A DNA stretch of 38,478 nucleotides, from IMG/VR virus record IMGVR_UViG_3300009163_000081, positions 1-38,478 of that record; one strand, 5' to 3'. How positions within the stretch are numbered: position 1 is the first letter of the stretch; the number at the start of each line of letters is the position of its first letter. This DNA comes from a virus. Positions 1-38,478 of the stretch are shown one piece after another. A program made the translations under genes and the position numbers. A model generated the notes under the pieces. That model did no database searches. It was not told where the DNA came from and worked only from the letters and a program-made list of their open reading frames with translations.

Positions 1-414
1 ACAGTAAGTATTGTTGTATCAGACCAGGTTACTGGGCACGGTAGTTATATATCAGTTGCAGTCGAGGACATACCAGGCGTACACTTCATGTTGTTCTATG
101 ACACGCACATGGGCATCCCCAATGCAGTTGACGATTTTAGAATGAAACTAAGGAGCTATTTATGGCAACGCAAACAGGAGAAATCCTTACAGCTGACGAA
201 CGGGTATCCAGAGTTGAAGCCCGTCTTAACGAACTCTTACGAGCCTTCCAACTGCTATCCAAAGTCAACGCCGAGCAGAAAAAACAACTTGACGAACTCA
301 AGCAGTGGAAAGCTGAGTTTCGCACACCAACAAAACAAAAGCGGCGTACGGTCAACGCTGACGTGGCTAATATTGCTTTTGCTGCTTGGATGTTCAGTCG
401 TGGCTATACTGTAA
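1..414 (+). CDS. Partial hypothetical protein cut by the left edge; 3' limit uncertain
   Basis: Frame 1 is open from the first base to a TAA at 412-414, while the other two forward frames have stops within the first 45 bases. The first 54 codons read like ordinary protein (for example DIPGVHFMLFYDTHMG), so this is the 3' part of a gene that starts upstream of the window. I do not recognise the family. From base 162 the frame overlaps the next gene by 253 bases. That stretch is Asn/Ser/Lys-rich and ends in a hydrophobic run, LTWLILLLLLGCSVVAIL, which could be a C-terminal membrane anchor. It may equally be a fortuitous open frame, in which case a sequencing or frameshift event near 150 would end the gene earlier. 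Confidence 0.45.
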   Translation, partial: TVSIVVSDQVTGHGSYISVAVEDIPGVHFMLFYDTHMGIPNAVDDFRMKLRSYLWQRKQEKSLQLTNGYPELKPVLTNSYEPSNCYPKSTPSRKNNLTNSSSGKLSFAHQQNKSGVRSTLTWLILLLLLGCSVVAIL

Positions 415-599
415 GGCAAGTTGAACAGTCAGGTGTTATCTCATATAGTAAGGCCTACGGCATCACAACATGGGATGACAAGTACCTACAGGAATATTTG
501 AAGGTGCATAATGGGGTTGAGTATTATGAGCAAGGTTCAACTCACCCAGACTTTAACAAGTATGTCCCACACTGGGACGAAGTGGAGAAAAAAGTTTGA
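162..599 (+). CDS. Hypothetical 145-residue protein with N-terminal coiled coil
   Basis: The ATG at 162 is preceded by AGGAG at 150-154. Residues about 10-55 (ADERVSRVEARLNELLRAFQ and onwards) have the heptad spacing and Lys/Glu/Leu content of a coiled coil. Residues 60-145 form a separate aromatic-rich region. I recognise no family and no catalytic motif. The stop codon TGA lies directly against the right end of the inserted tnpB element, so the element may sit just after this gene without breaking it. The 5' part overlaps the frame of the partial gene at the window edge. Before the insertion this gene was probably co-transcribed with the HU-like gene that now starts at 1905. Confidence 0.65.
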   Translation: MATQTGEILTADERVSRVEARLNELLRAFQLLSKVNAEQKKQLDELKQWKAEFRTPTKQKRRTVNADVANIAFAAWMFSRGYTVRQVEQSGVISYSKAYGITTWDDKYLQEYLKVHNGVEYYEQGSTHPDFNKYVPHWDEVEKKV

Positions 600-603
600 C
601 TTC

Positions 604-627
604 ATCCCCTCCCTAAAGTGAGGGGAT
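604..627 (-). repeat. Right-end (RE) hairpin of the tnpB element; candidate omega-RNA scaffold end
   Basis: The stem is ATCCCCTC (604-611) with GAGGGGAT (620-627), 8 perfect base pairs, and the loop is CCTAAAGT. It lies 58 bases beyond the tnpB stop, where IS605-family elements have the RE hairpin. In characterised TnpB systems the guide (omega) RNA spans the 3' end of tnpB and the RE, with its guide taken from sequence just outside the element. Here that would be the 3' end of the 162-599 gene, read on the minus strand. RNA production is inferred. Confidence 0.6.
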
Positions 628-684
628 TCCCGATATCGCTACCGAGAACTTCCTAATTCAACGAGATTTGCTTATGCAGACTAA

Positions 685-1803
685 CTACACAAGACTTACA
701 TTCTCTCCAAAGGCTAACCCCGCAAGTCCTGCGGTTAAAATGTTTTTGGCGGCATTGATGTCACGGTCATGGGTGGTTTTGCATTCAGGGCAATCCCAAT
801 GGCGCGTATCAAGTGCCAAAAAGTTTAAAGTATATCCACAGTTGGAACAACGCTTAGAGCTTGGGAAAAACTGGTCTATCTTAGAGATAGTCCGACCCGC
901 CCAATCTGCTTTGTATTCTAACTGGTTAATAAAGTTACCCCAACTAGCGTCAGCGATATGCTTGGCTAGTTTAGGATTTCTGATTAGATTTTTAATGCGA
1001 AGCGATTCTACACAAACAACTTGGTTTTCGTTAATAAGTTTGCGAGATAACTTGTGTAAGTTATCCAATCGACAATCAGAGATTTTAGCATGAATACGAG
1101 CCACCTTAAGCTTAGCCTTAGCACGATTAGCCGACCCGAGTTTTTTACGGCTCAAGGCGCGTTGTGCTTTGGCAAGTTTGGTAGCGTATTTAGCCATCAG
1201 ACGGGGATTGTCAATCTTGATACCGCTATCGGTAACAAACAGGTGTTTAATGCCAACGTCAATACCGATATTGATATCAGACTTTGGCAAGATTTGATTT
1301 TCAAATTCGCACAGGCACGATACAAAGTAACGTCCTGCACAGTCTTTAGAAATAGTAATAGTGCTTGGTTCGCTTGGCAGTTGTCTAGACCAACGAATAT
1401 CAAGCGGTTCTTTGCTTTTGGCAATGTAGATTTTACCGTCCGTGTATCTAAACGCACTTTTGGTAAATTCAGCCGATTGCCGATGAGTTTTCTTTTTGAA
1501 TGTTGGATATTTGGCACGACCTTCAAAGAAGTTCTTAAAAGCCGTTTGTTGGTGTCTAAGAGCTTGTTGTGTGGGAACACAAGATACATCATTCAAAAAA
1601 GCAAATTCTGGCTGTTTTTTAAGCTCAGTGAGTTTAGCACTTGCTTGAATATAGCCTATTTTTTGCTTGCTTTGGTAATACTCATCAGTACGCCAACGCA
1701 AAATGTGATTATAGACAAACCGCACACAGCCGAAAGTTTGAGCAAGCAGTTTAGCTTGTTCATCAGTCGGGTAAAAGCGGAATTTATAAGCACGATATTT
1801 CAT
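685..1803 (-). CDS. tnpB: TnpB RNA-guided nuclease (IS200/IS605 OrfB family)
   Basis: This 372-residue protein has the standard TnpB layout. The N-terminal OrfB helix-turn-helix region begins KYRAYKFRFYPTDEQ. A RuvC-like core follows, with Asp182 in INIGIDVGIKHLF, Glu266 in VCVESLRIKNL and Asp348 in DRDINAAKNIL. A four-cysteine zinc finger (Cys319, Cys322, Cys338, Cys341) lies between the last two acidic residues. All catalytic residues are present and the length is typical, so the protein looks intact. TnpB proteins are omega-RNA-guided DNA nucleases, ancestral to Cas12, that help retain their element. No tnpA is adjacent. Just upstream on its own strand is a hairpin (1808-1830), and no strong ribosome site precedes the ATG. 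The gene is antisense to the phage early operon, so leftward transcription needs its own promoter. Confidence 0.92.
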   Translation of the reverse strand: MKYRAYKFRFYPTDEQAKLLAQTFGCVRFVYNHILRWRTDEYYQSKQKIGYIQASAKLTELKKQPEFAFLNDVSCVPTQQALRHQQTAFKNFFEGRAKYPTFKKKTHRQSAEFTKSAFRYTDGKIYIAKSKEPLDIRWSRQLPSEPSTITISKDCAGRYFVSCLCEFENQILPKSDINIGIDVGIKHLFVTDSGIKIDNPRLMAKYATKLAKAQRALSRKKLGSANRAKAKLKVARIHAKISDCRLDNLHKLSRKLINENQVVCVESLRIKNLIRNPKLAKHIADASWGNFINQLEYKADWAGRTISKIDQFFPSSKRCSNCGYTLNFLALDTRHWDCPECKTTHDRDINAAKNILTAGLAGLAFGENVSLV

Positions 1804-1807
1804 GGTT

Positions 1808-1890
1808 CACATTTTATCAGTAAAAATGTGAGTAATCAACTAAATAATATGGCGTTTCCTCCATGCCCTAAAGTACATGGTTTCCACGCC
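1808..1890 (-). repeat. Left-end (LE) hairpins of the tnpB element
   Basis: There are two hairpins. The first is CACATTTT (1808-1815) with AAAATGTG (1823-1830), 8 base pairs and a 7-base loop, a few bases upstream of the tnpB start. The second is a nested structure: outer GGCGT (1851-1855) with ACGCC (1886-1890), inner CCATG (1861-1865) with CATGG (1876-1880). Its loop holds CCCTAAAGT, the same motif as in the right-end hairpin. Imperfect subterminal hairpins of this kind are the recognition sites of IS200/IS605 TnpA. Confidence 0.6.
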
Positions 1891-1904
1891 ACAAAGGAGT
1901 AAAG

Positions 1905-2162
1905 ATGACATTATCGGATATCATCGACCAACTGAGCGCCAACACGGGCTACCCAAAAGCTGCCATCACTGAGATTCTTCGTGAGTATCACAAGGAAGTC
2001 AAAAAAGGTGTGACCCGTGGTGAGCGTGTTTTGATCCGCGGCTTTGGGGTTTATAGCATGAAGGAAGTGAAAGCCCGCGTGGGATATAACTTCGTCAAGC
2101 AGGAAAAGGTGCTGCTACCTGCGACAAAAGTACCAAAATTCAAAGCAGCCCAGTGGAAATAA
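1905..2162 (+). CDS. HU/IHF-family DNA-binding protein
   Basis: This 85-residue protein follows the HU/IHF pattern throughout. A helical N-terminus (LSDIIDQLSANTGYPKAAIT) is followed by GERVLIRGFGVY, matching the family's G-x-x-V-x-I-x-G-F-G-x-F core. The DNA-binding arm region and a C-terminus ending KVPKFKAAQWK match the usual PxxxVPxFKxG motif. The ribosome site AAAGGAG (1893-1899) sits 5 bases from the ATG and lies just outside the tnpB element, so the insertion appears to have left translation intact. HU-like proteins bend DNA and compact or remodel the genome. Whether this one favours HU-type (non-specific) or IHF-type (specific) binding cannot be told. Confidence 0.85.
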   Translation: MTLSDIIDQLSANTGYPKAAITEILREYHKEVKKGVTRGERVLIRGFGVYSMKEVKARVGYNFVKQEKVLLPATKVPKFKAAQWK

Positions 2163-2166
2163 TCCA

Positions 2167-2195
2167 TTGACTATCACCGTGTACTAGAGTACACT
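2167..2195 (+). promoter_or_regulatory. Sigma70-type promoter with palindromic operator over the -10 box
   Basis: TTGACT (2167-2172) and TACACT (2190-2195) are 17 bases apart. The perfect palindrome GTGTAC-TAGA-GTACAC (2179-2194) overlaps the -10 box, so a bound protein would block RNA polymerase. A near-identical palindrome in the same relative place is found at 14589-14604. The promoter lies 30 bases upstream of the 191-residue coiled-coil gene and probably drives the polymerase operon. Confidence 0.7.
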
Positions 2196-2224
2196 ACAAA
2201 CTCAATCAACGAAGGAGTTGCCCT

Positions 2225-2800
2225 ATGGCACTAGAAAACAACATCGAACAATCAGTCGCTAAGAACTGGTCAGTATTATTCCAAAACTTCCGCAAGGTCG
2301 TTACGTGGATGAAGTCTGGACTAGACAGCCCAGAAGCGTTAGCGATGCCAGAAGATTACGCCATCACTAAACTATTTAAAGCTGCTAAAGCCCATGATGC
2401 GTCGGTCACCGCAGTCACTAAGCAGGTCTCCATGCTTACCGCTCAGAACTCTGAGCTACAAGAAGGCTTATCTGTTACCCATCAAAAAATCGCTCAACTA
2501 CTACAGCAAGTTGATGTACTGACGACAGAATTGCAAACCCTACGAACTACGCTATCAGAACCTGCAGAGCCAAAGTCTACTAAAAAAGGCAAAGCTAAAG
2601 CAGAACCAGAAGTAGCGCAAGTTGCAGAACCTGCACCAGAACCTGCACCAGAACCTGCACCAGAACCTGCACCAGCAGCGCCTGTTGCACAAACGCCAGA
2701 CGAAGTACAGCTGACAGCTGCCGCAGTAGATGCAGGTGAGTTATCCGAAGATGCCCTTGCACAAGTCAGCGAACTACTGGGGAGCATGGAAGCGCTGTAA
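2225..2800 (+). CDS. Hypothetical coiled-coil protein with Pro-Ala-Pro-Glu tail
   Basis: This 191-residue protein starts at an ATG preceded by GAAGGAG at 2211-2217. Residues about 55-115 form a long Gln/Leu/Thr coiled coil (TKQVSMLTAQNSELQEGLSV and similar). A Lys-rich segment, KSTKKGKAKAE, follows, then a low-complexity (E-P-A-P)n linker encoded by four exact 12-base repeats, and finally a short acidic helical C-terminus. No family is recognised. The layout (coiled coil, extended linker, acidic helix) suggests a scaffolding or protein-protein adaptor role, which is inference only. It is the first gene behind the palindrome-covered promoter and is followed by an intrinsic terminator, so it is probably transcribed in excess over the polymerase. 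Confidence 0.75.
   Translation: MALENNIEQSVAKNWSVLFQNFRKVVTWMKSGLDSPEALAMPEDYAITKLFKAAKAHDASVTAVTKQVSMLTAQNSELQEGLSVTHQKIAQLLQQVDVLTTELQTLRTTLSEPAEPKSTKKGKAKAEPEVAQVAEPAPEPAPEPAPEPAPAAPVAQTPDEVQLTAAAVDAGELSEDALAQVSELLGSMEAL
2627..2674 (+). repeat. Four tandem 12-base repeats (GAACCTGCACCA)
   Basis: Four exact, contiguous copies of GAACCTGCACCA encode the repeated peptide EPAP in the linker of the coiled-coil protein. The unit is a multiple of three, so copy-number change by slippage would lengthen or shorten the linker without a frameshift. Confidence 0.9.
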
Positions 2801-2808
2801 AGCAAACA

Positions 2809-2837
2809 GGTAGCATCACACCGGTGCTACCCTTTTT
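2809..2837 (+). terminator. Intrinsic terminator or attenuator upstream of DNA polymerase
   Basis: The stem is GGTAGCA (2809-2815) with TGCTACC (2825-2831), a 9-base loop, followed by C and five T. It ends one base before the GGAGGT ribosome site of the polymerase gene. No separate promoter is visible between them, so polymerase expression probably depends on read-through. Confidence 0.65.
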
Positions 2838-2846
2838 GGAGGTACT

Positions 2847-5800
2847 ATGACACGTATAGTAATAGACTTTGAAACATACTACGACAAAGACTACTCACTT
2901 AAAAAAATGACGATGGAACAATACATCCGCGACTCACGCTTTGAGTGTATAGGACTGTCTATTAAAGTTGGGGGTCAACCGACCCAATTCTTTCGCGCAG
3001 AAACTTGGATTCCAGAACTTAAACAGTTATTAATTGCCCACAAAGACCATATTATCGTTTCCCATAATGCGATGTTTGATATGGGTATTTTAGGTATCCG
3101 CTATGGTATCCACCCACGCAATTTGGGAGATACTGTGGCTATGAGCGCTATTGTTGGGCTCGACAGATGTGCTGGACGCGCTAACCTTGATGGCTTATCA
3201 GCATATCTACGCACTATCGGTTATAACATACCCACCAAAGGTGATTATGTGCAGAATATGGAGGGTGTTAGAATCGCGGATATGAGTCCTACAGATTGGG
3301 CACAATATGGTGAATACTGTAAGACAGATAGTGATATTTGTGCTGCCATGTACGATATCATGCTTCCATTCATGCCGGCAGGTGAGATGGAGATGATATC
3401 TACTACGCTTAAAATGTTCACCAATCCAGCCATCAAATTAGACACAGACCTTTTGTTAGATTACGAACAACGCCTTATACAAAAGCGTGAAGATTTACTC
3501 TCTGGCGTAGCACGACGCGTCGGTTTGTCTGGCGCAGATGAATTAGCACCACACCTTCGCTCGACTGCGAAGTTCGCAAAGTTATTAGAATCAGTTGGTG
3601 TCACCGTACCGATGAAGTATAGCGAGAAGCAGGATAAGATGATACCAGCTGTCGCCAAGACAGACCATGAGTTTCTGGAGTTGGTGGCATCTGAAGATGA
3701 ACTGACTAGTGCGCTATGTGAGGCACGTCTTGGCGCTGCGAGTAACCTTGAGATGACACGCTGCAAACGCTTCATTGATATTTCTAATCGTGGTTTGATG
3801 CCAATACCCCTGCGGTATGCGGCAGCTCATACAATGCGTTACGGAGGGGCAGACAAATTGAACTGTTTTTCTGCGGGGCATGAATTACTTACGCCGGATG
3901 GATGGGTTGCTGTAGAACACTATACAGTAGGAACACCCATAGCGCAATGGCACGAGGATGCTACTATTAGTTTTGATCACGACCCATCATGGTTAGCTAG
4001 GCCATACAAAGGATTAATGTACCATATAGAGACCCCAACAGTTTCTCTAGTTGTTACACCAGACCATCGGATAAGCAGTGTAAAACAGGGCAAGCTAGAA
4101 AATGGGTTCACTATAAAAACCGCTGAACAAATAGCTAACTGTAGTGGGCTTGATTACATACCGCTATGCGGAGTTGTAGATACCCCAGAACATCCTTATA
4201 CGGACGCGCAAATACGATATCTAGTGGCTTTGCAGGCTGATGGCAGTATCGTAAAGAACCGCCATTTGTTTGGGTTCAGACGGGAGCGTAAAATAATTCG
4301 CATGAGTGAGCTGTTGGTAGAGTTGGGATTTAAGTTCACTCGTGTTCTACAGGCTAATGGTACTACTTTGTTTACTGTGACCCCGCCACCAGAGTTCGCT
4401 GTGGGGAATAAAAATTTTGGTAGTTGGATATTAAACCTAAGTGCCCGACAGTTAGGTTTATTTGTAGATGAGTTACGCTATTGGGATGGCAATAGCAATA
4501 GTAACAATGGTTCTTTGGAATACAACTCTACGGTGATGGATAATGTGTTATGGGTCGATACCGCTATGCGTCTATGCGGTCGGTTCTCTGGCGTCTATGG
4601 TTATAACTATAGCAATGGTACAGCCGATAAAGATACCCCCTATTGTTGGAGATTGTATGAGCGAACCAGTAGGTATGGCTCTATAGATACTAAACGTCAC
4701 GTAACTGCACAGGAGTTTGATGGTATTGTATATTGTCCGAAGGTGGATAGCGACCGTATATTAATAAGACACAATAATAAAATATGTGTAGTTCATCAGT
4801 GCCAGAATCTGCCAAAACGTAAGGGCGACAAGTCACTACGGCGTTCTATGACCGCCCCTAATGACCATGTTCTAATAGCCACGGATTCGAGCCAGATCGA
4901 GTGCTTAACCGGAGATAGTCTAGTGCTAACGGATACTGGATTGAAGCGGATAGATAACATTTCTATTGCAGATTTGTTGTGGGACGGTGTAGAATGGGTA
5001 CACCATGATGGAGTAATATACAAAGGAGTAAAAGATGTTATCACTTACGCTGGAATTACCGGAACACCTAACCACATCGTCTACACCAGAGATGGTAGGA
5101 AACTCACGCTCGATGAAGCTGCGGCTTCGGGAGAGGAACTCGCTGTTGGTGAGAGAGAGGGGAAACCAGTACGGACGTTGGACAGTGTTGGAGAGACCTA
5201 TACCCCTAATGGGGGTGCAGAGGGTGTGGACGCGATGCCAATGTGGGGAAGAGAAACTCACACCAATATCAGATCTGAAGTCGGGGAAGTCAACGAGCTG
5301 CAAAGCGTGTGGGCGCCGGAAGTATTTGGATATACCGGAGCTACCTGCCAACCAGCTACAAGGGCGGTACAATGCACTAGTGGAACGGTGCAAGGCAAAC
5401 AAGTTCAGCAGTCGCACCTACAAGAATGTGGAAAATATGTTCGACAACTGCGAGCACTTTGTTCGATACGTCTGGGAAAACTTCCCCCGCGAAGATTATC
5501 GGAATCTAGAAATAGACCGGATAGATACGAAGGGTCATTACGCACCCGGCAATATAAGGCTTGTGACCAGAGAGGAGAACGCCCAAACACGAGGTATGAA
5601 CGTAACTGTCACATACAAGGGTCAGGTCATAAGCGCCTCAAAGTTTGCACGAGATTATGTAAGAAACTTTGGCTCCGATTGGGTTCGGGAACAAATACGC
5701 AAGGGACTTACCGCCGAGCAAATATTAAATTTAGCGCAGGAAAGAAAGCGTCTGTATTTGGTGTTCGCAGGGGAGAAGTTTTGTATAGAATCGTTCGCGA

Positions 5801-7295
5801 GAAAGTTCGGCGCGAACTGCGGAGTGTCTCACATATCAAGGAAACTACGCAGCGCTATACGGAACGGGGAAACCCTATTGTCGGTACTGTTGCAGTATAC
5901 GATATTATCAACGCAGGAAGCCGAAACCGTTTCTGCTGTAATGGAATAATTGTTAGTAACTGTAGAGTGCTCGCGTACGCTGCGCAGGAGCTGCCCCTAC
6001 TTAACATCTTCTTGAACAAGGATGACCCGTATAGCGATATGGCGTCTAATATTTACGGCTTGCCTTACGATGTTATATATCGTGAGGCTAAGATTGAGCG
6101 TACTAAAGAAGGTATCGTGCGCCGCAACGTGGGGAAAACCACTGAACTTGGTTGTATAGCAGAAGGTACTGAGGTACTGACTGACCGCGGCTGGGTGCAG
6201 ATACAGAATATACAATCTAACGATTTGTTATGGGATGGTGATGAGTTTGTGCCTCATGATGGGTTACTCGATAGGGGATTCAAACCGTGCGCTATATTCA
6301 ATAATATTGCTTTGACCACAGACCACAAGATATATAATCATATTTCTGGTAGATGGTTTACTGTAGAGGAGATTTTATACTATACGGATTTAAGTTTGTT
6401 AGCCGACGTTATAGCAGACAGCTGCAATCAGTATAGCTTTCATGATATCCCATCGAAATACCGTAGCCACTTGGTAGAGGCGAGAAATAATAAACTAGGC
6501 ATTAACGATTTTATTACTCGGCCTATATTAAAAACCTACGATATCCTAAACGTCGGCACTAAAAATTGCTTCTATGTGCGCTCTATAAATAGGGGCAATG
6601 GTAGTTCTGTGCTGAAAGTCCACAACTGCGGATACGGCATGGGTGCAGATAAGTTTGAAGGTCAGCTAAAACTGGATGGTCTAACAGAAGCCGCCAGCAA
6701 TGCCAAGGCAATCGTACAAGCCTATCGCCGCGCCAGACCTAGTATTGTCCGGTTTTGGAAAACGTGCAGTGACGTACTTGATATCATGCTTGCAGGCGGT
6801 AAGGTATCGTTTGGTGGTCCGAACAATGACCTGTTTTTAGCAGATGGGTCAAGTGTATTCTGGGGCAAGCGGATACCGTCTGTGCGCCTGCCAAACGGCA
6901 CGTATATTTGGTATCAAAACTTACGCAAAGTACCGCGCCAAGAACCAGCCCAGTTTGGTGATGGTATGGAATTTGTGTATGACCAATTCAAAAGCAACCG
7001 ATTCGAAGTGAACCGAATCTATGGAGGTAAATTAACCGAAAACCTGATCCAAGCCCTAGCATTTGCGGTACTAAAATATCAAGCGTTACAGATAGTTGAT
7101 ATGGGCGTACCAGTGCACATGAACGTGCATGATGAATGGGTGAGCATTGTACCAAAATCAATGGCACATCATGCAGTCGCCGTACACGCCAAGGCGATGC
7201 GAACTGTACCAAACTACATCCCAGACGGGTTACTTGATATGGAACTCGATATGGGAAAAAATTATGCCGATACTACAACAATCGGTGGACTATAA
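2847..7295 (+). CDS. Family A DNA polymerase precursor with three inteins
   Basis: The 1482-residue precursor would splice to a mature enzyme of about 659 residues, close to T7-type polymerases. The N-terminus is a DEDD 3'-5' proofreading exonuclease: VIDFETYYD with Asp7 and Glu9, then SHNAMFDMGIL, then YCKTDSDICAAMYD. The polymerase motifs are all present: motif A TDSSQIE|CRVLA with Asp680, motif B RRNVGKTTELG|CGYGMG with Lys1097, and motif C NVHDEW with Asp1429 and Glu1430. The bars mark intein insertions. The third insertion is at ADKLN|CQNLPKR, the region equivalent to the conserved PNLQNIP segment. All three exteins resume at Cys. The enzyme replicates the phage genome. It has a GGAGGT ribosome site 3 bases from the ATG and an intrinsic terminator just upstream. 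Activity would require all three splicing events, because each intein disrupts the catalytic core. Confidence 0.95.
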   Translation: MTRIVIDFETYYDKDYSLKKMTMEQYIRDSRFECIGLSIKVGGQPTQFFRAETWIPELKQLLIAHKDHIIVSHNAMFDMGILGIRYGIHPRNLGDTVAMSAIVGLDRCAGRANLDGLSAYLRTIGYNIPTKGDYVQNMEGVRIADMSPTDWAQYGEYCKTDSDICAAMYDIMLPFMPAGEMEMISTTLKMFTNPAIKLDTDLLLDYEQRLIQKREDLLSGVARRVGLSGADELAPHLRSTAKFAKLLESVGVTVPMKYSEKQDKMIPAVAKTDHEFLELVASEDELTSALCEARLGAASNLEMTRCKRFIDISNRGLMPIPLRYAAAHTMRYGGADKLNCFSAGHELLTPDGWVAVEHYTVGTPIAQWHEDATISFDHDPSWLARPYKGLMYHIETPTVSLVVTPDHRISSVKQGKLENGFTIKTAEQIANCSGLDYIPLCGVVDTPEHPYTDAQIRYLVALQADGSIVKNRHLFGFRRERKIIRMSELLVELGFKFTRVLQANGTTLFTVTPPPEFAVGNKNFGSWILNLSARQLGLFVDELRYWDGNSNSNNGSLEYNSTVMDNVLWVDTAMRLCGRFSGVYGYNYSNGTADKDTPYCWRLYERTSRYGSIDTKRHVTAQEFDGIVYCPKVDSDRILIRHNNKICVVHQCQNLPKRKGDKSLRRSMTAPNDHVLIATDSSQIECLTGDSLVLTDTGLKRIDNISIADLLWDGVEWVHHDGVIYKGVKDVITYAGITGTPNHIVYTRDGRKLTLDEAAASGEELAVGEREGKPVRTLDSVGETYTPNGGAEGVDAMPMWGRETHTNIRSEVGEVNELQSVWAPEVFGYTGATCQPATRAVQCTSGTVQGKQVQQSHLQECGKYVRQLRALCSIRLGKLPPRRLSESRNRPDRYEGSLRTRQYKACDQRGERPNTRYERNCHIQGSGHKRLKVCTRLCKKLWLRLGSGTNTQGTYRRANIKFSAGKKASVFGVRRGEVLYRIVREKVRRELRSVSHIKETTQRYTERGNPIVGTVAVYDIINAGSRNRFCCNGIIVSNCRVLAYAAQELPLLNIFLNKDDPYSDMASNIYGLPYDVIYREAKIERTKEGIVRRNVGKTTELGCIAEGTEVLTDRGWVQIQNIQSNDLLWDGDEFVPHDGLLDRGFKPCAIFNNIALTTDHKIYNHISGRWFTVEEILYYTDLSLLADVIADSCNQYSFHDIPSKYRSHLVEARNNKLGINDFITRPILKTYDILNVGTKNCFYVRSINRGNGSSVLKVHNCGYGMGADKFEGQLKLDGLTEAASNAKAIVQAYRRARPSIVRFWKTCSDVLDIMLAGGKVSFGGPNNDLFLADGSSVFWGKRIPSVRLPNGTYIWYQNLRKVPRQEPAQFGDGMEFVYDQFKSNRFEVNRIYGGKLTENLIQALAFAVLKYQALQIVDMGVPVHMNVHDEWVSIVPKSMAHHAVAVHAKAMRTVPNYIPDGLLDMELDMGKNYADTTTIGGL
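3864..4799 (+). other. Intein 1 (312 residues) with LAGLIDADG homing endonuclease; ends in Gln
   Basis: Splicing block A is CFSAGHELLTPDGW. Block B includes LVVTPDHRISS. Two LAGLIDADG-type motifs (RYLVALQADGSI about 4214-4249 and LFVDELRYWDGN about 4457-4489) identify a dodecapeptide homing endonuclease. The C-terminal block ends ICVVHQ before Cys+1, so the last intein residue is Gln instead of the usual Asn. The insertion is at ADKLN|CQNLP of the polymerase. Inteins ending in Gln are uncommon but known. Splicing is therefore plausible but not certain. Confidence 0.9.
5022..5034 (+). promoter_or_regulatory. Ribosome binding site for the nested homing endonuclease gene
   Basis: AAAGGAG (5022-5028) lies 6 bases before the ATG at 5035. 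The whole leader, CAAAGGAGTAAAAGATG, is nearly identical to that of the HU-like gene, CAAAGGAGTAAAGATG at 1892-1907, differing by one A. In the polymerase frame the same bases encode Lys-Gly-Val-Lys-Asp-Val of the intein. This supports independent translation of the +1 frame. Confidence 0.7.
5035..5949 (+). CDS. HNH homing endonuclease nested out of frame inside intein 2
   Basis: This 304-codon gene runs in the +1 frame relative to the polymerase. From residue about 43 it has the plan of phage HNH/AP2-type homing endonucleases. First is GNQYGRWTVLERP and a zinc-ribbon-like region (RCQCGEE, then SCKACGRRK). Then comes YNALVERC and a core of LEIDRIDTKGHYAPGNIRLV followed by TREENAQTRG, the D-R-I-D-x-x-G-H-Y-x-P-x-N-x-R signature. 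After that are two DNA-binding repeats beginning VTYKGQVISASKFARDY and YLVFAGEKFCIESFARKF. The first 40 residues overlap intein block B and are probably non-functional leader. The stop at 5947-5949 falls 11 bases before the intein ends. A strong ribosome site precedes the ATG. Its likely role is to cut intein-less polymerase alleles and mobilise intein 2. Independent expression is inferred. Confidence 0.8.
   Translation: MLSLTLELPEHLTTSSTPEMVGNSRSMKLRLRERNSLLVRERGNQYGRWTVLERPIPLMGVQRVWTRCQCGEEKLTPISDLKSGKSTSCKACGRRKYLDIPELPANQLQGRYNALVERCKANKFSSRTYKNVENMFDNCEHFVRYVWENFPREDYRNLEIDRIDTKGHYAPGNIRLVTREENAQTRGMNVTVTYKGQVISASKFARDYVRNFGSDWVREQIRKGLTAEQILNLAQERKRLYLVFAGEKFCIESFARKFGANCGVSHISRKLRSAIRNGETLLSVLLQYTILSTQEAETVSAVME
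6153..6626 (+). other. Intein 3 (158-residue mini-intein) in polymerase motif B
   Basis: Block A is CIAEGTEVLTDRGWVQI, block B is IALTTDHKIYNH, block F is TYDILNVGTKNCFYV and the end is LKVHN before Cys+1, the canonical His-Asn/Cys junction. No endonuclease motif is present, so this is a mini-intein. It sits between Gly1102 and Cys1261 of the precursor, in RRNVGKTTELG|CGYGMG, which is the O-helix motif B of family A polymerases. It resembles intein 2 at its N-terminus (WDGDEFVPHDG and WDGVEWVHHDG), so the two are probably related. Confidence 0.92.
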
Positions 7296-7309
7296 ACTAG
7301 GAGAAAGCC

Positions 7310-7651
7310 ATGACATCTGAAAACAAACCCGTTGATACAAACGAAGTAAGCCAGCCACTAACTGTTCCACTGGAACAATATAACAAGGCAGTCACTCTTT
7401 TAGTTTACTTGTTCAATTTGTCTATTGACCTGTCTAATATGGGCAGAATAGATATCGACTCCGCAACGATGACGCTAGACACAAAACTCGGTGAAGTACC
7501 AGAAACGAGTATCCACAACATATTTGCCAACGTAGATAAGCTGGTCTACGAGGCTACGTTGAGTGAGGGCTTCTCGCTAGTCGCCCCAGAAACGCTAGTA
7601 GAAACAAAGCCAACTGAACAACCACAACCAAAACTTACGCTACTTAATTAG
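7310..7651 (+). CDS. Hypothetical 113-residue protein
   Basis: The ATG has AGGAG 8 bases upstream and begins 14 bases after the polymerase stop. The protein is acidic and probably mostly helical (LEQYNKAVTLLVYLFNLSID), with a short Thr/Pro/Gln-rich C-terminus. I see no catalytic or metal-binding motif and do not recognise the family. Its position between the polymerase and thyX places it in the replication and nucleotide-metabolism operon, so a small accessory role there is the default guess. Confidence 0.65.
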   Translation: MTSENKPVDTNEVSQPLTVPLEQYNKAVTLLVYLFNLSIDLSNMGRIDIDSATMTLDTKLGEVPETSIHNIFANVDKLVYEATLSEGFSLVAPETLVETKPTEQPQPKLTLLN

Positions 7652-7659
7652 GGGGTAAT

Positions 7660-8307
7660 ATGAATTCTTCTGTAGTTTATGTAGCTCACATGGGCGACGA
7701 CAATAGTATTGTGAACGCTGCCCGTGTCAGCTTTAATAAAGATGCCTCCAAGTTTACCCCAGAGCAAAACGCCAAGTTGATACGATACTTGGCAACTCAC
7801 GGACACTGGACACCATTTGCCCATGCGGTGTTGGCGCTAAGGTTCACTGCGCCCATCGCGATCCACGCCCAGTGTGCAAAGCACCAGATTGGCTTCGTGA
7901 TGAACACCGTGTCCCGTCGGTATGTGAGTGATACACCTGAGTTGTTCACTCCCGACTTTCGCACCAAGCCTGACGGCTCAATCAAACAAGGCAGTGGTGA
8001 TAAACACAAACGCAGTAGTGCATGGGCTTTGGAGTACACCAGCAAATGCAATGACATGATTGAAACGTATTTAAGAATGATTGCCGATGACGTAGCACCT
8101 GAGCAAGCACGTTTTATTCTACCGCAAGGGGTTTTTACCGAGTGGGTATGGACTGGTAGCCTACAGGCGTGGGCGAGGTTCTACAACCAACGTAGTGACC
8201 CTCATGCGCAGCAAGAGATACAAGAACTTGCACAGATGGTAGATGATATCATCTCACCGCTATTCCCAGTTTCTTGGGAGAACATCACTAACAAAAAGGA
8301 TGACTAA
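7660..8307 (+). CDS. thyX: Flavin-dependent thymidylate synthase ThyX
   Basis: This 215-residue protein matches the ThyX family in length and pattern: NAARVSFNKD near the N-terminus, RYLATHGHWTPFAHAVLALR, and C-terminal EQARFILPQGVFTEW followed by AWARFYNQRSDPHAQQEI. ThyX makes dTMP from dUMP using FAD and methylenetetrahydrofolate. The family signature, usually RHRxxSxNExSxRY, here reads KHQIGFVMNTVSRRY (residues 74-88): the first Arg is Lys and the Glu is Thr. Related KHQ variants occur in phage ThyX proteins, so the enzyme is probably active, but the NE-to-NT change merits attention. It is flanked by a MazG-like gene, so the two may act together on the dNTP pool. Confidence 0.93.
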   Translation: MNSSVVYVAHMGDDNSIVNAARVSFNKDASKFTPEQNAKLIRYLATHGHWTPFAHAVLALRFTAPIAIHAQCAKHQIGFVMNTVSRRYVSDTPELFTPDFRTKPDGSIKQGSGDKHKRSSAWALEYTSKCNDMIETYLRMIADDVAPEQARFILPQGVFTEWVWTGSLQAWARFYNQRSDPHAQQEIQELAQMVDDIISPLFPVSWENITNKKDD

Positions 8308-8309
8308 CT

Positions 8310-8942
8310 ATGGCACTAATCACAGAACGCCTTAACTTATTTAAAATGCCTACTCTAGAGTGGACAGACTTCAAAGGCAAAAATGGCATCTCCTCTACCA
8401 AGTTTGGTGGGGTCGAGTACGTACTACGGGACAACCCAGAAGCCAGCGAAACCTACCCATACATCGTGACCTACGATGGAAAATCTAAAGAATTCTCGAC
8501 CTCATATGAGGCGCTAACATGGGTACAGAATGTTCACGCCCCATCGGTAGCACGTGATATGGGTTTACTTTCAGCAGGTGAAGCGGACGCTGTAGATTAT
8601 CTAGTAAAATCGTGCCACAACCAGGCTTATGAGATGGGATGGTGGACAGATATAAGCACAGGCGAGCAAAAAGACCGTAACATCGGCGAAGCGCTGATGC
8701 TTATCGTCAGCGAAGTAGCAGAGGCTATGGAAGGACACCGCAAGCGTTTACCGGATGACCACTTGCCACAATATCCTATGATGACCGTGGAATTAGCAGA
8801 CGCCATTGTGCGTATCTGTGACCTAGCTGGCGGACTGCGAATGAGCTTAGGGCGGGCGTTGGCGGATAAGTTACGATACAACCGCAACCGCGCAGATCAT
8901 CAACTTGCTAACCGTCTCAAAGAAGGTGGCAAAAGCTATTAG
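8310..8942 (+). CDS. MazG-like NTP pyrophosphohydrolase with extra N-terminal domain
   Basis: Residues about 95-210 match the all-alpha NTP pyrophosphohydrolase (MazG-like) fold. EALMLIVSEVAEAMEGHRK supplies the first Glu-rich metal-binding helix, and VELADAIVRICDLAGGL supplies the second, with its conserved E-L-A-D. The YNRNRADHQ tail is typical of phage versions. Residues 1-80 form an additional domain (FGGVEYVLRDNP, then YPYIVTYDGKSKEFSTS) that I do not recognise and that may be a beta-rich substrate or partner module. The probable role is hydrolysis of a nucleotide, either a dNTP for pool sanitation or an alarmone. The gene starts 2 bases after the thyX stop, so translation is probably coupled. 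Confidence 0.82.
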   Translation: MALITERLNLFKMPTLEWTDFKGKNGISSTKFGGVEYVLRDNPEASETYPYIVTYDGKSKEFSTSYEALTWVQNVHAPSVARDMGLLSAGEADAVDYLVKSCHNQAYEMGWWTDISTGEQKDRNIGEALMLIVSEVAEAMEGHRKRLPDDHLPQYPMMTVELADAIVRICDLAGGLRMSLGRALADKLRYNRNRADHQLANRLKEGGKSY

Positions 8943-8950
8943 GGGTTAGC

Positions 8951-9157
8951 ATGGCACTAATTATTAACGAATGGAACACCGCAGTATGCCCGTACTGCGA
9001 CACTGAGTTTAATAGTTTGGACTTAGAAGAACAGTTAGAGGATGCCGGCGCGCCCAGAACCAATATGGTGATGATGTACCGCGCGTGCGATAACTGCAAC
9101 GAACGGGTGGAACTAACAGTCACCTATAAAATTAGCGCCTATGTGGAGGCAAGGTAA
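8951..9157 (+). CDS. Small zinc-ribbon protein (68 residues)
   Basis: Two CxxC knuckles, CPYC near residue 12 and CDNC near residue 47, are spaced as in a zinc ribbon, with an acidic helix between them (SLDLEEQLEDAG). No other domain is present. Such small phage zinc ribbons often bind nucleic acid or a partner enzyme. Nothing here shows which. The stop codon overlaps the start of the next gene (TAATG), so it is translationally coupled to the RecB/Cas4-like nuclease and may work with it. Confidence 0.75.
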   Translation: MALIINEWNTAVCPYCDTEFNSLDLEEQLEDAGAPRTNMVMMYRACDNCNERVELTVTYKISAYVEAR

Positions 9158-9819
9158 TGGCAATATCCCCAACTAAGCTGCAGACGTTCAAGACCTGCCC
9201 ATACCAGTATTACGCAAAGTATGTGAGCAAGGAAGTGAAGTTTGCAGACACGCCGCATACTGTATTTGGTACAGCGGTGCACGCAAACATCGAGAGCCAT
9301 TTGATGTTTGATGCACCACTATCACCACTACTGGCACAGATGAAGCCGATCTTCGATAGGGCGAAGCCTTATTTGCTTGGGGCGGAGACTTCCTTGGCGA
9401 TAGATAGGCAACATATACCAGTAGAAACTAAAAATAAATTTACCATGTATAAGGAGGCATGGTTACACTGTATCGTAGATGCCATTTACGCTGACGGTAA
9501 AGGTAAAAGGCTTATCGCCATCGACTGGAAAACAGGCAAAGAAAGCGATGCCCGCATACAAGGGGATATCATCAAACTTTGTATGGCCAGTAAGTACCCA
9601 TACTTCGAGCAGTACGAAGTTGTATTCGTATATCTGTTCAAAGGGGGCGCTACACGCACAATTTACAGACCCAAAGAGCAACGACTTGTTCAGTTATATG
9701 AGGATATCGCGGAGCTGGAGGAAGCGGAAAAAAGTAAGCATTTCCCGCCTACCCCAAACGGGCTGTGTAAAAAATGGTGTGACGTTTTATCTTGCCCACA
9801 TAACGGGCGCAACAAATAA
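9157..9819 (+). CDS. PD-(D/E)XK nuclease, RecB/Cas4-like
   Basis: This 220-residue protein begins with the RecB/Cas4 N-terminal pattern LQTFKTCPYQYYAKYV, followed by VFGTAVHANIE (the conserved G-x-x-x-H). The active site is carried by VDAIYADG and LIAIDWKTGKES, giving Asp ... Asp-x-Lys. The C-terminus has a cysteine cluster (GLCKKWCDVLSCPHNG) that, with the N-terminal Cys, could bind an iron-sulfur cluster as in Cas4 and AddB. The protein is therefore probably a single-strand DNA exonuclease acting in replication or recombination. No cas1 or cas2 gene is nearby, so a CRISPR adaptation role is not indicated. ATG overlaps the preceding stop. Confidence 0.85.
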   Translation: MAISPTKLQTFKTCPYQYYAKYVSKEVKFADTPHTVFGTAVHANIESHLMFDAPLSPLLAQMKPIFDRAKPYLLGAETSLAIDRQHIPVETKNKFTMYKEAWLHCIVDAIYADGKGKRLIAIDWKTGKESDARIQGDIIKLCMASKYPYFEQYEVVFVYLFKGGATRTIYRPKEQRLVQLYEDIAELEEAEKSKHFPPTPNGLCKKWCDVLSCPHNGRNK

Positions 9820-9835
9820 AGTAACGTGGTATGGT

Positions 9836-9865
9836 TTGCCATTCGCAACAGATACAAGCTATACT
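9836..9865 (+). promoter_or_regulatory. Sigma70-type promoter upstream of HNH gene and tRNA
   Basis: TTGCCA (9836-9841) and TATACT (9860-9865) are 18 bases apart, each one mismatch from consensus. The promoter sits in the 75-base gap before the HNH gene and would also serve the tRNA and the following zinc-ribbon and Tad2-like genes. No GTGTAC palindrome is present here. Confidence 0.55.
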
Positions 9866-9894
9866 ATTACGAACGATTTACTATCGAGGTAACT

Positions 9895-10122
9895 ATGCCA
9901 CGTGATTACAAAAAAGAATATGCCAACTACCACGCGAAGCCAGAGCAGAAAAAGAACAGAGCTGCTCGAAACAACGCCCGTAGAGACGCTATTCGCAAAC
10001 ACGGCAAAGCCAAATTAAAGGGCAAGGATGTAGACCACATCGTGCCACTTAGCAAAGGTGGAACTAACGCACCCTCTAACCGCCGTATAATTTCTGCGAG
10101 CAAGAACCGCTCAAGGAAATAG
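9895..10122 (+). CDS. Small HNH endonuclease-like protein (75 residues)
   Basis: The chosen ATG at 9895 has GAGGT at 9886-9890; an upstream in-frame ATG at 9826 would place coding sequence over the promoter. The N-terminus is Lys/Arg-rich (DYKKEYANYHAKPEQKKNR). The C-terminal half, DVDHIVPLSKGGTNAPSNRR, holds the HNH core: Asp-His, Pro-Leu, Gly-Gly, then Asn and Asn-Arg. Small stand-alone HNH proteins of this size are common in phages and can be nicking or homing nucleases or assist packaging. It lies directly before a tRNA gene, a common neighbour for mobile HNH genes, so it could be a homing element. Confidence 0.75.
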   Translation: MPRDYKKEYANYHAKPEQKKNRAARNNARRDAIRKHGKAKLKGKDVDHIVPLSKGGTNAPSNRRIISASKNRSRK

Positions 10123-10143
10123 GTGGCAAGAGGGTAATTCAAC

Positions 10144-10219
10144 GGGTCGGTGGCTCAATCGGCAGAGCAGTGGATTCATAATCCATAGGTTGCAGGTTCG
10201 AGTCCTGTCCGACCCACCA
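10144..10219 (+). tRNA. tRNA with anticodon CAT (elongator Met or Ile2)
   Basis: A full cloverleaf can be drawn by hand. The acceptor GGGTCGG (10144-10150) pairs with CCGACCC (10209-10215), the discriminator is A10216 and CCA is encoded at 10217-10219. The anticodon stem GTGGA/TCCAT has loop TTCATAA with anticodon CAT at 10177-10179. The T arm is GCAGG/CCTGT with loop TTCGAGT. The paired G1-C72 end excludes an initiator. Met versus lysidine-modified Ile cannot be settled: base pair 4 is U-A as in Met, but pair 5 is C-G as in Ile2. Confidence 0.95.
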
Positions 10220-10237
10220 ACAACAAAGGTGTAAATT

Positions 10238-10417
10238 ATGAAAATCATTGAGCGTGGCGAATTACCACAAAACAAAACCTATCAAGCTAAATGCCATCGA
10301 TGCAAAACTATTTTTGAGTTTGAAAAACATGAGGCGCAGCCATTTAACGATAGAAACGAAATGGTTTTAGTTATTGGTTGCCCAGCGTGCAAACATACTT
10401 TGTCAGTAAATCAATAG
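10238..10417 (+). CDS. Small zinc-ribbon protein (59 residues)
   Basis: The ATG at 10238 has AAAGGTG 7 bases upstream and the frame closes with TAG at 10415-10417. The protein has one CxxC in KCHRCKTIFEF and a second in GCPACKHTLSV, spaced 29 residues apart as in a zinc ribbon, separated by a charged loop (EKHEAQPFNDRNE). It is similar in plan to the 68-residue zinc-ribbon protein at 8951, but the sequences are not obviously related. Function is unknown; nucleic-acid or protein binding is the usual guess. It follows the tRNA by 18 bases and precedes the Tad2-like gene. Confidence 0.75.
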   Translation: MKIIERGELPQNKTYQAKCHRCKTIFEFEKHEAQPFNDRNEMVLVIGCPACKHTLSVNQ

Positions 10418-10463
10418 GTAACTAAATACAACAGTAACTTTTAAAGATTAATAGGTGGGATTT

Positions 10464-11138
10464 ATGAAATATCGCAAAAAACCAGTTGTCATCGAAGCAA
10501 TACAGTTCGTTGAGTTATCAAGAACTCAGGGTAAGTTTGCGGAAAGGGTAGAATACAATGACAAGGCGATTCTTGACTTTGTGGGATTGCCTCTGCGAGT
10601 TAAGACAACACCTGATGTTGGAAATCCTTTAGGCAAGGTTTCTATTGAAATACCTACGCTTGAGGGTGCTATGCAAGCACAAGTTGGCGACTACATTATC
10701 AAAGGTGTTAATGGTGAGTTTTATCCTTGTAAGCCAGATATTTTTGCTAAGACTTACGAAAAAGTCGAACATGAACAAGCCCCTTGGTCGCGCCAAAAAA
10801 TGCACGACGAGACTAGGCAAGCAGAAAAAAATAATATCGAGGATGTACTACCAAAAACTAAATATATGGATTTTGGTCAAGCTGTCCGAGTTGTGAAGAA
10901 TGGTGTTCGTGTTTGTCGTAGTGGGTGGAATGGTAAAGGTATGTGGCTGGGACTGGTGCATCCAGACGATGACGACATTGTTCCACCGCGCCCTACTTAC
11001 GCCGTCGCTGGAATAGCGGGCTACGCCACCAACGGCTGCCTACCTTGGATCGGTATGAAAACCGCAGACAATAAACTTGTCCCGTGGCTTGCCAGTCAAA
11101 CCGACGTACTAGCAGAAGATTGGCAAATCGCAGACTAG
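10464..11138 (+). CDS. Two-domain protein with C-terminal Tad2-like (DUF2829) anti-Thoeris domain
   Basis: The ATG at 10464 follows AGGTGGGA (10453-10460); an in-frame GTG at 10455 lies inside that ribosome site and is not used. Residues 134-224 match DUF2829, the Tad2 family: MDFGQAVRVVKNGVRVCR, then SGWNGKGMWL, LPWIGMKTADNKLVPW and ASQTDVLAEDW. Tad2 proteins sequester the cyclic ADP-ribose-type signal made by Thoeris ThsB and so block Thoeris abortive infection. Residues 1-100 form another widespread phage module, beginning KYRKKPVVIEAIQF and ending GDYIIKGVNGEFYPCKPDIF, of unknown function. The fusion is joined by a charged linker (about 101-133). Ligand binding by this particular protein is inferred from family. 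Confidence 0.82.
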   Translation: MKYRKKPVVIEAIQFVELSRTQGKFAERVEYNDKAILDFVGLPLRVKTTPDVGNPLGKVSIEIPTLEGAMQAQVGDYIIKGVNGEFYPCKPDIFAKTYEKVEHEQAPWSRQKMHDETRQAEKNNIEDVLPKTKYMDFGQAVRVVKNGVRVCRSGWNGKGMWLGLVHPDDDDIVPPRPTYAVAGIAGYATNGCLPWIGMKTADNKLVPWLASQTDVLAEDWQIAD

Positions 11139-11160
11139 GGATAATAACAAGGGTGGAAAA

Positions 11161-11814
11161 ATGACAACAAAATTAATTGACCTAGACAAAGGTGCGAGAT
11201 ACCGCGTTCTTGATAATGGCGAAGTAGTATCTATATCGGTTTCGTGGTCAGATGAAACAGTGCATTACGAAAATGATGTCGTTAAAGGTAATGTTCCATT
11301 ATTTGAGTTTATCCGTCAGGTTTTTTCGGGTAGTGTCGAGTATATAGAACCCCCACATCCAACGACCTACAGTAAAGACATAGCTGACCTCAACAACTAC
11401 GGCCTAGACGTATCATTCGTAGCAGTGGACGAAGCCTCGGAATTGGAAGGACCAGAGCGGTGCGCTGATTCGTTCGACGAAGTGGAAGCCACAGAAGCAT
11501 ACGACGATATCAAAGCCGAAATTGCCCGTCCTACAGATGCCGATGAAATCCTGCAAATAGCCGAAGAAACCATAGCGCAGCGCGGCGTTATGTACGACTC
11601 TACCGGTCAGCAGCAAGAGCGCTCGATGGGTAAAGTAGTGGCGATGTTCAACGCACTGACAGGGCATGAGTTGACCAACGAGCAGGGATGGAAGTTTATG
11701 TGCCTACTCAAACTTGCTCGCAGTGAGCAGGGGGAATTTAGTCTAGATTCTTTCATCGACTTGGCAGCTTACGCGGCTTTGGCGGGCGAAGAAGCAGCGA
11801 AACACAACCAATAG
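11161..11814 (+). CDS. DUF6378-like protein, possibly nucleotide-related
   Basis: The C-terminal part (residues about 130-215) resembles DUF6378 of phages: ILQIAEETIAQRGVMYD, then a helical segment, then FMCLLKLARSEQG and DSFIDLAAYAALAGEE. The closing D-x-x-x-D-x-x-x-Y-A helix is like those of MazG-type all-alpha pyrophosphatases. The N-terminal 120 residues contain a beta-rich stretch (YRVLDNGEVVSISVSWSDET) followed by an acidic linker rich in Glu and Asp, with no recognised family. The ribosome site GGGTGG precedes the ATG. A role in nucleotide hydrolysis or modification is suggested by the fold resemblance only. Confidence 0.65.
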   Translation: MTTKLIDLDKGARYRVLDNGEVVSISVSWSDETVHYENDVVKGNVPLFEFIRQVFSGSVEYIEPPHPTTYSKDIADLNNYGLDVSFVAVDEASELEGPERCADSFDEVEATEAYDDIKAEIARPTDADEILQIAEETIAQRGVMYDSTGQQQERSMGKVVAMFNALTGHELTNEQGWKFMCLLKLARSEQGEFSLDSFIDLAAYAALAGEEAAKHNQ

Positions 11815-11880
11815 CACAATAGGACTTTACTATAATATGACGAAGTGGTAATATCAATTTGTCATAGATAGTATCTCCTA

Positions 11881-11924
11881 GTAGATGGGCTACTTATATT
11901 AAGGTATGGGTAGCCCATTTCTAC
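11881..11924 (+). promoter_or_regulatory. Long stem-loop in the 11815-11937 intergenic gap
   Basis: GTAGATGGGCTAC (11881-11893) can pair with GTAGCCCATTTCTAC (11910-11924): nine base pairs, a TT bulge, then four more, closing a 16-base loop. It is followed by CTATGG and not by a T run, so it is a poor intrinsic terminator. It ends 13 bases before the next ATG and could be a processing site or leader structure. A TATAAT box at 11831-11836 lies upstream without a convincing -35. Confidence 0.5.
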
Positions 11925-11937
11925 CTATGGATCGACT

Positions 11938-12303
11938 ATGAAAAAAATTCTCGAAAGTGATGTTAAGAAAAAAGTAAAAGACTTACTTGATTGGGTCGGC
12001 AAGCACGTGCCTATCTACACGATGACCCCTGCCACATTTGGCTATGGTGAGTCGGGACACCCTGATAGACTGTTATATATCAGGGGGTATCTTCTTGGTA
12101 TCGAATGTAAACTTGATGGAAACACATCACTGCTGCGCCCAGAGCTAAAACCAACGCAGTCTGAGAAGGCACAAAAAATTATGTTGCGAAGGTTACGCGC
12201 CGCTGGTGGGTATCCTATCGTAGTGCACAAAGACAACCTAAAAGAATTCAAAGCCCTATTAGAAAGTATCATAGGCATGGACATAGATGTGAGAGTAGAA
12301 TAA
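11938..12303 (+). CDS. VRR-NUC-like nuclease
   Basis: This 121-residue protein has the compact PD-(D/E)XK plan of VRR-NUC domains: TPATFGYGESGHPDRLLYIRG supplies Gly-x-x-Asp, GYLLGIECKLDG supplies Glu-x-Lys, and LKPTQSEKAQKIMLRRLRAAG supplies the Gln-containing helix. VRR-NUC proteins are often fused or adjacent to SNF2/DEAD helicases and act as structure-specific or Holliday junction nucleases. Here the helicase gene follows with no gap (TAAATG), which supports a joint function. The ribosome site is weak (GGAT, 6 bases from ATG) and the gene begins just after a long stem-loop, so its translation may be controlled. Confidence 0.8.
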   Translation: MKKILESDVKKKVKDLLDWVGKHVPIYTMTPATFGYGESGHPDRLLYIRGYLLGIECKLDGNTSLLRPELKPTQSEKAQKIMLRRLRAAGGYPIVVHKDNLKEFKALLESIIGMDIDVRVE

Positions 12304-13881
12304 ATGGCAGTCGTAATAGCAAATAAAAGAACAATCCTTGTGCCATTACCGGACAAGAAAAACTACGACATACTATCTGCTGTGTTCCCTACACGCTTCA
12401 TCCCAACCCCCGATGGTGGTATTTTAGCTCTGCCACATTGCGCGGATAGTATGCGTATGTTATATAACATGGGCATTAATGTGGATGGGTGTGAGCTGTT
12501 TCATCACTACTACACCCCACCGACACACCCAGATGGGCATAGTCCGTGGTGGTGGCAGCTGGAGACAGCAAACTTTTTCGTGAACAACCCGCGAGCGTTC
12601 TGTATGTCAACTCCCCGAACGGGCAAGACCTTCTCTACGGTTTTAGCAATAGACTTTTTGCAGCAGCAGGGGGCTGAGGCGGCGCTAATTGTTGCACCGC
12701 TTACGGTAGCCGCTGAGGGTGAGTGGGCAAGGACAGCACGAGAATGGTTCCCAAATAAAAAGACAGTGCTTATCCACAAAGACCGTGAGGCTGACTTAGA
12801 CACGCCGGCTCATATTTATTTGATCAACCCCGATGGGATGAAACTTGTGGCTGATAAGTTAGCCAAAAAAGTAGCACAAGGTAAAATTTCTATCGTAGTA
12901 TTCGATGAATTAACCGAGTTTGCCAATATGAAGTCCAAGCGATGGATAGCAGCAAATAAAATTGCCAAAGATGCCCAGTACGTCTGGGGACTTACAGGTA
13001 CGCCGGGTGGGGCGGATAAAGTATATGGGCAGGTGAAGCTCATTAACCCATCTAAAGTGCCAAAGTATTACGGGGCATGGCGGGACATGACCATGTATAG
13101 AGCTACGCAGTTTAAATGGTTGCCCAAAGAAGGTCACGAGGAAGTTATCAAAGAAGCCATGTCACCTGGCATCCGCTTTGACAAAAAAGATTTAATGGAT
13201 ATCCCGCAGCCGAAGGTTGTCACAGAACTGGTGCCACTTACCCCTGGCCAAGAGGCACTAACACAGAAACTCATTGATGAATTGCAGGCGAGTATAGACG
13301 ATAATACGATTGATGCAATGACAGCCAGCGCGCTTGCCACAAAATTACTGCAGGTTTCTGCGGGGGTAGTTCGTGGGCAAGATGGACTCACGGAACTTGA
13401 TGCAACGCCCAAGCTACAGAAACTTGAGGAATATCTAAACAAAACCGCTGCTAAAAAAGTAGTGTTCTGTAACTTCACAGCGGTCAACGATATGCTGGTG
13501 CGTGAAATCCGCAAGATGGGTTTCATTTGTGAGAAGATTGACGGTAGTGTGACAGGCCTTCGCAGGTCGCGCATACTAAAAGACTTCTTAGACAGCAAAG
13601 AACCACACGTGCTAGTTTGCCATCCGCGAACCACTGCGTTCGGTGTCGAGCTTGCCAGCGCGGATCATATCATCTGTTATGGGCCACCAATGTCTGGGGC
13701 GTTTATGTACCAGCAGATGTTCGAGCGCTTATCGTCATCTAGACAGAAAGCCACTGAGACGTTTGTGGTGCACCTTGCTGCGGGTAAGCAAGATAAAGTA
13801 AGTTTTTCCAACCTAGCTCGTGGGGTAGATATCGAGCAAAACATAGTCAACATATTTACAAGGGAGTTATTAAATGAATGA
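12304..13881 (+). CDS. SNF2-type DNA helicase/translocase
   Basis: This 525-residue superfamily 2 ATPase begins with an extra region of about 80 residues, then has motif I TPRTGKTFST (Lys108), motif Ia LIVAPLTVAAEGEW, motif II VVFDELTEF (Asp201-Glu202, DE-x-x type), and motif III WGLTGTPGG. The C-terminal lobe has KVVFCNFTAVNDMLV, GSVTGLRRSRIL, VLVCHPRTTAFGVELASADHIICY and motif VI MFERLSSSRQK. This is the layout of phage SNF2-family helicases. It is preceded without spacing by a VRR-NUC-like nuclease and overlaps the next gene by 8 bases. A role in fork remodelling or recombination is likely. Confidence 0.9.
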   Translation: MAVVIANKRTILVPLPDKKNYDILSAVFPTRFIPTPDGGILALPHCADSMRMLYNMGINVDGCELFHHYYTPPTHPDGHSPWWWQLETANFFVNNPRAFCMSTPRTGKTFSTVLAIDFLQQQGAEAALIVAPLTVAAEGEWARTAREWFPNKKTVLIHKDREADLDTPAHIYLINPDGMKLVADKLAKKVAQGKISIVVFDELTEFANMKSKRWIAANKIAKDAQYVWGLTGTPGGADKVYGQVKLINPSKVPKYYGAWRDMTMYRATQFKWLPKEGHEEVIKEAMSPGIRFDKKDLMDIPQPKVVTELVPLTPGQEALTQKLIDELQASIDDNTIDAMTASALATKLLQVSAGVVRGQDGLTELDATPKLQKLEEYLNKTAAKKVVFCNFTAVNDMLVREIRKMGFICEKIDGSVTGLRRSRILKDFLDSKEPHVLVCHPRTTAFGVELASADHIICYGPPMSGAFMYQQMFERLSSSRQKATETFVVHLAAGKQDKVSFSNLARGVDIEQNIVNIFTRELLNE

Positions 13882-14188
13882 AGTAGTAAGTGAAGTAGTA
13901 AGTGAAGTAGCCGTGCTTAGAGCCGTGACAAGACTGATACTAGAGTATATGCGGAAAAATAATTACCCGCCTACACACTGCGTCCTACCACAAAGAGTAT
14001 ATGACGATTTGGTGGAACTAAAGATACAAGCGAGCAGGCAACTTAACCCAAGTGAAAATATGCCTAAAAACGCGAACAGTATCGGGACTGTGAACGGATT
14101 AATAGCCATCGCATCTCCGTATATACAGGCTGTCGTAGTATTCAATCCAGTGTTAGATGGGGTTTCGATAGATGGAGGTGCTGAGTGA
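13874..14188 (+). CDS. Hypothetical 104-residue protein
   Basis: The start ATG overlaps the end of the helicase gene (ATGAATGA) and has GGGAG 7 bases upstream. The N-terminus is the repeated sequence EVVSEVVSEVAV, encoded by a 12-base tandem repeat, and leads into a helix (RLILEYMRKNNYPPTHC). The C-terminal half has short beta-like runs ending VVVFNPVLDGVSIDGG. I do not recognise the family. Overlaps on both sides put it in the same translation unit as the helicase and the 125-residue protein. Confidence 0.65.
   Translation: MNEVVSEVVSEVAVLRAVTRLILEYMRKNNYPPTHCVLPQRVYDDLVELKIQASRQLNPSENMPKNANSIGTVNGLIAIASPYIQAVVVFNPVLDGVSIDGGAE
13880..13910 (+). repeat. 12-base tandem repeat (GAAGTAGTAAGT, 2.6 copies)
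   Basis: Two exact copies (13880-13891, 13892-13903) and a 7-base partial copy occur at the very start of the 104-residue gene. They encode Glu-Val-Val-Ser units. Copy change would keep the frame but alter the N-terminus. Confidence 0.85.
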
Positions 14189-14562
14189 CAACTAAGAAAA
14201 AAAGACCCCGTGCCAAAAAACTGCCACGTCATTACAAAGGCTATATGGAGTTTCCATTAATTGGTGCGGATACTCATGAGCAGTTTTCACTTAGTACCCG
14301 CTACTTTGGTGACTTCGACCACATCCCAACGCGACGCAAGATTCTTAATAGAGACCGCTCATATCGAGTAGAACTGCACCTGCGTATCGTAGATAGTACC
14401 AGCAGCGGGTGGTCAATCGTCGATATGACGCCGGACCGCGCGCTTAACCGTATGCAGCTTGCGGAATTAGTGCATTATATTGCGACGGAGGAAGTCGATA
14501 AACTAATCCGTAGTAAGATGCCAGTAAATGTGGATAATTCGTATGTGAAAATTATTTTGTAA
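14185..14562 (+). CDS. Hypothetical basic protein (125 residues), GTG start
   Basis: The start is a GTG that overlaps the previous stop (GTGA) and is preceded by GGAGGT about 6 bases upstream. The N-terminus is highly basic (TKKKRPRAKKLPRHYKGY), suitable for nucleic-acid contact. The rest has alternating beta-like segments (YRVELHLRIVD, then WSIVDMTPDRALNRMQLAEL) and ends VKIIL. No family or catalytic motif is recognised. It ends the operon before the strong promoter at 14569. Confidence 0.65.
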   Translation: MTTKKKRPRAKKLPRHYKGYMEFPLIGADTHEQFSLSTRYFGDFDHIPTRRKILNRDRSYRVELHLRIVDSTSSGWSIVDMTPDRALNRMQLAELVHYIATEEVDKLIRSKMPVNVDNSYVKIIL

Positions 14563-14568
14563 TACTAG

Positions 14569-14604
14569 TTGACACAACTTAATTTGGTGTGTACTATGGT
14601 ACAC
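14569..14604 (+). promoter_or_regulatory. Strong sigma70-type promoter with palindromic operator
   Basis: Consensus TTGACA (14569-14574) and TACTAT (14592-14597) are 17 bases apart. The palindrome TGTGTAC-TATG-GTACACA (14588-14605) overlaps the -10 box and matches the one at 2179-2194. This promoter lies inside a longer in-frame reading of the next gene, which fixes the real start at 14626. Confidence 0.8.
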
Positions 14605-14625
14605 ATACACAACAAGGAGGACGCT

Positions 14626-15153
14626 ATGACAAGCAATCCAAGAATACAGATGCCAAAGGTATCAGACTTACCGAGGGAGCTTACAATCCCTCCAGAGATT
14701 TACCAATCAGAAAAAGCGTGTGGTGAGTTTATCATCACTCTAAACGAGTCACTAGCTTACATTGGTGCGATGGATAAACTGTTCCGTGCAGCCAAAGAAG
14801 TCGCAAGCCAAGTCATGCTTGAGCGCCTAGAGGTTACAGGACAAAAACATTTTGCCTTCGACTTTGGTACTTTTTCCCCGCGTGTTAGCGACAATGTTGG
14901 GTTCCCGACCGAAGCGGCAGGTGGAAAACAAAAAGCGTTTGAATGGCTAAAAGACCTAGTAGAGCGTGATATAATTGACCTTCGCACTGTTTTAGACTTA
15001 CAGCAGTCGCGGTTAGTAAAGGACACTGTATTAGCAGTTGAGGAATTAGCTGCTAAGTACAACGAGGACAATCCAGACAACCCAGTTTCAGAAAGTCCAT
15101 TTAACCATTTCGTGGAAACTAAATTATCTAGTCCACAAAAACGCGCTAAGTAG
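14626..15153 (+). CDS. Hypothetical phage protein (175 residues), replication neighbourhood
   Basis: The ATG at 14626 has a full AAGGAGG at 14614-14620; the in-frame upstream extension overlaps a promoter and is not coding. The protein is acidic. A helical segment (ESLAYIGAMDKLFRAAKEVA) is followed by FAFDFGTFSPRVSDNVGFPT, where conserved-looking Phe and Gly residues cluster, then by another helical stretch (LVERDIIDLRTVLDLQQSRL). The C-terminus is polar. I do not recognise the family. It is the first gene behind a strong, probably repressible promoter and precedes a likely single-strand DNA-binding protein, so a DNA-replication role is possible. Confidence 0.7.
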   Translation: MTSNPRIQMPKVSDLPRELTIPPEIYQSEKACGEFIITLNESLAYIGAMDKLFRAAKEVASQVMLERLEVTGQKHFAFDFGTFSPRVSDNVGFPTEAAGGKQKAFEWLKDLVERDIIDLRTVLDLQQSRLVKDTVLAVEELAAKYNEDNPDNPVSESPFNHFVETKLSSPQKRAK

Positions 15154-15175
15154 CGCATAACTCGGAGAGTAATCT

Positions 15176-16129
15176 ATGAACGGCTTATCTATTAATTTCG
15201 ACGTCAACCAACTATTACCTGCCAGTATCCTAGACAAGATTGGCAGCAACCTAGACGACATGGCAGGTTCGTTTGGTGGTGGACTTAACTTTATTACCTA
15301 TGGCGGGCGCGAGTTCCACTTAAAAATGGGCGGTGCAGAAACCTCACACCCGTCACGCACGTTAGACTTCGTTCTCGTAGCAGGTGCTAAAAATGACCAC
15401 CGTGTCTTTTACCGTGGCACGTATGAAGCTGGCAAAGATGTTGCCCCTACTTGCTGGTCTAGCGATGATGTAACCCCCGATGCAAACGTGCCACCACAGC
15501 AGCGCGGTTCTGACAAGTGCGAGACTTGCCCATTCAATGCAAAAGACTCGCACCAATCTGGCAAAGGTCGCGCTTGTACCCGTAAACGTCGTGCAGTTGT
15601 GATGTTGCCAGACGATACAGAACAGCGTTTATTCTTGACCGATGTGAGCGCATTATCTATCTATGGTGAGCGTAACACGCAGGCGGGCTACTTAAACTGG
15701 CAGCAAGTCACCAAACAACTTGCAACGTATCGCAGTCAAGATAAACGCCTTGTGCCGTTTGTGTTCGTTCTACAAATGTCGTTTACCCAAGACACGGTGC
15801 CAGTTACCCAGTTTAGCTTTGTTGATCAAGTAACCCGTTCTAATATTCGCATGGCGCCCCAGCAAATTATCGAAGCTGCGGGTAAAGCGTGGGAGTCTGG
15901 CGAGGTAGAGCGCTTATTATCGTTGGAGATAGGTAAAGCTGACGCGCCAGCGCAAGAGCAAGCTGCATCAGCACAACCTACTCAACAGGCTGCACCAGCT
16001 CAACCTTCATGGGCACAACAAGCGGCGGCGCAACAGGCACAACCCGTATGGACACCACAAGGCACACCTGCACAACAGGCGCATCCATCTACCACGGTAG
16101 AGGACGACGATGATATGCCAGCACTTTAG
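15176..16129 (+). CDS. Probable single-stranded DNA-binding protein
   Basis: This 317-residue protein has three parts. Residues 1-90 begin GLSINFDVNQLLPASILDKI and lead into beta-like strands. The middle part carries a four-cysteine cluster: TCWSSDD, CETCPFNA and GRACTRKRRAVVML. The rest of the core is beta-rich (LVPFVFVLQMSFTQD). The C-terminal 60 residues are a Gln/Ala/Pro-rich linker ending in an acidic tip, EDDDDMPAL, which closely mimics the DDDDIPF tip by which bacterial SSB recruits partners. The flexible linker and tip are the main reason for calling it an SSB; the cysteine cluster suggests zinc binding. It sits directly upstream of the primase-helicase. An annealing or recombination role is an alternative. 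Confidence 0.68.
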   Translation: MNGLSINFDVNQLLPASILDKIGSNLDDMAGSFGGGLNFITYGGREFHLKMGGAETSHPSRTLDFVLVAGAKNDHRVFYRGTYEAGKDVAPTCWSSDDVTPDANVPPQQRGSDKCETCPFNAKDSHQSGKGRACTRKRRAVVMLPDDTEQRLFLTDVSALSIYGERNTQAGYLNWQQVTKQLATYRSQDKRLVPFVFVLQMSFTQDTVPVTQFSFVDQVTRSNIRMAPQQIIEAAGKAWESGEVERLLSLEIGKADAPAQEQAASAQPTQQAAPAQPSWAQQAAAQQAQPVWTPQGTPAQQAHPSTTVEDDDDMPAL

Positions 16130-16158
16130 TGTTAGGTGACTAGAAGTTTGGGAGCTTA

Positions 16159-16170
16159 GTGTACTATACT
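16159..16170 (+). promoter_or_regulatory. Possible weak promoter with half operator
   Basis: GTGTACTATACT (16159-16170) contains a TATACT -10-like box and the left half (GTGTACTAT) of the palindrome found at 2179 and 14589, but not the right half. No good -35 element lies 15-18 bases upstream. It is placed 30 bases before the HTH gene, where autoregulation would be expected. Confidence 0.35.
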
Positions 16171-16199
16171 AGGCTCTCTTTTTAGATAGGGTGGAAAAT

Positions 16200-16481
16200 A
16201 TGACAGTTTACAATGAACAACTAATCGACGCCCTCGTGGAAGCCAAGGAACGGTCTGGCGTTTCTTATGCAACACTGGGGGAACTACTTGGGTGCAAAAG
16301 AAATATCACCCACAAATACTTAACCAAACAACGTCAACTAAAACGCAGTGACATCGAGCGACGCGCAGTAGTAGCCGTGCGAGTGCTTAACACTTTAGCA
16401 GATACGGGAGAACTGCCCGCCAGTAATGTAGAAGAAACTGCAGAAATTATTGATAATTACATTAACAATCTTAGTAAATAA
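16200..16481 (+). CDS. Small helix-turn-helix DNA-binding protein
   Basis: The ATG at 16200 is preceded by GGGTGG (16189-16194); an in-frame GTG at 16191 lies within that ribosome site. This 93-residue protein has a helix-turn-helix of the XRE/Cro type in the segment QLIDALVEAKERSGVSYATL, continuing GELLGCKRNITHKYLTKQRQ, followed by helices rich in Arg and Ala (ERRAVVAVRVLNTLADTGEL). It is most simply a transcription regulator. It is the only classic HTH regulator in the window, so it is the leading candidate to bind the GTGTAC-N4-GTACAC palindromes, one half of which lies just upstream of its own gene. That link is inference. Confidence 0.75.
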   Translation: MTVYNEQLIDALVEAKERSGVSYATLGELLGCKRNITHKYLTKQRQLKRSDIERRAVVAVRVLNTLADTGELPASNVEETAEIIDNYINNLSK

Positions 16482-16490
16482 GGACATCTT

Positions 16491-19391
16491 ATGCGTCCTA
16501 ACCTACTCCAATTTTTCCAAGCTATCTTGCCGGATACAGGCGTCTTTAGTGCGATTACTCGCAATAAAATAGATTATAAGTTCAAGCATAAAATATTCTA
16601 CTCTGTGCGTGAGTTAGCTAAGTTTTGTGCTACGCAGCTTGATGCGCCGCATGATTTATATTTCGCCCTTGCCTCATTCAAAGAAGGTTGGCACACCATC
16701 ATGACCTCGGATGGCGAGACCAGCGCATTTCGTACAGCTGAGAATGTTAGCCAACTACGTAGCCTGTGGTTAGATGTTGATGTTGGACCTAATAAGTCAT
16801 ACGCAACCACCCGCGACGCTTTAGTCGCACTACGCGACTTCATGGTAGTTACACACCTACCTGCGCCGTGGATAGTTAACAGTGGCTCTGGCGGACTGCA
16901 TATCTACTGGACGTTCGATAGGGCAGTGGGTCGTCAAGAGTGGCAAGTTGTTGCCAACAAGCTGCGCGCTGCTACGATAGAGCATGGGTTCCTAGTTGAC
17001 CCCGCGCGTACCCGTGACAGCGCTAGTATCTTACGCGTGCCAGCATCGAACAACTGTAAACTAGATGAACCACGAAAAGTTAAACTACTAGCGTGGGGCG
17101 CACCGTCGCCATTCTCGCTGTTCGAGAGTTTGCTATCTGAGTATAAAGTAGAAGTAACCCCGTCTACCGACGTAAGCGGTATTTTGGCAGGGCTACAAGG
17201 TATTGATCTGTCTGGTTTGGCAACGGTTGTGCCTGTAGACGAGCCACAATATCGCGTGCGCAAAGCTGAGGATGTTATCGCCCAATGTAGACAGTTACAG
17301 TTGCAAGCTGACGCTCCAGAACCTGTTTGGCGCGGTATGTTGGCAACGGTACGGCATTGTGAGAATGGCACACAGTATGCCCACAAACTATCGGCACAGC
17401 ACCCCGATTACAACATCGACACCACATTTGAGAAGTTAGACCAATTAGAGGCTAAGAACATAGCACCGTATACCTGTGCTACGTTTCGAGAGTTGCGTCC
17501 AGAAGTGTGTGCCACTTGCCCCCATAATGGTATGATTAACAGCCCAATCTCAGTGCCAGAGAGTCGAATAGAAACCGTGACCGTTGATGATAGTGGTAAC
17601 GTGGAGAAGGAAGTTGCTCCGACATTTGGGGCTATACCTCATTATAACTCAGATAGATTTCGAGTTAACGAGACAGGATGCCATGCGTATGTAGGCAGTG
17701 CGACTGGTGGGTACTGGACTCAGATTTATGACTTTCCAGTAGTGCCCATGCAGCGCATACGTGACAGAACGCCCACAGGGGATATCGTAGTTAGCTACAT
17801 CATTCGCAGATACCACAGTCGCGGTTACGACGAGTTTCAAGTCGGCGGCGACGTGCTTATGGGTAGTGGCATCAACGGGTTCTTAGGTAGTGTTGGATTT
17901 CTGATACCAGAGAGGAATAGGAAACTTATGGCAGGATTATTAATTGACCTATTGTTAGGTGCAGAAGATACTATAGCGGAGACTAAATTGGCAAATAGCC
18001 TAGGATGGGATACTAACCACGAAAGTTTTTTACTTGGTAATAAGGTGTATAAGGTTGGTGGACCTGTCTTAGATGTAAACCCGAAAGGTAACGCTAGTCA
18101 GTTCTCGCGTCTAACCGTGCCAACTGGTACGTTGGAGGCATGGAAAAAAATAGCAGGTGTCTATAATAAAAAGGGTTTAGAGTGGGCGCAAGTTGTAGTA
18201 TGTAGCGCGTTTGCTAGTCCTTTAATGGGTATCGGGGCTCTTGAAAAAGCAGCTCTTATGTTCATCACAGGGGATAAGGGCGTTGGTAAATCAACTGTGC
18301 TGCAAGTCGCCACGTCGGTATATGGCAACCCAAAAGAGCTGATTATTAATAAGGACGACACCCCACTGGCTCGTCTGGCTAAATTGGGTATTTTGAATAG
18401 CATCACAGCTTCATTCGACGAAATGACAGACTTATCGCCAAAAGAAGCTAGTGAGCTCTGCTATCAGATAACACAAGGCCGCGGCAAAGACCGTATGGCT
18501 GAGATGGGTAAGGGTTTGCAGACCAATACTACCTTTTGGTCATGCCTTCCTATTATGTCCGCGAACGATAGTATGATTAACCATCTCGCCCAACACAGCG
18601 CTGATGCAACCGCCCAAATGAGTCGTGTACTAGAGGTTCGTGCAAGTGATGTAAATTCCGTTTACACGGGGGCAGAAATCGCCGAGAACGAGCGTATAGT
18701 ACGCAGTATGCTGAAAAATTACGGCACCGCTGGGGCTAAATACATTGAGTATGTCACACAAAACTATGAGAAGGTGGAGGAACTCATACTAAAAGTTGAG
18801 GCTATGTGGCTAAAAGAAACGGGACTTACCAATAACTATCGGTTCTGGACTTTCATGGGAGTGCGACTGATCGTTGGTGCTATGATTGCTACTAAACTTG
18901 GCATTATAGAGTACGATATCGCAGGTATATTTGCCTATCTAAAACGATTGGTTAAGCAGTCGCGCGCGGATATGCAGCGTCATGAATGGAAACCCGATAG
19001 CGTGTTATCAGACTATATGAATACCCATATCGGCAACCAGCTAATTGTCACTCACGCCAAACGCCCGGCAGAGATGGCAGATAACCAGGCACTCGGTAGT
19101 ATGAACGATATTACTTACGCGCCTAAGTCCCCCGCTTCTGGTAGAGACTTGGCTATCCGCATCGAGTTAGACACCAAGACTGGGTATCTAAGCAAGCGTT
19201 CCGTTAAGGATTGGTGTACCAGAAACCGCATCCCTTACGATAGATTCATCACCAGCATCACAGATCAAGGACTGTTACTATTAGAGTCCACGAGGGTGTA
19301 TTTAGGTAAAGGTACAGTCTATCGTGATACAGGACGTACGGAGTGTATAAAACTAAAAATGCCCGATGACCTTGACCTAGACCTCGATTAA
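16491..19391 (+). CDS. Primase-helicase: AEP-type primase fused to DUF927/SF3-like ATPase
   Basis: This 966-residue protein has an archaeo-eukaryotic-type primase N-terminal domain. SLWLDVDVG carries the metal-binding Asp95-x-Asp97, SGSGGLHIYWTFD carries the active-site His137, and RDSASILRVPASNN the third motif. A linker with cysteines (TCATFRELRPEVCATCPHNG) may bind zinc. The C-terminal half is a DUF927-type helicase ATPase. Its Walker A is GDKGVGKST near residue 594, followed by KDDTPLARLAKLG, FDEMTD as the acidic Walker B-like motif, and a C-terminal winged-helix-like tail. This arrangement would synthesise primers and unwind DNA for the family A polymerase. AGGA precedes the ATG. It is the last gene before the central terminator. 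Confidence 0.88.
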   Translation: MRPNLLQFFQAILPDTGVFSAITRNKIDYKFKHKIFYSVRELAKFCATQLDAPHDLYFALASFKEGWHTIMTSDGETSAFRTAENVSQLRSLWLDVDVGPNKSYATTRDALVALRDFMVVTHLPAPWIVNSGSGGLHIYWTFDRAVGRQEWQVVANKLRAATIEHGFLVDPARTRDSASILRVPASNNCKLDEPRKVKLLAWGAPSPFSLFESLLSEYKVEVTPSTDVSGILAGLQGIDLSGLATVVPVDEPQYRVRKAEDVIAQCRQLQLQADAPEPVWRGMLATVRHCENGTQYAHKLSAQHPDYNIDTTFEKLDQLEAKNIAPYTCATFRELRPEVCATCPHNGMINSPISVPESRIETVTVDDSGNVEKEVAPTFGAIPHYNSDRFRVNETGCHAYVGSATGGYWTQIYDFPVVPMQRIRDRTPTGDIVVSYIIRRYHSRGYDEFQVGGDVLMGSGINGFLGSVGFLIPERNRKLMAGLLIDLLLGAEDTIAETKLANSLGWDTNHESFLLGNKVYKVGGPVLDVNPKGNASQFSRLTVPTGTLEAWKKIAGVYNKKGLEWAQVVVCSAFASPLMGIGALEKAALMFITGDKGVGKSTVLQVATSVYGNPKELIINKDDTPLARLAKLGILNSITASFDEMTDLSPKEASELCYQITQGRGKDRMAEMGKGLQTNTTFWSCLPIMSANDSMINHLAQHSADATAQMSRVLEVRASDVNSVYTGAEIAENERIVRSMLKNYGTAGAKYIEYVTQNYEKVEELILKVEAMWLKETGLTNNYRFWTFMGVRLIVGAMIATKLGIIEYDIAGIFAYLKRLVKQSRADMQRHEWKPDSVLSDYMNTHIGNQLIVTHAKRPAEMADNQALGSMNDITYAPKSPASGRDLAIRIELDTKTGYLSKRSVKDWCTRNRIPYDRFITSITDQGLLLLESTRVYLGKGTVYRDTGRTECIKLKMPDDLDLDLD

Positions 19392-19393
19392 CG

Positions 19394-19425
19394 AAAACCC
19401 CATGCCGTGTGACATGGGGTTTTTT
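19394..19425. terminator. Bidirectional intrinsic terminator between converging operons
   Basis: The stem AAAACCCCATG (19394-19404) pairs with CATGGGGTTTT (19413-19423), 11 base pairs with an 8-base loop. T runs follow on both strands: TTTTTT on the plus strand and the A run on the other side. It ends the rightward early operon and the leftward late operon, whose last gene stops at 19428. Confidence 0.92.
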
Positions 19426-19427
19426 GT

Positions 19428-20045
19428 TTAGATAATTCCAGATTTATACTCGGTTCGCCCATTAACTTTAAGGGCGACAAGCGATTGCCCCCGCTGTTCA
19501 TTGGTTCGGTTCTTATGACCGATGTGAACCCAACTTGATGGGGAGTCAGGAAATTCCAATATTACTTGGTCGAACGGTATTTTTTTAGTTCGGAGGAACC
19601 GCAGTATTTTTACCGCTACCACACGAGAGCTACCTGCAGCGGGGGCAGTAAAGTCTATCGCACTCCCGATACTATGAGCTGAGGAGTCACTCCCCCCTAT
19701 AATATTGTTCAGTAATTCACCCCTATACCCACTAGAAATTAACATCGGAACCCCCAGTTCATCTCGGATAGGCTGCCACAACTGCTGAACCGCCCTAACT
19801 AAGTTTATTAGATGTTGCGGTTCTGGGATGTTTGAAATATTCTTCCGGATAGCTGTATCGCTGCGTAACAATTCACTTAGAAAAAAGTTCTTCGATACAC
19901 GATAATTTTGCACCTCTGGACTCGCGCCTTTAAGTGCAGTCACTATAGCTTTGGCAGTTACAGGACCTATTAGACCATCTATTTCCCCTGCATATAACCC
20001 TCGGCCCTTTAAGTGGTTTTGTATTTCTGTTATGTATTCGCTCAT
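19428..20045 (-). CDS. Endolysin: peptidoglycan-binding domain plus M15 peptidase
   Basis: This 205-residue protein has an N-terminal PG_binding_1 domain (residues 5-40: IQNHLKGRGLYAGEIDGLIG then PVTAKAI). The C-terminal M15 (VanY/Zn D-Ala-D-Ala carboxypeptidase) domain has the metal-binding pattern SSAHSIGSAIDF and, later, SSWVHIGHKN. It probably cleaves peptide crosslinks in peptidoglycan. There is no signal peptide, so holin-dependent release is expected. AAGGTG precedes the ATG. It is the last gene of the late operon, next to a GH108 muramidase. The pair cut different bonds. Confidence 0.9.
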   Translation of the reverse strand: MSEYITEIQNHLKGRGLYAGEIDGLIGPVTAKAIVTALKGASPEVQNYRVSKNFFLSELLRSDTAIRKNISNIPEPQHLINLVRAVQQLWQPIRDELGVPMLISSGYRGELLNNIIGGSDSSAHSIGSAIDFTAPAAGSSRVVAVKILRFLRTKKIPFDQVILEFPDSPSSWVHIGHKNRTNEQRGQSLVALKVNGRTEYKSGII

Positions 20046-20053
20046 ATCACACC

Positions 20054-20548
20054 TTAGTTATCAGAAGCCGCCCATCTTAAGTTTCCCGCCATACGACGCA
20101 TCCATCCTTTGCCGAATACACTAAACGTATTCAGATTACAGTAAAACTCGATACGCTCAGCACAGAACAAGAATATAATATCGTTTATATCCCCTTGATT
20201 AGCCGCAGCAATAGTTTTAGGACCTAGTATACCATCGTCCTTAGTACCTACAGCGCGCTGCAATAACTTGACAGATGTGCCTGTACCGTGGTTGTACGCG
20301 GCGTCCAATACGTGCCAAGCTATCGCAGGTGGTAAGTGTTCCCCATCAATAGCCTGCCAGTACATAGCATCCACTATTTTTTCGGCTGTGGCCTTTGGCA
20401 GCTGTTTCATCGGACCATTGTATCCATATTTTCGGGCTACAACTTTCGTAACCCCCCACATAGTTTCGCCGCCCGGATCGGATGGGTTATTAGAGTACCC
20501 ACCCTCATGCCCCATAAGGCGGGTGAAAAATTCAGAAAATTTGCCCAT
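20054..20548 (-). CDS. Glycoside hydrolase family 108 muramidase (second endolysin)
   Basis: The start is the ATG at 20548, preceded by AGAGGAAG (20553-20560); an in-frame GTG ten codons upstream lies before this ribosome site. This 164-residue protein has the GH108 signature near the N-terminus: LMGHEGGYSNNP with catalytic Glu15, then DPGGETMWGV. A PG_binding_3-like C-terminal domain includes AWHVLDAAYNHGTGTSVKLL and GPKTIAAANQG. It cuts the glycan strands of peptidoglycan. It overlaps the 90-residue membrane gene only if the upstream GTG is used; from 20548 there is a gap of 22 bases. Confidence 0.93.
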   Translation of the reverse strand: MGKFSEFFTRLMGHEGGYSNNPSDPGGETMWGVTKVVARKYGYNGPMKQLPKATAEKIVDAMYWQAIDGEHLPPAIAWHVLDAAYNHGTGTSVKLLQRAVGTKDDGILGPKTIAAANQGDINDIIFLFCAERIEFYCNLNTFSVFGKGWMRRMAGNLRWAASDN

Positions 20549-20570
20549 ACTACTTCCTCTTTGGTTTGGG

Positions 20571-20843
20571 TTACTCACTGTGTTTCTTATCGTGTTGTAT
20601 CATACTACGCAACGCAAAATATGCAGCTGCAGCTGCCAACCCCCGTGCGATGACGTTGTCTACGCGGATATCGGGGATTGACACTGCCCCACTTATCATC
20701 CATAAGGCGAAAGCGGTACACATTAGCGACACGGCAAATAATCGACTAGGCTGACTGGTATTCGCGTGCTTACTGATAAGCGCTACTAAGCACACACTCG
20801 CACCGACTAGACACACTAGTAAATTAATGAAAAATAGGGTCAT
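20571..20843 (-). CDS. Small membrane protein, holin candidate
   Basis: This 90-residue protein has three likely membrane segments: FFINLLVCLVGASVCLVAL, LFAVSLMCTAFALWMISGAV and a shorter GLAAAAAYFALRSMI, followed by a charged tail (QHDKKHSE). This is the size and layout of class I holins. It lies directly upstream of the GH108 gene, and the ATG has GGAGGGA upstream. Whether this one or the 147-residue neighbour is the holin, and whether the other is an antiholin or another membrane protein, cannot be told. Confidence 0.7.
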   Translation of the reverse strand: MTLFFINLLVCLVGASVCLVALISKHANTSQPSRLFAVSLMCTAFALWMISGAVSIPDIRVDNVIARGLAAAAAYFALRSMIQHDKKHSE

Positions 20844-20845
20844 GA

Positions 20846-21289
20846 TTATTTCCCTCCACGTTTAAATTTACTGCGTATCCACTCGCCAATATCGGCATAG
20901 GTTTCCGCATCCGACGCTATACCAATTAAGTATACCATCATAGGCGTCCCTGCGGATGCTAGAAAATAGGCAGGTAAGAATAGTTGGGAGTCGTCCAAGT
21001 TATATCGGGACGATATAAAAATGCTGGCGAACAACCCAAAAGAAACACCAATGAACATCTTGGCGAACAGGGGGTACTTAATCTGGGCATCTACTGTGGT
21101 CGGGATAAAGGTGGCCGTAATTCCACCAGCGCTTATGGCAAGCGCCAACAATATCGTACCTACATATTGGATATCGTCTATGATATCTACGGTACGTACA
21201 CCGGCGTAAACGGTCACTGGCAAACCAGATAATACAAACACAAGCCACATAATAAACTGCTTGCATTTGCTACGTAAGGATTTAGTCAT
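20846..21289 (-). CDS. Four-segment membrane protein, holin-associated candidate
   Basis: This 147-residue protein has about four membrane segments: FIMWLVFVLSGLPVTVYAGV (possibly a signal-like first segment), VGTILLALAISAGGITATFI, MFIGVSFGLFASIFI and AYFLASAGTPMMVYLIGIA. A basic C-terminal tail (RSKFKRGGK) is predicted to be cytoplasmic. Its stop codon lies two bases before the start of the 90-residue membrane gene. The pattern fits a holin or pinholin partner. No spanin pair was found in the window. Confidence 0.65.
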   Translation of the reverse strand: MTKSLRSKCKQFIMWLVFVLSGLPVTVYAGVRTVDIIDDIQYVGTILLALAISAGGITATFIPTTVDAQIKYPLFAKMFIGVSFGLFASIFISSRYNLDDSQLFLPAYFLASAGTPMMVYLIGIASDAETYADIGEWIRSKFKRGGK

Positions 21290-21303
21290 TTACAGGTCCT
21301 CTA

Positions 21304-21630
21304 TTATGGGCAGCAGGGCATCTGACAAACGATGTCTGCTACGGCGGTTGTTGTTAGTTCCCAGTAAACGATAGAACCCTTGGGAAACACATATTTATTA
21401 GTCTGCTCTAACCCGCGAGTGATAAATAAGTCACCCGATATGTTAGATACTTTTACTATTTCTGTGTTATATCCGTCTTTAATATACAGGTAGGTATAAC
21501 CAGATGGACCTAGCCGAGCTTTTAGTGCGGCTAGGTGCTGTTCGTGAATGGGCAGGTCAGTCTCAGTATCTCCTAACGGATAAACTATACTTGATACAAA
21601 CCCAACAAAACTAACGTATTTTTGTTGCAT
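21304..21630 (-). CDS. Hypothetical protein, TRGLE paralogue A (108 residues)
   Basis: The ATG has GAGGAT just upstream and follows the next gene's TGA by seven bases. The C-terminal half shares a pattern with the 115-residue protein upstream (21638-21985): Y-x-Y-x-x-L/I-K-D-G, then E-x-V-K, G-x-L, T-R-G-L-E-x-T and a late D-x-V-C-Q. The T-R-G-L-E motif recurs in small virion-associated proteins of tailed phages, but the exact role is unknown. The C-terminus has three cysteines (MPCCP). Confidence 0.65.
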   Translation of the reverse strand: MQQKYVSFVGFVSSIVYPLGDTETDLPIHEQHLAALKARLGPSGYTYLYIKDGYNTEIVKVSNISGDLFITRGLEQTNKYVFPKGSIVYWELTTTAVADIVCQMPCCP

Positions 21631-21637
21631 AACATCC

Positions 21638-21985
21638 TCACACTGGGATTTCTAAGATTTCGCTACAGGCATCGTTTTGGCATACCCAATCCATAATACC
21701 GATAGGCAGCACTCTAAATTCTAGGCAGGTGCCGCACCGAAACGACACAGAAGTGGTACGTTCAAGCCCGCGAGTCATTAACAGTCGTCCACAATAGTTT
21801 TCTATTTTCACCGCTTCTATAGTGTTGCCATCTTTGAGGATAAAGTAACTATAGTCGCCAGCGTTAGATAACTCGCGCAGTAGACTGTCTCTGGTGGTGT
21901 CAAATATAGGGACATATCTATTTTTAGCGGGCAATTTGCCTATTAGCTTCGTAGTAAATCCGTCTAGTGGTATATATTTGCCCAT
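21638..21985 (-). CDS. Hypothetical protein, TRGLE paralogue B (115 residues)
   Basis: I chose ATG 21985, which has GGAG 8 bases upstream, over a GTG at 21994. The core reads YSYFILKDGNTIEAVKI and LLMTRGLERTTSV, aligning with YTYLYIKDGYNTEIVKV and LFITRGLEQTNKY in the neighbour. The two genes are therefore a tandem duplication that has diverged. Cysteines are more numerous here (CGTCLEF, CQNDACSE). Function is unknown. The position between the giant protein and the lysis genes suggests a structural or decoration role. Confidence 0.65.
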   Translation of the reverse strand: MGKYIPLDGFTTKLIGKLPAKNRYVPIFDTTRDSLLRELSNAGDYSYFILKDGNTIEAVKIENYCGRLLMTRGLERTTSVSFRCGTCLEFRVLPIGIMDWVCQNDACSEILEIPV

Positions 21986-21987
21986 GC

Positions 21988-22425
21988 CTAGCACTCCATA
22001 TATGCTACATCAACAGCGCGTACCTTTACCGCACCATGAGTGTATTCTATATCAAATTCGTAACACCCGTTAGTGCCAAATTCTATAGCCGCTTCTATGC
22101 GCCCGTAGGCTAACATAGATAATTTGTTGTCTAGGATAAATACTGCACTGCCATCTTCGTTTATCTCATGTAACGGGTAAATAAGCTGCTTTCTTGGGAC
22201 TTCTCTAACGCGGATAACTGGTGCCACAGTATGCCCATTTGGGGGGCAGCCGCAAGGAACTGGAGCCTCTGCGGGCTCGCAAATTTCCTCATAAACAGGA
22301 CACCCACCCTGTGTTAAGATAAGGCGGTTAGGTTCTACGCTGCAAGGAGCACACGCACCTAAGTTAATTACTAACCGAGATGCGCCGTCGCAGAGTTGTA
22401 TTAGGGGTTTTCTGCACCTATTCAT
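21988..22425 (-). CDS. Cys-rich hypothetical protein (145 residues)
   Basis: The stop codon of the giant gene overlaps the ATG at 22425 (ATGAATAG), so translation is probably coupled; an in-frame ATG at 22446 lacks a ribosome site. The N-terminal half has about ten cysteines, in segments such as GACAPCSVEPN, GGCPVYEEICEP and PCGCPPNGH. The C-terminal half is beta-rich (IEAAIEFGTNGCYEFDIEYT). The cysteine pattern fits no zinc finger that I know and could form metal sites or disulfides in the virion. I do not recognise a family. It is the first gene after the giant protein. Confidence 0.65.
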   Translation of the reverse strand: MNRCRKPLIQLCDGASRLVINLGACAPCSVEPNRLILTQGGCPVYEEICEPAEAPVPCGCPPNGHTVAPVIRVREVPRKQLIYPLHEINEDGSAVFILDNKLSMLAYGRIEAAIEFGTNGCYEFDIEYTHGAVKVRAVDVAYMEC

Positions 22426-25400
22426 ATTTACTGTTTTCCTTGACATAGTTGCGGGTTAGTATATCAATATTTGCCTGTAGCGTCTGCATCCGTGTCGCAT
22501 CTGCTGGTATGCCTTTCGCACGTTGCTCATTATACGATTTGGCTTCGTCAGCAAACTGTTTCTCTAACGCTTTTCGTTCCTTAGTGAATTCTAACGTATT
22601 TTTGATAAATACGATATCTGCAGGCGTCGCACTTTCTTTAGTTAGTTTGTTAACTATCGTGTTAATCGCCTCGCCGGGCTTGTTATTAGGGTCGGTCATT
22701 TCGATGCCATACTGTGCAAGTTTATTATACGCCTTGTCCTGCACCCTGAAGGACAATATATCGGCTTGCAGCGATTGGTTGTCCACGAACGTACCAAAGC
22801 CTGTTAGAGCAGCAATAGGTGCCAGTGATCCTGCTTGTTCTGAGCGGCGCTCACGAGTTCCACCAGTAGCTTCACTTAGGTCTTGGAAGCTCGCGTCTAG
22901 GGCGCGCAAAGGTCCGTATCCGAAATACCCTTTCGATAGGTGTTGTATGGTTTCTGGGCGCATATCAACAGCACCGAACGTAACGTCGTACAACCCCGCA
23001 GCTAGGTCTCTATATCCCTGTGGCATTTTGAAATTACCTTGGGCACTATCTCGTTCACCGCGTGGTGTAGTAGCGCGTACAATTTCCGCACCTGTAAACG
23101 AGTTGCGGTTGGTGGCGAGTTCCACAATAGGTTTCAGCATTTGCGGAGTCATCGACAACACAGCCCAATCCCCCATTTCATCCCCGAACAGTTTGCTGTT
23201 GGCTAACTGGATAGGTAATGTATTCTCAACAACAATCGTTGTTAAGTCGCCCATAAGCCCTGCAGTATCGTTGGTGCCATTAGCCGTGCGATATAAACTC
23301 GCTGCCATTTGCCACATGGCACTTCCGATACCATGACCGATAGGCAAGTAGATAATACCATCGCCAAATGGGTTGGGCAGCGGTACGCCTTGTTTGAATG
23401 CTGTGCTAGGTAACTTGGCCAGTAAAGGAGTTCCATTACCGTTATCATCATCGTCATCATCCCCCAATAGGGAAGCAGCTAAGCCTAGCAAGGTTAAGTT
23501 GGTAGCCAGCAACAGCGCCATACTAGTTATATACTTCGGTATTATTACACCCGCTACTTTGCTCGCCTGTCCTTCGGTTTGGGTGAGACTGCGGATGTTA
23601 TTATACACGCCAGACATGGTAGCGCGGACGAACGGGAATAGCGCACCCATCTTGGTTTGCCAGTTTGGTGCCCGCATTGCATCGAAGCTGTCACGTACAC
23701 GGTTAGACGCTTCGGCTAAGTTAACCCCGTTGTCGATATAGGCCTGCGCCGACGCCAGAACTAGCGCAACCTGCGTGACCTCACTTAGTTGCATGAGCAT
23801 GAAGTCTAGCGCATCCTCTGACATATCCACTGCACTGCCAACTACCTCGGACTTGTTAGCTAGGCGTTTTAATCTGTTACCTGCAGCGTCTAATGCACGA
23901 GTTGATAGGGCTTTTTTATATTCCTCCATCATGTTTTGCTTTTCAACCAAGTCCGTTTGTAAGTGGATAGCCCCGCGGCCATACATCTCATGCAAGACAT
24001 ATTGAAGTTTAGTTTTCACCTCGCCTGTTGTGATGTAGCGATATATCTCACGGCGCTTACCGATTGTCATATTCTCAGCAACGTGCGCCGCATGACTCGC
24101 TATTAAGCTAGTTACGCTCACAGGATTGCCGTTCACGTCCACCACATCACGGAAGGCGGCAGTAGTAGCGCGTTCCCAAGTTTCGTTAAATACGTTAGTG
24201 AACAACTGGAACCGCGGGTTAAATCTGGTCATCAACTGCGAGGCAAAGCGCGTGTACGCACGGGTCTCCGCCATGATACCGCCTAGCAAACCATTACCAT
24301 CTGCGCTCTCGCCAAGCGTGATATTACGTCCGATCTGCTCTTGGATAACCGTATCGGTGAAATAATAGTTCATGCGAACATACTGCTGGTTACCATTGGC
24401 ATCTGCGATATGCCCCCACGCACTTATCGGGCGCACGTCTTTAAGATTCGCGGGTTCCTTACCTGGCAAATATCGCACTATGCCTGGGATTTCCCCCTTC
24501 TGCTCTAGCTCCTCCAATCGCTTAGTTGAGAACACCCCAGTCTGATTCACATTCTGCCAAGTACCTTCGTACAACAATTCAATTTCTCGGCGCAGTGGAG
24601 CCTGTGCAATGAGGCTACCGTGTTGACGCGTGAACAGTAGCAAGTTGGTGTACGCATCTGCAGCGGGTTCAGACGAACCATCACGACTATAGCGCGTTAC
24701 ATCGTCTTGCAGTCCAAGAGAACGCACTTGTCGCGTTGGATATTTACGTAACAAGTCTGCAAGCTCAGACGATTCTACGTTTTCCTCGTTTGTCGGATTC
24801 AAGTCAGCAGGAGTTAGTGACTTTCTGTATAACGCCACATACTTCTTAAACCCGATATCCTTGAAGCGTTTATAGTCACTAGCACGATACACACCAGACG
24901 CGCCGGCAAAGATAGTCGCACGGTTATATGCCTTAACAATATCTGCTGCCGTGCTATCTAAATCTGCTATATCATACATAGATTTTAGACGGTCAAATTC
25001 TTGCTGCGCTTGACGACGAGTGTAACCACCAGGCATTTTGACTTGCCCTTCTACTACGTTGCCGTTAGCGTCTGTATCCCCGTTCCACAAGACATTATTA
25101 TTGGCATCTAACACGAGTTTAGATCGAGCGTTGACGAGTTGTGATAGCTTGGTGGTTGCTTGTCTAATTTCATCCGCCCGTTTCGCGCTGTTGACGTTCA
25201 CCGTAGCTTGCTGCAACAGAGCAGGGTCTAGTACAAACGGTAGGCTATCTATCGTATCTTGGATATCGTCGATACGTTTGGTTAGGGCGTCCCGCTGGGC
25301 GATGGCAGAGTTTTTAGCCTTACTCGCCGCATTTTTGTCCTTCGCCGACGCATTAGGATTTGAAAGCACGGCATCCTGTGCTGCTATAGTTAGGTTATAT

Positions 25401-28400
25401 CTAGCGACTTCTATTTGCATCGCGGTCTGATGGGCAGTGAGTATCAAGTATTGATCCGCAACGGCTCGGTCAATCGGCGTTGTAGTTCCTTCTATTGTAC
25501 TGCGGATTACGAGTAGTTGGTTCTCAAGACGAGTTCGATTGCGCGCTGCTATATCACGGTCAGCCTGTGCCGCAGATACCTCTCTGGCCGAACTATTGGG
25601 GTCCGCAATAATGGCATCTTGCAACGCCATAATCTGCACGTAGGTGTCAATTTCGCCCTCTTTCGCACGGATATGTTCATTAAACCCCTCTGATAGCAGG
25701 TGATCTAACGTAGCGTAACGCCCAAAGTCCTCAGCAACTTCTTGGAAGCCTTTGCGATACTTGTAGCTTAATTTCTCCAACTTCTTAGTTATGGGTGTGA
25801 TGTTAGCTGTTGTCATCTCACGCACAGCCGCGTTAGCCATACCACCAATAGCAGATAGTATCATAGAGAAACGTGGTGAGTCAGACTCAACCCCAACAAC
25901 AGGTGCTCCGTACTTGATAAGTAGATTATCTAACGCGGGTTTCGCCCCGTTAGTGAGATAGATAATTGTACCAAGCGCCCCTTTAAGTTTACCTGGCAAT
26001 CTATCCCCGACGTTCCATGGCTTAGCTTGTAAGTCGTTTTCTAGCGCTTGTTGCAGTGATTTATCTGTCATAGTACGGAATAAGTTAGTTTCTGCGAAGA
26101 ATAAATCTTGCAACACAGCTTCATCTAATCCACCAACACGGGTCATATAATCGAACCACTGCGCTTGGTGCATCGCACTAGCCAGCTCGTTTACCTTGAA
26201 CTGCTGTGCCGCAGATGTGGTAGGAGTCGCTGGCACGGGGCTAGGGGGAGCAGGGGAGGCAGTGGAAGCCTGTGGTGTTACTGTAGCCGCTATAGCCGCT
26301 GCGGGTGTTTGTTGTGCCACAGGTGCTTGTAGCTGGGCTAGTGTGGGTTGTGTCGCGTTGCGGCGGCTAGTAAGTCTACGCGCGCGGCGGTTATTCTGTA
26401 CGATTAGTCCACCAGCCCCCAAACTACCTAATACACCTAATACAACACCCGCGATATCCCAACCACTCTCTGTAGTGACGTCCGGTGCCACTGTATCGAA
26501 GGCAGGTTTAGTTGATTGCTCTAGTGGCGTATGCGTACCTTGAGGTACGTTCATTGTCGAATGAGATACCCCGTTAATGGCAACTGGTTTAACCATAGCT
26601 ACTTGGCCACTTGGCTTGGTGCCCTCAATGGTTATCGGCGCAGTTGATATAGTCTCTGTAACTACCGGCTCTACCGCTGTCTGTGCTGATACTACTGCAC
26701 TCGCAGGAACAGGGGCTTGCGTAGTCGTTTTCGTTGCACGAGTCGGGGCACGCAGTTCAGTGGCGCGTTGAGTAGTTACCGCCGGCGCTTGTACGCCACG
26801 TGGACGATAGGGACTCGCTTTTGTCTCAGGTAGAACGTACACGTAACCGTCAAACACACTATCTAAATGAGCGTTGTAGAAACTGCTAGGTACGTTGATA
26901 CACCCGTTAGAAACACGGTTATCTGTAACGCTTTTAGAGGCAAGTTGCGCCGGGCGATTCTCTGCACCATTCGCTGTGTAAGTGCGGTGAATTGATACCG
27001 TGCCAACACTTGACTGCACAAGTTGCCCAGAGGAATCCGCTAGTGCCTGTACTGTGCCACCATACCCTTTAGCCGGTGTAGAAGCATATTTAATTGTGAA
27101 CTTGCCAGCAGGGGTCGCACCCGCTCGCGTGGTATCTGATATATTTTTACCAAACAACGCAGGAGTGGTAGCTAGTAGATTACCTTGTGCGTCGAACAGA
27201 TGAACTGCACCGCCTTTTTTGTCCGCGATGATATATGGTTTATTTGCGTTATCCCCATTTTGTTGGATATATTGACGGGCAGCGTTCGCGTCTTGGGTTA
27301 GCGCCGCGATTGGACTGGTTACGGTTATCGGGGTAGTCGCCGCGTACGCATCGTTGCTACTGGTCATACCCGTGTAGGCAGCGAGTGCCACAGCGACCAC
27401 GGCAACTGTATTTTTAATGGTGTTCCATATACGGTCAATGATACGCTTAATCCGACTATCCGCCTCTGCAGCTGCGATCAAAGGGTCGGTAGGTGCGTCA
27501 CGATTAACACGGTTTGAAATGACCTGCTCTACCAAGTCCTCAGCAGTAACTTCTTCCTCGTTTCGTGACTCTAGGAAGGCGTCTACTACATCGCGCTCTT
27601 GCGTAGTGATGACGTCTGCAACAGTTTTTTGTCCCACACTTTCGTCAGTGTTTCGGTTCGCTTTTTGGCGGTTCAGCTGTCTATCGGCAAAACCTTTATC
27701 CACGTATCCTGCTATTTTATCTAATGCGGAATTTTGCACGTCTGTTAGATTTTCTTGAGGTGAGGTTAGTAGGTCTGTTACATGGGCTACTAAATCAGCA
27801 CCTTTTAGTTCGCCGACACCTAAAGAAGCCTTTTCCTCAGAGGTAAGTAGCTTTCTTGCAAACGCGGCTTTAATTTGGTTGGGAGATACAGTGTCTAGTC
27901 GGGCTTCTGTAGGAGCTGCTGTGTCGCGCTGGTTATCTGATTCTTGCACAGTCTCAGTAGTATCGGGCACTGTGTCTACGGTTGTGGTTTCTAGAGACGC
28001 AGGTACATTTTCTGGCTCCGCAGTCGGTTCTGGCTCAGCTAAAGAACCTTGTTGTTCATTAGCGCTTAACTCATTTTTAAGGGCGCCTAACTTAGCATCT
28101 ACCTGCGCATTGCCTGTGTACGAATATTGCAGTGGAAGCAAACCTGTTTTTTGTGGCGCAAATGGACGCTCTTGGATAGGTCTATTTTCCATGCCAGGAC
28201 TAAAGTTCACCCATGAGTTTTGCCCCCGTGTCTCTGTAGTTAGCGCCCACGCAGCCCATGGTGAACGCATCATCGCCATGTGGTTCTTCCATGCAGCTTC
28301 TTCCCCTTTAGGACCAAACGCTACAGGCGATACAGTGTGGGCGTAGTAGTCATGCACGGCACGGAATAAATCGTTATATAGAAGTTCTTTGCCGGGCTCA

Positions 28401-31400
28401 TTGTAGCGCGCATCGCCTTCTTCTACGATACTACCATCAGCATCCAAAATCTTAATGCCCGATGGTTGTAGCAGTGGATGGCTAGAATAGTCTATGGAGG
28501 GGTCGCTACCAAAGGTGTCTGGCTCAGTTGCAAAAATTGACAGGTGATTATTGTCTAGGATATCGCGGCGCATCTCAGTAGAGCTGGCATACGGCTCGCC
28601 TTGCCCAGATAGCAAGTCTACCTTAATGGGCATAGATAAGAATTGTTCTTTCACTTCGTCGGCGAGTTCTGTATACGCACGCTGAACCAACGGATTAGAT
28701 AAGTCATCCATCGGCATAGCTTCATAGTCGTCGCGTATTTGTGTCTGTAGCTCGCGCTGCTGTGGAGTGATATCCTGTTGCACTGCAGGTTCAACGGGGC
28801 GACCTACTTGATCCTCAGCGATACGGCGAGCTGTTACTGATTCTGGGGCGGCACTCTGGGTACGAAGCCCACTTGCAATTTGGTTGTAGGGGATGCCGCC
28901 GAACTCTCCGTAAATGTAGAGACGTTGTGTTTTGCGTCGAACTCCGCTACTCTTTGTGCCAAGTAATTGTTGGGCGCGTTCTGCTGAGTTGAAGAACTCG
29001 TCAATTTGCTCGTTAGCTTTCTCACTTCCCACCTCTCCTACGTAGTAAAATTCTAAATATTGTTCGTTGGCGGTCAAGCCAACAAGTCCGCTTTCTGTCA
29101 TTATACGGTTAAGCTCCGCATCTGACAATGGCTCGTTTAGGGCGACTCGATAAACGGGAGTTGCAAACGAACCATCGCCAAACTCGTATCCCACTTCTGC
29201 ATCGGTATCTTCACGCACATGAACTTGCTGTTGGTTGAAATTGTCTGCAAATTTGGCTAATGCTGCCAGCAGTTCTGGAATAGCATCAGGGTTAGTCACC
29301 GTTACCGTTATACCAAGACTCGGTTCCTTATCCCCCTTATATAGCCCGTATGAGTCAACCGATGACAGTTCAACTCCATCAATCGCGCCAGTCAAGCGAG
29401 TAAGCATATCCTTCGCCACATGATGCAATAGAGTAGCAGCTTGTGCGTCACCTGCGTCTACGCGTTGTTGTAGGCGTCGTAGTCCTGGTATCGAATAGGT
29501 ACTGGCGCTTAATGTGATGTCGAACGCATCCGGCTCCATAGGTTGCGGTGGAGCCGATGGAACAGGTGCAGTCGGACGTGTAACATCTGCAGTGGCGCCA
29601 TCTAGTTGAATAGGGCCACTTGAATAGCGAGTTAATTCTTGCGCTGCTGGCGCTTCTGTTGTATCAGCTGTAGGAGCTGTTGTTTCTGCTGCTCGCTGCG
29701 TGGCAATACTCTCGATAGGACTAACGCGAGTTTTTTGCGTTGGGGCATTGGTTTTTGCTGTGCTGTCATAGTTTGGAATCCTATTATTGATAAACCCCTC
29801 GGTCATGTGTAGAGGTACAGTTGGGGTGAGTGTATCTACTGTCGATTTCTTATTATACGAGTTGAACGTGGACATCTTATCAATGCCCGTAATTTCTACT
29901 GACGGCAAGGCGCCATCGTCTGGTACGAATATAATTCGCCCATTCTCGCGTACTAAAGAGCCTATTGTCGACGTACCATTCTGTTCGCGTTTCACTGCTA
30001 ACTTATTATTGTCGATATAGGCGAACATTCTATCTGCTGTCGAACCAACATGAATATCGCTGGTGGCAACTTTACGGATACGCTCTTTCACCGCAGGGCT
30101 TTTGCTTGTTAGTTTGCGTTTGCCTGTACGCTGGCTAGGTGGCAACAGCAGCTGTTCCACTGCCCCTGTTATATCTGGTGATGACGTGGTAAGCGTATAC
30201 TCAGGGGTTACTTGAGTAACCGGACCCACATTTGCTGACTGAGTAGTAACCGATTGGTTGGAGTTGTTTACATAATCCTCCAAGATAGCAATTCTATCTG
30301 ATACATTAGGGTAATTTTCTACTAGTCCCGAAACTGCTGATTCCAGCAGGTCAACTTCGTTTAAGTCCCTGGCGTGTTCGTAGGCAAGCTCCAACGCATC
30401 TTGATAATCATTATATAGTTTGGTGCTCTCTAACATGGACGCCGCTTCAAGTACAGCTTCTTGCTGTAGCAAAATATCCCCAGAGGTTAAGGCGTCCAGT
30501 AAATCTGGAGAGGATAGAGCAATAGTTTCTAGTGCGTCTAGCGCGGCTTCTTCATTGCCGTCAAAGTAACTAGATAAAATGTCTAGGGCGGCAGTAAATT
30601 CTGCTTCTACATCAATAATAGGTGTTTGCAATGATTCAGTTAGAGCGGCATCGACTTCTTGCTCTGTGCTACTTGGCAGTAAAGAATTATATATACCTTC
30701 CCAAATAGCATCGGCTTGCCTGCCGGCTTGATTAGTTCGATTAGCGATCTGGTTGGTGGTTCTCGGCCCACGAGTATTAACGGAACGGAATCCTAAGTCA
30801 AATAGGCTAGAGGTAGTATTAACGTCCCCAACATGGATATCGCTATCGCCGTTGTAGGGGACAAAGAATATATTTTTCCCCCGCTGAACTAATATGCCGG
30901 TTTCCCCATTACGGGTAACTTCCATCCCTATTACACTAGGGTCGTTCAACGGGGTGTCTAGTTGAGATGAAAGGGGCTTAACTTTAGTAGTCTCAATAGG
31001 ACCTTGCGCTCGATAGGCATGGTCTACATCGGCTAAAATCTCGGCATTGGTAAGTCCATTTCGTACGCCCGAAACGAACGCATCCATCATGCGAGCTATT
31101 TTTTCCTGCGAAGTCGTAGCCTCAGCTCTGGCGAACAAAGGTTCCACCTGAGACAACAAGTCACTAGAATTAGAAGCCTGTCTAAGGCGCCGCTGCACTG
31201 GTGCACTAGGACGGGTAACAACAGCAGTGTTACCACTTGGTAGCGCAATAGTTTGTATCGGTCTAGTAGGCGGCGCTACAGTTGTGCCGTTAGCTAATGT
31301 TACACTCTGAGTTCCTTGGATAGGAGCGCTTGGGCGTTGAGCATTTGTGTTGCGTTTTGCCTGCGAAGTTGCAGCGCTTCCACTGCTAACTGGCGTTGGC

Positions 31401-34159
31401 GCTGTGACGGATCCAGGTTGTCCAGTGGATTGCCCGCTGTTGGTTTGTCCAGTAGTCCCCGTTCCAATAAGCGGTCCACTAGATGCTGTAGGCGCTGCGG
31501 CAACTTGCGAAGCCTGCCCAACTGGATTTCCCCCTGTTGACTGTGCAACACTTCTGCTAGGGCTTTGGCTAGTTTGGGGGGCAGGTTGGATGAGATTTGT
31601 CGGGGTAAAGGTTTGTTGTGCAAGATTATTTCCACTGCCTTGTGCACTAGAAGCTGCTGCTGTTCCTGGGACATTTGTTCCCATGAGGGGTTGGACTTGG
31701 GTAGGCTGTCCGGCAACTGGCTGAGCGCTTGACGGAACTTGGTTAAGTCCTGCTTGCTGCTGGGCGACTTGGGCATCTGTCATTCTCCGTGGTGTTACGT
31801 CGATATAGTCGTGCATATACCGATCTAACTGATTTTTCTGTTCTTCTGTTAGGTCTGGATTTCGCTCATAAATATCTGGGCGAATCATGGTAGTCCACCG
31901 AAGCATACGCTCTTTGGTAGATTCGTTGATATTTGGGTCAACAGCTTGCAATGCCTGTGCTGTCGCTGTAGCCAAAACAGGGTCCGATATCGCTGTACCG
32001 TTATTAGTTTTTACAGCAATGGCATCTTTTGTCATGTCGCTTGAAGCAGAGTTAGCATCACTGGCATAGAACGCGAGTAATTCTGCTGTCTTGGCGGCGT
32101 AGTCGTATGGGTTTGTATTAATGTCGTTGAACGCAGTTGCGATATAACTTTTAATTTCAGCTTGTTGCACTGGAGTTAGGCGATTTTGTAATATATCACT
32201 CTCATAAACTGCATCGAAAAATGCCTGTCGCCCTGAATACCCTGTAGATGCCCCACCTTGAGGTGACACTTCGCTTGGGATGCGCTCTAGGCCTTCATAT
32301 AAAACTTTGTTGATACTGCTTGTGTCTAGTTTACCCGCATCTGCTAAGTTCTGTAGTAATCCTACGCGCTCATTCACCAAGTCAGATAGTACATCACCAG
32401 ATACTGCGGGTTGACCACTCGGCGTTGGACCGGCGTTGGGGTTTAGTGCACGCGCGTTAAGTACGTCGACAGTGGTACTAGCGATAGTAGGGGCAGCGCT
32501 CATTACACCGCCCAATACGCCACCAATACCCGCGTTATATCCGACATCCTTCATCGGGTCGGCTTCCGCAGCTGCTACGTTAGCTAGGTACTGAGTCGCA
32601 CCTTCTTCTAGTCCCTCAGACGCAATAGCCGCACCAAATAGTCCTGCGTTCTTAGCTACAGCTGTTTTTGCTGAACCAACCGCAGCTTGTGCCGCGCCAC
32701 GAGACAGCACCTTTCCAACCGCTAGAGAGGCTAATGTTTCTGGCCCAAACACAGAGAGTGCGGCCCCCATAAGGAACCCGACACCTGCTTTATCATTTGC
32801 GGCTACCGTAGCAATGTTGCGGCGGGCTAATTCTTTATTACCACCCGCCTGTGCCAACGCTGCATCCCACCCCTTGATACGTTTTAGTTGAGCATCGTCA
32901 GCAGATAAAATAGCGTCACGGGCAGAGGAAACCACATCAGACGAGGTGAATAAACCGCCCGCTGTGGATGATGCAGCGATGGTAGCAGCTGCGGGTGCGT
33001 TGCGCATGATTAGACCAGTACCAATACTCGCCAACATAGGGGTAATTGAATCTAGACTCAGCGCATACCAGTTATCTTTGGCTGCCCCTATACCTTCACT
33101 AATTTGCCCAGCCAATGTAAGCTGCTTACCCTCTTTGGCTAACTCTAATTCTTTTTTGGCTTTGGTGTAGCCTAGATTAGCTAGGCTGTCCTTCACCTCT
33201 GCTGAGTAGCCTTCCTTGATATCTTTTTGCTGCTGAAAGTAGCGGTCTGCTTTAGCGGTTTGTTCCGTCAGTTTTCCGGCTAATTCGTTTACGATAGTAT
33301 TACGCAGCGGTTGTGGTAGTGGTTTATCAGCGATCGTATAATTGGTAAGTTGTCGCCGTGTGGTTTCGGATAACAAGTTACCATTACTTATTACAGACGT
33401 GCCGGATTTTATCGCGTCAATATCTTTGCTAATGCTGGATGCTTTTGACCCTTCGTACCCACCAAGCAAGCCCTTAGAAAAACTAGCGACACTAGTTTTT
33501 AGGTCACTAAAAAAATGTGAACCATCGTTAACAATAGCATCGACGTCTTTGTTTAGCTGACTATATAACAAACCCTGTGTTTCGTTGAACACCGCGGTCT
33601 GCAGGTCTGGGTCTTTAATCTCCGCCGCGAGTGCAGTTTTCTGATTAGCCAAGAAACTGGTTACCATATCTTTTTTCTTTTCCGTACTGGCTGCTTTGTA
33701 TTCCGGCGAATTTAGCAGTACGTTTGCACGGGGTTGAGCAACTTTGAGTGGATCGGCTTTGATTTTTTCTTTTAGTTCCTTCTCAAGCTCTTTCTGCTTA
33801 GCCTCCTGCTCCTTGATAGCGGCTTGACGCAGTTTCTCTTGCTCCACACGCTGCTGCTGTATAGCTTGCTGTTGTTTTAACGCGGCGGCTTGTTGTGCTT
33901 GGGATGCCTCAATTTGATTTTGTATGGCAGCGTTGGTTTTGTTGCTCAGCTCGATGACATTTTGTGCCGCGTTTAACCCCTCTGTTACCATTTTCTGGGC
34001 GCCAGCGGACAACTCGATTGGTTTGTTAGCATCTTTGACAAAATCACCCAATAATGACGTAGCCGTTGTCGGTTTCTGTTGAGCAAACGGGTCCACTTTG
34101 CCAAACACGCTACTTGTCATATCTTCAATTTTGGGTAAGTCAATCAGATTATTAGCCAT
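22418..34159 (-). CDS. Giant polyvalent-type virion protein (3913 residues) with L,D-transpeptidase domain
   Basis: Start ATG 34159 (MANNLIDLPKI, after GGATGGGG) is preferred to an in-frame ATG at 34204. The N-terminus is a Gln/Lys coiled coil (about 70-150). An Ala/Gly-rich hydrophobic region follows at about 450-550 and Gln/Ser/Pro linkers at about 790-990. Around 1930-1988 is a motif I know from large phage proteins: NDLFRAVHDYYAH and TETRGQNSWVN. A hydrophobic segment (VAVVAVALAAYTGMTS) precedes a YkuD L,D-transpeptidase domain (about 2305-2445) with His2391 and catalytic Cys2420 in SNGCINV. A second hydrophobic segment follows near 2570. The C-terminal region (about 3260-3563) resembles the LPD38 domain of polyvalent proteins (RFNPRFQLFTNVFNE) and carries a third hydrophobic segment and a poly-Asp run. 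It is probably ejected with the DNA, with the YkuD domain acting on peptidoglycan. Confidence 0.85.
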   Translation of the reverse strand: MANNLIDLPKIEDMTSSVFGKVDPFAQQKPTTATSLLGDFVKDANKPIELSAGAQKMVTEGLNAAQNVIELSNKTNAAIQNQIEASQAQQAAALKQQQAIQQQRVEQEKLRQAAIKEQEAKQKELEKELKEKIKADPLKVAQPRANVLLNSPEYKAASTEKKKDMVTSFLANQKTALAAEIKDPDLQTAVFNETQGLLYSQLNKDVDAIVNDGSHFFSDLKTSVASFSKGLLGGYEGSKASSISKDIDAIKSGTSVISNGNLLSETTRRQLTNYTIADKPLPQPLRNTIVNELAGKLTEQTAKADRYFQQQKDIKEGYSAEVKDSLANLGYTKAKKELELAKEGKQLTLAGQISEGIGAAKDNWYALSLDSITPMLASIGTGLIMRNAPAAATIAASSTAGGLFTSSDVVSSARDAILSADDAQLKRIKGWDAALAQAGGNKELARRNIATVAANDKAGVGFLMGAALSVFGPETLASLAVGKVLSRGAAQAAVGSAKTAVAKNAGLFGAAIASEGLEEGATQYLANVAAAEADPMKDVGYNAGIGGVLGGVMSAAPTIASTTVDVLNARALNPNAGPTPSGQPAVSGDVLSDLVNERVGLLQNLADAGKLDTSSINKVLYEGLERIPSEVSPQGGASTGYSGRQAFFDAVYESDILQNRLTPVQQAEIKSYIATAFNDINTNPYDYAAKTAELLAFYASDANSASSDMTKDAIAVKTNNGTAISDPVLATATAQALQAVDPNINESTKERMLRWTTMIRPDIYERNPDLTEEQKNQLDRYMHDYIDVTPRRMTDAQVAQQQAGLNQVPSSAQPVAGQPTQVQPLMGTNVPGTAAASSAQGSGNNLAQQTFTPTNLIQPAPQTSQSPSRSVAQSTGGNPVGQASQVAAAPTASSGPLIGTGTTGQTNSGQSTGQPGSVTAPTPVSSGSAATSQAKRNTNAQRPSAPIQGTQSVTLANGTTVAPPTRPIQTIALPSGNTAVVTRPSAPVQRRLRQASNSSDLLSQVEPLFARAEATTSQEKIARMMDAFVSGVRNGLTNAEILADVDHAYRAQGPIETTKVKPLSSQLDTPLNDPSVIGMEVTRNGETGILVQRGKNIFFVPYNGDSDIHVGDVNTTSSLFDLGFRSVNTRGPRTTNQIANRTNQAGRQADAIWEGIYNSLLPSSTEQEVDAALTESLQTPIIDVEAEFTAALDILSSYFDGNEEAALDALETIALSSPDLLDALTSGDILLQQEAVLEAASMLESTKLYNDYQDALELAYEHARDLNEVDLLESAVSGLVENYPNVSDRIAILEDYVNNSNQSVTTQSANVGPVTQVTPEYTLTTSSPDITGAVEQLLLPPSQRTGKRKLTSKSPAVKERIRKVATSDIHVGSTADRMFAYIDNNKLAVKREQNGTSTIGSLVRENGRIIFVPDDGALPSVEITGIDKMSTFNSYNKKSTVDTLTPTVPLHMTEGFINNRIPNYDSTAKTNAPTQKTRVSPIESIATQRAAETTAPTADTTEAPAAQELTRYSSGPIQLDGATADVTRPTAPVPSAPPQPMEPDAFDITLSASTYSIPGLRRLQQRVDAGDAQAATLLHHVAKDMLTRLTGAIDGVELSSVDSYGLYKGDKEPSLGITVTVTNPDAIPELLAALAKFADNFNQQQVHVREDTDAEVGYEFGDGSFATPVYRVALNEPLSDAELNRIMTESGLVGLTANEQYLEFYYVGEVGSEKANEQIDEFFNSAERAQQLLGTKSSGVRRKTQRLYIYGEFGGIPYNQIASGLRTQSAAPESVTARRIAEDQVGRPVEPAVQQDITPQQRELQTQIRDDYEAMPMDDLSNPLVQRAYTELADEVKEQFLSMPIKVDLLSGQGEPYASSTEMRRDILDNNHLSIFATEPDTFGSDPSIDYSSHPLLQPSGIKILDADGSIVEEGDARYNEPGKELLYNDLFRAVHDYYAHTVSPVAFGPKGEEAAWKNHMAMMRSPWAAWALTTETRGQNSWVNFSPGMENRPIQERPFAPQKTGLLPLQYSYTGNAQVDAKLGALKNELSANEQQGSLAEPEPTAEPENVPASLETTTVDTVPDTTETVQESDNQRDTAAPTEARLDTVSPNQIKAAFARKLLTSEEKASLGVGELKGADLVAHVTDLLTSPQENLTDVQNSALDKIAGYVDKGFADRQLNRQKANRNTDESVGQKTVADVITTQERDVVDAFLESRNEEEVTAEDLVEQVISNRVNRDAPTDPLIAAAEADSRIKRIIDRIWNTIKNTVAVVAVALAAYTGMTSSNDAYAATTPITVTSPIAALTQDANAARQYIQQNGDNANKPYIIADKKGGAVHLFDAQGNLLATTPALFGKNISDTTRAGATPAGKFTIKYASTPAKGYGGTVQALADSSGQLVQSSVGTVSIHRTYTANGAENRPAQLASKSVTDNRVSNGCINVPSSFYNAHLDSVFDGYVYVLPETKASPYRPRGVQAPAVTTQRATELRAPTRATKTTTQAPVPASAVVSAQTAVEPVVTETISTAPITIEGTKPSGQVAMVKPVAINGVSHSTMNVPQGTHTPLEQSTKPAFDTVAPDVTTESGWDIAGVVLGVLGSLGAGGLIVQNNRRARRLTSRRNATQPTLAQLQAPVAQQTPAAAIAATVTPQASTASPAPPSPVPATPTTSAAQQFKVNELASAMHQAQWFDYMTRVGGLDEAVLQDLFFAETNLFRTMTDKSLQQALENDLQAKPWNVGDRLPGKLKGALGTIIYLTNGAKPALDNLLIKYGAPVVGVESDSPRFSMILSAIGGMANAAVREMTTANITPITKKLEKLSYKYRKGFQEVAEDFGRYATLDHLLSEGFNEHIRAKEGEIDTYVQIMALQDAIIADPNSSAREVSAAQADRDIAARNRTRLENQLLVIRSTIEGTTTPIDRAVADQYLILTAHQTAMQIEVARYNLTIAAQDAVLSNPNASAKDKNAASKAKNSAIAQRDALTKRIDDIQDTIDSLPFVLDPALLQQATVNVNSAKRADEIRQATTKLSQLVNARSKLVLDANNNVLWNGDTDANGNVVEGQVKMPGGYTRRQAQQEFDRLKSMYDIADLDSTAADIVKAYNRATIFAGASGVYRASDYKRFKDIGFKKYVALYRKSLTPADLNPTNEENVESSELADLLRKYPTRQVRSLGLQDDVTRYSRDGSSEPAADAYTNLLLFTRQHGSLIAQAPLRREIELLYEGTWQNVNQTGVFSTKRLEELEQKGEIPGIVRYLPGKEPANLKDVRPISAWGHIADANGNQQYVRMNYYFTDTVIQEQIGRNITLGESADGNGLLGGIMAETRAYTRFASQLMTRFNPRFQLFTNVFNETWERATTAAFRDVVDVNGNPVSVTSLIASHAAHVAENMTIGKRREIYRYITTGEVKTKLQYVLHEMYGRGAIHLQTDLVEKQNMMEEYKKALSTRALDAAGNRLKRLANKSEVVGSAVDMSEDALDFMLMQLSEVTQVALVLASAQAYIDNGVNLAEASNRVRDSFDAMRAPNWQTKMGALFPFVRATMSGVYNNIRSLTQTEGQASKVAGVIIPKYITSMALLLATNLTLLGLAASLLGDDDDDDNGNGTPLLAKLPSTAFKQGVPLPNPFGDGIIYLPIGHGIGSAMWQMAASLYRTANGTNDTAGLMGDLTTIVVENTLPIQLANSKLFGDEMGDWAVLSMTPQMLKPIVELATNRNSFTGAEIVRATTPRGERDSAQGNFKMPQGYRDLAAGLYDVTFGAVDMRPETIQHLSKGYFGYGPLRALDASFQDLSEATGGTRERRSEQAGSLAPIAALTGFGTFVDNQSLQADILSFRVQDKAYNKLAQYGIEMTDPNNKPGEAINTIVNKLTKESATPADIVFIKNTLEFTKERKALEKQFADEAKSYNEQRAKGIPADATRMQTLQANIDILTRNYVKENSKYE

Positions 34160-34220
34160 CGCCCCATCCTGTAATAATAAATGAAATAATTTATATATTA
34201 CCATCTAAGCTATGGGGCGA
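34159..34220 (-). promoter_or_regulatory. RNA hairpin covering the start of the giant gene
   Basis: On the minus-strand transcript, the 9-base arm TCGCCCCAT (34220-34212) pairs perfectly with ATGGGGCGA (34167-34159), which contains the ribosome-site G run and the A of the AUG. Inside, 34201-34190 pairs with 34181-34171 (11 base pairs with one bulge) around an 8-base loop. The structure would hide the ribosome site and start codon of the giant protein. Confidence 0.55.
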
Positions 34221-34229
34221 CAAATTAAA

Positions 34230-34997
34230 TTACGTTATTTTAACTTCATCAAATAGAGCGTCTACTATAGAACGTAGCGGGTTAGAGTCGGGTAGCAAAC
34301 TCACAGAATTTTGCATATTTTGAGCTTGTGCAATGGCGGCAGCGGCGTTAGCTATAATAGGCTCTTTGGCTCCCAATGATGGGTCGTTTGCGATACTGGC
34401 AAACATACTGTGCTCCGCCTTATTCTCTGGCATCGCTAATTGCCCACCCATGTTAACAACTGGCACTTGTGTCCCGCCAGAGCTATAACTTGTAGGGGCC
34501 AGTGTGGTTAGTAGGGATTGCCAAGGGTTAGTAGTTTGCGACTGCGGTTGTGGTGCGTTAGTTGTCACAGGTGCGGATTGTGGCACTGCACCAGTAGAAG
34601 TGACGGACTCTGGATTAACTTTCCTACCCGCTTTGTCTGTCACGGTAAAATGCAGATGCGCGCCCGTACCGATACCTGTATTACCTGTGTACCCTATGAG
34701 CTGTCCTTTTTTAACCCTCGTGCCAGGCGTAGCGACGCGCTTACTCAGATGCGCGAATCCATATCTGTTTCCACTGGAACTACTAACAAAGGCTTGGACG
34801 CCCCCTTTCGCGGTATCATTACCCGAAAACACGCCATCCTCTGGGGCATAAATCGGAGTGCCAACTGGCACGCCAACGTCCACAGCGTTATGAAACGTAG
34901 AAGCTCCTTTTACTGGTGCAGATCGTCCTCCGAATTTCGACGTTACTTTGAACGTGCTTTTCCCGCCCAACACATCCGCTATGATTGAATTAGCCAT
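34230..34997 (-). CDS. M23 peptidoglycan endopeptidase with shared C-terminal virion domain
   Basis: The start ATG 34997 overlaps the previous stop (ATGGCTAA) and follows a G-rich ribosome site. The ORF can also be read from 35027. Residues 20-135 are an M23 (lysostaphin-like) zinc peptidase: HNAVD with His36 and Asp40, YGFAHLSK with His83 and AHLHF with His114 and His116. M23 enzymes cut peptide crossbridges. The linker is Thr/Pro/Gln-rich. Residues about 157-255 repeat the C-terminal domain of the adjacent lytic transglycosylase: NPW, PVVNMG-QLA-PENK, EPI-ANAAAA, MQ-SV-LLP and a final LFD. The shared domain is probably a virion-docking or ejection domain. No signal peptide is present. Confidence 0.88.
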   Translation of the reverse strand: MANSIIADVLGGKSTFKVTSKFGGRSAPVKGASTFHNAVDVGVPVGTPIYAPEDGVFSGNDTAKGGVQAFVSSSSGNRYGFAHLSKRVATPGTRVKKGQLIGYTGNTGIGTGAHLHFTVTDKAGRKVNPESVTSTGAVPQSAPVTTNAPQPQSQTTNPWQSLLTTLAPTSYSSGGTQVPVVNMGGQLAMPENKAEHSMFASIANDPSLGAKEPIIANAAAAIAQAQNMQNSVSLLPDSNPLRSIVDALFDEVKIT

Positions 34998-35775
34998 TAT
35001 CCCCCCCTGTTGTATCGACTGTATCAAACAAATTACTTAGTGCTACCTCTAGAGGGTTACTAGGTAACAGGTTTACCGAACTTTGCATTTGTTTAGCCTT
35101 CACCAAAGCCGCCGCAGCGTTGGCATAAATTGGCTCTAGCTGGGGGGAAATACCTGCCCCAATAATTCCAGAAAATAGCTCTTGCTCTGGCTTATTTTCT
35201 GGAACGGCCAACTGATTACCCATATTAACCACAGGCAGGCTAGGTGCGCTTGATGGTGTAGCTGGGTTACTGATTGGTGATACATTGCCCAGTAGACCAG
35301 CCCACGGATTCTGCATCGGTGCCGGCTGAGTTTGTTGGTTTGCTATAGGGGTGAGCAAAGGTGCAGAAGGTTGCCCACCTGCGCGACTAATAACAGACGC
35401 TGCATATTCTCTCGGCGTAGGCTCATTTTTAGCTGGGCGCTTGTCCATATTTTTAGGGCTAATAGACCCAGAATACCACCACAACGCCGCCTTTTCCGGA
35501 CCATGGGCGTCAAACTGTTTTTTTAGTTGGTGAAGTGCTACTCGTTCTTGTAGCTGGGGATTAGCTAAAAATTCTTCTTTCGTTACATCACGCCCCAATG
35601 CCTCGTAGTCCCACCCAGCATTTGGGCGCACCTTGCCATCCCATGAAGCAGTAAGGTTCTGTGGCATTACTTGGTACTTGCCTAGCGCGCCAGTACGAGG
35701 GTTGACCACAGTGGGGTCATTACGACTCTCTTGTACGCCCAGAGAACGTATGAGCTGTTCAAATGTAATGGCCAT
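34990..35775 (-). CDS. Lytic transglycosylase with shared C-terminal virion domain
   Basis: This 261-residue protein opens with an SLT-like domain: LGVQESRNDP with catalytic Glu16, then GALGKYQVMPQN and AALWWYSGS, the goose-lysozyme-type pattern. T7 gp16 carries a comparable domain for ejection through the cell wall. The C-terminal part from residue 156 is about one third identical by eye to that of the M23 protein immediately downstream. The start overlaps the previous stop (TAATG). The protein would open the glycan strands during DNA entry, while the M23 partner cuts peptides. Confidence 0.85.
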   Translation of the reverse strand: MAITFEQLIRSLGVQESRNDPTVVNPRTGALGKYQVMPQNLTASWDGKVRPNAGWDYEALGRDVTKEEFLANPQLQERVALHQLKKQFDAHGPEKAALWWYSGSISPKNMDKRPAKNEPTPREYAASVISRAGGQPSAPLLTPIANQQTQPAPMQNPWAGLLGNVSPISNPATPSSAPSLPVVNMGNQLAVPENKPEQELFSGIIGAGISPQLEPIYANAAAALVKAKQMQSSVNLLPSNPLEVALSNLFDTVDTTGGDNG

Positions 35776-36716
35776 TATTGTCCCGTATTTATTAGCGGTG
35801 CAGCCGGTGCAGAGCTACCCAGTTGTGTTCGTAAATTGGCTACATCTTGTCTGGCGGCTTGTATTTGCGATAGTAACGCTACTTGCTGTTGTTTCAGTAA
35901 CTCACCGTTCGCTTGTTCGTTGCGTGCCATTTGGAGCAAACCGTTTTTAGTGTAGGTAACTGCGTTGAAATTATGCTGCTGTATGCGCTCTGCCAAGGCA
36001 GAATATTGGGCTTGCAGGGTTTGTAGTTTCTGCTCTGCGGTAGCGATTATGGCCTGGTTTTGCACGTAGTTATTGTTAGCTACCTGCCCCATTTGCGCCG
36101 CGTTCAGCACGGGCATATTCTCTAACGCCTGTTTAGTCGTAGCCGTCGATAACTCGGCCGCGGCCATATTGGCACCGTAGTTTGCATTGCTCTGGGCGAC
36201 GGTTTGGGTAGCCTGATTAGGTAAGTTGCCTGCTAGGATATTCGCTGCGTTCGCAGTTCCAATAGTTTGATTTTTGGAAGCGCCCAAAACTAGGGGAGCC
36301 GTATCTCGCACGACACCGTTTTGTCCCATTTGCATACGCGCATTTGTAGATGTATTATCAGCGAACGCAGCTACTTGATTGGACAGAGCTTGCCCTAACG
36401 CTGGTTGGTTCGCCTGTAACGCACCTAGTTGCCCGCCTGTAACTATGGCGTTTGATCCGGCCTGATTGAGCTGTGCAGGGGCGGCGGCGCGCAGTAATAG
36501 AGCCGCAATATTCGCTTGTGTGCCAGCAGCGTTACTGATCTCTCGGTTATTGCCATAATCCTCAATGGCGCCGAGCAAGCCTAAATTAGCAGTATCATTC
36601 GCTGTGCGCGCGGCCTCTATAGCTTCATAGTTTTTTAAGTCCTGCCAATTTGCGTTATTGGCATCTTCGTAGCCTTTAATAGCGGCTGTAAAAATATCTG
36701 GTAGTAAGGCTGGCAT
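35775..36716 (-). CDS. Ala/Asn/Gln-rich probable internal virion protein (313 residues)
   Basis: The ATG 36716 has GGAGA 7 bases upstream. The protein is dominated by Ala, Asn, Gln and Leu with almost no Cys, forming long predicted helices (YSALAERIQQHNFNAVTYTK is one example). The last part is a coiled coil (LLKQQQVALLSQIQAARQDV). Such composition is typical of T7-type internal or ejection proteins, which line the DNA-ejection channel. I recognise no specific family. It is directly upstream of the SLT gene in the same transcript. Confidence 0.7.
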   Translation of the reverse strand: MPALLPDIFTAAIKGYEDANNANWQDLKNYEAIEAARTANDTANLGLLGAIEDYGNNREISNAAGTQANIAALLLRAAAPAQLNQAGSNAIVTGGQLGALQANQPALGQALSNQVAAFADNTSTNARMQMGQNGVVRDTAPLVLGASKNQTIGTANAANILAGNLPNQATQTVAQSNANYGANMAAAELSTATTKQALENMPVLNAAQMGQVANNNYVQNQAIIATAEQKLQTLQAQYSALAERIQQHNFNAVTYTKNGLLQMARNEQANGELLKQQQVALLSQIQAARQDVANLRTQLGSSAPAAPLINTGQ

Positions 36717-36743
36717 CGGATAGTCTCCATATTATTTAGAACG

Positions 36744-36749
36744 ATTATA
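36744..36749 (-). promoter_or_regulatory. Possible -10 box of a leftward promoter
   Basis: TATAAT on the minus strand sits in the 53-base gap before the 313-residue gene. No convincing -35 element lies at 16-18 bases upstream and there is no extended -10 TG. If active, it would boost the ejection-protein genes. Confidence 0.3.
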
Positions 36750-36769
36750 CACGCCAAATACAGTTAATT

Positions 36770-37744
36770 CTATCCCACTGGCTGCTGCACACCAGTCACA
36801 CCACTAGAATCTAGTGTTACATTATCGTACGTCGGTACGGACGCCCCGAACGCTGGCTGTGGGGCGACACTGTACGGAGTGGCTGAAACAGGATCGTAAC
36901 TTGGGTTGGTAAGGCTCTGAACCCGGTTGTTAACTCGCGCTCTATCCCATGAGTTATATTCTGTTTTTTCCCGCTGGCTGAGCCATTGGTTACCGTACAT
37001 AGCTGACGACGCCAGACCGGACATAGCACCTGCATAGTCCCCATAATAACCGGCAGCTTTGTTGGCATATTTGGTCGACTCCGCTAATAGGGAACGCCCT
37101 CGGTTAGCTGCAGCGACGCGTCTCGCCCAACGCACATCATCTTTGATATCAACCATGTGTTCGGCGTAGCGGCGGGCAAAGTTATCTGCATCACCATGGA
37201 TAGTAGATTTCGCGACTGCGAACCTAATAGCATCTGACGCTGTATTACAGATACAAAACTTGGCGGCTAAAGCGGCCCGTTTTTTGTCAGTTTGGCTAAA
37301 TATGGGGTCTATATATCTAGTATGCCCATCTACAGTGTTGGTATAGTCTGGGGTATTAGGGAGACTCGCGTTAAGCTCTGATAACTCTTTTATCTCTAGC
37401 GGGCGGTAGTTATCATAGAAAAAGTCCCATTCTTCCTTGGCTAGTTTCCAATATCGCTGAGATATTTTATATTGTTCGTTAGCCGCCCGAAAAGACTCTG
37501 CTGTAGCGGCTGCAGTAATAGACGCCGACGCTACTTTTGCAAGTGTCCATGCACCTGTTACGCTGCGGTCATTGACTTTCGGGCATGGAAATGACTGAAT
37601 ATGAACATCTTTAATGCTACCAATGGATTCAAGTTGTTTTATACCATCAATAACTTTTACTCGTTCTACAATAATAGGCCCCGACGCTGTTCCGCCTGTA
37701 GCCCCGCCTACAACTGCACCTACAATACTAGACAATAGTCCCAT
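36770..37744 (-). CDS. Probable virion protein, paralogue of the 5' neighbour (324 residues)
   Basis: The N-terminus is Gly-rich and hydrophobic (GLLSSIVGAVVGGATGGTAS), like a membrane-inserting ejection protein. The middle has a helical region around EEWDFFYDNYRPLEIKELSE, matching RKYYNEYYKPLELANIKEVD in the neighbour, then KFCICNTASDAIRFAVAKS and RYAEHMVDIKDDVRWARRVA, matching KLACTGRYCTGQ and the RWERRKAVLDLGRG region there. The C-terminus is Pro/Ser/Thr-rich. The two genes derive from a duplication. Probable role: ejection or internal virion proteins. Confidence 0.7.
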   Translation of the reverse strand: MGLLSSIVGAVVGGATGGTASGPIIVERVKVIDGIKQLESIGSIKDVHIQSFPCPKVNDRSVTGAWTLAKVASASITAAATAESFRAANEQYKISQRYWKLAKEEWDFFYDNYRPLEIKELSELNASLPNTPDYTNTVDGHTRYIDPIFSQTDKKRAALAAKFCICNTASDAIRFAVAKSTIHGDADNFARRYAEHMVDIKDDVRWARRVAAANRGRSLLAESTKYANKAAGYYGDYAGAMSGLASSAMYGNQWLSQREKTEYNSWDRARVNNRVQSLTNPSYDPVSATPYSVAPQPAFGASVPTYDNVTLDSSGVTGVQQPVG

Positions 37745-37747
37745 ATA

Positions 37748-38478
37748 TTACCCCGATGGTTTAGTAACAACCGCCACTTTTGGTTCTTCTGGTTTGTAGG
37801 CTGATTGCGGTTTGAAATTAATAGTGCTAGTTTCTACGGGTGAGAACACGCGCCTTGTTACCTGTAGTGGTGGTCGGTTATCTGGATAAACAGTCGGACG
37901 GCGATTAAGGTTCCACATACCATATCTTGCTGCACCTTCTGCGCCTTTAGAGGCTTGTGTCCCTAAACTGCCGAATAACCCTGCGGCTAGTTCTGCGTAG
38001 TTAGTCGCCTCGGCCGGGATACCCCGCCCTAGGTCTAATACAGCTTTGCGCCTCTCCCATCGCAGGGTATCTCTGGCGATTTCCTCACTATCTACGTATC
38101 GCGACGCTAAAGCCGCTACGGACGCCTCTGCAGCTGCTTCTTCCAGTAGTGCGTCAGTAATCATCGCTGCCCTCTGCCCGGTACAATAGCGACCAGTACA
38201 AGCCAGTTTTTTGTCGAGTTCACCTACAAACTTACTACGAGCGGATATCAGCATCTGTCCCGCCACGATGGGGGATTTTGTTCTATCGTAATCAGATAGT
38301 TTATCTACTTCTTTTATGTTGGCGAGTTCTAGCGGTTTGTAGTATTCGTTATAATATTTGCGCGCATCCTCAGCGATAGAAGCATATTTATCGGCAATAT
38401 CCTCAGTGAGCCGAGCCATCTTGTACGCCGTGTAGGTATTAGCTGCGGCAGCTGCCATAGATAATGTCGTACGTAGCT
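37748..38478 (-). CDS. Probable virion protein, partial at the right edge (paralogue)
   Basis: The frame is open to the edge of the window, and the first Met (at 38458) has no ribosome site upstream, so the gene probably starts beyond the window. It matches the 324-residue neighbour through YYNEYYKPLELANI and the following helices. The Cys pair KLACTGRYCTG aligns with KFCICNTASD. The C-terminus is Lys/Pro-rich (YKPEEPKVAVVTKPSG). The function is inferred from position beside the ejection genes. Confidence 0.65.
   Translation of the reverse strand, partial: LRTTLSMAAAAANTYTAYKMARLTEDIADKYASIAEDARKYYNEYYKPLELANIKEVDKLSDYDRTKSPIVAGQMLISARSKFVGELDKKLACTGRYCTGQRAAMITDALLEEAAAEASVAALASRYVDSEEIARDTLRWERRKAVLDLGRGIPAEATNYAELAAGLFGSLGTQASKGAEGAARYGMWNLNRRPTVYPDNRPPLQVTRRVFSPVETSTINFKPQSAYKPEEPKVAVVTKPSG

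Follow-up and report, generated by a model that had tools for sequence, protein, structure and literature searches.

Canonical mobile inteins carry either a LAGLIDADG or an in-frame HNH endonuclease, as in cyanobacterial GyrB, and nearly all intein endonucleases described so far are in frame. The fractured genes with split inteins described by Dassa et al. in 2009 are said to hold the endonuclease as its own ORF between the intein halves, and work by Gorbalenya from 1998 reportedly deals with non-canonical inteins. Group I introns of the I-HmuI type bring a free-standing HNH ORF into phage polymerase genes within an insertion that removes itself. The closest published precedent for an out-of-frame HNH, there without an intein, is the ShiLan domain found in mycobacteriophage DNA methylases (Arsenault, Gosselin and Gogarten 2025, PMC11855218). 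ShiLan is an insertion that keeps its host phage gene open while an HNH ORF runs through it in a shifted frame, and homing has been supposed for it; it lacks intein splicing domains, is believed to be retained in the protein, and shows no detectable ribosome site (PMC11855218).

The element described here is intein 2 of a family A DNA polymerase (PolA) gene in a window of 38,478 nucleotides, an IMG/VR viral record that makes up the whole stretch of DNA analysed. Unlike ShiLan, it has a conserved intein around the HNH gene, as well as an internal Shine-Dalgarno (SD) site and ATG. As in canonical mobile inteins, splicing halves flank the endonuclease at an equal topological position, although the canonical endonuclease is a domain read in the one frame, whereas that of intein 2 would be a separate protein in a shifted frame. 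In fractured genes, the host gene as well as its intein is broken up into separate genes, whereas the frame of intein 2 stays open across the endonuclease. In turn, group I introns are removed at the RNA level, and no intron signature was found in intein 2. We regard intein 2 as a protein-splicing element on which its mobility enzyme is overprinted as a separate gene in the +1 frame, and give this reading a probability of nearly nine in ten.

The preliminary description of this locus had called the arrangement undescribed. That was too strong, since ShiLan is a published out-of-frame HNH and since nested ORFs of the present kind had already been deposited unexplained. In phage APSE-1, the deposited P46, located inside DNA polymerase P45, is a part of the nested HNH ORF (3185-3853 of locus L012), and its annotated start at 3431 omits the first third of the HNH domain. 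Gp39 of Sodalis phage SO-1, inside gp38, is annotated as the product of a type I self-splicing (group I) intron but represents an intein's nested HNH (2333-3091 of locus L344); the nested ORF of LPSE1 was deposited as a hypothetical protein. The intein of Jerseyvirus Ent3 is annotated with splicing domains only, and the arrangement described here helps to explain such phage inteins seemingly devoid of an endonuclease. What stands of the original statement is that no account of the nested HNH as an intein architecture was found in the openly readable literature; full-text searches for overprinted or shifted-frame genes in inteins turned up the ShiLan papers alone. Single cases may have been noticed earlier. 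We rate the nested-HNH intein as a new and widespread type of mobile intein.

The polymerase gene and its three inteins

The polymerase ORF (2847-7295, plus strand, 1482 codons) matches Pfam DNA_pol_A_exo1 and DNA_pol_A, as well as PHROG 17 (E 1.9e-52), and has three inteins within it. Intein 1 (3870-4799, plus strand, boundaries taken from sequence) includes LAGLIDADG-like residues in the polymerase frame, resembles intein-containing RNR/PhoH/ThyX proteins, and ends with Gln instead of Asn (VVHQ/C). Since a Pfam search of intein 1 gave no match, the type of its endonuclease is only putative. Intein 3 (6153-6626, plus strand) is a mini-intein of 158 aa at PolA motif B that is matched by the intein-N profile (E 7e-19) and not by the HNH profile. 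Its site is shared with loci L003-L008 and others, and in many relatives the intein found there bears an HNH. With the Gln end and the in-frame LAGLIDADG-like residues of intein 1 taken into account, three kinds of intein would be present in one polymerase gene.

Intein 2 (4902-5960, plus strand, 353 aa) is inserted at PolA motif A (DSSQIE/C...SN/CRVLAY). It starts with Cys at 4902, includes the TxxH motif, and ends with Asn at 5960 followed by Cys, as an intein should. Its N-terminal splicing half (4902-5141, plus strand) comprises block A with Cys1 and block B with TPNH, and its C-terminal half (5880-5960, plus strand) comprises blocks F/G (VYDIINAG...IIVSN). Both the intein-N and the intein-C profiles match, the latter at 5886, and residues C1, L9, T10, G13, W27, D28, G29, G37, G42, T55, and H58 of the N-terminal half are invariant in 63 inteins. 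When the polymerase frame of intein 2 is modelled with AF2, residues 1-80 have pLDDT values of ~97 and residues 330-354 of 93-97 (~95), with values of 35-46 in the middle. The 43 top matches of this model in a Foldseek search of the PDB are all intein or intein-like Hint (HINT) structures, with gp41-1 as the best (E 4.6e-4). Judged by these models, intein 2 has complete splicing halves with a Hint fold and probably splices, and its middle appears to be disordered filler in the polymerase frame, for which Pfam and PHROG searches returned no endonuclease match. The preliminary description had placed both splicing halves in the polymerase frame with no endonuclease between them, and the profiles and models agree with it on both points.

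The HNH gene nested in intein 2

The nested ORF (5035-5949, plus strand, frame +1) encodes 304 aa plus TAA and lies wholly within intein 2, with its stop codon (5947-5949) inside the C-terminal splicing half. Its assignment as an HNH endonuclease, made originally from the sequence, is borne out by matches to the HNH families PHROG 374 (E 1.5e-21) and PHROG 3377 (E 1.8e-14); in Pfam, DUF7769 alone was found, below threshold. The AP2 label given to it earlier was seen solely in the names of some structural neighbours. In the AF2 model of the +1 protein, residues ~41-240 mostly have pLDDT values of 80-97; values are low for the ~40 residues before them, which are overprinted on sequence of the splicing domain. 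The well-conserved part likewise begins near residue 41, and the confident fold of the +1 frame falls exactly where the intein frame is modelled as disordered. The predicted viral structures in BFVD that are nearest to this model include annotated HNH endonucleases (best E 2e-12). In a fold search of the PDB, Gme HNH and Cas8-HNH matched weakly (Z about 2.8), so that clear fold matches are with predicted viral HNH models only, and sequence searches of solved structures with two alignments gave no match for either.

The conserved nuclease core (5161-5757, plus strand, alignments A1 and A6) is characterized by a zinc-binding-like CxC...CxxC pattern and by D161-R162...Y169...N173, the conserved residues being C68, C70, C89, C92, D161, R162, Y169, and N173. 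The Asp-Arg pair stands where the classical HNH has its first His, both here and in other nested members; R162 is invariant in 59 of them, as is the pair itself in all ten members of alignment A1. HNH catalysis is uncertain because of this replacement.

The start of the nested gene is located within the splicing domain (Y-K-G-V-K-D-V), where the Shine-Dalgarno sequence AAAGGAG is separated by a 6-nt spacer from ATG 5035 (5022-5037, plus strand). Its predicted anti-SD duplex energy of -8.2 kcal/mol equals that of the HU-like gene, in keeping with the likeness between the two sites noticed earlier, and the alternative starts TTG 5146 and GTG 5149 are weaker. The position of the SD and ATG is kept in relatives. 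The best start is an ATG about 38-42 codons ahead of the core in the +1 clade that includes the window, about 52 codons ahead in the +2 clade, and 9-14 codons ahead in a second +1 clade, with SD energies at the best candidates usually between -6 and -13 kcal/mol. An internal ATG with an SD energy of -6 kcal/mol or below is present in 59 of 68 loci, compared with 10.1 expected from shuffling the synonymous codons of the intein frame, although a part of this signal may reflect inheritance or amino-acid constraint, since mini-inteins lacking an HNH often retain the same start and SD motif. The enriched and conserved SD sites support an internal start, at which initiation would take place.

Selection on the two frames was assessed with 145 HNH sequences, non-redundant at 80%, for which the expected numbers of stops were obtained by shuffling synonymous HNH codons. 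Over 29,146 codons the intein frame lacks stops altogether, where 964.5 would be expected, whereas the third frame has 1795 against 1746.6 expected. Reshuffling the synonymous HNH codons of the window itself creates a mean of 10 stops in the polymerase frame, none of 300 shuffles being stop-free, and no alternative frame is open in any of 80 free-standing HNH homologs. A frame open by chance is rejected. Identity is higher in the HNH frame than in the intein frame in 22 of 22 independent pairs, and substitutions at HNH codon positions 1, 2, and 3 number 697, 521, and 1428, a pattern seen in both frame classes. These data, together with the stop counts, indicate that the HNH frame is under purifying selection, and that, where the two overlap, selection on the intein frame acts chiefly against stop codons. 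Thus, the earlier claim that selection keeps the polymerase frame free of stops holds, whereas purifying selection, which had been considered for both frames, is seen in the HNH frame.

Recurrence and origins of nested HNH genes

Profiles for intein-N and HNH were applied to loci fetched from phages, IMG/VR, and bacterial and archaeal genomes (one per species). The loci were chosen by similarity to the intein halves and HNHs of this kind, and the survey therefore says nothing on other intein families. It yielded 187 distinct inteins, from phages and prophages, with their halves in one open frame and a nested HNH, 126 of them with the HNH in the +1 frame and 61 in the +2 frame. The shifted frame, whose preservation in homologues had been named as decisive, is thus widely kept, and the in-frame endonuclease of canonical inteins is found in none of the 187; no ORF in the surveyed loci combines an HNH match with an intein-N match. 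The same survey held 28 inteins without an HNH and one (L248) that is interrupted.

When the two frames were used separately in tblastn searches, the same DNA was matched in Streptococcus phages Javan101, Javan104, Javan107, Javan113, and Javan255, in PhiSdyV1524, and in Vibrio phage 97.13. Reading of all frames revealed out-of-frame HNH ORFs in the polymerase inteins of Streptococcus, Gardnerella, EBPR, Vibrio, and Hamiltonella (APSE-1) phages, as well as of Pseudomonas, Shewanella, Caulobacter, Escherichia, and Salmonella phages. The nested HNH of the Jersey type is present in at least 166 phage records, nearly all from Enterobacteria phages, and a search of plasmids found one distant record. 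The host genes encode PolA, with insertions at motifs A and B and at a third site close to the C terminus, and helicases (SNF2, ResIII/DEAD, DnaB-like). Four loci (L039, L101, L212, and L227) have two nested-HNH inteins in one polymerase, with the +2 HNH at motif B and the +1 HNH at the third site. Two copies appear to be decaying while their intein frames remain open: one has its HNH frame broken by an internal stop (L003, 4140-4919), and the other has a large deletion that leaves about 50 HNH codons (L010, 4001-4504). Annotation pipelines miss both intein and HNH because DUF7769 stays below the Pfam threshold and the standard intein models Hint_2 and TIGR01445 catch few members.

A FastTree phylogeny of 149 HNH proteins, in which the long-branch sequence of L023 was left unplaced, puts the nested HNHs into three groups among free-standing HNHs. 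These groups are the +2 clade (17 sequences, support 100), the +1 clade with the window (42 sequences, support 99), and the second +1 clade (9 sequences, support 93). Mini-inteins are scattered over the poorly resolved intein tree, which fits repeated loss of the HNH, and parsimony on the tree of intein halves gives at least five changes of frame, with too few columns for firm counts.

The polymerase frame of the window is continuous, and in the sample a split of host gene and intein is seen in L248 alone (3001-3999). There, the ORF comprising the N-terminal parts of polymerase and intein ends at TAG 3253, overlapped by the HNH start at ATG 3242 (SD energy -10.3), and the HNH stop TGA 3878 in turn overlaps ATG 3877, which opens the ORF with the C-terminal parts. 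L248 resembles the fractured genes, with their split inteins, and seems to derive from a nested-HNH intein by splitting, a route to split inteins that the nested arrangement would offer.

We lean, with some reserve, towards adding intein-overprinted endonuclease genes to the in-frame and split forms as a third general architecture among mobile inteins. This proposal, to be taken as a whole, has four parts: the architecture would have arisen at least two or three times and in different frames; it would dominate the inteins of phage PolA genes; it could give way to split inteins accompanied by a free-standing endonuclease, L248 being an example; and overprinting would be possible because the protein of the overlapped frame, the filler, is always discarded.

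Proposed mechanism and alternatives

With both frames intact, the HNH frame under selection, stop codons absolutely avoided, internal starts enriched, and the arrangement recurrent, as computed above, we infer a scheme that joins splicing, translation from the internal start, and homing. Ribosomes translating the polymerase would read straight through intein 2, the splicing domain would be built from the two halves, and the intervening filler would leave with the intein. Translation by other ribosomes would begin at the SD and ATG within the N-terminal splicing domain and yield the HNH endonuclease as a free-standing protein, which ends just short of the intein's final residues. This enzyme most likely would cut intein-less polymerase alleles in co-infection, and repair would copy the intein in. 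The filler, being discarded, would be free to drift, with the lack of stop codons as the sole demand upon it.

An ordinary in-frame HNH intein, thrown out of frame by sequencing or assembly frameshifts or by recent frameshift mutations, would agree with the general rule for intein endonucleases, and the preliminary description had named such an artefact as a possible refutation. The region has the same sequence in an independent metagenomic assembly (IMG/VR 3300010885_033718), which differs solely by 4 SNPs at 12048-12083, and sequencing error is therefore excluded; the finding of out-of-frame HNHs in isolate phages and in bacterial genomes, together with the stop-free intein frame, makes any version of this explanation negligible. 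The annotation of gp38 and gp39 in phage SO-1 exemplifies another view, a group I intron with its HNH ORF, in which splicing would occur at the RNA level and the open polymerase frame would be incidental. Such introns typically bear HNH ORFs, yet conserved intein blocks, the intein fold, and the absolute avoidance of stops all speak against one here, as do searches for Rfam intron families, which gave no match in the window (E <= 1) or in 10 relatives (gathering threshold), and we consider an intron very improbable.

Programmed ribosomal frameshifting into the HNH frame, yielding a fusion of polymerase, N-terminal intein half, and HNH with no internal initiation, would likewise keep both frames. 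It is hard to reconcile with the excess of SD-preceded ATGs, with the stop codons that many members, the window among them, have in the HNH frame shortly before the start, and with the free HNH start of the split L248, and it is thus improbable. The nested protein could also be real and serve something other than intein homing, for example by cutting the genomes of competitor phages, with the intein merely a safe site. The nesting of the HNH clades among free-standing phage HNH genes would suit this idea, and competition between phage intron endonucleases is known from work cited in PMC10448857. Nevertheless, the three clades are each tied to inteins, several insertion sites are used, and scattered loss of the HNH has left mini-inteins, all of which is typical of a homing cycle; we view a role outside homing as unlikely, though deserving of thought. 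Under the preferred reading, an overprinted gene for the mobility enzyme, splicing and DNA cutting would be divided between two proteins made from the same bases, so that separate expression levels are possible. The locus would also represent an unusually clean natural case of overprinting, with one frame selected for function and the other, since its product is excised, chiefly for freedom from stops.

Two other features of the window can be mentioned. A TnpB/IS605 OrfB-like gene with a Cas12f1-like TNB domain (685-1803, minus strand) is located just upstream of the HU-like gene, and a single ORF of 3928 codons (22418-34204, minus strand) would, by its position, encode a very large virion-type protein.

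Follow-up and report, generated by a model that had tools for sequence, protein, structure and literature searches.

Textbook inteins carry the endonuclease as a domain. In classical large inteins, an in-frame LAGLIDADG or HNH endonuclease interrupts the Hint domain, and the nuclease and the splicing domain form one polypeptide. Another kind of nesting is found in group I introns with endonuclease ORFs, in which an independent nuclease ORF lies within a self-splicing element that is removed at the RNA level. In the accessible literature, we found one close precedent for the arrangement reported here, the ShiLan element (PMC11855218); a 2025 preprint cited there may also overlap with it. The ShiLan domain and the Pacc40 gp60 insertion are stop-free insertions in mycobacteriophage DNA methylases that contain an HNH endonuclease in another reading frame (PMC11855218), and another methylase of the ShiLan kind is mentioned in PMC12613952. 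According to PMC11855218, which cites the preprint of Gosselin, Arsenault and Gogarten (bioRxiv 2025.01.02.630785), overlapping frames are frequent in actinobacteriophages. This preprint on actinobacteriophage inteins of "non-canonical architecture" may deal with the same architecture; however, actinobacteriophages are the subject of its title, whereas the intein family presented here is mostly found elsewhere. The accessible parts of five other papers (PMC7886860, PMC5050341, PMC6669764, PMC10448857 and PMC5418858) do not describe the present arrangement.

Here, we analyzed a viral DNA stretch of 38,478 nucleotides (IMG/VR record IMGVR_UViG_3300009163_000081; hereafter the window) that contains a family A DNA polymerase (PolA) gene with three inteins. 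It is very probable that the second of them (intein 2) is a two-gene mobile element, composed of a mini-intein and an overprinted, independent gene for a putative HNH homing endonuclease. Like ShiLan, the intein 2 family represents a stop-free insertion in a phage gene, with an HNH endonuclease in another frame and a disjunct distribution; however, a splicing domain was not detectable in ShiLan, the insert of which stays in the protein according to its authors (PMC11855218, accessible parts), whereas in intein 2 the Hint domain flanks the HNH gene. Leaderless GTG initiation, with no detectable ribosome-binding site, has been proposed for ShiLan, whereas a Shine-Dalgarno (SD) sequence is present in intein 2; the accessible parts of the same paper contain no selection test on both ShiLan frames. 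A similar case is phage APSE-1 (NC_000935), in which P46, annotated as an HNH endonuclease, is nested in the DNA polymerase P45 and uses the same reading frame as the HNH of the intein 2 family. APSE-1 differs from the window in its insertion site, and P45 is not called an intein in NC_000935. Intein 2 resembles the classical large inteins in that the endonuclease interrupts the Hint domain, but its nuclease and splicing domain would be two proteins from two frames. It also resembles group I introns in its nested independent ORF, but its removal would take place at the protein level, so that both frames must stay open.

Positions 2847-7295 (+) form a single open frame of 1482 codons that matched the DNA polymerase family phrog_17 (E=1.9e-52). 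The exteins (2847-3863, 4800-4901, 5961-6152 and 6627-7292, +) give a polymerase of 659 aa once spliced, in which the exonuclease domain DNA_pol_A_exo1 was matched. A PF00476 search of the window's record gave nothing at E<=0.001, probably because the inteins split the polymerase domain. The three inserted blocks are intein 1 (3864-4799, 312 aa, junction ADKLN/CQNLP), intein 2 (4902-5960, 353 aa, junction SQIE/CRVLA) and intein 3 (6153-6626, 158 aa, junction TELG/CGYGMG), and in all of them both the first residue and the next extein residue are Cys. Each junction is uninterrupted in Rhizobium phage RHph_TM3_14A and Pseudomonas phage KPP25, two relatives without inteins, in which the window's Cys is replaced by V/L, A/A and L/L at junctions 1, 2 and 3, respectively. 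Hence, precise in-frame insertion together with empty alleles in homologues was observed at all three sites.

An earlier note on this DNA had proposed three inteins in one polymerase, with exactly these junctions at Cys, and on both points it was correct. It had also regarded homologues with continuous sequence as a possible refutation; such homologues do exist in the two phages mentioned above, but they are empty alleles, and the inteins are therefore not refuted by them. Its assertion that all insertion sites are in catalytic motifs was true for sites 2 and 3, which we take to be polymerase motifs A and B, and not for site 1, presumably a conserved PolA segment upstream of the other two sites and outside motifs A, B and C. 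From the positions of the inteins, it may soundly be inferred that the polymerase needs splicing before the enzyme can work. In loci L183, L196 and L247, further intein-like starts were noticed at a PolA segment (GRF/GRW) close to the position of intein 1 in the window. Viral contig scans with the spliced polymerase alone, intein 1 alone or the window's HNH alone brought back only a same-sequence contig; IMGVR 3300010885_033718 (L001, L002, L018 and L261) has the same sequence as the window and was not considered independent.

Inteins 1 and 3, whose Hint assignment rests on sequence, appear to be an ordinary in-frame LAGLIDADG-type intein and an ordinary mini-intein, respectively. Intein 1 (3864-4799, +) is full-length, and its in-frame LAGLIDADG-type segment contains two motifs, ADG (~4230-4240) and YWDG (~4470-4490), both of which are common to its relatives. 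The relatives whose alignments were inspected cover 99% of its length at 27-31% identity; they are located in mycobacteriophage primases, a Proteus phage protein and staphylococcal phage nicotinamide phosphoribosyltransferases. LAGLIDADG_3 was matched in four of six members of this family, whereas the copy in the window had no match at E<=0.1, so that the LAGLIDADG-type assignment, in agreement with the earlier note, is based on family and motif. A PDB sequence search with intein 1 gave a single match (E=0.14). The last residue of intein 1 is Gln rather than Asn, an exception that is also found in other inteins. In intein 3 (6153-6626, +), no HNH match was found in any frame, consistent with the previous suggestion that it has no endonuclease. 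Inteins 2 and 3 both show the usual intein signature (Cys/Ser at position 1, TxxH in block B and a final Asn followed by Cys/Ser/Thr).

In the polymerase frame, intein 2 (4902-5960, +) contains an N-terminal Hint part (residues 1-90; 4902-5171, +) and a C-terminal Hint part (residues 331-353; 5892-5960, +), the blocks of which were modelled with pLDDT of 91-98 and 95-97, respectively. Confidence of the model was limited to these two parts; most of the middle had pLDDT below 50, and no family match was found for it in profile searches. Using this model, Foldseek matched the gp41-1, Ssp DnaB and Npu DnaE inteins, and the predicted structure has the Hint fold. The nested HNH endonuclease gene (5035-5949, +; 304 aa) is in the +1 frame and both starts and stops within intein 2, its stop being 11 bases before the intein end. 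The SD sequence AAAGGAG (5022-5028, +) is six bases before the HNH ATG and within the Hint coding region.

The out-of-frame HNH reported in the earlier note was confirmed by a PHROGs match of this ORF to phrog_374 (E=1.5e-21), which identifies the HNH domain on sequence, and the ORF has Zn-ribbon-like cysteines as well as the family's invariant cysteines and HNH-core residues. Its AlphaFold model had a pLDDT of 82 (~94 in the core). The best row in VIA-align of the model was the HNH enzyme PacI, with a modest Z of 7.1 (below Z 8) over 81 residues; Foldseek alone with the same model returned nothing at E<=0.001, and among PDB sequences the HNH profile had only two chance-like matches. All 33 alternate-frame ORFs in our alignment, which was assembled from ORFs picked by our own HNH profile, matched phrog_374 and phrog_3377, and one of the 33, not the window's ORF, matched Pfam HNH_3. 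In 20,000 synonymous recodings of intein 2, the +1 frame of 305 codons was never kept open (null maximum 265), and chance is thereby excluded for the window's HNH frame. In the intein frame of window intein 2, the expectation is ~21 stops, and each of 20,000 recodings contained at least one.

The out-of-frame arrangement was surveyed in phage, viral and bacterial sequences. Matches of both frames overlapped within annotated DNA polymerases of Streptococcus phages. Among 15 intein-matching loci, the HNH was out of the polymerase frame in 13 (eight +1 and five +2, with L008 among them being a remnant), and the other two had a mini-intein. The nested gene was annotated in only one of the 12 annotated HNH-bearing records, namely P46 of APSE-1. 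A viral contig scan with the Hint part alone returned 494 confirmed relatives, and the best 80 of these 494 gave 72 unique inteins, 58 of which had the HNH out of frame (55 +1 and three +2), 14 had none and none had it in frame. Similarly, the best 80 of 84 relatives in bacterial genomes gave 83 unique inteins, with the HNH out of frame in 63 (60 +1 and three +2), absent in 19 and in frame in one. This sole in-frame case (L242) is a locus where a frameshift joins the polymerase frame to the HNH frame; it may be a sequencing or assembly error or a natural fusion. After collapsing of identical-start Hint matches (126 to 101 for viral plus phage inteins and 87 to 83 for genomes), no in-frame HNH was found among the 101 viral and phage inteins. 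The best-80 selections bias this survey to close relatives of the query, and the out-of-frame counts include short remnants in the mini-inteins L008, L202, L205, L207 and L248. Loci from the HNH-based scan (L098-L177) were kept outside the percentages and used in the pair tests.

The carriers among the best 80 of the 84 genome relatives were assemblies of Bacillota, Actinomycetota, Spirochaetota, Synergistota, Pseudomonadota and Verrucomicrobiota, presumably as prophages. Host genes of the family include PolA, a DnaB-like helicase and SF2-type DNA helicases. One polymerase (L041) has two inteins (4001-4858 and 5333-6250), with HNH frames +2 and +1, respectively. An out-of-frame HNH is the normal state of this large intein family. 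It is likely that these dual-frame inteins represent a widespread class that spans several bacterial phyla, in phages as well as in presumed prophages, with an independent HNH gene, an SD in conserved Hint codons and both frames selected to stay open.

Evidence for the two frames came from the codon positions at which related inteins differ. Node-disjoint pairs were used, which have no intein in common but may share ancestry; pairs that were >98.5% identical or had fewer than 10 core changes were dropped. In 43 of 43 such pairs, substitutions within the HNH core were most frequent at third codon positions of the HNH frame, and in 40 of the 43 those within Hint-N were most frequent at third codon positions of the intein frame. 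The HNH third position corresponds to polymerase position 1 in +1 inteins and position 2 in +2 inteins, and the summed core changes by intein codon position were 3143/1590/1362 and 115/323/190, respectively. In the last 60 bases of the inteins, the substitution pattern was back to the polymerase frame. A smaller earlier set had given the core pattern in 18/18 and the Hint-N pattern in 16/18 node-disjoint pairs, and in 68/68 and 67/68, respectively, when every pair of that set with 10 or more core changes was counted.

For window intein 2, L019 at the same site is the only fairly close relative (55% nucleotide identity), and this comparison gave 19/14/40 changes in Hint-N, 101/56/56 in the core and 10/7/17 in Hint-C. 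With more distant motif-A relatives, the core pattern was clear for L077 (70/48/45), weaker for L020 (71/59/48) and absent for L090 (52/54/45), and the fourth, L025, gave no testable core pattern. On the whole, the substitutions indicate that the HNH frame is under purifying selection. As the core changes track the HNH frame, the filler of intein 2 would be a passenger as protein, and yet it must stay open: in 136 HNH cores, we found no stop in the intein frame, whereas synonymous recoding predicts ~1540 and the third frame contains 1716.

Signals for translation of the HNH gene were also found in the family. In 116 +1 inteins, the mean SD match before HNH-frame ATGs near the start was 5.17, compared with 2.45 in a null of recodings preserving the intein protein (the highest of 300 null means was 3.05), and there was no excess in the control frame (0.67 vs 0.63). 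This signal is significant in aggregate, with single inteins reaching p<=0.05 in eight of 68. The SD is embedded in Hint codons, often the Lys-Glu-Val codons ahead of the ATG. Almost no SD was observed in +2 inteins (n=11). Mini-inteins keep the SD excess (4.29 vs 2.38), which is expected if they descended from HNH carriers, although an explanation by Hint codons also fits. The HNH stop is within the intein in 113 of 142 cases; the remaining 29 frames end 7-61 bases beyond the intein, except L184, which adjoins masked sequence.

The three inteins of the window, with their different endonuclease status, had previously been considered as three stages of the homing cycle in one gene. This view was not supported for the out-of-frame HNH, because the out-of-frame position is the usual location of the endonuclease in this family, and the HNH frame is under purifying selection and has an SD/ATG above chance. 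True stages of the cycle, as far as sequences can tell, are those that differ between alleles: empty, with a full HNH, with a prematurely stopped HNH, with a core-deleted HNH and with a mini-intein. For the streptococcal phage polymerase, six of 55 records cover at least 99% of the query, intein included, and represent the occupied allele. Another 11 records (H172-H182), relatives of L003, are empty alleles with two-piece matches at 84-90% identity, whose span is exactly 927 bases (309 codons) shorter than that part of the query. In L005 (Streptococcus phage PhiSdyV1524, 3640-4230), the HNH frame stops at 197 codons, compared with 259 codons in near-identical relatives, and the polymerase frame is intact, suggesting a real decay stage. 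L033 and L035 have upstream flanks that are 99.5% identical and the same intein sequence apart from a deletion: 531 bases of the HNH core are gone from L033 between four bases of microhomology, and both ends of the HNH frame remain. L033 thus looks like a mini-intein that has only just arisen.

The natural explanation of this allele pattern would be homing. In the HNH tree, which was built by quick search with site labels from a rough pattern (seven of 108 rows labelled "other"), insertion sites changed 22 times, compared with a mean of 46.3 after shuffling and no value as low in 200 shuffles, and the window's HNH (as L001) paired with L019 from the same insertion site with a support of 98. 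Clustering of HNH lineages by site also fits vertical descent. In 27 of 30 listed pairs, intein identity was higher than extein identity, the other three being equal or partly reversed; this agrees with homing, but would equally be seen if overlapping genes evolve more slowly.

Taken as a two-gene mobile element, intein 2 would work as follows. In the polymerase frame, its two Hint halves would be joined by ~230 residues of disordered filler, and the DNA of this filler, read one base on, would be an independent HNH gene that has a ribosome-binding site, a start and a stop to itself. A ribosome would make the entire polymerase precursor, from which intein 2 would then excise itself, and separate ribosomes would initiate at the internal AAAGGAG-N6-ATG to produce a free HNH nuclease. 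The free nuclease could cut polymerase genes that lack the intein, at its insertion site or close by, and repair of the cut gene would copy the intein and the nuclease in together. It is unlikely, on the other hand, that the HNH still functions but has lost its role in homing and, for instance, attacks the genomes of competing phages or regulates the polymerase: exclusion of competitors by HNH nucleases is known from phages (PMC6669764, accessible part), but both the association of HNH lineage with insertion site and the coexistence of empty and occupied alleles at 84-90% identity are predicted by homing. We also consider it quite improbable that the HNH is made by ribosomal frameshifting, as a fusion of N-extein, Hint and HNH, rather than by internal initiation. 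The occurrence of both +1 and +2 frames, the near lack of SD in +2 members and the continuation of the polymerase frame into the HNH frame in L242 would agree with frameshifting. However, L242 is the only such locus and its frameshift may come from misassembly, the SD excess was observed at HNH-frame ATGs of 116 inteins, and the HNH frame of the window opens at 5032, only three bases before its SD-preceded ATG.

Decay was another explanation to be considered, in which the out-of-frame HNH is the relic of an in-frame or free-standing nuclease gene that was knocked out and is decaying towards a mini-intein. Truncated and deleted forms do exist, such as L005 with its premature stop and L008 and L033, which look like deletion products. 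However, the third-position pattern is kept even in recent pairs (15/2/3 for L060/L062 and 36/9/6 for L114/L142), the HNH-frame core pattern of 43/43 pairs and the SD/ATG excess argue against decay, and an in-frame ancestor was not seen in any of the 101 viral and phage inteins, which makes a relic very unlikely. It is hardly conceivable that the insertion is an RNA intron with an HNH ORF and only incidental similarity to Hint. An HNH ORF that has a separate start would be typical of a group I intron, but no group I or II intron family reached the Rfam gathering thresholds in the window, one tRNA being the only RNA that did. Moreover, an intron would not need a polymerase frame with no stop in 136 cores, and the Hint halves evolve as protein and were modelled as an intein fold.

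If this reading of intein 2 is right, splicing and homing are uncoupled as proteins and locked together in DNA. An endonuclease that is a separate overprinted gene in a whole family changes how inteins should be annotated, and the arrangement would explain how inteins can be mobile when their own frame contains no endonuclease. Active homing may also occur in other phage inteins, namely those whose long linkers have had no explanation. Dual-frame inteins are also a natural model of overlapping genes that have to satisfy two different demands, and splicing and homing can be knocked out separately in them.

Several other genes of the window were also noted. A gene for an OrfB-like transposase (685-1803, -; phrog_506, E=4.5e-143), which we take to be TnpB-like, is located ~1 kb upstream of the polymerase. 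Downstream, positions 7660-8307 (+) encode a ThyX-like thymidylate synthase of family phrog_26005. This family also matches window inteins 2 and 3 in a different part of its profile, and a relative of these inteins therefore seems to be inserted in the ThyX-like gene of other phages. Finally, one open frame of 3928 codons (22418-34204, -) occupies almost a third of the window.
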